A stretch of 41,999 nucleotides of DNA from Burkholderiaceae bacterium. Its GTDB lineage: Bacteria > Pseudomonadota > Gammaproteobacteria > Burkholderiales > Burkholderiaceae_C. Position 1 is the first letter of the stretch, and each line of letters starts with the position of its first letter. The notes below the pieces were generated by a model, which had not been told where the DNA came from, did not search any database, and was given only the letters and a program-made list of their open reading frames with translations. Positions 1 to 41,999 of this stretch are shown in pieces. The position numbers and the translations under genes were made by a program. The stretch is from assembly GCA_013360485.1 (NCBI GenBank), contig JABWBN010000010.1, forward strand, positions 1-41,999. The letters run 5' to 3'.

Positions 1-661
1 CCAGTGCGTCGCACCATGCGCCCGCGGCATTGATGAGCACCGGCGCCTGCCAGTTGCGCCCGGCGGCCTGTACGCGCCAGTTCGCACCCACCTGCGCGAT
101 CGCTCGAACCTCGGCGTCGCACACCACCTGGCCGCCGCGCCGGCGCAGGCCGCGCAGAAACCCCTGGTGCAGCGCATGGACGTCGATATCGGCCGCATCG
201 GGCTCGAATGTGCCGCCCACCACCCGGTCTGGCCTCAGCGCCGGCCACAGGGCCAGCACACCCCTGGCATCCAGGTGCTGGGCCTTCGGCACGGCGGCCT
301 GCAACATCGCCCAGTGCGCCTGCAGCGCTGCGAGGTCGTCCGGACCGGCGACCATCAGCGCGCCACGCGGGCGCAGCAGCGCATGTTCGGCAAATCCCTC
401 GCCAGGGTCGTCGAAGAAGGCCCGGCTGGCGCGTGTGAGTGCCTGCACCTGGGCGGTTCCATAGCTCTCGAGGTACAGGGCAGCGGAACGCCCCGTGGTG
501 TGGTAACCCGGCTGCGACTCCCGCTCGAGCAGCACCGTGCGCCCGCGCCGGGCAAGGTCCCACGCCACCGAGGCTCCGGCAATGCCGGCTCCCACGACGA
601 TGAAATCAGCCCCCTCGACGGTGGCCGCCGCTGCGCCGGATGGCCCGGATGGCGCGCTCAT
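1..661 (-). CDS. FAD-dependent oxidoreductase, D-arginine dehydrogenase (DauA)-like, partial
   Basis: This is the N-terminal 220 or so codons of a DAO-family flavoprotein; the 3' part lies beyond the window. Translation from the ATG at 661 gives a Rossmann dinucleotide-binding motif VVGAGIAGASVAW near residues 23-35, then LLERE and GYHTTGRSAALY, and further on the block ADIDVHALHQGFLRGLRRRGG and an INAAGAWCD motif. The GRSAA and DIDVxALHQGxLRG blocks closely resemble those of Pseudomonas D-arginine dehydrogenase as I recall it, so oxidative deamination of a D-amino acid (or glycine/sarcosine-like amine) with electrons passed to a quinone or other acceptor is likely. The substrate cannot be fixed from this fragment. 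It follows a quinone oxidoreductase gene on the same strand with a 10-bp gap and is probably cotranscribed. Confidence 0.8.
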   Translation of the reverse strand, partial: MSAPSGPSGAAAATVEGADFIVVGAGIAGASVAWDLARRGRTVLLERESQPGYHTTGRSAALYLESYGTAQVQALTRASRAFFDDPGEGFAEHALLRPRGALMVAGPDDLAALQAHWAMLQAAVPKAQHLDARGVLALWPALRPDRVVGGTFEPDAADIDVHALHQGFLRGLRRRGGQVVCDAEVRAIAQVGANWRVQAAGRNWQAPVLINAAGAWCDAL

Positions 662-671
662 ATCGCGGTCC

Positions 672-1655
672 TCAAGGCAGCAGCACGCTCGAGCCGGTGG
701 TTGACCGCGCTTCCAGTGCCTCGTGCGCGCGGCCCGCTTCGGACAGCGGGTAGCGCTGGTCGATGCGGATCTTCACAGCGCCGCTACACACCACGGCGAA
801 CAGGTCGTCGGCCATGGCCTGCGTGGATTCGCGTGTGGCCAGATGGGTGAACAGCGTCGCCCGGGTCAGGTAGAGTGACCCCTTGGGCCCGAGCATGCCC
901 GGCGCGAACGGCGGCACCGGTCCTGAGGCATTGCCGAAACTGGCCAGCAGGCCGAAGGGCTGCAGCACGTCGAGGGAGCCGTCGAAGGTGTCCTTGCCCA
1001 CCGAGTCGTACACCACCTTGACACCGGCGCCGCCGGTGATGGCCCGCACGCGATCGACGAAGTTTTCCCGCCGGTAGTTGATGGCGTGCACCGCACCGTG
1101 CTCGAGCGCAAGCGCGCACTTTTCGTCCGAGCCCGCCGTGGCGATGAGCTGCAGGCCCATGGCGCGCGCCCACTGGCAGGCAATCAGGCCCACGCCACCC
1201 GCAGCGGCATGCCACACGATGGCATCGCCCGGCTGCAGGCCGCCCTGGGGCTGTGTCTTCTTCAGCAGGTACTGCACGGTCAGGCCCTTGAGCATCATGC
1301 CGGCCGCTGTGTCGAAGGCGATCTCGTCGGGCAGCCGCACCACGCACCGCGCGGGCATGACCCGTGCCTGCGAATAGCTGCCTGGCGGATTGCTGGCGTA
1401 GGCCGCCCGGTCACCGGGCGCCAGGTGGTCGACGCCTGGCCCGACAGCCTCGATGACACCGGCGCCTTCCATGCCCAGCACCAGCGGCAAGGGATTGGCG
1501 TACAAGCCGGTGCGTTGGTAGACGTCGATGAAGTTGAGCCCGATCGCGGCGTGCCGAATGCGCACTTCGCCCGCACCGGGGTCACCCACCGGCAGGTCGA
1601 CGATCTCCATCACCTCGGGGCCGCCATATCGGCGGATCTGCACTGCCATCGCCAT
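672..1655 (-). CDS. NADPH:quinone oxidoreductase (QOR family, zinc-independent MDR)
   Basis: The protein of about 327 aa is a medium-chain dehydrogenase/reductase of the quinone oxidoreductase type: N-terminal GroES-like domain (IRRYGGPEVMEIVDLP, GLNFIDVYQRTGLY), then a Rossmann domain with the NADPH-binding AAAGGVGLIACQWA motif. No zinc-ligand cysteines of alcohol dehydrogenases are evident. It should catalyse one-electron or two-electron reduction of quinones or enones with NADPH in the cytoplasm. The ATG at 1655 is preceded by a GAGG about 6 bases upstream, and it begins MAMAVQIRRYGGPEV, the usual QOR N-terminus, so the longer frame reading to 1721 is not used. It is divergent from the nitroreductase gene starting at 1774, leaving a 118-bp shared promoter region. 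Confidence 0.88.
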   Translation of the reverse strand: MAMAVQIRRYGGPEVMEIVDLPVGDPGAGEVRIRHAAIGLNFIDVYQRTGLYANPLPLVLGMEGAGVIEAVGPGVDHLAPGDRAAYASNPPGSYSQARVMPARCVVRLPDEIAFDTAAGMMLKGLTVQYLLKKTQPQGGLQPGDAIVWHAAAGGVGLIACQWARAMGLQLIATAGSDEKCALALEHGAVHAINYRRENFVDRVRAITGGAGVKVVYDSVGKDTFDGSLDVLQPFGLLASFGNASGPVPPFAPGMLGPKGSLYLTRATLFTHLATRESTQAMADDLFAVVCSGAVKIRIDQRYPLSEAGRAHEALEARSTTGSSVLLP

Positions 1656-1773
1656 GAATCGCCTCACGCTCGGATTGCCTGGCACGACGGGCGCCCGATC
1701 GGCCGCGTCGCGTCGGGGCACGCCCGCCGCGCCCCAATCGGCTAGCCTACGACAATTGCCCTAGGATTGCACC

Positions 1774-2433
1774 GTGACCGAGCAAGCCACTGCGCCAGAC
1801 GCCAGCACCAACTTCCGAGGCTCCACCGAGGACGACTGGGCCGCCCTGGCTTCGGCGCTGATCCAGACCCGCTTTTCAGTCGCGCCGAGGTTGCTGCAGG
1901 CGCCAGGGCCCACGCCTGCCGAACTGCAACAGATGGTGGAGGCCGCCGGCACCGCGCCCGACCACCACGACCTGCGACCGTGGCGGCTGGTTTGCATCGC
2001 CGATGACCAGCGCGACGCCCTTTCCGACCTGTTCGAGGCCTGCCTGCGCGAGCGCGAACCCCAGCCGCGCGCGGATCACCTCGCCCGTGCCCGCGCCAAG
2101 GCCCACCATGCGCCGACCTTGCTGCTGGCCATCTTGCGCCACGAGCCTGCCGACGAAGACGTACCCGCGCCCGAGCGCGCGGCCACGCTCGGTGCGGCCA
2201 TGATGAACCTGATGCTCGTGGCCCACGCCATGGGTTATGGGGCGATGCTCAGCGGTGGCCGCTCGCTGCGCAGCCCGCGCTTTGCCCGGGCCTTCGGTCT
2301 GGCGCCCGGCGAGCAGCCGTTGTGCTTCGTATCGATCGGCACGCCGCAGGAGATCCAGCGCCGCCCGCGCCCATCGGCGCATGAATTGCTGACCCAATGG
2401 CAACCCGCCAGCGGCCGCAATGCCGACCCATGA
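1774..2433 (+). CDS. Nitroreductase family protein (YdjA/TdsD-like)
   Basis: This 219-aa protein has the nitroreductase fold: a helical N-terminus with TRFSVAPRLL (in place of the more usual RRS motif), the LQQMVEAAGTAPDHHDLRPWR segment typical of FMN-binding YdjA-like enzymes, an ATLGAAMMNLMLVAHAMGYG helix, and a C-terminal LCFVSIGTP strand. Family members reduce nitro-compounds or quinones with NAD(P)H and FMN as homodimers. Start is GTG at 1774 with AGGA eight bases upstream. The substrate is unknown. A GC-rich hairpin with a short T-run follows the stop. Confidence 0.85.
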   Translation: MTEQATAPDASTNFRGSTEDDWAALASALIQTRFSVAPRLLQAPGPTPAELQQMVEAAGTAPDHHDLRPWRLVCIADDQRDALSDLFEACLREREPQPRADHLARARAKAHHAPTLLLAILRHEPADEDVPAPERAATLGAAMMNLMLVAHAMGYGAMLSGGRSLRSPRFARAFGLAPGEQPLCFVSIGTPQEIQRRPRPSAHELLTQWQPASGRNADP

Positions 2434-2436
2434 CGC

Positions 2437-2465
2437 GCGCGGCGGTCGACCGTGCCGCGCCTTTT
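2437..2465 (+). terminator. Putative rho-independent terminator of the nitroreductase gene
   Basis: GCGCGGC at 2437-2443 pairs with GCCGCGC at 2454-2460, and CTTTT follows at once. It lies directly after the nitroreductase stop and before the convergent gshA stop at 2489. The T-run is short, so efficiency is uncertain. Confidence 0.5.
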
Positions 2466-2488
2466 GGCCGCACAACATCAAGGCGAGA

Positions 2489-4018
2489 TCAGGCCGCCTG
2501 GACCACCGGTCGCAGATGCTCCTGCGCCAGGTAGCGGCGGCGAAACTCCTCGAAAGGAAGCGTGTCGGACGCCTCCAACTGGTGCTGGGCCTCGAGCGAG
2601 GCGCGGGCCATGTGCCGCGCCCATGCGTCCAGCGTGTCCGGATAGGGCAACGCGCCAACCGCCTGGCGCGCCCGCTGCGAGCGGTCCTGGACGAACCCGC
2701 AGTGCGAGCCGCCGAAGTCGGACTGCATCGCCGCCAGCACGCGCGCCGATGGCGCAAGCTGGGGGTCGCGCAGCACCGCGATCGCGTGTTCCCAGGCGCC
2801 CTGGTAGGCGTCACCGCCAAACACGCCGTCGAGGTGATGCGCCATCGGCTGCAGTTCCTGCAGCAACTCGCCCGCCCAGTCGTCCAGGACGACCCAGCTG
2901 CCGTTGCGCTCGAGCTTCAAACCCGGCTCCCGACCGCGCTCGGCGCACCGGTGTTGGTTGCGGCCCAGGGCGGCGATCTCCGCGGGCGTGTCGGGTGGAC
3001 TGTCGGACAGCACGCAGTGCAGCAGGAACAGGTCCAGCAGACGCATGGTCGCCGCGTCGATGCCCACCGGCTGGAACGGATCGAGATCCATGCAGCGCAC
3101 TTCCACGTACTCCACGCCGCGATCGCGCAGGGCATGCAACGGTCGCTCGCCGGAACGGATCACGCGCTTGGGTCGGATCGAGCCGTAGAACTCGTTCTCG
3201 ATCTGCAGCAGCGTGGTCGCCAGCTGGTTGTACTCGCCACCGGGATTGCGCACGCCCAGCTGCTCATATGCCGGATAGGGACGTGTCATCGCGTCTTCCA
3301 GCGATGCACCGTATTCGGCCAGGCTGTTGTAGCTGATGGCCAGCGAGGCCTGGGCGTCGCTTTGGTAGCCCAGGCGCCCCATGCGCAGCGAGGTGGCATG
3401 CGGCAGGTGCAGCGACCCGCTGCCGATGCGCTGCAGGTTGTGGTTTCGGCCCTCCACGAAGCTTGCGCAAACCGCCGGCGAGGCTCCGAACAGGCGCAGC
3501 AACACGAACGAGTGCCGACGGAAATTGCGGATCAGCGCGAAGTACCCATCGGTGTCGACGCCCGGCAGCGACCAGTTGTAGTGGATGCCGGAGATCGTCT
3601 GCATGCGACGGCCATAGCGGTGCCCCAGGCCCATGCGGTAGACGCTCTTGGCGCGCCCGATGTTGGACGTACCGTAACGCCCGATGGGTATGGTTTCATC
3701 CGTCGGCAGCGCGCAGGGCATGCTCGACACCCACAGCATTTCGTCGCCCAAGGCCCGGTAGGCCACCTGGTGAATGCGCGTGAGTTCGTCCAGGCACGAC
3801 TGCGCATCACCGTGGGTGCCGGTGATGAACTCGAGCTGCGACTCGCAGAAGTCGGTCGTGATGTGGGGATGCTGCAGCGCCGAGCCCAGTGCGGCCGGGT
3901 GCGGCGTCAGCGCCAGATCACCGGCCGCAGTGGTGCGCAGGCTTTCCTTTTCCAGGCCACGCTTCATGGCCCGGAGCCGATCGGGCGTCAGCGCGCCGAG
4001 GGGGGTGTGCAGGCTCAT
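2489..4018 (-). CDS. gshA: Glutamate-cysteine ligase (gamma-glutamylcysteine synthetase), class 1
   Basis: The product of about 509 aa matches the E. coli-type (class 1) GshA, which joins L-glutamate to L-cysteine with ATP as the first step of glutathione synthesis. Visible signatures: RGLEKESLRTT near the N-terminus, TDFCESQLEFIT, the substrate-binding YGRRMQTISGIHYNWSLP region near residues 135-150, and ENEFYGSIRPKR plus YVEVRCMDLDPF in the second half. The length fits the family (about 518 aa in E. coli). I chose the ATG at 4018 because MSLHTPLGALTPDRL aligns with family starts; the ten upstream codons look non-conserved. The gene has no clear strong ribosome-binding site. gshB is not in the window. 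Confidence 0.93.
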   Translation of the reverse strand: MSLHTPLGALTPDRLRAMKRGLEKESLRTTAAGDLALTPHPAALGSALQHPHITTDFCESQLEFITGTHGDAQSCLDELTRIHQVAYRALGDEMLWVSSMPCALPTDETIPIGRYGTSNIGRAKSVYRMGLGHRYGRRMQTISGIHYNWSLPGVDTDGYFALIRNFRRHSFVLLRLFGASPAVCASFVEGRNHNLQRIGSGSLHLPHATSLRMGRLGYQSDAQASLAISYNSLAEYGASLEDAMTRPYPAYEQLGVRNPGGEYNQLATTLLQIENEFYGSIRPKRVIRSGERPLHALRDRGVEYVEVRCMDLDPFQPVGIDAATMRLLDLFLLHCVLSDSPPDTPAEIAALGRNQHRCAERGREPGLKLERNGSWVVLDDWAGELLQELQPMAHHLDGVFGGDAYQGAWEHAIAVLRDPQLAPSARVLAAMQSDFGGSHCGFVQDRSQRARQAVGALPYPDTLDAWARHMARASLEAQHQLEASDTLPFEEFRRRYLAQEHLRPVVQAA

Positions 4019-4096
4019 GTCATCGGACTTTCGTGCATTGCCCTGCACCCTACCATGCCCCGCGTGAGCCTGCGCGGGGCCGGGCTCTGGCGCGGG

Positions 4097-4975
4097 TCAC
4101 ACGCGCCGGTAAGCCGCCATCGCCTGCCCCATGCGCAACGCCCCTCCTGGCGTCCAGGTGGTGTCGAAACACAGCTCATGGCCCGCGCGCCGGGGCATGA
4201 GCAGCACGACGGTGGAACCCAGCAGGAAGCGCCCCATTTCCTCGCCCTGCGCGAGCGACACCGTGCGATCGGCGTAGTCCCACCGGCGCAGGCTGCCCGG
4301 GCGCGGCGGGTTCACCACCCCGTGCCACACAGTCGCCATGCTGCCGACGATGGTCGCACCCACGAGCACCATGACCCAGGTACCGATGGCACCCTCGAAC
4401 ACGCAGACCACCCGTTCATTGCGCGCGAACAGCCCGGGCACCCCCCGCGCCGTGGTCGGATTGACCGAGAACAAGGCACCCGGCACATGGGTCATGCGCA
4501 GCAGCCGGCCGTCGCACGGCATGTGGATGCGGTGGTAGTCACGCGGGCTGAGATAGAGCGTTGCAAATCCACCGTGGTCGAAGGCCCGGGCCAGCTCGGT
4601 GTCGCCGCCCAACAGCGCGGCGGTGCTGTAGGTGTGGCCCTTGGCCTGGACGATCTGGTCGCCGGCTATGGTCCCGAACTGACTGATGGCCCCGTCCACC
4701 GGGCAGATCAGTTCGGTGGCAGCCAGTGGCCGTACGCCAGGACGCAAGGCCCGTGTGAAGAAATCATTGAAAGTGACATAGGCCTCGGGGTCGGGCTCGG
4801 CGGCCTCGGTCATGTTCACGCCATAGCGGCGGACGAAGGCGCGGATCGCAGCCGTGGTGGCACGACCGCCGCGCCACGCCGCGAACCGGCCAGCCAGGTG
4901 GGTTAACGGCTGCTGGGGAAGGAGGTACTGGGGCACGACGGCCAGGCGATCGGACACGGTGGGGTGCTCAGGCAT
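4097..4975 (-). CDS. psd: Phosphatidylserine decarboxylase proenzyme
   Basis: The 292-aa protein converts phosphatidylserine to phosphatidylethanolamine at the inner membrane. It carries the family blocks YVTFNDFFTRALRPGVRP, CPVDGAIS, the YLSPRDYHRIHMPCDG histidine segment, and near the C-terminus FLLGSTVVLL, where LGST is the autocleavage site that produces the pyruvoyl prosthetic group on the alpha chain. All these elements are intact. The start at 4975 gives MPEHPTVSDRLAVVPQYLLPQ, the usual betaproteobacterial N-terminus; the longer frame into 5065 would overlap the upstream gene and is not supported. Neighbouring genes on the same strand are spaced by about 80 bp on both sides, so an operon is possible but not clear. 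Confidence 0.94.
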   Translation of the reverse strand: MPEHPTVSDRLAVVPQYLLPQQPLTHLAGRFAAWRGGRATTAAIRAFVRRYGVNMTEAAEPDPEAYVTFNDFFTRALRPGVRPLAATELICPVDGAISQFGTIAGDQIVQAKGHTYSTAALLGGDTELARAFDHGGFATLYLSPRDYHRIHMPCDGRLLRMTHVPGALFSVNPTTARGVPGLFARNERVVCVFEGAIGTWVMVLVGATIVGSMATVWHGVVNPPRPGSLRRWDYADRTVSLAQGEEMGRFLLGSTVVLLMPRRAGHELCFDTTWTPGGALRMGQAMAAYRRV

Positions 4976-5061
4976 GGGCGGGGGCGCCAGTGTATCGGCG
5001 TGAGCCGACCCTGCGGCTCGCAGCGCCGCAGGGCAGCGCCATGGGCGCGGAAGCAAGACCG

Positions 5062-6249
5062 TCACTGCACCGCAGCCGCCTTCAACTGTCGCAGCTTGGC
5101 TGCATAGCGGTTCTGGTCGTCGGAGGTGCGGCTGTGGTCGAAGGCCAGCGCCATCTCCCGGCGCGCCGCGTCGTGGCTGCCGAGCCCAATGTGGGCCAAC
5201 GCCAGCCAGTAGTGGAACTCCGGGTTGTCCGGGTCGCGCTCCAGTTCGCGTTCGATCCAGTCCCGCGCAGCGCGGTAGTTCCCTTCACGCATCGCCTGCT
5301 GCCCTCGCATCAGGAAAGCGAATGGCGGATCGGGTTGCAGCCGCGCCAAGCGCCGCTGCACCGCTTGCGCTTCATCTACACGGCCCCGCTGCACCAGCAG
5401 CGGCGCCAGGTTGCCCAGCACGGCTACGTTGTCTGGCTCCAGCCCGAGCGCGAAGCGCATCACCTGCTCGGCGTCGTCGAGCAAGCCGCGCCGCTGATAG
5501 ATCACACCCAACGTGTTGTAGGCAATGCCCAGGTTCCTATCCTGCTGCAAGGCAGCACGCGCCCATGCGTAGGCGGCGTCGAGCTGGCCACGGGCCAAGG
5601 CCTCGGCTGCCATGTTGTTCATGAACATCGAAACCAACGTGCTCTCTTCGATGACATCGAATCGCTGCCCGCGCAGGTCCTGGCGCGGCAGGAAGTCGAT
5701 GGTGAGCCAGTGGTTGCCGGGCTGTCCGAGCAGTTGGCTGCTGGCGGGCACATGGCGCCCGATCGACAGGTTGACGTGGCCATACGCGAACGTCAGGTCC
5801 CCGTTGCGGCCGAAAGTCGGATTGACCCGTACGTTCTGGAACCGCACGTTCAACCCGAGGTGTTTTGCGAAGGCTGCGGTCATCACCACCAACGACATGC
5901 AATTGCCCGCCCTGGCCTCGAAGGCCTGCGCAGCCGTGCGCGTGTGTTCGGCGTCGTAACGCAGTTGCAGGTCGCTGCGCGTGTAGAGCGCCTCCAACAA
6001 GCGCTGCTGCACGTCACGCCCTTGGCTCGACGCCATCACGTGCTGCTCGGCGTACGCGCGCATGGCCGGTGTCAGGTCGAAGATGCGCTGCGGTTGCAGC
6101 TCGGCACTGGGTACGGCGTCAGTCCGAAACCGATCGTCCCGCAAGAGCGCTGCCGCCGCATCGGCCGTCACGACGGGTGTGCCGGCGCAGCCGGCAGCAA
6201 GCACCAGCACGAGCATCGCGAGCGCGCGTTCCATCCGACCGGGCCACAT
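5062..6249 (-). CDS. Lipoprotein with transglutaminase-like domain and TPR repeats
   Basis: This 395-aa protein begins with a signal sequence ending in a lipobox (LVLVLAAGC, cysteine near residue 21), so it should be a lipoprotein. The first half holds a transglutaminase-like motif EARAGNCMSLVVMTAAFAKH, with the likely nucleophile Cys in GNCMSL, followed by a YGHVNLSI segment that may supply the histidine. The second half is built of tetratricopeptide repeats (IAYNTLGVIYQRRG, NVAVLGNLAPLLVQRG, FHYWLALAHIGLG). The ATG at 6249 has AAGGGG seven bases upstream and fixes the start. Family proteins are common in proteobacteria but their substrate is unknown; a scaffold or envelope-processing role is only a guess. 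Confidence 0.8.
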   Translation of the reverse strand: MWPGRMERALAMLVLVLAAGCAGTPVVTADAAAALLRDDRFRTDAVPSAELQPQRIFDLTPAMRAYAEQHVMASSQGRDVQQRLLEALYTRSDLQLRYDAEHTRTAAQAFEARAGNCMSLVVMTAAFAKHLGLNVRFQNVRVNPTFGRNGDLTFAYGHVNLSIGRHVPASSQLLGQPGNHWLTIDFLPRQDLRGQRFDVIEESTLVSMFMNNMAAEALARGQLDAAYAWARAALQQDRNLGIAYNTLGVIYQRRGLLDDAEQVMRFALGLEPDNVAVLGNLAPLLVQRGRVDEAQAVQRRLARLQPDPPFAFLMRGQQAMREGNYRAARDWIERELERDPDNPEFHYWLALAHIGLGSHDAARREMALAFDHSRTSDDQNRYAAKLRQLKAAAVQ

Positions 6250-6370
6250 GGCGGCACCCCTTTGCAGCCGACCACGCCCCCCCGTCACGGGCCAGCTTGC
6301 TCGCAAGCATAGTCCAATGGCCGCGGCGATGCACGCCCGCATCACGGCGCCCAGGCCCGACAAGCGACGC

Positions 6371-7159
6371 TCAGAACGTGCCGGGGTACGCGCCGCCGTC
6401 GATCAGCAGGTTCTGGCCGGTCAGGTAGCCCGCTTGGCGGCTGCAGACGAATGCACACAGCGCCCCGAACTCCTCGGCCGTGCCGAATCGCTGTGCCGCA
6501 ATGGTGCGGCGGCGCCGGTCGGCAACGTCGTCAAGCGTTGTGGCGCCGGCCTGGGCTGCGCCGCGCAGCGTCGCCTGAAGCCGGTCGGTGTCGAACGCGC
6601 CGGGCAGCAGGTTGTTGATCGTGACGTTGCGTGCCGCCAGCCGCGGCTGGCGGGCCAAGCCTGCCACGAACCCGGTAAGACCGGCGCGCGCGCCGTTGGA
6701 CAGGCCCAGTGTGTCCAGCGGAGCCTTGACGGCCGACGACGTGATGTTCACCACACGCCCGAACCCGCGCTCGGCCATGGCGTCGACGGTGGCGCGCATC
6801 AGCTCGATGGGCGTGAGCATGTTGGCCTCCAGGGCGCTCATCCAGGCGTCGCGATCCCACTGACGGAAATCGCCTGGCGGCGGGCCGCCGGCGTTGTTCA
6901 CCAGGATGTCCACCTGGGGGCACGCTGCGAGAGCATCCCCTCGGCCCTGAGGTGTCGTGATGTCGCCGACCACTGCTCGCACCGCGATGCCGGGGTGAGC
7001 CAGGCGTAGGCTCTGCGCCGTGAGGTGCAGGCCGTCGGCGCCCCGGGCGGTGATGACCAGATTGACCCCCTCGGCCGCGAGTGCCTGCGCACAACCCCGC
7101 CCCAGTCCCTTGCTCGCGGCGCACACGAGCGCCCAGCAGCCTCGCAGTCCCAGATCCAT
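6371..7159 (-). CDS. SDR family oxidoreductase with altered active site
   Basis: A 262-aa short-chain dehydrogenase/reductase: nucleotide-binding CAASKGLGRG at about 13-22, VVGDIT near 63, the structural LVNNAGG at 86-92, and the ITSS serine at 139-142. The C-terminal QNLLIDGGAYPGTF is typical of 3-oxoacyl-ACP-reductase-like members. What is odd is that the catalytic YxxxK is replaced by SNGAR at about 154-158, so the usual tyrosine and lysine are both missing. Either it is a subgroup with different chemistry or a binding protein without oxidoreductase activity. It starts at ATG 7159 with an AGGGGCGA stretch upstream as a possible ribosome-binding site. Confidence 0.85.
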   Translation of the reverse strand: MDLGLRGCWALVCAASKGLGRGCAQALAAEGVNLVITARGADGLHLTAQSLRLAHPGIAVRAVVGDITTPQGRGDALAACPQVDILVNNAGGPPPGDFRQWDRDAWMSALEANMLTPIELMRATVDAMAERGFGRVVNITSSAVKAPLDTLGLSNGARAGLTGFVAGLARQPRLAARNVTINNLLPGAFDTDRLQATLRGAAQAGATTLDDVADRRRRTIAAQRFGTAEEFGALCAFVCSRQAGYLTGQNLLIDGGAYPGTF

Positions 7160-7365
7160 CGATCGCCCCTTGCTTGCCCTTCGATGGTAGCGGCGGACCT
7201 ACCCGGTTTTCAGAGCGCAGCCGGGACGCATCGTCGCCAGCAAGGACACCCCCTCGACCCGGGGGCCATGCCACGGCGGTCCAGGCACAGGCCCCGATGT
7301 GCAGGGGGCGGCCACGGTGCTAGGCTGGCTTGCTTGTGCCCCCGCCGTCAATCCACGAAAGCCCC

Positions 7366-8970
7366 ATGCCGCTTCCCGCCCATACTCACGATCAAGCCGC
7401 GCCTCACCTAGGCGACGCCGCCATCGGCCCCGGCGGCAATGCGGCGCGGGCGCCGGCAGCGGCTGCGGGCCAAGTGTTCATGCGCTCACTCGTGACCGTG
7501 CCGCTGCTCATCGCCGCGTGGGCACTGACGCCGCATTACGACGCCTCGGGGATCCCCGTAGTACCGCTTTCCCCGGCGTTGGCCGTCGCTCTGGGCGCGA
7601 CGTGCCTGCTCGGCTGGCGCGCACTGCCGGCGCTGGCACTTGCCCTGACCTGGATCGCCCTGGGGGGTTGGCCGCTGGGCCACTCCAGCACAGCCATCTG
7701 GAGTGCGCCGCTGCTGTGGGCACAGGCAGCGTTTGGCGGCCTGCTGCTGCGGCGCTCGAGCCGGGCAGACGACCTGGCACTGGATTCGCCAGGCGCGCTG
7801 CAGCGCCTGTCTGCTGCCGCAATCGCCTGTGGCGTTACCGGCATGCTGGTCACGCTGGGGGCCGCCCTGTTGGGCTCCAGCACGGCACGGCCCTACACGG
7901 TGGCCGTCGTGCGCGGTCTGTGCGATGCCGGTTCAGTGATGCTGCTGTTGCCGGTTGTACTGGCGGTCGCCGCACCTGAGCGCGCGCGCTGGCGTTCGCG
8001 CTGGCGCAGCGTCGCATTGCCCTTGCTGGCGCTCTCGGCCGTGTTGTTCCTGGTGTTTGCCAGCGTCGACGCACGAGACCGCCAGCATGCCGAGGCCCGC
8101 TTCGAACGCGACGCCGACGCCATGGCCGCCCACGCCCGGTTGCTGATCGGCGCCGACGGTGGCGCCACATCCGGCACCGGTGCCATTGCATCTGCGCAGG
8201 GCAGTTGCGCGAGCGTACCTGCGTCGGCGCCCTGCACCGGGCCTGATCTGCCCATGCCTGCCGACCGATTGGCCACCACCTTGCTCGCGGCCCGCACGGA
8301 TGCCTTGCGGCTGTGCATCTTCCATGAGGACCCACGTGTCGAGCCAAGGCGACTGCAGGGCGCCGCGGGTTGCGATTCAGCCGCCGCATCGACCGAGGTG
8401 TTCCGCCGCGACGCGGTGCTCGCTCGCGGTGGGCACCAGTGGCTGATGCGCATCGAGCAACCGGTCCAGACCCCGGGCGGCGTCTGGCTCTTCGCCGTAC
8501 CTGCCATGGCCGGCGGTGCGCTGCTGTCATGGCTGCTGCTGTCGATGAGCAGCCGCCTGCAGCGCATCCAGACCGACGCCCGGAACCGCGGCGACGAGCT
8601 TCAATGGCGCGCGGCGCGCCAGCTCGACGCGGTGATGGGTGTCGTGCCGGCCGGATTGGCGCTCCTGGCACCCGATGGGCGCATCCTGCGGGCCAACGAA
8701 GTGCTGGCCACCATGGTCAGGCGACCCATGACCGAGTTGCTTCAGCAGCCGATCACCGAACTGCTCGGCGACGTGCAGCCGGCTCCATCGTCCGGGTTGG
8801 CCGATCTTCTGCGCGATGCCGGTCAGGGGCCGAGCCACCGCGACATGGTCCTGCATCTGCCAGACGGCGAGCGCTGCCCGGTGAGGGTGGGCTTTCGCGT
8901 CGAACGCGACCCGGACGGTCGGGTGACGACAGCGGCGTGCGCCGTGCACCTGACCCCGTCGGGCCGATGA
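7366..8970 (+). CDS. MASE1-type membrane sensor with periplasmic region and PAS domain, no output domain
   Basis: The protein of about 534 aa has a set of hydrophobic segments in its first 220 residues (for example SLVTVPLLIAAWAL, LSPALAVALGATCLLGW, GVTGMLVTLGAALLG, SVMLLLPVVLAVAAP) resembling a MASE1 sensor domain. A further membrane helix near 225-245 is followed by a loop of about 150 residues with a few cysteines, then another helix (WLFAVPAMAGGALLSWLLLS). The C-terminus is a PAS-like domain (LDAVMGVVPAGLALLAPDGRILRANEVL ... RVERDPDGRV). No histidine kinase, GGDEF, EAL or chemoreceptor domain follows before the stop. The ATG at 7366 is chosen over a TTG at 7330. How the signal is passed on is unknown. 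Confidence 0.72.
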   Translation: MPLPAHTHDQAAPHLGDAAIGPGGNAARAPAAAAGQVFMRSLVTVPLLIAAWALTPHYDASGIPVVPLSPALAVALGATCLLGWRALPALALALTWIALGGWPLGHSSTAIWSAPLLWAQAAFGGLLLRRSSRADDLALDSPGALQRLSAAAIACGVTGMLVTLGAALLGSSTARPYTVAVVRGLCDAGSVMLLLPVVLAVAAPERARWRSRWRSVALPLLALSAVLFLVFASVDARDRQHAEARFERDADAMAAHARLLIGADGGATSGTGAIASAQGSCASVPASAPCTGPDLPMPADRLATTLLAARTDALRLCIFHEDPRVEPRRLQGAAGCDSAAASTEVFRRDAVLARGGHQWLMRIEQPVQTPGGVWLFAVPAMAGGALLSWLLLSMSSRLQRIQTDARNRGDELQWRAARQLDAVMGVVPAGLALLAPDGRILRANEVLATMVRRPMTELLQQPITELLGDVQPAPSSGLADLLRDAGQGPSHRDMVLHLPDGERCPVRVGFRVERDPDGRVTTAACAVHLTPSGR

Positions 8971-9013
8971 CGCTCGGAATTCGCTGGGTACGGCCGTCGC
9001 CGTCGACCCAGGA

Positions 9014-10522
9014 TCATTCCTCCTCCTGAAAGGCTTCCTGGCGTTTGGCCTTGATGGACGGCAATGTGACGATGATGATCAACAGCGCAGCCGCGGCCAG
9101 CAAACCGGCCGAGAGCGGCTTGGTGACGAATGTGCCCCAATCGCCCCGCGACAGCAGCAGGGCACGGCGCAAGTTTTCCTCCATCATCGGCCCGAGGATG
9201 TATCCCAAAAGCAGCGGCGCAGGTTCACAGCCGAGCTTGTAGAACGCATAACCGATGATGGCGAACAGCGCCGTCATGAACACGTCGAAGTTGTTGTTGT
9301 TGAGGGTGTAGGTTCCGATGCAGCAGAACGTGACAATGGCCGGGAACAAGAAGCGATAGGGCACCGTCAGCAGCTTGATCCAGATGCCGATCAAGGGCAG
9401 GTTGAGGACCACCAGGATCAGGTTGCCGATCCACATCGATGCTATGAGCCCCCAGAACAACTCCGGGTTGCCGGTCATCACCTGCGGGCCTGGCTGTATG
9501 CCCTTGATCGTCATGGCGCCGACCATCAGAGCCATCACCGCATTGGGCGGTATGCCCAGGGTGAGCATCGGGATGAACGAGGTCTGCGCACCCGCATTGT
9601 TGGCGCTCTCCGGGCCTGCAACCCCCCGAATATCGCCCTGGCCGAAGCGGCCCGACGGTCCGGCGATCTTCTTCTCGAGCGTATAGGCCGCGAACGACGA
9701 CAGAAGCGCCCCACCCCCCGGCAAGACGCCCAGCAACGAGCCCAAGGACGTGCCCCGCAGTACCGCGGGCCACGCGTGGCGGAAGTCCTCGCGCGTGGGC
9801 CACAGGCCGTGCACATCCTTCGTGAACACCTCCCGGTGCTCGGCGGGCCGGCCGAGGTTGGCGATGATCTCGCCGAAACCGAACACGCCCATGGCGATCA
9901 CGACGAAGTTGATGCCGTCGGTCAGTTCCGGGATGTCGAAGCTGTAGCGCGGCACCCCCGAGATGACATCGGTGTTGATCTGTCCGATCAGCAGACCCAG
10001 GACGATCATCGCGATGGCCTTGACGAGCGACCCCGAGGCCAACACCACCGCGCCGACCAAACCCATCACCATCAGGCTGAAGTACTCGGCTGGCCCGAAC
10101 TGGAAGGCCAACCCGGTCAGCGGCGGCGCGAAAGCAGCGATCACCACCGTGCCCACGCAACCGGCGAAGAACGAGCCCAGGCCGGCGGCCGCCAGCGCAG
10201 GGCCGGCACGGCCCTGGCGCGCCATCTGGTAGCCGTCGATCGCAGTGACCACCGAACTCGATTCACCGGGAACGTTGATCAGGATCGCGGTCGTCGAGCC
10301 ACCGTACTGCGCCCCGTAGTAGATGCCGGCCAGCATGATGAGCGCCGGCGTCGCATCCAGTGCGTAGATCGACGGCAGCAGCATTGCGATGGTGGCCACC
10401 GGGCCCAGCCCAGGCAGTACGCCGATCAGCGTTCCCAACAGCACGCCGAAGAAGCCATACATCAAGTTCTGCAGCGTGAAGGCGACGCCGAAACCCATCG
10501 CGAGGTTGTGCAGCAGGTCCAT
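9014..10522 (-). CDS. tctA: Tripartite tricarboxylate transporter permease, large subunit TctA
   Basis: A 502-aa polytopic membrane protein with the TctA signatures: GVLPGLGPVATIAMLLPSIY near residues 38-57, GIYYGAQYGGSTTAILINVPGE near 67-88, and GVLPGGGALLSSFAAYTLEKK in the middle. It is the main membrane subunit of a secondary carboxylate uptake system that uses a periplasmic binding protein. It follows tctB on the same strand with a 10-bp gap, so the two are surely cotranscribed. The binding-protein gene tctC, which decides the substrate, is not in the window; it is often encoded elsewhere in Burkholderiales. Confidence 0.93.
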   Translation of the reverse strand: MDLLHNLAMGFGVAFTLQNLMYGFFGVLLGTLIGVLPGLGPVATIAMLLPSIYALDATPALIMLAGIYYGAQYGGSTTAILINVPGESSSVVTAIDGYQMARQGRAGPALAAAGLGSFFAGCVGTVVIAAFAPPLTGLAFQFGPAEYFSLMVMGLVGAVVLASGSLVKAIAMIVLGLLIGQINTDVISGVPRYSFDIPELTDGINFVVIAMGVFGFGEIIANLGRPAEHREVFTKDVHGLWPTREDFRHAWPAVLRGTSLGSLLGVLPGGGALLSSFAAYTLEKKIAGPSGRFGQGDIRGVAGPESANNAGAQTSFIPMLTLGIPPNAVMALMVGAMTIKGIQPGPQVMTGNPELFWGLIASMWIGNLILVVLNLPLIGIWIKLLTVPYRFLFPAIVTFCCIGTYTLNNNNFDVFMTALFAIIGYAFYKLGCEPAPLLLGYILGPMMEENLRRALLLSRGDWGTFVTKPLSAGLLAAAALLIIIVTLPSIKAKRQEAFQEEE

Positions 10523-10532
10523 GGTGCGCCCC

Positions 10533-10997
10533 TCACGTGGTCAGGAAGGAAGGCCACACCGGTATCACCAGGGCCAGACCCTTGATGAAGATGAGCCAGG
10601 AACCGGCGGTCAGCACGCAGCAATTGATCAGGGCATCCTTCCAGTGAAACTCCTCGCCGGCCAGGCTGGCCACGACGATCAGCACCGGTAACGACACCAC
10701 CATTCCCAGCCGTGGAAGCATCACCCCGAAAAGGCAAACCGCGAAGACGATCGTGAGCATGGGCCTGAACGCCCACTTGCCGATCGGTTCGCCGTCGTCG
10801 GTCTCGACGACCAGCGACCGGAACAGGATGAAAGCGCCCAGCAACGCCAACAGGATGCCCAACCCGAACGGGAAGTAAGCCGGTCCCGGCCGCGCCGTCA
10901 CTCCGAAGCTGTAGTTTGTGGCACCCCATGAAAAGGAAACGCCGGCGATCACGAACATCAGCCCAGACCAGAAGTCCTTCTGGCTCTTGATCTTCAC
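10533..10997 (-). CDS. tctB: Tripartite tricarboxylate transporter small subunit TctB
   Basis: This is a 154-aa protein with four hydrophobic segments (FWSGLMFVIAGVSFSWG, FPFGLGILLALLGAFILF, MLTIVFAVCLFGVMLPRLGMVVSLPVLIVVASL, ALINCCVLTAGSWLIFI) and the TctB pattern TARPGPAYFPFGLG after the first. It is the small membrane subunit partner of TctA. I chose the GTG at 10997 because AGGAGA stands six bases upstream and the protein then begins VKIKSQKDFWSGLMF as TctB proteins do; the longer frame to 11096 has no such support. Confidence 0.9.
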   Translation of the reverse strand: MKIKSQKDFWSGLMFVIAGVSFSWGATNYSFGVTARPGPAYFPFGLGILLALLGAFILFRSLVVETDDGEPIGKWAFRPMLTIVFAVCLFGVMLPRLGMVVSLPVLIVVASLAGEEFHWKDALINCCVLTAGSWLIFIKGLALVIPVWPSFLTT

Positions 10998-11111
10998 CTC
11001 GATGTCTCCTCGCTGCCCGTGGGCGGCCGTGTCGGGGAATTCTAGAAATCCGTCCCCGCGGTGCCGGCTGTGGTTTCCACGTAACGCACCGAGCACCGAT
11101 CGGCAGCGTTC

Positions 11112-12911
11112 TCAGCTGTCGTTCCAGCCTGGCGTGCAGCGCATCACTTCCTCCATGGTCGTGAGGCCTTCGGCCACCTTCATGGTGCCGGCCAGCCGCA
11201 AAGGACGCATCCCTTCCTTGACGCCGGTCTTGCGCAGCTCTGCCACGTTCAGTTCCGGATGGATGCGCCGGCGCGCATCCTCGGTCACGAGCATCAGTTC
11301 ATACAGCCCCACGCGTCCGCGGTAGCCGGTCTTTCGGCACTCCAGGCACCCGACCGGCTTGTAGGGCCGCACTTGACCGGACAGGCGCCACGGCCGGGCC
11401 AGGTCGTCCAGCGCCTCGCGCGTCATCGCGTCGTCGGGTGCCTTGCACGCGGGGCACAGCGTGCGGGCCAGGCGCTGGGCCAGGACGCCGATCACCGTGG
11501 CCGCGATCAGGTAGGTGGGCACACCCAGGTCGGCCAGGCGCATGATGGCCGATGCCGAGTCGTTGGTATGCAAGGTGCTGAACACCAGATGCCCGGTCAA
11601 TGCCGCCTGGATGGCCATTTCGGCCGTCGGCAGGTCGCGGATTTCGCCCACCATGATGATGTCGGGATCCTGCCGCATCAGCGCACGCAAGCCCTCGGCA
11701 AAGCCCATGTCGAGCGCCGGTTGCACCTGGGTCTGGTTGAACGAGGGTTCGATCATTTCGATCGGATCCTCGATGGTGCAGATGTTCACCTCGTCGCTGG
11801 CCAGTGTCTTGAGCGTCGAGTACAAAGTCGTCGTCTTGCCGCTGCCGGTCGGACCTGTCACCAAGATGATGCCGTGCGGTCGCTCCACGAGCGACTTCCA
11901 GCGCTCGCCGTCATGCGCGGAAAAGCCCAGTGCCTCGATGCTCTTGACCACCGTCTCGGGATCGAAGATCCGCATCACCAGCTTCTCGCCGAAGGCGGTG
12001 GGCAGCGTCGACAGGCGCATTTCCACCTCGCCGCCTCCGGGCGCATCGGCCATCTCGGGCCGGCGGGTCTTGATGCGTCCGTCCTGCGGGCGGCGTCGCT
12101 CGACGACATCCATGCGCCCGAGCAGCTTGATGCGCGCCGTCATCGCGCCCATCACCGCCAGAGGCACCTGGTACACAGTGTGCAGCACACCGTCGATGCG
12201 AAAGCGGATCGCGCCCATGTCGCGGCGCGGCTCCAGGTGGATGTCGCTGGCCCGCTGGTCGAACGCGTACTGCCACAGCCAATCGACCACCTGCACCACA
12301 CCTTGGTCGTTGGCGTCGAGCTGCTTGTTCGTCTTGCCGAGTTCGACCAGCTGCTCGAAGCTCGACAGCACCGCCACCTCGCCCGACTTCTGCGCCGAAC
12401 GAACCGAGCGCGCCAGGGCGAAGAACTCCGTCGTATAGCGCGCAATGTCCTCAGGGTTGGCCAGCACCAGCCGAATGCGCTTGCGCGTATGTGCCTCGAT
12501 CTCGGGCACCCATGCCACGTCGAAAGGCTCGCTCGTGGCCACCGTCACCTCGGCTGCGCCGACGCTGACGGGCAGCACCCGCCGCAACTCGGCGTATTGG
12601 ACGCTCATCACGTCACCCACCCGCCCCACGTCCACCTTCAACGGGTCGATGCGCAGGTAGGGCATGTGGATGCGCCCGGCCAACCACTCGGTCAGCGCCT
12701 CGACGTCGAGCGGCCGGCATTGCCTCTGCAGCCCGGCGCCGCCCAGGCGCACCAGCGCGTGCAAGCTGGAGTCGCCCGCCGCGAAGCGCTTGTTCACGCG
12801 CTGGGCATCGGCCTCGGTCACCCAGCCGTCCTCGAGCAGCCACTCCAGCAGTTGCCGCCAGTGCAGGCGGCCGCGCGGCAGATTGGCACTCCGGGCCCGG
12901 GTATTGCTCAT
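11112..12911 (-). CDS. GspE/PilB-family type II secretion/type IV pilus assembly ATPase
   Basis: The 599-aa protein has an N-terminal MshEN-like region (HWRQLLEWLLEDGWVTEADAQ), then the secretion-ATPase core: ASDIHLEPRRD, a Walker A GPTGSGKTTTLYSTLK near residue 355, the Asp box (TIEDPIE), Walker B DPDIIMVGEIRD, and the His box TGHLVFSTLHTND. A C-terminal zinc-binding set CPAC ... CLECRKTGYRGR is present. These features show an active hexameric ATPase that drives pseudopilin or pilin assembly. No other gsp or pil gene lies next to it, so it works either with components encoded elsewhere or in an orphan system. Start ATG at 12911 reads MSNTRARSANLPRG. Confidence 0.9.
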   Translation of the reverse strand: MSNTRARSANLPRGRLHWRQLLEWLLEDGWVTEADAQRVNKRFAAGDSSLHALVRLGGAGLQRQCRPLDVEALTEWLAGRIHMPYLRIDPLKVDVGRVGDVMSVQYAELRRVLPVSVGAAEVTVATSEPFDVAWVPEIEAHTRKRIRLVLANPEDIARYTTEFFALARSVRSAQKSGEVAVLSSFEQLVELGKTNKQLDANDQGVVQVVDWLWQYAFDQRASDIHLEPRRDMGAIRFRIDGVLHTVYQVPLAVMGAMTARIKLLGRMDVVERRRPQDGRIKTRRPEMADAPGGGEVEMRLSTLPTAFGEKLVMRIFDPETVVKSIEALGFSAHDGERWKSLVERPHGIILVTGPTGSGKTTTLYSTLKTLASDEVNICTIEDPIEMIEPSFNQTQVQPALDMGFAEGLRALMRQDPDIIMVGEIRDLPTAEMAIQAALTGHLVFSTLHTNDSASAIMRLADLGVPTYLIAATVIGVLAQRLARTLCPACKAPDDAMTREALDDLARPWRLSGQVRPYKPVGCLECRKTGYRGRVGLYELMLVTEDARRRIHPELNVAELRKTGVKEGMRPLRLAGTMKVAEGLTTMEEVMRCTPGWNDS

Positions 12912-12954
12912 GGCGGCATGTTAGCCCGGCGCAGGCCGAGACGCGCGAGCAGGC

Positions 12955-15900
12955 TCAGCGATCGTCGCGCGGTTCGTTGCGGTTCAGGTTCTCCGACTCG
13001 TGGCGGTAGAGCATCTCCTGGCGACGCGACGGCGGGAACAGCTTGCGCACGACGACGAAGAACACCGGCACGAAAATCACCGACAGCGCGGTGGCCGCGA
13101 TCATGCCGCCAACCACGCCCGTGCCGATGGCGCGCTGGCTGGCCGAGCCGGCACCACTGGCCAGGAACAGCGGCAGCGTGCCGAGGATGAAGGCTGCCGA
13201 CGTCATGATGATGGGTCGAAAGCGCAGCCGCGCCGCCTGCACGGCTGCCTCCCAGGCCGTGTGCCCCTGGGCCTGCAACTCCTTGGCGAACTCGATGATC
13301 AGGATCGCGTTCTTGGCCGACAGCCCGATGATGGTGACCAGGCCGACCTGGAAGTACACGTCATTGGCCAGGCCGCGCCCCAAGGTGGCCAGCACGACAC
13401 CCAGTACGCCCAACGGCACGGCCAGGATCACCGCAAACGGTATGGCCCAGCTTTCATAGAGGGCAGCCAGGCATAGGAACACGGCCAGGATGGCGAAGCC
13501 GTAGAGCACCAGCGCCTGGTTACCCGCCAGCTTCTCCTCGCGCGAGATGCCGGTCCATTCGTAGCCGAAGCCCGCCGGCAACTGCGCCACCAGGCGCTCC
13601 ATCTCGGCCATGGCGTCGCCGGTGCTGTACCCTGCCGCCGCACTGCCGCCGATGCGCATGGCAGGGTAGCCGTTGTAGCGCACTGTCTGCATTGCGCCGG
13701 TCACCCAGCGCGGCGTCGCGAATGCCGACAACGGAACCGCCTGGCCCTTGGAGTTGGTCACCACCAGCCGCAGCAGGTCTTCGGGTTGCATGCGCGCCGG
13801 CGCGTCCGCCTGCACGATCACCCGCTGCATGCGCCCCCCGCTCGGGAAGTCGTTGACATACGACGACCCCAGTGCGGTGGACAACGCCGCATTCACCGCA
13901 TCGAAGCCCACGCCCAGCGCGGCCGCCTTGTCGCGATCGATGTCGACGCGCAACTGCGGCGCATCCTCCAACCCGTCTGGTCGCACCTGCGTGAGCAGGG
14001 GGCTCTTGGCAGCAAGGCCCAGCAGTTGGTTGCGCGCGGCGACCAGGGCCTCGTGGCCATGGCCGGCGCGGTCCTGCAAACGCAGGTTGAAGCCCGACGC
14101 CTGGCCCAATTCGGGAATGGGCGGCGGGCTCAACGGAAAGATGAAGGCGTCGCGCACGCCCATCAGCGCGCCGAACGCGCGCCCTGCCAGGGCCTGGGCC
14201 GACTGGCCCGGCCCGCCGCGCTGGTCCCAGTCCTTCAGCGTGACGAACGCGAGCGCCGCGTTCTGGCCCTGGCCCGAGAAGCTGAAGCCGAGCACGCCGA
14301 TCATGTTCTCCACTTCGGGCTGCTTGAGCATGAAGCCCTCGACCCGTGTCATGACCTCCCGGGCCCGCTGCTGCGTGGCGCCCGGGGGCAACTGCACGCT
14401 GACGATCAGGTTGCCCTGGTCCTCGGCCGGCAGAAACGACCCCGGCAGCCGCAGATAGACCCAGCCCATCGCCACCACCAGCGCGAGGTAGACCAGCAGC
14501 AGCCGACCCGCGCGAGGCAGCGCACGCTCGACCGTGCGCCCATAGCCTTGTGCGGTGAACCCGAAGGCGCGGTTGAACCAGCCGAAGGGCCCCCTGCGCG
14601 CTGCACCATGGCCGGCGGCTACCGGCCGCAGCAACGATGCGCACAACGCGGGCGTGAGTGACAGCGCCAGGAACGCCGAGAATCCGATGGACGCCACCAT
14701 CACCGCCGAGAACTGGCGGTAGATGTTGCCCACCGAGCCGGCAAAGAAGGCCAGCGGCACGAACACGGCCACCAGAACCAGCGTGATCCCCACGATGGCC
14801 CCGGTGATCTGCCCCATGGCCTTGCGCGTGGCCTCGCGGGGCGGCAGGTGCTCGCTGGACATGATGCGCTCGACGTTCTCGACCACCACGATGGCGTCAT
14901 CGACGACGATGCCGATGACCAGCACCATGCCGAACATCGTGAGCACGTTGATCGAGTAGCCCAGCGCCATCAGCGTTGCGAACGTGCCCAGCAGCGCCAC
15001 CGGCACCACGATGGTCGGAATCACCGTGTAGCGCAGGTTCTGCAGGAACAGCAGCATCACCATGAACACCAGTGCGACGGCCTCGACCAGAGTGGTGGCC
15101 ACCTGGCTGATCGAGATCTTCACGAAACGCGAAGCATCGTACGGAATGGCGTAGCTCACGCCGGCGGGAAAGTAGCGCTCGAGCTCGGCCATGCGAGCGC
15201 GGATCGCCGCGGCCGTCTGGATCGCATTGCCGGTGGGGGACAACTGCACACCGATGGCCGTCGACGGTTTGCCGTTCAGGCGCGCCGTCGTGGCGTACCC
15301 CTGCGCGCCAAGCTCAATGCGAGCCACATCGCGCAGCCGCACGCTCGAACCATCGGCATTCGCACGCAGCACCACCGCACCGAACTGCTCGACCCCATCG
15401 AGTTGCCCGGGCACCACGACGGTGGCCGAGATGCCCTGCCCCGGCACATGCGGCAACTCACCGATTGCGCCACCGGCCACCTGTGCGTTCTGCGCCCGGA
15501 TCGCGGCAACAACATCGGCCGCGCTCAAGCCCAGACCCTGCAGCCGCGCCGGGTCGATCCAGATGCGCATCGCCCGCTCGGTTCCGAACAGCTGGGCCTG
15601 CCCCACGCCCGGCACCCGCTGGATCTCGGGCAGCACGTTGCGCGACGCGTAGTCGCCCAGCGCGACGGGGTCCCACGCCGGGTCAGCCGAGGTGAGCACC
15701 GTCACCAGCAGGAAATTCGAGCGTGCCTTGTCGACGCGCACGCCCTGCTGGGTCACGGCCGATGGCAGCCGCGGCGTTGCCCGCGACAGTCGGTTCTGCA
15801 CTTCCACCTGAGCCAGATCGGCATTGGTCCCGGGCTGGAAGCTCAACGTGATGCTGCCGCTTCCGTTGGCCTGTGCGACCGACTCCATGTAGATCAGTCC

Positions 15901-16119
15901 GGGAGCGCCGTTCATCTCGCGCTCGACGATGGCCAGCACGCTGTCTTCGAGCGTCTGGGCCGATGCGCCGGGATAGACGGCGGACACCACAATCGTCGGC
16001 GGCGCCACCGGCGGGTACTGCGCCACCGGCAACTGGCCGATGGCGACGACGCCGAACACACTGATGAACAGCGCGATGACCCAAGCGAAGATCGGGCGGT
16101 CGATGAAGAAGCTGGCCAT
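12955..16119 (-). CDS. RND multidrug efflux transporter, HAE1 (AcrB/MexB) family
   Basis: A full-length RND pump of 1054 aa. The N-terminus MASFFIDRPIFAWVIALFI is the family standard. The proton-relay pair is seen as VVDDAIVVVENVERIM near residues 405-420 and the lysine as SAKNAILIIEFAKE near 940. The two large periplasmic loops and twelve membrane segments are where expected. The C-terminus GTGVVGGMIAATALSVIFVPVFFVVVRKLF is intact. It exports hydrophobic compounds across the envelope together with the adaptor gene just upstream in the operon (15-bp gap). No TolC/OprM-type outer-membrane gene follows, so a shared channel from elsewhere must serve it. The divergent TetR gene is the likely repressor. 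Confidence 0.95.
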   Translation of the reverse strand: MASFFIDRPIFAWVIALFISVFGVVAIGQLPVAQYPPVAPPTIVVSAVYPGASAQTLEDSVLAIVEREMNGAPGLIYMESVAQANGSGSITLSFQPGTNADLAQVEVQNRLSRATPRLPSAVTQQGVRVDKARSNFLLVTVLTSADPAWDPVALGDYASRNVLPEIQRVPGVGQAQLFGTERAMRIWIDPARLQGLGLSAADVVAAIRAQNAQVAGGAIGELPHVPGQGISATVVVPGQLDGVEQFGAVVLRANADGSSVRLRDVARIELGAQGYATTARLNGKPSTAIGVQLSPTGNAIQTAAAIRARMAELERYFPAGVSYAIPYDASRFVKISISQVATTLVEAVALVFMVMLLFLQNLRYTVIPTIVVPVALLGTFATLMALGYSINVLTMFGMVLVIGIVVDDAIVVVENVERIMSSEHLPPREATRKAMGQITGAIVGITLVLVAVFVPLAFFAGSVGNIYRQFSAVMVASIGFSAFLALSLTPALCASLLRPVAAGHGAARRGPFGWFNRAFGFTAQGYGRTVERALPRAGRLLLVYLALVVAMGWVYLRLPGSFLPAEDQGNLIVSVQLPPGATQQRAREVMTRVEGFMLKQPEVENMIGVLGFSFSGQGQNAALAFVTLKDWDQRGGPGQSAQALAGRAFGALMGVRDAFIFPLSPPPIPELGQASGFNLRLQDRAGHGHEALVAARNQLLGLAAKSPLLTQVRPDGLEDAPQLRVDIDRDKAAALGVGFDAVNAALSTALGSSYVNDFPSGGRMQRVIVQADAPARMQPEDLLRLVVTNSKGQAVPLSAFATPRWVTGAMQTVRYNGYPAMRIGGSAAAGYSTGDAMAEMERLVAQLPAGFGYEWTGISREEKLAGNQALVLYGFAILAVFLCLAALYESWAIPFAVILAVPLGVLGVVLATLGRGLANDVYFQVGLVTIIGLSAKNAILIIEFAKELQAQGHTAWEAAVQAARLRFRPIIMTSAAFILGTLPLFLASGAGSASQRAIGTGVVGGMIAATALSVIFVPVFFVVVRKLFPPSRRQEMLYRHESENLNRNEPRDDR

Positions 16120-16134
16120 GCGCGGCTCCCGGCT

Positions 16135-17352
16135 TCAGCGGCTGGCCGGTGCCGAAGGCACAGCGGTCGCCGCCGAGGCGGGGCCAGCGGCGGGCACCGG
16201 CGTGACCGGCGCGCCAGGGACCTGCATCTTCTGGAAGCCATCGACGACGACGCGCTCGCCCGGCTGCAGGCCGCTGGTGACGACCCAGTTCGCGCCCTGC
16301 GAGCCCGAGACCTGCACGCGACGCGTGACCGGCTTGTTGTCCTGCGCGACAACAAGCACCGTGTCACCACCCCCGCTGCGCCTGACCGCCTGCTGCGGCA
16401 GCAGCATCGCGCCACCGAGCGTGGCCTGCGCCAACCGCACCCGCACATACTGGCCGGGCAGCAGCAGCCCCTGCGGGTTGGGCACCTCCGCGCGCAGGGT
16501 GACCTGTGCCGATCCAGGGTCGACGCTGATGTCGCTGAACAACAGGCGCCCGGTCTGGGGTAGCTCGGTGCCGTCGTCGAGCACGATGCGCACGGCCACT
16601 GCATCGCTGGGCATGCGTTGGCGCGCATTGTCGGCCGCCAGGCGCCGCAGGCGCAGCAACTCGGCCGACGACTGGGTGAAGTTCACGTACACGCTCGAGA
16701 CCTGCTGGATCAGGGCCATCGGAGTGGCTTCCGCCGCCGTCACGAGGCCGCCTTCGGACACCAAAGCACGACCGATGCGCCCGGAAATGGGCGCCACGAC
16801 GCTGGCGTAACCCAGGTTGATGCGTGCTGTCTGCACCGCCGCCCGTGCAGCCGCCGCCTCGGCCTCGGCCATGCGCTGGGCCGAGCGCGCGTTGGACAGG
16901 TCCTGCTGACTGATGACCTTTGAATCGGCCAGCGGCTCGTAGCGCTGCAGCGTCTGCCGCGCCTGGGCCAGCACGGCCTCGGCACGCTGCAGCGTGGCCT
17001 GGGCGCTGTCAAGCGCAGCCTGGTAGGGCGCCGCATCGATGCGGTACAGCGGTTGGCCCGCCCGCACGTCGCTGCCTTCCTGGAAGAGCCGCTGCACGAC
17101 GACACCGCTGACCCGTGCGCGCACCTGCGCCGTACGCAGCGCCTCGACACGCCCAGGCAGCTCCTGCTGCAGCGCGACGGCGGCCGGTTGCACGGTCACC
17201 ACCCCTACGGACGGCGGCGGCGCCTGGCGGCCGGCCCCACCGGCACCTGTCCCTGTACCTGCACCAGATCCGCCTGACCCGGTAGGTCCGCAGGCAGACA
17301 ACGCCCCCAGCAGCAGAGGAAGAAGCAAGCGGCATGGACGCAGGTGTGGCAT
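16135..17352 (-). CDS. RND efflux periplasmic adaptor (AcrA/MexA family) lipoprotein
   Basis: The 405-aa protein starts with a lipoprotein signal, LLLPLLLGALSAC, cysteine at about residue 21, followed by a Gly/Ala-rich linker. Then come the membrane-fusion features: VEALRTAQVRARVSGVV (lipoyl half), a coiled-coil hairpin built from ALDSAQATLQRAEAVLAQARQTLQRYEPL and ARSAQRMAEAEAAAARAAVQ, and the second half APISGRIGRALVSEGGLV. It links the inner-membrane pump to the outer-membrane channel. It is the first gene of the efflux operon and lies opposite the TetR gene across a 94-bp region with a palindromic operator. Confidence 0.94.
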   Translation of the reverse strand: MPHLRPCRLLLPLLLGALSACGPTGSGGSGAGTGTGAGGAGRQAPPPSVGVVTVQPAAVALQQELPGRVEALRTAQVRARVSGVVVQRLFQEGSDVRAGQPLYRIDAAPYQAALDSAQATLQRAEAVLAQARQTLQRYEPLADSKVISQQDLSNARSAQRMAEAEAAAARAAVQTARINLGYASVVAPISGRIGRALVSEGGLVTAAEATPMALIQQVSSVYVNFTQSSAELLRLRRLAADNARQRMPSDAVAVRIVLDDGTELPQTGRLLFSDISVDPGSAQVTLRAEVPNPQGLLLPGQYVRVRLAQATLGGAMLLPQQAVRRSGGGDTVLVVAQDNKPVTRRVQVSGSQGANWVVTSGLQPGERVVVDGFQKMQVPGAPVTPVPAAGPASAATAVPSAPASR

Positions 17353-17395
17353 GGCTGATGGATGGAGGGATGGAGTGAATTCGGGCGAACTCAGT

Positions 17396-17421
17396 ATACG
17401 TACAGTCTAGAATGTATATAT
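17396..17421. promoter_or_regulatory. Palindromic operator between efflux operon and TetR gene
   Basis: A 26-bp imperfect palindrome is centred on TCTAGA at 17406-17411. Half-sites read ATAnnTACAn and its complement nTGTAnnTAT, giving seven of ten matched positions per arm outside the six-base centre. It sits in the AT-rich divergent promoter region, between the adaptor start (17352) and the TetR start (17447). AcrR/TtgR-type repressors bind AT-rich palindromes with TACA/TGTA cores in such places, so this is very probably the operator for the adjoining regulator. Confidence 0.75.
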
Positions 17422-17446
17422 TGCTGCCAGATTTCCGCCGCCCCCC

Positions 17447-18079
17447 GTGGCACGTCGTACCAAAGCCGAGGCCCTCGCCACCCGAACCGCCATACTCGAC
17501 GCGGCGGAGCGGTTGTTCCACGAGCGCGGTGTCTCGCGCACGTCGCTGCAGCATGTTGCCCAGGCCGCCGGTGTCACGCGCGGCGCCGTGTACTGGCACT
17601 TCGAAGACAAGGCCGACCTGTTCAACGCCATGATGGAGCGGGTGCGTCTGCCGCTGGAGGAAGCGGCCGTCCGGCTCGACAACTGCGACGCCGGCGAGCC
17701 GCTTCAACAGCTGCGCCAGCTCCTCGTCTCAGTGCTGCAGAGGGTCGACGACGATCCGCAGTCGCGGCGGGTGTTCGAAATCGCCACCCACAAGGTGGAG
17801 TATGTGGACGAGTTGGTCGCGGTCCAGACGCGCCACCTGCAGGCTGTGCGCGAGCACCTTGCCACCATCGGCAGGTGTTTGGCACGAGCGGGCATCGACA
17901 CCCGCGATGCGCTCGGGCTGCATACCCTGCTCGTGGGCTTCATCCACACCTGGATGCTCGACCCTGGTTCGTTCGACCTTGCACGCGAGGGCGCGCGTGC
18001 GATCGACGTGTACCTCGCAGGCCTGGCCGCCCGCGACGCTCAAGCTGCCAGCAGTGCCGGCACCTGCGCGGCCAGGTAG
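17447..18079 (+). CDS. TetR-family repressor (AcrR/TtgR type) of the efflux operon
   Basis: A 210-aa regulator. Residues 1-60 form the TetR HTH: TRTAILDAAERLFHERGVSRTSLQHVAQAAGVTRGAVYWHFEDKADLF, nearly identical in pattern to AcrR/TtgR. The C-terminal half is the ligand-binding and dimer domain. The start is GTG at 17447, giving MARRTKAEALATRTAIL; no good ribosome-binding site is seen. It is divergent from the adaptor-pump operon and should repress it until a pump substrate binds. Its 3' end overlaps the end of the convergent LysR gene by 40 bp. Confidence 0.9.
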   Translation: MARRTKAEALATRTAILDAAERLFHERGVSRTSLQHVAQAAGVTRGAVYWHFEDKADLFNAMMERVRLPLEEAAVRLDNCDAGEPLQQLRQLLVSVLQRVDDDPQSRRVFEIATHKVEYVDELVAVQTRHLQAVREHLATIGRCLARAGIDTRDALGLHTLLVGFIHTWMLDPGSFDLAREGARAIDVYLAGLAARDAQAASSAGTCAAR

Positions 18080-18933
18080 TCATAGACCGCCCGGATGCGT
18101 GCGCTGGTGCGGATTTCACGGTGCACCACCAGCCACATCGGGAACCGCGGCAGCTTCAATTGCGGCAGGAGCCGCTGCACCTGCGGATCGGTCGCGATGA
18201 CATGGTCGGTCAAGAACGCTACGCCGATACCGGCTCGCACGGCCTGCCACTGGGCGATGAGATCGTCAGTGCGCAGCGCGAAGCGCAGCCGCCCGGCGTC
18301 CACGCCCAGCGCCTGTGCACCGCGCTCGATGTCGCCGGGCGCCACGCTGCCGATCAGGTCGTGCGCCAGCAGGTCGGTGGGCTGAACGGGGACGCCCCGA
18401 CGGACCAGGTAGTCGCGGTGGGCACACGCCCAAACGGCGATCTGCCCGATGCGCCGCGCCACCAGTGAAGCCTGCTGCGGCCGCACCATGCGCAGGGCGA
18501 TGTCGGCCTCGCGCGCGAGCAGGTTGCTCAGCGCATTGCTGACCACCAGTTCCACGCTGATGCGCGGCAGTACGTCGCGCATGCGGGCCAGCACCGACGG
18601 CAGGACCCAGCACGCCACCGGCTGGCTGGCAGACAGCCGCACCACCCCTGCAGCGTCGCGCTCGGCCGAGCCGGCCAGCCGACCCAGGTGGGCCGCAGCC
18701 GCATCCATCGCGCGCGCCGCCTGTGCCAGTTGCAGCGCACGCGCGGTGGGCTGCAGGCCGCGCCCGGTGCGCTCGAACAGCACCACCGCCCATTGCGACT
18801 CCAACTCGGCGATGTGCCGTCCAAGGGTGGGCTGGCTGGTGCCGGTGGCTCGGGCGGCCGCGAGCAGGCTGCCGTGTTCGAGGGCAGCCAGGAACGACTT
18901 GACCAACGCCCAGTCGAATTCCCGGTTGTTCAT
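18040..18933 (-). CDS. LysR-family transcriptional regulator
   Basis: A 297-aa LysR regulator with an N-terminal winged HTH (DWALVKSFLAALEHGSLLAAARATGTSQPTLGRHIAELESQW) and the substrate-binding domain (VVRLSASQPVACWVLPSVLARM ... SVELVVSNALSNLLAREADIALRM). The ATG at 18933 gives MNNREFDWALVKSFL, the family start. It is divergent from the Tat-type nitroreductase-fold gene (19022), with an 88-bp gap, and LysR regulators usually control the divergent neighbour, so that gene is the likely target. The effector is unknown. Confidence 0.9.
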   Translation of the reverse strand: MNNREFDWALVKSFLAALEHGSLLAAARATGTSQPTLGRHIAELESQWAVVLFERTGRGLQPTARALQLAQAARAMDAAAAHLGRLAGSAERDAAGVVRLSASQPVACWVLPSVLARMRDVLPRISVELVVSNALSNLLAREADIALRMVRPQQASLVARRIGQIAVWACAHRDYLVRRGVPVQPTDLLAHDLIGSVAPGDIERGAQALGVDAGRLRFALRTDDLIAQWQAVRAGIGVAFLTDHVIATDPQVQRLLPQLKLPRFPMWLVVHREIRTSARIRAVYDYLAAQVPALLAA

Positions 18934-19021
18934 TTGTGAATAGCTGTTCCATGCATTCATGGAATTGTCCCGGGATCCGCACGTGCCCACAATGGCCATA
19001 TCCGATTCCTGGAGCACCGAC

Positions 19022-20176
19022 ATGCAACGACGCCACATGCTGCGCATCCTCGGCGGCGGCGCGATCGCCGCAGCCCTGCCGCCACTGAGCGGCTGCAGCA
19101 GCGACCTACCCGAAGACGCCGTCGCCGCCTGGCGCGGCCCCGCCGCGGGCGTCGACCTGCGCCACTGGGTGCTGGCCCATGCCATCCTCGCTCCGCATTC
19201 GCACAACCTGCAGTCCTGGCTGGTCGACCTGCGTGAACCCGACGTCATCACGCTGCGCATCGACCGCACGCGTCTGCTGCCCGAAACCGACCCCTACTCA
19301 CGCCAGATGACGATGAGCCAGGGCACGTTCCTGGAACTGCTGGACCAGGCGGCTCGCCAGCGCGGCCACCGCGCCGAGCTCGAGCCGTTCCCTCAGGGCG
19401 AATGGGGCCCGGCGGGGCCCGACGACCGACCTTCGGCGCGCGTGCGGCTGGTGTCCGACGCCAGCGTGCAACCCGACCCATTGTTCGCCCAGGTCTTCCG
19501 CCGCCACACCAATCGCGCCAACTACGACAACCGCCCGATAGATCCTGCAGCCGTGCAGGCCCTGCGCGACAGCGTGGCCGGCCACCCTGTCCAGTTCGGC
19601 ATCACCGGTCCGGGCGACACCGCCGCGCTGCAGGCACACCGCGACATCGCCCTGCGCGCCTGGCGCATCGAGCTGACGACACCGCGCGCGTTGCTCGAGT
19701 CCTACCGCGTGCTGCGGGTCGGTCCACATGAAATCGCCAGCCACCGCGACGGGCTGTCGATCAACACGCCGATGGTGCGCGCCATGGTCGCGCTGGGCCT
19801 GTTCGACCGCAGCCAGCCGTCGGCACCGGACAGCACGGCCATACGCAGCCAGATCGACACCTTCCACGAGTCGCTTCAGTCCACGCCGGCGTTCTTCTGG
19901 CTCACCAGCGCCGACAACTCACGCCGCACCCAACTGGCAGCCGGTCGGGCCTATGTGCGTGCGCAGCTCGCCGCCACTGCACAGGGGCTGTCGATGCATC
20001 CGCTGCAGCAAGCGCTGCAGGAGTACGCCGAGCAGGCGGTGCCTTACGCCGAGATCCGCAGCCTGCTGGGCGCGAGCCAGCCCGCCCAAACCGTGCAGAT
20101 GTGGGCGCGCCTGGGCCGTGGGCCAGCGATCGGCCCCGCACCGCGGCGCGGGGTGCAGGCGCATGTCGTGACCTGA
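19022..20176 (+). CDS. Nitroreductase-fold (Acg-like) FMN protein with Tat-type signal
   Basis: The 384-aa protein begins MQRRHMLRILGGGAIAAALPPLSGC, a twin-arginine-like n-region plus hydrophobic stretch and a possible lipobox (LSGC at about 25). The rest shows Acg/nitroreductase-type features: LAHAILAPHSHNLQSWLVDL (the flavin-binding APSxxNxQ-like segment), VFRRHTNRANYDNRPID, and WLTSADNSRRTQLAAGRAYVRAQLAATAQGLSMHPLQQ. Family proteins bind FMN but many lack known activity. Export would put it in the periplasm. It is divergent from a LysR gene. The start at 19022 is chosen for the RR motif; a longer frame from 18959 has no signal at its N-terminus. Confidence 0.75.
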   Translation: MQRRHMLRILGGGAIAAALPPLSGCSSDLPEDAVAAWRGPAAGVDLRHWVLAHAILAPHSHNLQSWLVDLREPDVITLRIDRTRLLPETDPYSRQMTMSQGTFLELLDQAARQRGHRAELEPFPQGEWGPAGPDDRPSARVRLVSDASVQPDPLFAQVFRRHTNRANYDNRPIDPAAVQALRDSVAGHPVQFGITGPGDTAALQAHRDIALRAWRIELTTPRALLESYRVLRVGPHEIASHRDGLSINTPMVRAMVALGLFDRSQPSAPDSTAIRSQIDTFHESLQSTPAFFWLTSADNSRRTQLAAGRAYVRAQLAATAQGLSMHPLQQALQEYAEQAVPYAEIRSLLGASQPAQTVQMWARLGRGPAIGPAPRRGVQAHVVT

Positions 20177-20183
20177 GAACCCA

Positions 20184-23165
20184 TCATCGAGCCCCCTCGC
20201 CCGCCGCGACTTCGAACTCGCCCACATCCGCCATCTGGCTGCGCCCCGACAGGCGCAGCACGACTTTGCGCGACTGCTGACGGGGCGTGCCGAAGTCGGT
20301 GGTCAGTTCCATCATCAGCGTGGTCGACGGCGCCACGATCTGCTGGTTGTGACCGTAGAAGCGCGCACGCACTGTGTAGCGGCCAGGCTTGGCCACCTTG
20401 AGCGCGAATTCCTCGGGACCGTAGCCTCCGGTGAAGTCGGGTGACATCGCTGCACCCTGGTAGGTGAGTCGGCGGCCGAAGTAGGCCTCCTCGCCGTTGG
20501 GATCAACCACGTGCAGATCGATGTCGGTGTTGTCGGCATCCCATGCCAGCGTCACCCGCAAGCCCAACGGCATGTGCCGCAGCAGCGCGGGCGCGATGGC
20601 GCTCGTATCCACCGTCACGTTCGCAGCGTGGGCCCGGGCAACGATGGCGTTGAGCTCGGTGAGCGCAACGATCTCGATGTGTGGGAATCGGCCACTCCAG
20701 GGCGTCGATACCACGCGCCACAGGTTGTCCACGGCGGCCTGGATCTGGCCAGCGTCGGCTTGAGCCAGGGCAAGATCGCGCCAGGACTGCGGCTCGTCCG
20801 GCGCGATGTCCACCACGCGCTCGAGCGCCGCGATCGCCGCCGCGTGTGCCTTCATCTGCGTCAGGCGATAGGCCAGGATGCGCATGATCTGCCGGTTCTC
20901 GAGGTTCATCTCGGCCAGGTTCGACACCACGCGCGCAGCCAGCGTAGGCAGGCCTTTCTCGACCAGGATGTCTGCGGCATCGAGAAAGAACGCGGTGCTG
21001 TCGAGGTGCGCGGGGCGCTCGTCGAGATAGACGCGATAGACCTCGTCTGCCGCAGCCGCGCGCATGCGGCGAGCGTAGACGCTGTCCGGCGCCCACTTCT
21101 GCAGCCGGATCGTTGCCGCCTCGGATGACGCGCCACCGCCACCCGATGACTTTCGAGCCGAGGCAGGGGCTTCGGCTGCCGCGGCGACGGGCGCCCGCGC
21201 CGTGGCCGCGACCGTCACGGGCGCCGACATGGGCGCAGGAAGCGGCACAGGCAGCTCCTGACGCTGGTCACGGGCCAGGCCCACGGTGCCCGATGCCGGC
21301 GCCTGCTCGAGTCGCCCGCGTACTGGCGGCGCGTCCTTGGGGAAATCGCGCTCCCACCAGGCAAGCCGCGCCTCGAACTCGCGCGTGACGCGCGCAAGCT
21401 GCTCGGCGCCGGCGGTCTGCCTCTGGGCGCGAGCAACGGCCGTCAGCGCCTGGACCTCGGCCGCCAAGTCCCGGTCCTCGAAGGGCGGGTCGATCTGATA
21501 GCGCACATAGTCGCGTGCCGCGTCGAGCACGATGAGCGAAGTGCGCGGCGTGACCATGCGAAAGCGCAGGCCCAGGCGCTCGATCGCGCCCTGGTTCACC
21601 CGCGGTTCGGCCTGCAGGTCGGCCAGATTCATCGCGGCCCACTGTTGCGCGGCAATGCCGGACTCGCCGTCCTGCCGAAAGGCCGGCGCAATCGCGACGG
21701 TCCGCCTGCGCCGCACGCCGCGGGGATCCTCGATGGTGACGGTGGCCACCGCCGCGTCAGCGTCCAGCACTCCACCGATCCGATAGGTACCCCCGATGGC
21801 ATAGGGTGACGCCTTCACGACGTCGCGTGCGCCACGGCCCTGAATGTCGACAATGCGCGCGCGTCGATACAGGAGTCGCTGCAGCGCATGTTCGACCGAT
21901 GTGCGGTTCAGGTCGACGTACTCGCCGCCACTGCGCTCGGCGAAGTGGCGCAGCAGGGTGGCATCGGCCGAAACCGATGCGCTGATCGTCATCGTCGGAA
22001 CCGGTGGCGCGACAGGCGCGGCGCGACCGAAGTTCAACAGCCCGTCGGTAAACACCAGCACCTGGTCGACGTCGCTGGGTGCCTGCGCCCACAACTCGGT
22101 ACTGGAGCCGCCGTCGTAGGTCAGCGTCGAGAGCCGGGCCTCCAGCGCGTCCCAATTGCCGTTGCGCACAACGTATGCCTGCGGCTCTTCGGCAACATCG
22201 CGCACGACACGCAGCACCACGAGCGCGTGGCGCAAGCGCCTGAGGTACTCGCCCAGCAATTGGATCTGTCGGTCGCCAGCGGCTCGAGCGGAGCCGGAGG
22301 CATCCCAGACGATGCCCAAGCGTTGCGGCGCCGGTCGCCGCATCGGGCTTTCGGCGCCTTCCGGCAGCTCGGCGTAGAAGTAGATCTGGCCGCGGTACAT
22401 CTGTGTGCTCACCTGCACACCCGGCAGTGGCGCTCGGGTCACCACGAGCATGCCCCCACCTTCATAGGCCTGCTGCGAGTGCATGAAGGTGACCGCGCCC
22501 GCGCCGTCCCCCCTGCCCTCGAGCGGTGTGCCCGATCCAATGCGCGCCGACACTGTCGTCGTCTTGTCGACACCGGTGACCCGTACAACGGCGTCGAAGC
22601 GCCCGATGCTTCCGGCGAACGCCGTCGGCAGCCGGTAGACCAGTGCACCGGACTCGCGGTCCAGGCTCTGAGCAACCTCCAGCCGCACGCGCCGCGAACC
22701 GTGCGAGGGGATGGGATAGACGCGCAGGCTGAAGTTGTTCCCTTGCGTGACCTGCAGCAGCGCGGGGTCGACCCGCTGCCGCGCGACATCGTCGAACACC
22801 TGGCGCCCCTTCTCCTTGGGCACCGGCACCGCAGCACGCATCGCGCCGGCGATGTCCAGCGCGAGACCTGTCACCGTCTGGTTGCCGAACAGCGGAAACC
22901 TCAACTCGCCTTCGAGCACCCGATTGTTCGGGTTGTGCACGGTCATCTCGACCGTCGACTTGGCCACGCTGCCCACCAGTTCGGCGGTCACGCGCACGGC
23001 CTCCAGTCGAACCGGCAGGAGCGACTCATCCGCGCCTCGTGGGACGAACAGCTCGACCTGTCGAACGGGCGGCGCGGCGCTGGGCTGGGCCCATGCCAGG
23101 GGTGTGCCCGCAATCACGGCCACGAGGGCCGCAGCTGCGGCCCGAAACACGGAGCATGTTGCCAT
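20184..23165 (-). CDS. Secreted VIT / von Willebrand A / DUF2135 protein
   Basis: A 993-aa protein with an N-terminal signal peptide (AAAAALVAVIAGTPLAWA, cleavage near 26). Residues 40-165 form a VIT domain (ELVGSVAKSTVEMTVHNPNN ... LEGELRFPLFGNQTVTGLALDI ... VPKEKGRQVFDDVARQRVDPALLQ). A von Willebrand A domain follows, with the metal-site-like DASGSA near 290 and VLVFTDGLLNFG near 370. Then come a linker with low complexity, a TPR-like region (LEALERVVDIAPDEPQSW-type), and a C-terminal DUF2135 domain (LAWDADNTDIDLHVVDPNGEEAYFG ... FALKVAKPGRYTVRARFYG). The architecture suggests an envelope or surface protein acting through protein contacts. Function is unknown. Confidence 0.85.
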   Translation of the reverse strand: MATCSVFRAAAAALVAVIAGTPLAWAQPSAAPPVRQVELFVPRGADESLLPVRLEAVRVTAELVGSVAKSTVEMTVHNPNNRVLEGELRFPLFGNQTVTGLALDIAGAMRAAVPVPKEKGRQVFDDVARQRVDPALLQVTQGNNFSLRVYPIPSHGSRRVRLEVAQSLDRESGALVYRLPTAFAGSIGRFDAVVRVTGVDKTTTVSARIGSGTPLEGRGDGAGAVTFMHSQQAYEGGGMLVVTRAPLPGVQVSTQMYRGQIYFYAELPEGAESPMRRPAPQRLGIVWDASGSARAAGDRQIQLLGEYLRRLRHALVVLRVVRDVAEEPQAYVVRNGNWDALEARLSTLTYDGGSSTELWAQAPSDVDQVLVFTDGLLNFGRAAPVAPPVPTMTISASVSADATLLRHFAERSGGEYVDLNRTSVEHALQRLLYRRARIVDIQGRGARDVVKASPYAIGGTYRIGGVLDADAAVATVTIEDPRGVRRRRTVAIAPAFRQDGESGIAAQQWAAMNLADLQAEPRVNQGAIERLGLRFRMVTPRTSLIVLDAARDYVRYQIDPPFEDRDLAAEVQALTAVARAQRQTAGAEQLARVTREFEARLAWWERDFPKDAPPVRGRLEQAPASGTVGLARDQRQELPVPLPAPMSAPVTVAATARAPVAAAAEAPASARKSSGGGGASSEAATIRLQKWAPDSVYARRMRAAAADEVYRVYLDERPAHLDSTAFFLDAADILVEKGLPTLAARVVSNLAEMNLENRQIMRILAYRLTQMKAHAAAIAALERVVDIAPDEPQSWRDLALAQADAGQIQAAVDNLWRVVSTPWSGRFPHIEIVALTELNAIVARAHAANVTVDTSAIAPALLRHMPLGLRVTLAWDADNTDIDLHVVDPNGEEAYFGRRLTYQGAAMSPDFTGGYGPEEFALKVAKPGRYTVRARFYGHNQQIVAPSTTLMMELTTDFGTPRQQSRKVVLRLSGRSQMADVGEFEVAAGEGAR

Positions 23166-23429
23166 CGTGAATGTCGCGCGTTGGTTGGTGATGCTGGTTT
23201 GAACGCATCAGCCCAGGCAACGGGGTCAAGCGAAACTGGGCGCGCGATGGGCATCGATGCCGACGACGGGCAAGGCGGGCTGTGCCGCCGCTCTGCGGTG
23301 CGCGGCGGCAACCTCGCCACCGAGCACATGACGCCGTTGTGGGTGCACAGGGCTCGCATGGAGGGTCACACACCTCGCATGCTGCGGGCCGCACAGGGGC
23401 GCTGATTTTGTCGCTATCAGACGAGGAAA
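23166..23429. other. Intergenic stretch with no recognisable gene
   Basis: Between the VIT-VWA gene and the island end I see no supported coding frame, RNA or repeat. The first 60 bases would hold the promoter of the VIT-VWA gene on the minus strand. Short frames here lack family resemblance. Confidence 0.5.
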
Positions 23430-23454
23430 AGCCACAACTGAGAACAGTTGGGGC
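23430..23454 (-). terminator. Terminator-like hairpin beyond the tmRNA remnant
   Basis: The 10-base arms at 23431-23440 and 23445-23454 pair with one mismatch around an AGAA loop. Read on the minus strand, the stem is followed by TTTT. It lies 12 bases beyond the remnant tmRNA 3' end, which is how the real tmRNA terminator lies beyond the intact gene. Confidence 0.65.
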
Positions 23455-23465
23455 TTCAATAGTGG

Positions 23466-23505
23466 TGGTGGAACACGGAACCGAACCCGCGTCCGCAATC
23501 CGGAC
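23466..23505 (-). repeat. Degenerate tmRNA 3'-end copy (attachment-site remnant, island left end)
   Basis: Read on the minus strand this segment gives TTGCGGACGCGGGTTCGG, a T-C-C core, and TCCACCA, the same order as the last 35 or so bases of the intact tmRNA at 39409 (TTGCGGACGGGGGTTCGA ... TCCACCA). I count roughly 29 of 37 positions alike, with two bases missing. The T-stem no longer pairs well, so it is not functional. A terminator-like hairpin follows. This is the pattern left at the distal end of an element inserted at the 3' end of ssrA. The exact crossover bases cannot be fixed. Confidence 0.7.
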
Positions 23506-23556
23506 CCGATAGTAACGCCTCGGCCTTGAGGGCGTGAATTCGAAAATTTGGCCGAA

Positions 23557-24672
23557 TCAATCCGCCAGTTCGTAGCCGGTGCTGCGCCCGCCGCCGGGCG
23601 ATTTCTTCAGCACGCCCAGTTCCAGCAACTGCGTGATGTCGCGCAGCGCGGTGTCGGGCGAGCACTTGGCCATTGACCCCCACTTGCTGCTCGTGAGCTT
23701 GCCCTCGAAGCCGTCGAGCACGCGGTTGAGCATCTTCACCTGCCGCTCGTTCAACGACGTGCCCGCCCAGCGGTGCCAGAAGCGCGCCTTGACCAACACG
23801 GCATCCAGCGTGGACTGCGCACTGGCGATGGCGCGCCCGAGCGTGCCGAGGAACCACGACAGCCAGCCGGTGACATCGAGCGTTCCCTTCTGCGTGCGCT
23901 CCAGCACGTCGTAGTAGTCCTTGCGCTCGCGCTGGATCTGCGCCGACAGGCTGTAGAAGCGCTGCGGGCTGCCGTCGGCGCGGGCCAGGAACAGGTCGCC
24001 CACGGCGCGGGCGATGCGCCCATTGCCGTCGTCGAAGGGGTGCAGGGTCACGAACCACAGGTGCGCGAGACCTGCTTTGACGAGTGCCGGCTCGCCGGTC
24101 TGTTCGTTCGCCCACCTCAGGAAGCGGGCCGCCTCAAAAGGCAGCACATCAGCGGGCGGCGCCTGGAAGTGAACCTTGCGCCGTCCCACTGGGCCAGAAA
24201 CCACCTGCATGGGCCCATCGGCGTCGTCGCGCCACTGGCCGAGGGCGATCTTGTTCATGCCCGAGTACCCGGTCGGGAACAGCGCCGCATGCCAGCCGAA
24301 CAGGCGCTCGGCGGTCAGTGGTTCGGCACTGCGCGACGTGGCGTCGAGCACCATCTCGACCACGCCCTCGACGTGCCGGTCCACCGGGGCCACCGCGCCG
24401 ATGTCCACGCCCAGACGCCGGGCGATGGACGAGCGCACGGACTCCACGTTCAGCACTTCGCCTTCGATCTCGCTGGTCTTGACCACGTCCTCGGTCAAGG
24501 CGGCGAGACTGGCCTGGTCACGCAGCGCCAGCCCCACGTCGGCCAGACGGCCCAGCAGCAGGCCTTGGGCGCGACTCACCTCGGTCAGTGGCCCGGCCAG
24601 CGCAGACAGGTCGTAGCGCCAGTTCGGCCAGTCGTCTGACTGCCAGACGTAGAGTTGTTCTCCGCTAATCAT
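23557..24672 (-). CDS. Fic family protein (DUF4172 type, putative AMP transferase)
   Basis: A 371-aa class II-like Fic protein. The catalytic motif HPFDDGNGR stands at about residues 211-219 (HxFxDGNGR intact), so AMPylation or a related NMP transfer to a hydroxyl side chain is expected. The inhibitory helix motif TSEIEG at about 66-71 fits (S/T)xxxE(G/N), meaning self-inhibition by a glutamate finger. The N-terminal part LYVWQSDDWPNWRYDLSAL is DUF4172-like, and the C-terminal 80 residues look like a winged HTH (SPDTALRDITQLLELGVLKKSPGGGRSTGYEL), so it may bind DNA, perhaps its own control region. I chose the ATG at 24672; a GTG at 24687 is possible. Its target is unknown. It lies just inside the island. 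Confidence 0.88.
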   Translation of the reverse strand: MISGEQLYVWQSDDWPNWRYDLSALAGPLTEVSRAQGLLLGRLADVGLALRDQASLAALTEDVVKTSEIEGEVLNVESVRSSIARRLGVDIGAVAPVDRHVEGVVEMVLDATSRSAEPLTAERLFGWHAALFPTGYSGMNKIALGQWRDDADGPMQVVSGPVGRRKVHFQAPPADVLPFEAARFLRWANEQTGEPALVKAGLAHLWFVTLHPFDDGNGRIARAVGDLFLARADGSPQRFYSLSAQIQRERKDYYDVLERTQKGTLDVTGWLSWFLGTLGRAIASAQSTLDAVLVKARFWHRWAGTSLNERQVKMLNRVLDGFEGKLTSSKWGSMAKCSPDTALRDITQLLELGVLKKSPGGGRSTGYELAD

Positions 24673-24753
24673 GCGGAGATTAAACACCCGATTCGCCGCA
24701 AAGGCAAGTCATGCTCCGCGTTGCGTGCGGCGAATAAGGCGGCTAATCGCCGC
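24659..24753. promoter_or_regulatory. Cluster of inverted GCGG(C/A)GA boxes around the fic start
   Basis: TCTCCGC (24659-24665) and GCGGAGA (24673-24679) form a 7-bp inverted repeat enclosing the start codon. ATTCGCCGCA (24691-24700) and TGCGGCGAAT (24726-24735) form a perfect 10-bp inverted repeat with a 25-bp spacer. GCGGC (24739-24743) and GCCGC (24749-24753) form a third. All share GCGGMGA-like cores next to AT-rich TAAT/ATTA. The arrangement suggests a multi-site operator for autoregulation by the HTH-bearing Fic protein or another island regulator. Confidence 0.55.
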
Positions 24754-24942
24754 AGGCCACGCTTTCCAGATAAGGGCGCATTCCATTGGCAACGCGGCAG
24801 ATATCGACGTCGCGCCAGATCTCGTCGCCGGTCACCTGTCAGTTCATGGAAGCTCAAGGCGGTCGGCGTGCTCGGCCAGCGCCCTGGCCTGGTGTCGGAT
24901 CCATCGCGGTTGCCATGCGGAGCCTGCATGGAGACCCCAACG

Positions 24943-25410
24943 ATGACCCGACACTGCACCAGCTGCGGCAAGCCCTTCGAACCGCGCCCGCAAACGCCCA
25001 ACCAAACCTTCTGTTCCTTGCCCGACTGCCAGCGCGCCCGCAAGCGACAGTGGCAGCGAGCCAAGTTCCAATCCGATCCGGACTACCGGATCAACCAGCG
25101 CGCCGCCCAGCAGGCGTGGGCACAGCGCAACCAGGACTACTGGCGCAACTACCGCGAAGCCCGGCCCGAATGCGCGCAGCGCAACCGCGAGCAGCAGCGG
25201 TCGCGGGATCGAGGGCCAAACGTCGATCTTGCAAAGATGGACGTGTGCGACCTGCCGACCGGTCTGTACCGCATCACGCAGTACCCGGCGTCGCCGAGGG
25301 AGAACGGCGATTCATGGGTTGTCGAGATCACGCCGGTTTGCGTGACGTGTCCGTGCAAGATGGACGTGTCAAGAGAGGACTTGATCGACACCTCGGCGAT
25401 CCGACCGTAA
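24943..25410 (+). CDS. Small zinc-ribbon protein, function unknown
   Basis: A 155-aa protein starting MTRHCTSCGKPFEPRPQ, with CxxC at 5-8 and FCSLPDCQRARKRQWQRAKFQSDPDYR, so four cysteines could bind one zinc. The middle is rich in Arg, Gln, Trp and Tyr (RAAQQAWAQRNQDYWRNYREARPE) and the C-terminus ends with a CVTCPCKMDV cluster. Proteins with this N-terminal pattern are often encoded next to mobile-element genes, which fits its place just before the recombinase operon. The ATG at 24943 has GGAGA about ten bases upstream; an ATG at 24928 would add five residues. It may be DNA binding, but there is no proof. Confidence 0.7.
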   Translation: MTRHCTSCGKPFEPRPQTPNQTFCSLPDCQRARKRQWQRAKFQSDPDYRINQRAAQQAWAQRNQDYWRNYREARPECAQRNREQQRSRDRGPNVDLAKMDVCDLPTGLYRITQYPASPRENGDSWVVEITPVCVTCPCKMDVSREDLIDTSAIRP

Positions 25411-25546
25411 CTTCGACCCCAAACAGGCTCTCGAATTCTCTGCATGGCAACGATTCCGACCGTGTGCGCTGCCGCCGTGGCGCGGCGTCGCGTTCATTGA
25501 AAGGAGTGGCAGACCCGAGAGCACCAATCGCAGAGTGACCGGGCCT

Positions 25547-27112
25547 ATGAAAGAGATCGAACCTCCTCCACGCCCGCCGGGGTCGGGCCCGGTGTTTCGG
25601 GCCGCGCAATACGTGCGGATGTCGACCGAGCACCAGCAATATTCGACGCAGAACCAGGGCGACAAGATCCGCGAGTACGCCGCCCGACGCAACATCGAGA
25701 TCGTCCGCACCTACGCCGACGAGGGCAAGAGCGGGCTGCGCATCGACGGGCGACAGGCACTCCAGCAACTGATCGCCGACGTCCAGGCGGGCACGGTCGA
25801 CTTCCAGATCATCCTCGTCTACGACGTGAGCCGCTGGGGGCGCTTCCAAGACGCGGACGAAAGCGCGTACTACGAATACATCTGCCGCCGTGCCGGGATT
25901 CAGGTCGCCTACTGCGCGGAGCAGTTCGAAAACGACGGCTCGCCGGTGTCCACCATCGTCAAGGGCGTCAAGCGCGCGATGGCGGGCGAGTACAGCCGGG
26001 AGCTTTCCGCGAAGGTGTTCGCCGGGCAGTGCCGCTTGATCGAACTCGGCTTTCGCCAGGGCGGGCCAGCGGGCTATGGCCTGCGCCGTGTGCTGATCGA
26101 CCAGTCCGGTTCCGTGAAGGGTCAACTGGTGCGCGGCGAGCACAAGAGCCTGCAAACCGACCGCGTGATCTTGCAGCCCGGTCCGGATTCGGAAGTCGCC
26201 GTCGTGAACCAGATCTACCGCTGGTTCGTCGAGGACGGCCTGTTCGAGTCGGAGATCGCCGACCGGCTCAACACCAAGGGCATCGTCACCGATCTTGGCC
26301 GGGCATGGACGCGGGCCACCGTGCGCGAGGTGCTCTCCAACGAGAAGTACATCGGCAACAACGTCTACAACCGGCGCTCCTTCAAGCTCAAGAAGACGCG
26401 GGTGGTGAACAGCCCGGAGATGTGGATCAAGAAGGAAGGCGCGTTCGAGGGCATCGTGCCCGCCGATCTGTTCTACACCGCGCAGGGCATCCTGCGCGAG
26501 CGCGCGCACCGCTTCAGCGACGATGAACTCATCGAGAAACTGCGCCGCCTCCTCCAGCAACGCGGCTACCTTTCGGGCCTGATCATCGATGAGGCCGAAG
26601 GAATGCCGTCCGCGGCAGCCTACGCGCACCGCTTCGGCAGCCTGATCCGCGCCTACCAGACGGTTGGCTTCACGCCCGACCGGGACTACCAGTACCTGGA
26701 GGTCAATCAGTTCCTGCGACGCCTGCACCCGGAGATCGTCGGTCAGACCGAACGGACGATCGCCGAGGTCGGTGGTGCGGTCGTTCGCGATCCGGCGACC
26801 GACCTGCTCACGGTCAACCGCGAGTTCACCGTTTCGCTGGTGCTGTCGCGCTGCCAGTGGCTGGACAACGGTCGTCGTCGCTGGAAGGTGCGCTTCGACA
26901 CCAGCCTGATGCCGGACATCACGGTCGCTGTCCGGCTTGATGAGATCAACCAGGCAGCGCTGGACTACTTCCTGCTGCCCCGACTGGACTTCGGTCAGAT
27001 GCGCATCCACCTGGCCGATCACAACGGCCTCGAATTCGAGAGCTACCGCTTCGACAGCTTGGACTACCTCTACGGCATGACCGAGCGCAGCCGCATCCGG
27101 AGGGCAGCATGA
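25547..27112 (+). CDS. Large serine recombinase (resolvase/invertase N-terminal domain)
   Basis: The protein of about 521 aa has the serine recombinase catalytic domain: YVRMSTEHQQYSTQNQ with the nucleophilic Ser near residue 26, the IRTYADEGKSG-type motif, and DVSRWGRFQDADE. Later come a Recombinase domain (RQGGPAGYGLRRVLID ... IYRWFVEDGLFESEIADRLNTKGI) and the RxxxxILSNEKYIGNNVYNR segment common to large serine recombinases. No clear zinc-ribbon cysteine set is visible. It should cut and rejoin DNA at two att-like sites through a 5'-phosphoserine link. ATG at 25547 or GTG at 25535 are both possible starts. The stop overlaps the next gene by four bases, the first link of a four-gene run. Confidence 0.9.
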   Translation: MKEIEPPPRPPGSGPVFRAAQYVRMSTEHQQYSTQNQGDKIREYAARRNIEIVRTYADEGKSGLRIDGRQALQQLIADVQAGTVDFQIILVYDVSRWGRFQDADESAYYEYICRRAGIQVAYCAEQFENDGSPVSTIVKGVKRAMAGEYSRELSAKVFAGQCRLIELGFRQGGPAGYGLRRVLIDQSGSVKGQLVRGEHKSLQTDRVILQPGPDSEVAVVNQIYRWFVEDGLFESEIADRLNTKGIVTDLGRAWTRATVREVLSNEKYIGNNVYNRRSFKLKKTRVVNSPEMWIKKEGAFEGIVPADLFYTAQGILRERAHRFSDDELIEKLRRLLQQRGYLSGLIIDEAEGMPSAAAYAHRFGSLIRAYQTVGFTPDRDYQYLEVNQFLRRLHPEIVGQTERTIAEVGGAVVRDPATDLLTVNREFTVSLVLSRCQWLDNGRRRWKVRFDTSLMPDITVAVRLDEINQAALDYFLLPRLDFGQMRIHLADHNGLEFESYRFDSLDYLYGMTERSRIRRAA

Positions 27113-28008
27113 CCAGGCAGAGCCACGCCACCGACCTACAGATGATCCCCGTCGATCAGATCGCCGTGCTCAACCCGCGCGACCGCAATGGCCGCTTGTT
27201 CGAGGAAATCGTCGCCAACATCCGCAGCCTTGGCTTGAAGAAGCCGGTCACGGTGACGCCACGCCCCGAGTTGGAGGATGGCAAACGCTACCTGCTGATC
27301 TGCGGCGAAGGAAGGCTCAAGGCATTCAAGGCGATTGGCGGCAAGCAGATTCCGGCGCTGGTCGTCGCGGTCGGCGACGAGGACGCGTTCATCATGAGCC
27401 TGACGGAAAACATCGCCCGCCGCGCGTACCGTCCGCTGGAGTTGTTGGCCGGCATCGAGCAACTAAATCAGCAGGGCTACGACAAGAAGGTCATCGCCCA
27501 GAAAACCGGCCTGAGCCTCGACTACGTCAAGGGGATCCTGCTCCTGCTGAAGAATGGCGAGGAACGCCTCCTGGTCGCCGTCGAAGGCGGTCGTGTTCCG
27601 CTCAACGTGGCGATCACCATCGCGGGCGCCGGCAGCGACGAAGCCGTGCAGGCTGCGCTGCAAGACGCCTATGAAAGCGGCCAACTGCGAGGCGGGCAGT
27701 TGATGCAGGTGCGCCGCGTGCTTCAGCGGCGCAGCGCCCTGGGCAAGTCCGTCGCGCATCGACCGGCGCGCAAGGGATCGGCCATCACCACCTCCAGTTT
27801 GGTGCGCAATTACCAGCATGAGGTGGAGCGGCAGAAGCTGCTCGTCAAGAAAGCCGAGTTCACTCAACAGCGCCTGCTGTTCGTGATCGAGGCACTGCGC
27901 CAGCTGCTGAGCGACGAGCATTTCACCAACCTGTTGCGTGCCGAAGGGCTGGACACCTTGCCCAAGCAACTGGCCGAGCGCGTCTGGGCCGGAGGCCATG
28001 CGGCATGA
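27109..28008 (+). CDS. ParB N-terminal-domain protein (first ParB-like of the operon)
   Basis: A 299-aa protein. Its N-terminal half shows a ParB/Srx-like domain: IPVDQIAVLNPRDRN, IVANIRSLGLKKPVTVTPR, LLICGEGRLKAFKAIGGKQIPALVV, and FIMSLTENIARRAYRPLELL (the ENxxR block). A central HTH follows (YDKKVIAQKTGLSLDYVKGILLLLKNGEERLL). The GEGRLKA box stands where CTP-binding ParB proteins have GERRxRA, so CTP or phosphate binding is possible. The C-terminal third has a heptad-like helical stretch (HEVERQKLLVKKAEFTQQRLLFVIEALRQLL). ATGA overlaps on both sides show translational coupling to the recombinase and to the second ParB-like gene. No ParA is seen nearby, so classical partition is uncertain. 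Confidence 0.85.
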   Translation: MTRQSHATDLQMIPVDQIAVLNPRDRNGRLFEEIVANIRSLGLKKPVTVTPRPELEDGKRYLLICGEGRLKAFKAIGGKQIPALVVAVGDEDAFIMSLTENIARRAYRPLELLAGIEQLNQQGYDKKVIAQKTGLSLDYVKGILLLLKNGEERLLVAVEGGRVPLNVAITIAGAGSDEAVQAALQDAYESGQLRGGQLMQVRRVLQRRSALGKSVAHRPARKGSAITTSSLVRNYQHEVERQKLLVKKAEFTQQRLLFVIEALRQLLSDEHFTNLLRAEGLDTLPKQLAERVWAGGHAA

Positions 28009-28889
28009 GCCAGCCGTCTCTGGGATTCATCCCCAACCCGCTGACCTTGCCGCTGGATCAGATCCTGCCTTCGCGGAAGACGCCCGAAGGTGTGCTGACT
28101 TCGCGCAAGTACAAGCAAATCGTGGCGTCGCTGGAGGCCGTCGGTCTGATTGAACCGTTGAGCGTGGGCAAGGCCGACAACGCCACTGGTCGCCACGTTC
28201 TGCTGGACGGACACATGCGTTTGCTGGCGCTGCGGCAGATCGGCTACAGCGACGCACCGTGCCTGATCGCCACCGACGACGAAAGCTACACCTACAACAA
28301 CCGGATCAACCGCATCTCCTCGATCCAGGAGCATCACATGCTGCGGCGCGCGGTCGAGCGCGGCGTTACGCCGGACCGGTTGGCCAAGGCGCTGAACGTG
28401 GACATCAGCCTGATTCACAAGAAGGTCGGAATGCTCGACGGCATCTGCCCGGAGGCGGTTGAAATGCTGAAAGATCAGCACTTCTCAACCAACCTCAGTT
28501 CGGTGCTGCGAAAGCTCAAGCCGACGCGGCAGATCGAGTGCATCGAACTGATGCTGACCGCGAACAACATGACTGTCGCCTATGCCGAGGCCTTGCTCGT
28601 GGCCACGCCGCCGCACCTGCTGGTCAGCGAAACCAAGCCCCGAAAGGTACGGGGCGTCACCGCCGAGCAGATGACGAAGATGGAGCGCGAAATGGGCAGC
28701 CTGCAGGGGCAACTGAAAGTGGTCGAGAAGTCCTACGGTCAGGACGTGCTGCTCCTCGTGCTGGCGCGCGGCTACCTCAGTAAGCTGATCGACAACAAGG
28801 CGGTGTTCCGCTTTCTTTCCCAGCGCCAGCCCGACGTGCTGGCCGAGTTCGAAAACATCGTCCAGACGGTTGCGCTGGACGGCAAGTGA
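28005..28889 (+). CDS. RepB/ParB-like protein (second ParB-like of the operon)
   Basis: A 294-aa protein with an N-terminal ParB-like domain (LPLDQILPSRKTPEGVLTSRKYKQIVASLEAVGLIEPLSV ... VLLDGHMRLLALRQIG), a central HTH region (RAVERGVTPDRLAKALNVDISLIHKKVGML), and a C-terminal part resembling the RepB family of plasmid partition proteins (LKDQHFSTNLSSVLRKLKPTRQIECIELMLTANNMTVAYAEALL). The DGHxRL box again replaces the GERR box of true ParB. It overlaps the first ParB-like gene by four bases and its stop is joined directly to the next start. The two proteins share fold and size but not close sequence, so they probably act as a pair with different contacts. Confidence 0.86.
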   Translation: MSQPSLGFIPNPLTLPLDQILPSRKTPEGVLTSRKYKQIVASLEAVGLIEPLSVGKADNATGRHVLLDGHMRLLALRQIGYSDAPCLIATDDESYTYNNRINRISSIQEHHMLRRAVERGVTPDRLAKALNVDISLIHKKVGMLDGICPEAVEMLKDQHFSTNLSSVLRKLKPTRQIECIELMLTANNMTVAYAEALLVATPPHLLVSETKPRKVRGVTAEQMTKMEREMGSLQGQLKVVEKSYGQDVLLLVLARGYLSKLIDNKAVFRFLSQRQPDVLAEFENIVQTVALDGK

Positions 28890-30383
28890 ATGCGCCGGAG
28901 CCTCGATGCCCCCTCGCCATCGCACGCCGCGTCGCCACCCGCCGATGTCCATAGCGACGCCGCGATCAGCGCACACCGCAACGCGCCGCAACCCGAACCG
29001 GCCTGCCTCTATGGCCTCATCGGCGACGTCGCTCGCGCAGGCAGTGACGGCACGGAGACCAACGCTTACGCCATCGCGGCAAACTTTATGGCGTACTTGT
29101 CCTGCGCGGTCGGGCGTGGCGTGTACCTTCCCATCGGCAATACCCGGCACCACGCGCGGCTGTTCTGCCTGCACATCGGACGCTCGGGCCGTGGCCGCAA
29201 GGGCGACGCGGTGTCGCTGGTCCTGCGCATCGACGAGACCTTGCGGGCGATGGACGCCACCATTGCGCCACAGGTTCACCGGGGTGGCCTGTCCACACGC
29301 GAGGGGCTCGCGGCACTGATCCACGATGGCTACCGACAGGGTCGGCAGGACGTGCCCGCCATTGAGGACAAGCGGCTGTGGGTGGTCGAATCCGAGTTTG
29401 CCAACGTGCTGCATCAGGGGCGGCGCGATGGCAACACGCTGTCAGCGGCGCTGCGCGACTGTTGGGATGGCGTCGATCTGAAACCGGCAACGAAATCCAA
29501 CCGGGTCTACGCCAGCGATCCTCACGTCTGCCTGTGCGGCGCGATCTCGCCCAGTGAGCTGATAGGCCTGATGAGCACCCGGGAAATGAGCAACGGCTTC
29601 GCCAACCGTTTCCTGATGATCTGGGCCGAGCGAACGCGCATGCTTCCGTTCCCGAAGGAAACGCCGCAAACGGTGGTTGAACATCTTGCGCGCAGGACGT
29701 TGGATGTGCTGGCTTTCGTTCGCGCCGACCAGCACGAAGACCGCGACCACCTTCGGATTGAACTCTCGCCTCAAGCGCGGTGGCGCTACGCACGCCTGTA
29801 CCGGGGCGAACTGCACGAGGAACTCGGCGGTGGCGCAGTTGCATCGCTGTTGGAACGTCGCGCCCCGATACTGCTGCGGTTGGCGATGCTGATGGCGCTG
29901 ACCGATCTGCAACTCCGGATTGACGCGGAGCACATCGATGCGGCGATGGCGTGGATTCGCCACGCCACCGCATCTGTCCGTTATGTGTTCTTCACCGCGG
30001 CCGACGAAGCAAAGCTGGCGCACGCGCTGGAACTGTCGAACCGCGTGCTGGCCTTCCTGCGCGAGCGAGGTCAGGCCACGCGCAGTCAGATCAGTTCTGA
30101 ATGCTTTCGGGGCAAGGTGTCCAAGGCCTTGATCGATGCCAGCCTGGAACACCTTCTGGCCGCTACACCCTCCATGATCAGCGTGCAGTGGGCGAGCGGC
30201 CTGCCGACACACCGGGAACACCAACGCGGGTATACCGGCCCGTGTAGTCGGAGAACTCATTTCGCTCGTTTCGCCGCGCCGTTTCGTCCGCAAGTGCTTG
30301 TCGGTCTTCTCATTTCTCTGATTTCGCTGATTTCGCGCAGTGCCCGTCCACAAACCATCGCGGTCGATCCTGCTTTTCTGTAG
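28890..30383 (+). CDS. DUF3987/primase-helicase-like protein with degenerate P-loop
   Basis: The 497-aa protein resembles DUF3987/YfjI-type proteins, relatives of phage and plasmid helicase-primase C-terminal domains. Visible pieces: YGLIGDVARAGSDGTETNAYAIAANFMAYLS, then LHIGRSGRGRKGD at about 94-106, which stands where a Walker A loop is expected but has R-K-G in place of GK(S/T). VVESEFANVL could be a Walker B-like strand. ELIGLMSTREMSNGFANRFLMIWAERTRMLPFP is a family-type block, and a winged-helix-like C-terminal segment follows (RGQATRSQISSECFRGKVSKALIDASLEHLL). The last 60 residues are low complexity. It starts one base after the previous stop. A replication or DNA-remodelling role for the element is likely but not shown. 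Confidence 0.72.
   Translation: MRRSLDAPSPSHAASPPADVHSDAAISAHRNAPQPEPACLYGLIGDVARAGSDGTETNAYAIAANFMAYLSCAVGRGVYLPIGNTRHHARLFCLHIGRSGRGRKGDAVSLVLRIDETLRAMDATIAPQVHRGGLSTREGLAALIHDGYRQGRQDVPAIEDKRLWVVESEFANVLHQGRRDGNTLSAALRDCWDGVDLKPATKSNRVYASDPHVCLCGAISPSELIGLMSTREMSNGFANRFLMIWAERTRMLPFPKETPQTVVEHLARRTLDVLAFVRADQHEDRDHLRIELSPQARWRYARLYRGELHEELGGGAVASLLERRAPILLRLAMLMALTDLQLRIDAEHIDAAMAWIRHATASVRYVFFTAADEAKLAHALELSNRVLAFLRERGQATRSQISSECFRGKVSKALIDASLEHLLAATPSMISVQWASGLPTHREHQRGYTGPCSRRTHFARFAAPFRPQVLVGLLISLISLISRSARPQTIAVDPAFL
30306..30334 (+). repeat. Three-unit 9-bp tandem repeat in the 3' end of the DUF3987-like gene
   Basis: Three near-identical 9-base units (CTCATTTCT, CTGATTTCG, CTGATTTCG) encode LIS-LIS-LIS close to the C-terminus of the DUF3987-like gene. 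Such short repeats can gain or lose units by slippage without shifting frame. Confidence 0.5.
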
Positions 30384-30472
30384 TGGTGCCCCGCCCAAAG
30401 CCGTTCGGTCGGTCTGCTTGCGATGCCTGGCCGGAATTTCGTTCGAAGAACGGACGAACCCGATGGCGCAAG

Positions 30473-31669
30473 TCACCCCTTCACGCACACGACTTGCTTG
30501 AGCGTGTGCAGGATCTCGGTCAGGTCTCGCTGGTTGGCCATGACCACATCGATGTCCTTGTAGGCTCCGGGAATCTCATCGAGTACGCCCTTGTCCTTGC
30601 GGCAAATGACACCTGCTGTCTGCGCCTCGAGGTCGGCCTCGGTGAAGTGCTTTTCGGCGGCCGTTCGACTCATGCGGCGGCCGGCGCCGTGCGCGCTGGA
30701 GCAGAAACTCTCGGCATTGCCCTTGCCGCGCACGATGTAGCTGCGAGCCCCCATGCTTCCCGGAACGATGCCGAGATCGCCCTCTCGGGCGCGAATCGCC
30801 CCCTTGCGGGTTACCCAGACGTCAGCGCCGTAGTGATGCTCCTTGGCCACGTAGTTGTGATGGCAGTTCACCGCCTCGGTGGTGACCTCGAACGAAGGAA
30901 GATGCCGTGCGAGCGCGTCCAGAACCAGGTCGAGCATCGCCTTGCGATTGGCCATCGCATATTCCTGCGCCCAGTGGACCGCTTCGACGTAGTCATCGAA
31001 GTGCTCGGTCCCTTCCGGAAAGTAGGCCAGATCACGGTCGGGCAGTTGGATCATCCAGCGCTCCATGTCCTTTCGAGCCAGCTGGATGAAGTAGTCGGCG
31101 ATCGCGTTGCCGATGCCGCGGCTTCCTGAGTGCAGCATCACCCAGACTTGATCGGATTCGTCGATGCAGACTTCGATGAAGTGGTTGCCGCCGCCGAGGG
31201 TGCCCATCTGATGGGTCCACTTGGAGAACTTGCCGAAGGCTTTCAGGAGTTGCGGATGACGGTCGGTCAGCGCCTTCAGGCCGGGCTCGAACGGGCGCGC
31301 AACTTCCACCAGCACCCGGTTGTCGGCGTGTTGACTGCGACCCACGGGCACATCCCTGGTGATCTGGTCGAAGACCTTCTTCAGGGCCTTCTCGTCGAGG
31401 TCATTGGCCGTGATCGACAGTCGGGCCGCCACCATGCCGCAGCCGATGTCCACACCGACCGCGGCCGGGATGATGGCCTTGTGGGTGGCGATGACCGAAC
31501 CGATGGTGGCGCCGATGCCCAGATGCACGTCGGGCATGGCGGCGACGTGGTGGTGCACAAAGGGCAGCTCGGCGATGTTCGCCAGCTGCTCCTTCGAGCG
31601 ATCGTCGACGTCGTCGGTCCAAATCTTGACCGGCACGCGCCGATCGGTGAGAACTTGTTGGATGGGCAT
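30473..31669 (-). CDS. rtcB: RNA-splicing/repair ligase RtcB
   Basis: A 398-aa RtcB, the GTP- and Mn-dependent ligase that joins 2',3'-cyclic phosphate (or 3'-phosphate) to 5'-OH RNA ends. Signatures: MPDVHLGIGATIGSVIAT, VDIGCGM with the metal-binding Cys, the GGGNHFIEV motif, LHSGSRGIGN, a central NCHHNY, and at the C-terminus FCSSAHGAGRRMSR, whose His is the guanylylated residue. All appear intact and the length is near the 408 aa of E. coli RtcB. No rtcA, rtcR, archease or prfH gene is beside it. It is the last gene of a minus-strand chain inside the island. No strong ribosome-binding site precedes its ATG. Confidence 0.94.
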   Translation of the reverse strand: MPIQQVLTDRRVPVKIWTDDVDDRSKEQLANIAELPFVHHHVAAMPDVHLGIGATIGSVIATHKAIIPAAVGVDIGCGMVAARLSITANDLDEKALKKVFDQITRDVPVGRSQHADNRVLVEVARPFEPGLKALTDRHPQLLKAFGKFSKWTHQMGTLGGGNHFIEVCIDESDQVWVMLHSGSRGIGNAIADYFIQLARKDMERWMIQLPDRDLAYFPEGTEHFDDYVEAVHWAQEYAMANRKAMLDLVLDALARHLPSFEVTTEAVNCHHNYVAKEHHYGADVWVTRKGAIRAREGDLGIVPGSMGARSYIVRGKGNAESFCSSAHGAGRRMSRTAAEKHFTEADLEAQTAGVICRKDKGVLDEIPGAYKDIDVVMANQRDLTEILHTLKQVVCVKG

Positions 31670-31671
31670 AT

Positions 31672-31740
31672 CTACAGCATGTCGCTGATCTTGTAGAAGG
31701 GCTTGTTCGGATCACGCGAGAGCGGCAGGTTCTCTGGCAT
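31672..31740 (-). CDS. Possible 22-aa ORF overlapping the VWA gene end and touching rtcB
   Basis: A short frame reads MPENLPLSRDPNKPFYKISDML and stops three bases before the rtcB ATG. It overlaps the 3' end of the VWA gene in another frame. It may be a leader peptide that couples rtcB translation, a frameshifted tail of the VWA protein, or chance. The residue mix looks protein-like, but support is weak. Confidence 0.25.
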   Translation of the reverse strand: MPENLPLSRDPNKPFYKISDML

Positions 31741-33661
31741 CACACACCACTTCAGCCGCACCGCCCAATGCGAACACCCCATCGGGCCACATGCTGGCAG
31801 TCATGCCGTTCAGCACCGCCGCCATCGCCTCGACCAGGAGCACATCAACGCTGTTCGGCGCATCAACGGTTCCGCCGGCAAACATCTCACGAAGTCGCTG
31901 AATCGTTGACCTGAAGACACCGAGCAGGCCCTCGGAATTCGCCAGCGAGTCGTGCGTCTCTTTGCGGGCCATCAGGTACACGAACGCCTCGACCACCCCC
32001 GACTCCGGATGGACGACTCCTGCATGATTGGCCATCGAAAGTTCGAGCCAGTCGACAAGCCAGGTGCCCAGCCCAATGAGCCGCAGATCAGCGTAGGTCT
32101 TTGGCCAATCGGGCGCTGGAGTCATGCGAAGCCATTCACTCACACCAAGGGGCGTCAAACCCGCGTAGTGCTCAGACTCGGACCAATATCGCGAGTCCTG
32201 GTGATCGATGATCCGATCGCGCCTGCGCAGGAATGCAGGTATGAAGGCATCGTCCTGCATGGAAAGGTCAGGCGATGCGTGTCTCGCGGTCCTGTAAACC
32301 GCCGGCGCCGACAGCGCATCGAAGTCGCCGTAGTTCGTGGTTCCTGACTTCAGATAGTCGACAGCCGGGGCCTCAGCGAGTGTGCTTCTTCGGGAGAACA
32401 TCACCGAACCCATACCACCCCAGCCTGCCGGCACCATCTGATCCACCTTGCGCAGCTCGGGCATGTCGGTCGCCTTCGCAGCGTTCTGCCGTTCATGGGT
32501 CAGCAGGAAGTTGGTCTCGTCGGTGACCAACTGGTAGGCCACCGCCAGTTGGGTGGCCACCTTCGGCGTCACTGCGTCCAACCCACCCTTGCGTGCTGAA
32601 TGGAACCACACCGATGCCGCCACGCGCGACAGGGTGTCTGCCGCTTCCAACTCGCCCACGAACGCCACGCTGCCGATCTCCTGCGCGGTCCCGTCCTCGG
32701 ATCGCTTGCCCAGTAGTTGCACTTCTCCGGCCGGTAGTTCTCGGAGCAGGGCAAAGATGTTGACCGTATCTCCATCAAAGACAGATGGGAGCAATGGCGA
32801 CACCCATTGCGGGGTCACACCAGTCGGCCAGGCCAGGCTCAGATCGGACAGTCGAGGCGAGCGCAAGCGCGCAAACATTCTGAGCACCGCAGGCTCGACC
32901 GCTTCGCCGGGCGCGACGAAGTCGCAAGCACCGCCAGTGGCTTCGGCCAGGCGACGCAAATGCGTCTCAGCGGGGCTGCAGCCGATTCCCACCACGAACA
33001 GTCGGTGACCGGAAGCTCGGGCCGACTCGATCGTGTCATCGATGGCGCTGATCTCACCGTCCGTCACGACCAACACATCGCTGCCGACCGTGTGCGCCAG
33101 GGCAAACGTCGAGGACAACGCACCCTTCATCTCGGTGCCGCCGAGGTCGGCCTTCAGCGAGCCGACCCAACGCTGGGCCGCCAACTTGGTCGTCTCCGTC
33201 GCCTTCCACAGTCCGCGCGACCGATGCTCGACCGTGCTGCCGAATCGGGACAACGAAAAGCGATCGCCCTCGCCCAGCTGCTGGACGATGGCTTGCAAGG
33301 CACGTCTGGCCGCATCGATGCTGTCGCCCGCCATCGAACCCGAGCAGTCGACCAAGACCTTGACCGCCATCGATGCTGCGCCTTGCGCGCGGATTCGCGG
33401 GCAAAAGCTGGCCAAGACGGCGATGCCGTCGGGCTCGACGCCATCTCGCGCGGCGACAAGGATGGACTCGTGCGTCAGCTGGTCGATGACCAGAACGAGG
33501 TCCCGATCCAATGAAGCCTGGCGAGCCAAGGACACGGTCAGCACGCCGCCCGACTCGGACGGGCCGTGGGCAACACCGATGGGGTGGCTGGGAGAGGCCA
33601 CGCGAGCGCGCGCCAAGTCACCATGCAGCCTGACCTCCAGATCGAACGGGTGGTCAGCCAA
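31712..33661 (-). pseudogene. VIT/VWA protein lacking the N-terminal part of the VIT domain
   Basis: The open frame of 649 codons starts (TTG) inside the last strands of a VIT domain: DHPFDLEVRLHGDLARARVASPSHPI and LDRDLVLVIDQ are what usually closes that domain, so about 150-180 residues seem missing. An intact von Willebrand A domain follows, with the MIDAS-type DCSGSMAGDS near residue 108, a GGTEMKGAL threonine block near 175, and VLVVTDGEIS near 195. The C-terminal 300 residues are unassigned. It overlaps the end of the BRO gene by eight bases, and that gene also looks cut there, so both were probably truncated at one junction. It may still be translated from a weak start. Confidence 0.7.
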
Positions 33662-34241
33662 AAGGCTGTGGGTCGGTAATCAGCTTGCCGACCTGGGTGG
33701 CGTTGAGCGAGCACGTCGGCTCGTTGGCGGCCGGCAGCGCGCGGCGCAGCGTCTCGACCGCGAGGCCGGTGTTCTCGTGGATGCAGGTCAGCGTCGCGGC
33801 CATCGCGATGCCGGCCTTGACGCCCGGCACCTTGGCTACCGCCTCGCCGATCAGCAGGATCGAAGAGACGCGGTCCTGCGTCGGCGCGGGGAGTGCCTGC
33901 ACGAGGCCACCTACGGCGTAGGCGCCCGTCTTGCGGATGGCCGGCAACACTTCGCCGGTCACCCAGCGCTTGAAACGCTTGGCCGCGTCCTTGGTGCTGC
34001 CAAGGATCAGCGCGTAGAGGCCCGACTCGTTGACGTGGTTCTGGCGCTGGCGGCCACCCGCCGTAAGGGTCTCCAGTTTCTGGAGATCCTCAGCGTCGAC
34101 GTGGGACTTCAGCGCCTGGGACGGATTGCCCAGTTCCAGCGCCTCGCAGACGTCGCTGGCGTTGAACCAGGGCTGGCCGCCGTCATCGACCTGCACGCGC
34201 ACGGCGTGCGACTCGAACTGGAAGGGGATGATCGCGGACAT
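33654..34241 (-). CDS. BRO-N antirepressor-like protein, C-terminally truncated
   Basis: A 195-aa protein with a BRO-N domain in its first 100 residues: IIPFQFESHAVRVQVDDGGQPWFNASDVCEALEL, NPSQALKSHVDAEDLQK, VNESGLYALILGSTKDAAKRFKRWVTGEVLPAIRKTGAYAV. This family works as phage antirepressors or DNA-binding regulators. Near the end LNATQVGKLI begins what looks like the usual C-terminal DNA-binding segment but stops after a few more residues (TDPQPFG), at the joint with the truncated VWA gene. The ATG at 34241 is preferred to the GTG at 34247. It is coupled to the small ORF upstream by a short overlap region. Confidence 0.82.
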   Translation of the reverse strand: MSAIIPFQFESHAVRVQVDDGGQPWFNASDVCEALELGNPSQALKSHVDAEDLQKLETLTAGGRQRQNHVNESGLYALILGSTKDAAKRFKRWVTGEVLPAIRKTGAYAVGGLVQALPAPTQDRVSSILLIGEAVAKVPGVKAGIAMAATLTCIHENTGLAVETLRRALPAANEPTCSLNATQVGKLITDPQPFG

Positions 34242-34243
34242 GG

Positions 34244-34402
34244 TCACGCCTCGCTGTCGTTGTCCAACAGGGCCAGCGCCGATGTAACCCAGGCCTGCCC
34301 TGCCAGGTCGCTGTAGCTACCGCAGAGTGTGCTGATCGCGCCGATCGATGCGGTTTCAACAAACCGGTGGACGGACGCCGTGTTCTTGTTCGCCTGGGCC
34401 AT
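34244..34402 (-). CDS. Small hypothetical protein, 52 aa
   Basis: Starts MAQANKNTASVHRFVETASIGAISTLCGSYSDLAGQ and ends just before the BRO start, 29 bases after the PIN gene stop. It has no motif I recognise and no strong ribosome-binding site (GAAG ten bases upstream). Its place inside a close-packed minus-strand chain is the main reason to keep it. Confidence 0.4.
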   Translation of the reverse strand: MAQANKNTASVHRFVETASIGAISTLCGSYSDLAGQAWVTSALALLDNDSEA

Positions 34403-34431
34403 TTGTTCGTTCTTCGCGTTGACGCTTCCTG

Positions 34432-34971
34432 TCAGGGGATGATCCCGAGGCGGACCTTCACCTTGATTTCGTCGAGCCATTGCTGGCGGTAGTGCCGGGC
34501 CATCTGGTCGACCTGAACGCGGCTGACACCGGCTTGCTGAGCCAGTTGTTCGAGCGACGTCACGATGTCCAGCCAGTCGAGCCGGCCGGCGGCGACGATC
34601 GCCGCCTTGTCGGCCGTTGATAGCAGCAGCTTGACCGTTGCGGTCTGGCCTTGGCCGTGCAGCCAGGCCAGCAGATGAAGCTCGCCATCGTCGAGCCCGG
34701 CGCTGGCCGGATGGGCGAGCGCGAAACGCGCAATGGTGCGCTTGTCGACCGCGTGGCGAGCGGCCAAGCCGGCCACCAGGATGTCATGGTCGACAGTCAC
34801 ATGGCGGGGATCTGCCGGGTCACCGGTCAGGGCTTCCTCGACGCATTTCTCGACGGTCTCAACTAAGAAGGCTGCGGCCAGCGCCGGCCAGCATCCGATG
34901 CGAAATGCTTCGAGGATGACGTTGGTGTCGACGAAGACGCGAACTCGGGCTGGCGGGGCGACCTGCTGCAT
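34432..34971 (-). CDS. PIN-domain nuclease, toxin-like
   Basis: A 179-aa protein starting RVFVDTNVILEAFRIG, the first acidic strand of a PIN domain, with a conserved-looking Glu (VEKCVEEAL) and a second acidic cluster LDDGELHLLAWL near residues 93-105. These would form the metal site for RNA cleavage. The C-terminal 50 residues contain an HTH-like segment (LEQLAQQAGVSRVQVDQMARHYRQQWLDEI). The start is 12 bases after the XRE-ImmA stop, and a GAGG made partly of that stop's surroundings serves as ribosome-binding site, so the two are coupled. PIN proteins paired with XRE/COG2856 proteins are known as toxin-antitoxin-like pairs. RNA target unknown. Confidence 0.82.
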   Translation of the reverse strand: MQQVAPPARVRVFVDTNVILEAFRIGCWPALAAAFLVETVEKCVEEALTGDPADPRHVTVDHDILVAGLAARHAVDKRTIARFALAHPASAGLDDGELHLLAWLHGQGQTATVKLLLSTADKAAIVAAGRLDWLDIVTSLEQLAQQAGVSRVQVDQMARHYRQQWLDEIKVKVRLGIIP

Positions 34972-34983
34972 TCCAGGCGCGCC

Positions 34984-36102
34984 TCAAAGCTCATAGGGTG
35001 CAGCCATGGAATGCTCGGCGAACAAGTCGACCAGTTGCGTGAGGTTCATACCCATCGCCTTGGCTGCCTTGCGCGCCGACAACCGTCCCTTGTCGATTGC
35101 CCGATGCAGCATCGCGACGAACTTCGGCGAGAACCGCTTCGGAGCGGCGGATCGCACGAGCCGCTGTCGCTCGGTCTTCAGAGCCTGAAGCGTCGGTTCG
35201 GTGACCCGCCGCAGGTTGAAGAGTCGCCACGCGAGGGCCGCCGGAGCGACGCGCAGCTGTGCCGCGATCTCTGCCAGGTGGTCGGCATCGTCGATGCGGC
35301 GACGATCGATCAGCCGATCCAGCGACGCCGTGGGCATGAGCAACGCAGCAGCGAAGTTGTTGGCCAGCTGCTCGATACGCTTGCCTCGCGAGCGGTCCTC
35401 GACCGAGTTGGATTCCCGGTGGTCGGGCTGCATCGCGTCCCACGTCAGTGCATGGAACAGCTCATGCGCCAAGTCATAGAAACGCCGCGCCTCGGGTTCG
35501 TGGCGGTTGATGAGGATGACGCCTAGATCCTGGAGGTGGCAGGTCGCGCCAGAGACTGACTCGCCTTCTGCGGTCTGGACGGTATCGACGAACAGCACCG
35601 GGATGTCGAGGCCGCGCTCCACACGATCGATCAGACGCTCGGCAGGCACGTCACCAAGATCCAGCGCCTGCACGAGGCTTTCGGCGCGTTCCTGGGCGTC
35701 CTCGAACGAGGACTGCGCGGTCAGCCGCAGGCTGTGCTTGAGCGGGCCTTGCTGGCTCTCCGACGCCCGCAGCCAGCGCAGCAGACCGATCCACTGCCCT
35801 GCCTTCAGCTCGAACTCGTCCAGTGTGGCTTCGTCGATCTCGGGCGCGGCGCGCCAGTTGAACTGGGCTTCGCCGGTGACGGCGAACGGGTCCAGAAAGA
35901 ACTCGACGTCGCGGTCGAGCAGGTCGGAGAGCAGCACCAGCTCGTCGGGCTTGACCAGCCGCTTGCCCTTTTCGATGTCCGACAGTGTTTGCCGGTCGTT
36001 CAGGTTCATCGCGGAGGTCAACTGCTCCTGCGTCCAACCTTTGCCCTCGCGTGCTGCCTTCACGCGATAGCCGACCAGGCGGGGTGAGAGACGGTCGAGC
36101 AT
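34984..36102 (-). CDS. XRE-family HTH fused to ImmA/IrrE metallopeptidase
   Basis: A 372-aa fusion. Residues 8-62 are a Cro/CI-type HTH (RVKAAREGKGWTQEQLTSAMNLNDRQTLSDIEKGKRL). Residues 150-300 are an ImmA/IrrE peptidase with the zinc-binding HELFH motif at about 213-217 and a downstream EQLANNFAAALLMP block that gives the third ligand. This class (COG2856) controls phage, ICE and toxin-antitoxin operons, where the peptidase part relieves repression after damage. I prefer the ATG at 36102 because AAGGAAG stands just upstream; the ATG at 36114 would leave almost no leader after the promoter. It heads the chain PIN, 52-aa ORF, BRO, VWA, rtcB and probably represses it. Confidence 0.88.
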   Translation of the reverse strand: MLDRLSPRLVGYRVKAAREGKGWTQEQLTSAMNLNDRQTLSDIEKGKRLVKPDELVLLSDLLDRDVEFFLDPFAVTGEAQFNWRAAPEIDEATLDEFELKAGQWIGLLRWLRASESQQGPLKHSLRLTAQSSFEDAQERAESLVQALDLGDVPAERLIDRVERGLDIPVLFVDTVQTAEGESVSGATCHLQDLGVILINRHEPEARRFYDLAHELFHALTWDAMQPDHRESNSVEDRSRGKRIEQLANNFAAALLMPTASLDRLIDRRRIDDADHLAEIAAQLRVAPAALAWRLFNLRRVTEPTLQALKTERQRLVRSAAPKRFSPKFVAMLHRAIDKGRLSARKAAKAMGMNLTQLVDLFAEHSMAAPYEL

Positions 36103-36126
36103 GGCTTCCTTCATGGAAAGGACTGC

Positions 36127-36155
36127 ATTGTATTCTTGCGAAACGGAATTTGCAA
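36127..36155 (-). promoter_or_regulatory. Promoter with overlapping operator for the XRE-ImmA chain
   Basis: On the minus strand a -35 TTGCAA (36155-36150) and a -10 TACAAT (36132-36127) are separated by 17 bases. A dyad CTTGC ... GCAAG (about 36135-36156) covers the -35 and spacer. The spacing and the overlap fit a sigma-70 promoter repressed by its own XRE product. Confidence 0.7.
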
Positions 36156-36240
36156 GACTGAGGGTGCATTGCTCTACGTTGCCATCCTGTTCGGGCGGCC
36201 TCGCGGACCATCGATGAGGTTTCGACTCCCTCGACCCGCC

Positions 36241-36432
36241 ATGAAGAACATCGAACTTGCATCTCCGTCCGAAATGACGCCCGGCGCCCGCGCCGCCGAG
36301 ATCACCGCCATCGTTGCGGCCGCCATCGTCCGCACCCTGGTCACCGGCAAGCCGAAAGAGAGCCCGGTTGGCCTTGGCTTCCTGCCCGACCAGCGCGTTC
36401 ATGCAACCCCGTATCAAGACCAGAGGTTGTGA
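36241..36432 (+). CDS. Small hypothetical protein before DUF2924 gene
   Basis: A 63-aa frame: MKNIELASPSEMTPGARAAEITAIVAAAIVRTL, then a Pro/Gly-rich tail. Its stop overlaps the DUF2924 start by one base, which supports translation although no clear ribosome-binding site precedes it. It has a short helical segment rich in Ala and Ile and no known motif. Small ORFs of this kind often lead DUF2924-recombinase modules. Confidence 0.6.
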   Translation: MKNIELASPSEMTPGARAAEITAIVAAAIVRTLVTGKPKESPVGLGFLPDQRVHATPYQDQRL

Positions 36433-36874
36433 TGAACGAGAACCAAGCAAGCATCGCGGCGCGGATCGCCGAGTTGGGCCACCTGCCGATGGCCGAGCTC
36501 TGGACGCTGTGGGACCGCTACTTCGACCGGCGCCCCGAGCACCCGAACCGCATCCACGTCGAGTCCCGCATCGCCTACAAGCTGCAGGAAGAGGCTTTCG
36601 GCGGACTCGCCGTTGAGACGCGCCAGCGTCTGGAGGCCATCGGTGCGAAGCACTCCAAGATCAAGCTGCGCGCCAGGCCGCGGACTTTCGACTTCGCGCC
36701 GGGCACTGTGCTACTGCGAGAGTGGGGCGAGCGCGAGTACCGGGTCACGGTCAACGCCGAGGGACGCTTCGAGCACGACGGACGCAGCTTCAAGAGCCTC
36801 ACCGCCGTCGCCCGGCACATCACCGGCCAGCACTGGAGCGGGCCGCTGTTCTTTGGCCTGAAGGGTGGCGCCTG

Positions 36875-36875
<1 letters not shown>
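36432..36875 (+). CDS. DUF2924 domain protein
   Basis: A 147-aa protein of the DUF2924 family: IAARIAELGHLPMAELWTLWDRYFDRRPEHPNRIHVESRIAYKLQEEAFGGL, then FDFAPGTVLLREWGEREYRVTV and FEHDGRSFKSLTAVARHITGQHWSGPLFFGL. The last part resembles a small DNA-contact module. DUF2924 genes regularly precede serine recombinase genes in prophages and islands, as here, so it may be a recombination accessory factor. AGAGG stands six bases before the ATG. The stop overlaps the recombinase start by one base. Confidence 0.88.
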
Positions 36876-38250
<1,375 letters not shown>

Positions 38251-38254
<4 letters not shown>

Positions 38255-38634
38255 AGGACGGCGCGCTGGAGACCTTCGTGCCGATGACCCTGCGCCGCCG
38301 CGGCGTGCAGCGACTTGTGCAGGCGGTGACCGAGAACCGCGAGGCGCACGACAGCACGCTGATCGAGGGGATGGCGCGGGCCTTCCACTGGCAGCACCTG
38401 CTGGACACCGGCTCGCTGGCCAGCGGATCGGCCATCGCGCGCGCAGAGGGGCTGCATCACTCCGTGGTCAACGAACTGCTGCGGCTCACGCTGCTCGCGC
38501 CCGACATTGTCGAGGCACTGATGGCCGGGCGGCAGCCACGCCGCATGACGCTGTTGTGGTTCCAGCGCCACCCGCTGCCGGTGGACTGGCATGCGCAGCG
38601 CGAGATCGTGCGGCGGTTCGAGGAGCGAGCGTGA
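38251..38634 (+). CDS. Small HTH-like protein of the recombination module (copy 1)
   Basis: A 127-aa protein with a likely HTH: GMARAFHWQHLLDTGSLASGSAIARAEGLHHSVVNELLRLTLLAPDIVEALMAG. The TGxxxSxxxIARAEGLxxxxVxxLLRLTLLAP pattern is shared with the next gene. It overlaps the recombinase stop by four bases and the next start by four. It may direct or regulate the recombinase. Family members downstream of such recombinases are common in proteobacterial islands, but I know of no assigned function. Confidence 0.75.
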
Positions 38635-39104
38635 GCGCCAAGCACCGGGGAAGGCTCGGCGGCGCACCGAACACCCGGCAACTGCCGACCCCGGCCGGCG
38701 GCGTGAAGCTGGAGACTTTCGTGCCTTGGCGGCTGGTGCAGCGGGGCGTCAGGAGAGAAGTCATCACGCCGCTGGACGCACCGCAGGAGTTCGCGGTAGA
38801 GGCCACCCGGGAGCGAGAAGCGCGCGCCGCCGCGCAGGACACGGCGCTTACGCGCGCGCTGGGGTTGGCGCACCACTGGCAACGGCTGCTCACCGAGCGG
38901 CGCATGGCGTCGGTGGCCGAGATCGCCAGGGCCGAGGGACTGGATGCCTCGCAGGTGCATCGTCTGATGCGGCTGACGCTGCTGGCACCAGAGGTAGTCG
39001 AGCGGCTGGTCGCCGCTCGCGACCTGCCGGTCGAGAGGATGCTCGGTCGGCCGTGGCCCTACGGGTGGGCCGAGCAGGCCAAGGTGCTGGCCGGGTTCAC
39101 GTGA
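38631..39104 (+). CDS. Small HTH-like protein of the recombination module (copy 2)
   Basis: A 157-aa protein with GTG start at 38631, overlapping the previous stop. It repeats the layout of the previous gene: LETFVPWRLVQRGVRREV near the start matches LETFVPMTLRRRGVQRLV, and GLAHHWQRLLTERRMASVAEIARAEGLDASQVHRLMRLTLLAPEVVERLV matches the HTH block. It has about 20 extra N-terminal residues. The pair arose by tandem duplication and has since diverged. A rho-independent hairpin follows. Confidence 0.75.
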   Translation: MSAKHRGRLGGAPNTRQLPTPAGGVKLETFVPWRLVQRGVRREVITPLDAPQEFAVEATREREARAAAQDTALTRALGLAHHWQRLLTERRMASVAEIARAEGLDASQVHRLMRLTLLAPEVVERLVAARDLPVERMLGRPWPYGWAEQAKVLAGFT

Positions 39105-39124
39105 CCTGCGACGCACCGCTGCGG

Positions 39125-39146
39125 AAGCCGCCTTCGGGCGGTTTTC
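39125..39146 (+). terminator. Rho-independent terminator of the DUF2924-recombinase operon
   Basis: GCCGCC-TTCG-GGCGG stem-loop with a TTTT run (around 39127-39144), 20 bases after the last stop codon of the module. Confidence 0.8.
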
Positions 39147-39370
39147 TTGCGCCAATTGGCAGCCCGGTCGCCTCTGCGGAGCACTTGCCGACCGCAACCA
39201 GAGGGCGATAAGCCCTTGTCAGACCGAGCGGGTGCCTCCGGAGTCCTCCACGGACCGCAGAGAAAAACAGAGAACAGAGAGGCCCCGGCGGCACCAGCAG
39301 CGCGGTACGGAGGGGCCCGGCCTCCACGGGCACGGCCCGGAAACCGCGCCAACACTGGCGTTCCGGGCAG
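39147..39370. other. Intergenic stretch between island operon and tmRNA terminator
   Basis: Short frames occur on both strands but none resembles a protein family. I see no RNA gene or repeat here. It probably holds the outer island sequence next to the attachment site. Confidence 0.4.
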
Positions 39371-39398
39371 AAAAAAGCCCAACCGATAAGGGTTGGGC
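39371..39398 (-). terminator. tmRNA terminator
   Basis: The arms GCCCAACC (39377-39384) and GGTTGGGC (39391-39398) pair perfectly around a GATAAG loop, and read on the minus strand they run into six T (39376-39371). It lies 11 bases beyond the tmRNA 3' end. Confidence 0.9.
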
Positions 39399-39408
39399 CT
39401 TGGGTAAA

Positions 39409-39781
39409 TGGTGGAGCCGGGGGGAATCGAACCCCCGTCCGCAAGCCTTCACCGGCCAGTTCTACATGCGTAGCTGTCTGATTTGAGTCTCGCGGCCCTG
39501 ATCGCGCAGCAGCACGCTACCAGGGTCGCCAGTCACTTGAGTCTCGTCATCGCCCGAGTGACCCGGGCGGTGACCAGCCAATGTGCATGACCTCGCAGCC
39601 CTTTGCCTTGCGGCATCAGGCCCGGCCCATCGGCCAACCGTTGCGAGGCTCACCGGTTTTAAGCGGCGAGGGCGAAACGTTCGTCGTTCGCAGTTACTTG
39701 CTTCCAGTGGATTAACGAGCGAACTGGTGCTCGGCATGCCCTGATCCGACTCCGTACCCACGTCGAAGCCAGGTCGGCCCC
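39409..39781 (-). ncRNA. ssrA: Transfer-messenger RNA (tmRNA)
   Basis: The 373-base RNA starts GGGGCCGACCTGGCTTCGAC and ends with a T-arm (GGGGGTTCGATTCCCCC) and TCCACCA. The first seven bases pair with CGGCTCC before the ACCA end (one G-T pair), forming the alanine-type acceptor stem. The tag frame runs from 39691 to 39659 on the minus strand and codes ANDERFALAA then TAA, the usual betaproteobacterial proteolysis tag. tmRNA with SmpB frees ribosomes stalled on broken mRNAs and tags the products for decay. Its 3' end is the apparent attachment site of the neighbouring island, and the gene remains whole. Confidence 0.97.
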
Positions 39782-39791
39782 ATGAAGCAGT

Positions 39792-39818
39792 AGTTTAGGG
39801 CAGTCCGAGCCAGTTCAA
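39792..39818 (-). promoter_or_regulatory. Possible tmRNA promoter inside the end of gph
   Basis: On the minus strand TTGAAC (39818-39813) and TAAACT (39797-39792) are 15 bases apart, 10 bases before the mature tmRNA 5' end. The spacing is shorter than ideal. The -10 overlaps the gph stop codon. Confidence 0.4.
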
Positions 39819-40469
39819 GAGCTCGTGCGGGCGACGCAGCACATGGTCGGCGCCCCAGTCGTCGATGCGGGCGTCGATGCCGAGGTAGCCCCAGCCGGCC
39901 GCCAGGGTGGCCATGCCGGCACTGCGGCCCGCCTGCATGTCGCGCAGGTCGTCGCCCACGTAGATGCACTCATTCGCGGGCAGCCCCATGCGCCGCGCCG
40001 CCTCGACCAGAGGGGCCGGATGCGGCTTGGCATGCGGTGTGGTGTCGCCCGCGATCACCACCGCGGCCCGCGGCGCGAGCCCGAGGCCCTCGACCACCGG
40101 CACCGTGTAGCGCATGGCCTTGTTGGTCACGATGCCCCAGGGCATGCGGGCACGGTCGAGCGCCGCAAGCACCGGCTCCACCGCGTCGAAAACCCGGGTG
40201 TGCTGCAACAGGCGCTCGGCATAGCGCGCCAGGAAGGCCTCGCGCAGCGGTTCGTACCCGGCGTCGCCCGGGGCGATGTCGAACGCCACGCCGATCATCC
40301 CGCGGGCCCCGGCGCCCACCATCGGTCGCAGCGCCTCGTAGGGCAGCGCAGGCAGGTTGTGCTGCGCCCGCAGGTCATTGGCCGTGCCCGCCAAGTCAGG
40401 GGCGCTGTCGATCAAGGTGCCGTCGAGGTCGAACAGCACCGCGGCAGGCGTGCCTCCGATGCTGCTCAT
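39795..40469 (-). CDS. gph: Phosphoglycolate phosphatase (HAD superfamily)
   Basis: A 224-aa HAD phosphatase: motif [16 protein letters not shown] at about 12-26 with both nucleophilic and acid-base Asp, motif II IVTNK near 115-119, the motif III lysine in HAKPHPAP, and motif [14 protein letters not shown]. It hydrolyses 2-phosphoglycolate, a product of DNA repair and oxygenase side reactions. The ATG at 40469 overlaps the ubiG stop by four bases; the ubiG-gph order is typical of Burkholderiales. Substrate assignment rests on this context, since HAD enzymes vary. Confidence 0.9.
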
Positions 40470-41167
40470 GCAACCCGCCGACAGGCCACCAGGTAGTTCA
40501 CGCCGGTGTCGCGGTTGAGGTGGTACGACTGTGTCAGTGGGTTGTAGCCCAGCCCGGCCATGGTCTCGACGGTCAATCCGCCAGCGCGTGCCCAGGTGGC
40601 CAGTTCGCTGGGCCGGATGAAACGGGCGTAGTCGTGGGTACCGGCCGGCAGCAGCTTGAGCACTTGCTCGGCACCGATGATGGCCATCAGATAGGCGCGC
40701 AGGTTGCGGTTCAGGGTGGAGAAAAACACCCAGCCGCCCGGTCGCACCAAGGCACCGCAGGCCGCGACGACCGACTCCGGCTTGGGCACATGCTCGAGCA
40801 GTTCCATGCAGGTCACCGTGTCGTATGCACCGGGCCGCTCGCTGGCCAGCGCTTCGGCGGCGCACTCGCGGTAGTCGATATCGTCCAGACCGGACTCCAA
40901 TGCGTGGAGCTGCGCCACCTTCAAGGGCTTGGTGGACAGGTCGATTCCAAGCACGCGCGCGCCGCGGCGCGCCATCGACTCGGCCAGAATGCCACCGCCG
41001 CAGCCGACGTCGACAACCTCGCGGCCGGACAAGGGCGACAGCGCGTCGATCCAGTCCAGGCGCAGCGGGTTGATCTGGTGCAGAGGCCGGAACTCACCGT
41101 CCGGGTCCCACCAGCGATGGGCCAGTTCGCCGAACTTGGCCAGTTCCTGAGGGTCAGCATTGATCAT
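40466..41167 (-). CDS. ubiG: Ubiquinone biosynthesis O-methyltransferase
   Basis: A 233-aa SAM-dependent methyltransferase: N-terminal [27 protein letters not shown] is the UbiG signature, then motif [27 protein letters not shown] (SAM binding), and the post-I segments [15 protein letters not shown] and [16 protein letters not shown]. It performs both O-methylations in ubiquinone synthesis, using SAM. The ATG at 41167 gives [13 protein letters not shown], the standard start. It precedes gph with a four-base overlap. Confidence 0.95.
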
Positions 41168-41200
41168 CGGCGTGCATGGTAACGGACTGCGGGCAGACGC

Positions 41201-41226
41201 AAAAAACCCCGCCGAGGCGGGGTTTC
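41201..41226 (-). terminator. Rho-independent terminator after the OmpA-family gene
   Basis: AAACCCCGCC and GGCGGGGTTT arms around an A-G loop (41204-41225), followed on the minus strand by a run of T. It lies 20 bases after the OmpA-family stop and before ubiG. Confidence 0.9.
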
Positions 41227-41246
41227 CTGGGAAAGCCGCTGGGGGC

Positions 41247-41888
41247 TTACTTGCGGGTACGCGTACCCACCACCTCGATCTCGACGCGGCGGTTCTTGGC
41301 ACGACCCTCGGACGTCTTGTTGTCGGCCACGGGCTGCTTCTCGCCCTTGCCTTCGGTGTAGACGCGGTTCTTCTCGACACCCTTGCTCACCAGGTAGGCC
41401 TTGACGGCTTCCGAGCGCGAAACCGAGAGCTTCTGGTTGTAGGCGTCGTTGCCGACCGAGTCCGTGTGGCCGACGGCGATGATGACTTCGAGGTTGATGC
41501 CCGAGGTCTTGCTCACCAAGTCGTCGAGCTTGGCCTTGGCTTCAGGCTTGAGCACGGACTTGTCGAAGTCGAAGAAGGCGTCGGCAGCGTAGGTCACCTT
41601 GGTGGCCATGGCTGGTGCTGGTGCTGGTGCAGCAGGTGCAGCGGCGGCGGGAGCTGCAGGCGCAGGAGCGGCAGCGGGAGCTGCAGCAGGAGCGGCCAAC
41701 GCGCCATCGCAGTCGGGAGCTGCAGTAGCAGGCGTCCACGAGGCATCGCGCCAGCACAGTTCGTTGGTGCCGTTCTTCCAGACCAGCTCGTTCGTGCCGT
41801 TCTTCCAGTTGTCGACGGTTTGTGCGCCGGCGGCAGTTGCGAGCGCTGCGGAGGCAATCAACATTGCCACTTTGTTCAGTTTCTTCAT
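41247..41888 (-). CDS. OmpA-family outer-membrane/peptidoglycan-binding protein
   Basis: The 213-aa protein has a signal peptide ([22 protein letters not shown], cleavage near residue 22), then a short mature segment with a duplicated WKNGTNEL unit, an Ala/Pro linker of about 35 residues, and a C-terminal OmpA domain: [52 protein letters not shown], and [12 protein letters not shown], with the peptidoglycan-contact Asp and Arg in place. There is no full beta-barrel, so it is the short betaproteobacterial form that tethers the envelope to peptidoglycan. AGGAGA lies close before the ATG (AGGAGAACC). A terminator follows. Confidence 0.92.
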
Positions 41889-41999
41889 GGTTCTCCTCTG
41901 GGGCGAAAAAGCCGCAGCCGCGCTGCGTAATTTGGACGTCTGTGGTGACCATCACCAAAAACGTTGAAATCGATTGTGCCATACGTAACCGACGGGTGA

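Follow-up and report, generated by a model that had tools for sequence, protein, structure and literature searches.

In the window analyzed here, a 41,999-nucleotide stretch of a Burkholderiaceae contig, the gene of a large serine recombinase is followed directly by the genes of two ParB-like proteins, and the question is what kind of system such a combination forms. A preliminary description had read the locus as a coupled four-gene unit. We found the described geometry to be accurate: the four open reading frames (ORFs) all lie on the + strand, ATGA overlaps join the genes at junctions 1 and 2, and the fourth ORF starts 1 base past the third stop; the boxes GEGRLKA and DGHMRLL were both present. 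The frame of the recombinase was also right, while its earlier start, 25547, is an in-frame ATG and the GTG at 25535 is used here. We regard the first three genes, below called the trio, as probably serving for integration and excision in a family of Proteobacterial mobile elements that ranges from small ones to whole islands.

The trio recombinase (25535-27112, + strand) exceeded the Pfam cut-offs for Resolvase (PF00239, 1.6e-23) and Recombinase (PF07508, 4.9e-23), and its predicted structure (pLDDT 80, pTM 0.48) resembled the SprA, Bxb1 and phiC31 integrase complexes over about the first 330 residues. The zinc ribbon (PF13408) gave no Pfam match at E <= 0.1, a diverged form being possible, and the C-terminal 200 residues showed nothing in Pfam beyond a weak HNH_repeat match below the cut-off. 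ParB1 (27109-28008, + strand; 299 aa) carries ParB_N and RepB, both above the Pfam cut-off, and matched ParB/Noc structures at E-values down to 1.5e-18. According to the alignments and structure matches, it keeps both the GxGR and the ENxxR box, which we take to be the CTP-binding boxes of ParB CTPase clamps. ParB2 (28005-28889, + strand; 294 aa) was above the cut-off for RepB (4.4e-41) and below it for a diverged ParB_N domain (19.5 vs 26.3 bits), matched Noc at 2.2e-7, and has altered boxes, with DGHxR replacing GERR.

Recombinase relatives made up at least 583 of at least 592 matching stretches in genome contigs and 128 of 129 in viral contigs, and we fetched 80 loci from each source for comparison. 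In 134 loci, 2.2 kb or more was available 3' of the recombinase; among these, a strict geometric rule recognized the trio 128 times (70 of 73 genome and 58 of 61 viral-contig loci). Three more loci (L036, L114 and L149) contain both ParB genes and failed the rule only, bringing the count to 131; ParB2 was absent from L038, L082 and L146. The pairwise distances of the recombinase, ParB1 and ParB2 across 133 loci correlated at r = 0.93, 0.92 and 0.96, against a maximum of 0.145 after shuffling, so that the association of the three genes is beyond chance; the nearest neighbor agreed between trio proteins in just 68-76 of the 133 loci. The preliminary description had asked whether the genes move as a unit, and by co-occurrence and distance correlation the first three do. 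The fourth is optional, present at 19 of the 126 loci assessed (13 of 69 genome and 6 of 57 viral-contig loci), which reduces the proposed unit to three genes.

Within the genus of the window, 8 of 21 genomes contained some match to ParB2, and only one besides the window's own was strong (1.5e-61, 39% identity). Recombinases of more than 90% identity, by contrast, came from contigs labeled as Acidithiobacillus, Thiomonas, Comamonas and Ottowia, some of which are metagenome-assembled and may be misnamed. The rarity of ParB2 in its own genus together with such similar recombinases in other genera indicates that the module moves. Judged by its sequence relatives, the trio is widespread in Proteobacteria; a search with one plasmid trio as the query found no match in E. 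coli genomes, and the phage records gave a single match, an unverified 7.5-kb contig. Tn7-like transposition genes lay near the trio in 11 of 126 loci (11 of 69 genome and 0 of 57 viral-contig loci).

The optional fourth gene (28890-30383, + strand) resembles helicase/primase families of PHROGs (1.3e-12 and 1.6e-11) and had no Pfam match. Relatives include intact copies, and in the window its C-terminal tail departs from their frame past about 30247; going by this alignment, the end of the gene as far as 30383 is unlikely to be native. The TTTCGC repeats at 30259-30336 (+ strand; three matches in the window vs a chance mean of 0.04) lie where the conserved module breaks off sharply on its right, the block shared with the closest relatives stopping at 30336. 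Upstream of the recombinase, a gene at 24943-25410 (+ strand) encodes a small Cys-rich, zinc-finger-like protein with no Pfam family above the cut-off, which recurs in 71 of 79 genome loci vs 12 of 71 viral-contig loci. The preliminary description had mentioned neither this gene nor the island ends described next.

A 15.9-kb island (23463-39408), with the trio not far from its left end, is inserted where ssrA, the essential tmRNA gene (39409-39781, - strand; ARAGORN and Rfam RF00023), has its 3' end. The ssrA 3' end is the candidate right attachment site, and an imperfect copy of it (TGGTGG plus T-arm) at 23463-23501 is the candidate left one. The two form a 39-bp direct repeat, with 23463-23501 and 39409-39447 identical at 29 of 39 positions against 22 for the best alternative position in the window, and GG[AG]A[TC][TC][GA]AACC occurs in the window at the two repeat copies only. 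The right end (39335-39408, + strand) consists of a GCGCCAACACTGGCG hairpin and then a terminator, an order before TGGTGG that is the same at 9 other junctions, and the left ends of close relatives begin with TGGTGG like the window's at 23463. Outside the left end lies an ssrA-type terminator (23426-23462, - strand), recognized from the likeness of 23409-23462 to the ssrA flank of the same-genus genome G014, where DNA abutting ssrA is 90.7% identical over 54 bp. At the other end, the stretch from 36500 to 39408 matched none of 17 same-genus ssrA loci. From the left repeat, the G014 junction and this unmatched stretch, the island is most simply placed at 23463-39408. The repeat and the junction are flanking sites of the recombination type that the preliminary description had proposed to look for, and the arrangement agrees with an ssrA genomic island as defined by 3'-end insertion and direct repeats.

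Some points count against the trio as the integration module: no attachment site coincides with the right edge of its conserved block, 30336, and only one of the 17 same-genus ssrA loci (4 of which have cut flanks) matches the left junction, over no more than 54 bp. Left-flank synteny with G014 was rejected as there was no match further left, and the G014 terminator could have been left by an older element. We also discarded an element bounded by 23463-30336 alone, there being no site at its right edge and the window's ssrA starting at 39409, and a search of Duganella flanks for an empty site returned mobile Tn7-like genes only (6 of 60 genomes).

The same layout was found on single contigs in two further genomes, as a 58-kb island in G028 (left site 33983, ssrA 92216) and a 62-kb island in G032 (left site 11758, ssrA 73743); in both, the trio is close to the left site, and ssrA stands at the right end. 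The islands of G000, G028 and G032 contained no tyrosine integrase (PF00589). Our scan for the hairpin and TGGTGG gave 53 sites in 44 loci, many of which resemble coding sequence and chance, and these were judged by eye. In G032, the filter passed one further site, 41109, which resembles coding DNA.

A smaller form of the element was seen on Agrobacterium plasmids. pAtC58 and pAt1D1460 have 3,904 bases in common (96.9% identical) within different flanks, and outside these bases the fetched stretches share two short matches only. The 3.9-kb element contains one small gene and the trio and is bounded by 21-bp T-arm-like repeats, copies of CRCCTTGANNGGRATYGAACC at 7057 and 10939 in L031 and at 4002 and 7884 in L260, which puts it at two places. 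At up to 2 mismatches, the two copies were the only ones in L031, vs 0.00 expected; we accepted Agrobacterium motif copies at 0-3 substitutions only, since a tolerance of up to 5 substitutions gave numbers at the level of chance (15 seen, 9.5 expected). The left flank was also found without the trio on two other plasmids, L261 and L262 (94% and 91% identical), ending at the same motif. The GGRATYGAACC of the plasmid motif resembles the ssrA T-arm and links the plasmids to the site in the window; this T-arm-like part is all that the alpha- and beta-proteobacterial sites have in common.

In our model, the recombinase would catalyze insertion of the element, as a circle, into a host site resembling a tmRNA or tRNA in its T-arm and 3' end, and the joining would leave imperfect direct repeats at both element ends. 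In the window, the site would be the 3' end of ssrA, and ssrA would stay intact with the element's right end supplying the terminator. The synthesis of ParB1 and ParB2 is coupled to that of the recombinase. Both proteins most likely attach to DNA within or close to the attachment sites, control pairing and the direction of the reaction, integration or excision, and stand in for the zinc-ribbon part that the trio recombinase seems to lack. On this reading, the element could also excise and be transferred.

The island also carries cargo, in which we count the second recombinase, LSR2, described below. It includes a Fic-family gene (23557-24687, - strand; Pfam Fic 4e-16, DUF4172 2.5e-31) and the genes of an RtcB-type RNA ligase (30473-31669, - strand; 6.9e-134), a VWA-domain protein (31712-33661, - strand; VWA_3 1.4e-20) and a regulator with HTH and M78 peptidase domains (34984-36450, - strand; Peptidase_M78 1e-12, HTH_3 1.6e-10). 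The Fic block ending at 24754 is common to L035, L043 and L039, and L064 and L059 have blocks with 76-77% DNA identity to the RtcB region close to their trios. PADLOC, run on the window's Fic, RtcB and VWA genes, matched Fic alone. A 206-aa ORF at 38591-39211 was rejected as a gene for its odd composition and for finding only itself in tblastn among the fetched loci; 38556-39104, with weak HTH matches, is likelier.

For 30 of 63 loci, we then examined whichever ORF of 200 aa or more came first on the right of the trio. PADLOC matched 18 of the 30 at E <= 1e-5, and leaving out three TniQ and two WYL matches gave 13 defence neighbors, including BrxC, JetD, DruE, SspF, AbiEii and restriction-modification; at E <= 1e-40, there were 11. 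Genes left of the islands, a first control, matched in 2 of 10 cases and did not differ significantly (p 0.27 vs the 13 and 0.45 vs the 11). The second control consisted of 103 ORFs close to ssrA, of which trio-carrying genomes supplied 33 and the genus of the window 70. Among the families listed (25 of 34), it gave about 19 matches at 1e-5 (11 mad2, 6 ZorB, 1 AbiEi and 1 Fic), the mad2 and ZorB ones looking like housekeeping relatives, and a single match at 1e-40. For the families listed, Fisher tests gave p 1.5e-7 for 11/30 vs 1/103 and 3.5e-5 for any match (18/30 vs 19/103), values that are rough because the controls include orthologues and the choice of ORFs is mechanical. Defence genes are thus often found beside the trio, with a difference from the ssrA control and no significant one from the left-gene control.

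The strongest competitor for the role at ssrA is a second large serine recombinase, LSR2 (36722-38254, + strand; Pfam), whose relatives in 12 other fetched loci include those of the G028 and G032 islands. LSR2 shows the canonical zinc ribbon, its gene sits close to the ssrA end in the window as well as in G028 and G032, and the PF07508 matches in G000 (84.7% complete) and in G028 are these two recombinases only. LSR2 could be the ssrA integrase and the trio a passenger, or the trio could act elsewhere, for instance at its module's right edge, and bring in cargo; the sharpness of that edge suits the latter. We think this rather unlikely, as the trio elements of the Agrobacterium plasmids have repeats on both sides and no LSR2. 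In addition, the sole PF07508 match in a 15.5-kb Ottowia stretch (L039:6354 to L197:1989) is the trio's, a point weakened by the trio genes there being split by frame changes in the assembly. We infer that the trio, rather than LSR2, acts at ssrA.

A partition, or plasmid-maintenance, operon with an accessory resolvase would account for the ParB_N and RepB domains and for the many plasmid records with relatives (108 for ParB2). It is nevertheless very improbable: no ParA was annotated adjoining the trio in 10 annotated plasmid regions, Pfam found no ParA among the neighbors of the window's trio, and the unit has att-type ends. The preliminary description was right in not placing it among known partition systems. 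Its idea of a self-replicating element finds no support, as no replication gene is annotated in the 3.9-kb trio element and the helicase-like gene is optional. A replication protein A/replication protein pair lies about 6.5 kb from the trio in L033 and probably belongs to the plasmid's own replicon. The further suggestion of a defence locus may fit the neighborhood. That the trio itself defends against phages is hardly credible, however frequent the defence genes beside it: PADLOC gave a single weak match, MTase_II for ParB2 at 6e-4, and what is conserved is a recombination module bounded by att-type ends. The trio is most likely an integration module, neither a partition nor a replication operon, and the integrative element core was the best-fitting of the earlier guesses.

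Some blocks on the plasmids resemble cassettes. In pAtCFBP5877a, a 0.9-kb hypothetical/VapC block lies between motif copies at 11069 and 11958 (3 substitutions). The VapC block occurs alone in H170 and with its right neighbor in H169, and other plasmids have the left or the right neighbor without it, with breakpoints near the motif copies; those of H171 and H172 are elsewhere. In R. leguminosarum p3, the right neighbor directly follows one motif copy. In pAtLMG292a, Fic, the VapC block and a further Fic follow one another, with only one poor motif copy recognized (5 substitutions), and the right edge of the Fic block in pAtC58 is without the motif. These patterns are suggestive of cassettes mobilized in trans. 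Integron cassettes lack a recombinase and are each bounded by the site; the hypothetical/VapC block, with a motif copy and a breakpoint on either side, may be an analogous case. We tentatively raise the possibility, in our view a fairly doubtful one, that the trio is a serine counterpart of integrons. The recombinase and the two ParB-type clamps would then capture and reshuffle small defence and toxin-antitoxin cassettes, including recombinase-less ones, each bounded by a site like the tRNA T-arm, and help to build defence islands.

The nearest published kind that we found is the ssrA island of Dehalococcoides, inserted at the ssrA 3' end, inferredly inside the T-loop (McMurdie 2011, PMC3146451). 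Its module comprises DsiB, DsiA, a RecF-like protein, one 210-residue ParBc protein, a Mom-like protein and a polymerase-like gene, and islands occur in tandem, some without the module (PMC3146451). The likeness extends to the ssrA 3'-end insertion, tandem islands, a CcrB-like serine recombinase beside attL, a ParBc gene in the module, a sharp boundary between module and cargo, and the existence of islands without a module. The trio is set apart by gene content, having one recombinase and two ParB/RepB proteins instead of the DsiB/DsiA/RecF/ParBc/Mom set listed there (PMC3146451), and by its occurrence in another phylum. Elements of the staphylococcal cassette chromosome (SCC) share a large serine recombinase (CcrB model 6.9e-17), site-specific islands and exchangeable cargo. 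They differ in the target and in not being known to have two ParB proteins like the trio's, and the best score among the CcrA/B/C equivalogs, to CcrB, was 61 bits against a cut-off of 900. SCC also carries a helicase. The phiC31/SPbeta-type integrases have the catalytic and recombinase domains in common with the trio recombinase and work with a directionality factor; the trio recombinase differs in having no zinc-ribbon match, and the ParB profiles, compared by sequence with solved structures, matched no directionality factor. We found no description of the trio in the openly licensed literature searched, and one may exist elsewhere.

If the reading of the trio as an integration module is true, it would offer a mechanism, open to testing, by which Proteobacterial islands, often bearing defence genes, move and swap cargo. 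A serine recombinase paired with proteins of the ParB type could also reveal how clamps of this kind guide recombination. In known serine integrases, control runs through the zinc-ribbon part, and a recombinase seemingly without it may use a new form of control, which would be of interest for genome-integration tools.

Directly 3' of the gene for ParB2, the last member of the trio of overlapping genes that also encodes a large serine recombinase and ParB1, an alignment of 15 loci (L045, L046, L047, L049–L051, L059, L064, L114–L118, L197 and L201) revealed a conserved stretch of ~225 bp. All 15 contain TCTTTAACAA, which resembles boxA of rRNA leaders. The stretch includes a covarying hairpin RNA, with changes on both sides in 12 of 38 pairs, that terminates at ...CAGCGGCACC, where the similarity ends and the cargo starts.

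At least one Tns gene was found in 11 of 69 genome loci. Tn7-like TnsA, TnsB, TniB and TniQ genes share the locus with the trio in L051 (L051:13554–19208), and likewise in L050, L113 and the plasmid locus L030. Within the window, a 179-aa ORF (34432–34971) adjoins the HTH-M78 regulator gene; it had no Pfam match, and by eye (FVDTNVILEAF) it resembles a PIN-type toxin.

The viral contig L123 carries two almost identical right ends in tandem (L123:6185 and L123:8046), each preceded by a serine recombinase (71 and 32% identity to LSR2, the second large serine recombinase of the window island). In Ottowia beijingensis (G022), a second element is adjoined by an ssrA-type terminator ~620 kb away from the intact ssrA (C1:822825 and C1:1441989), a distance that suggests a later rearrangement.
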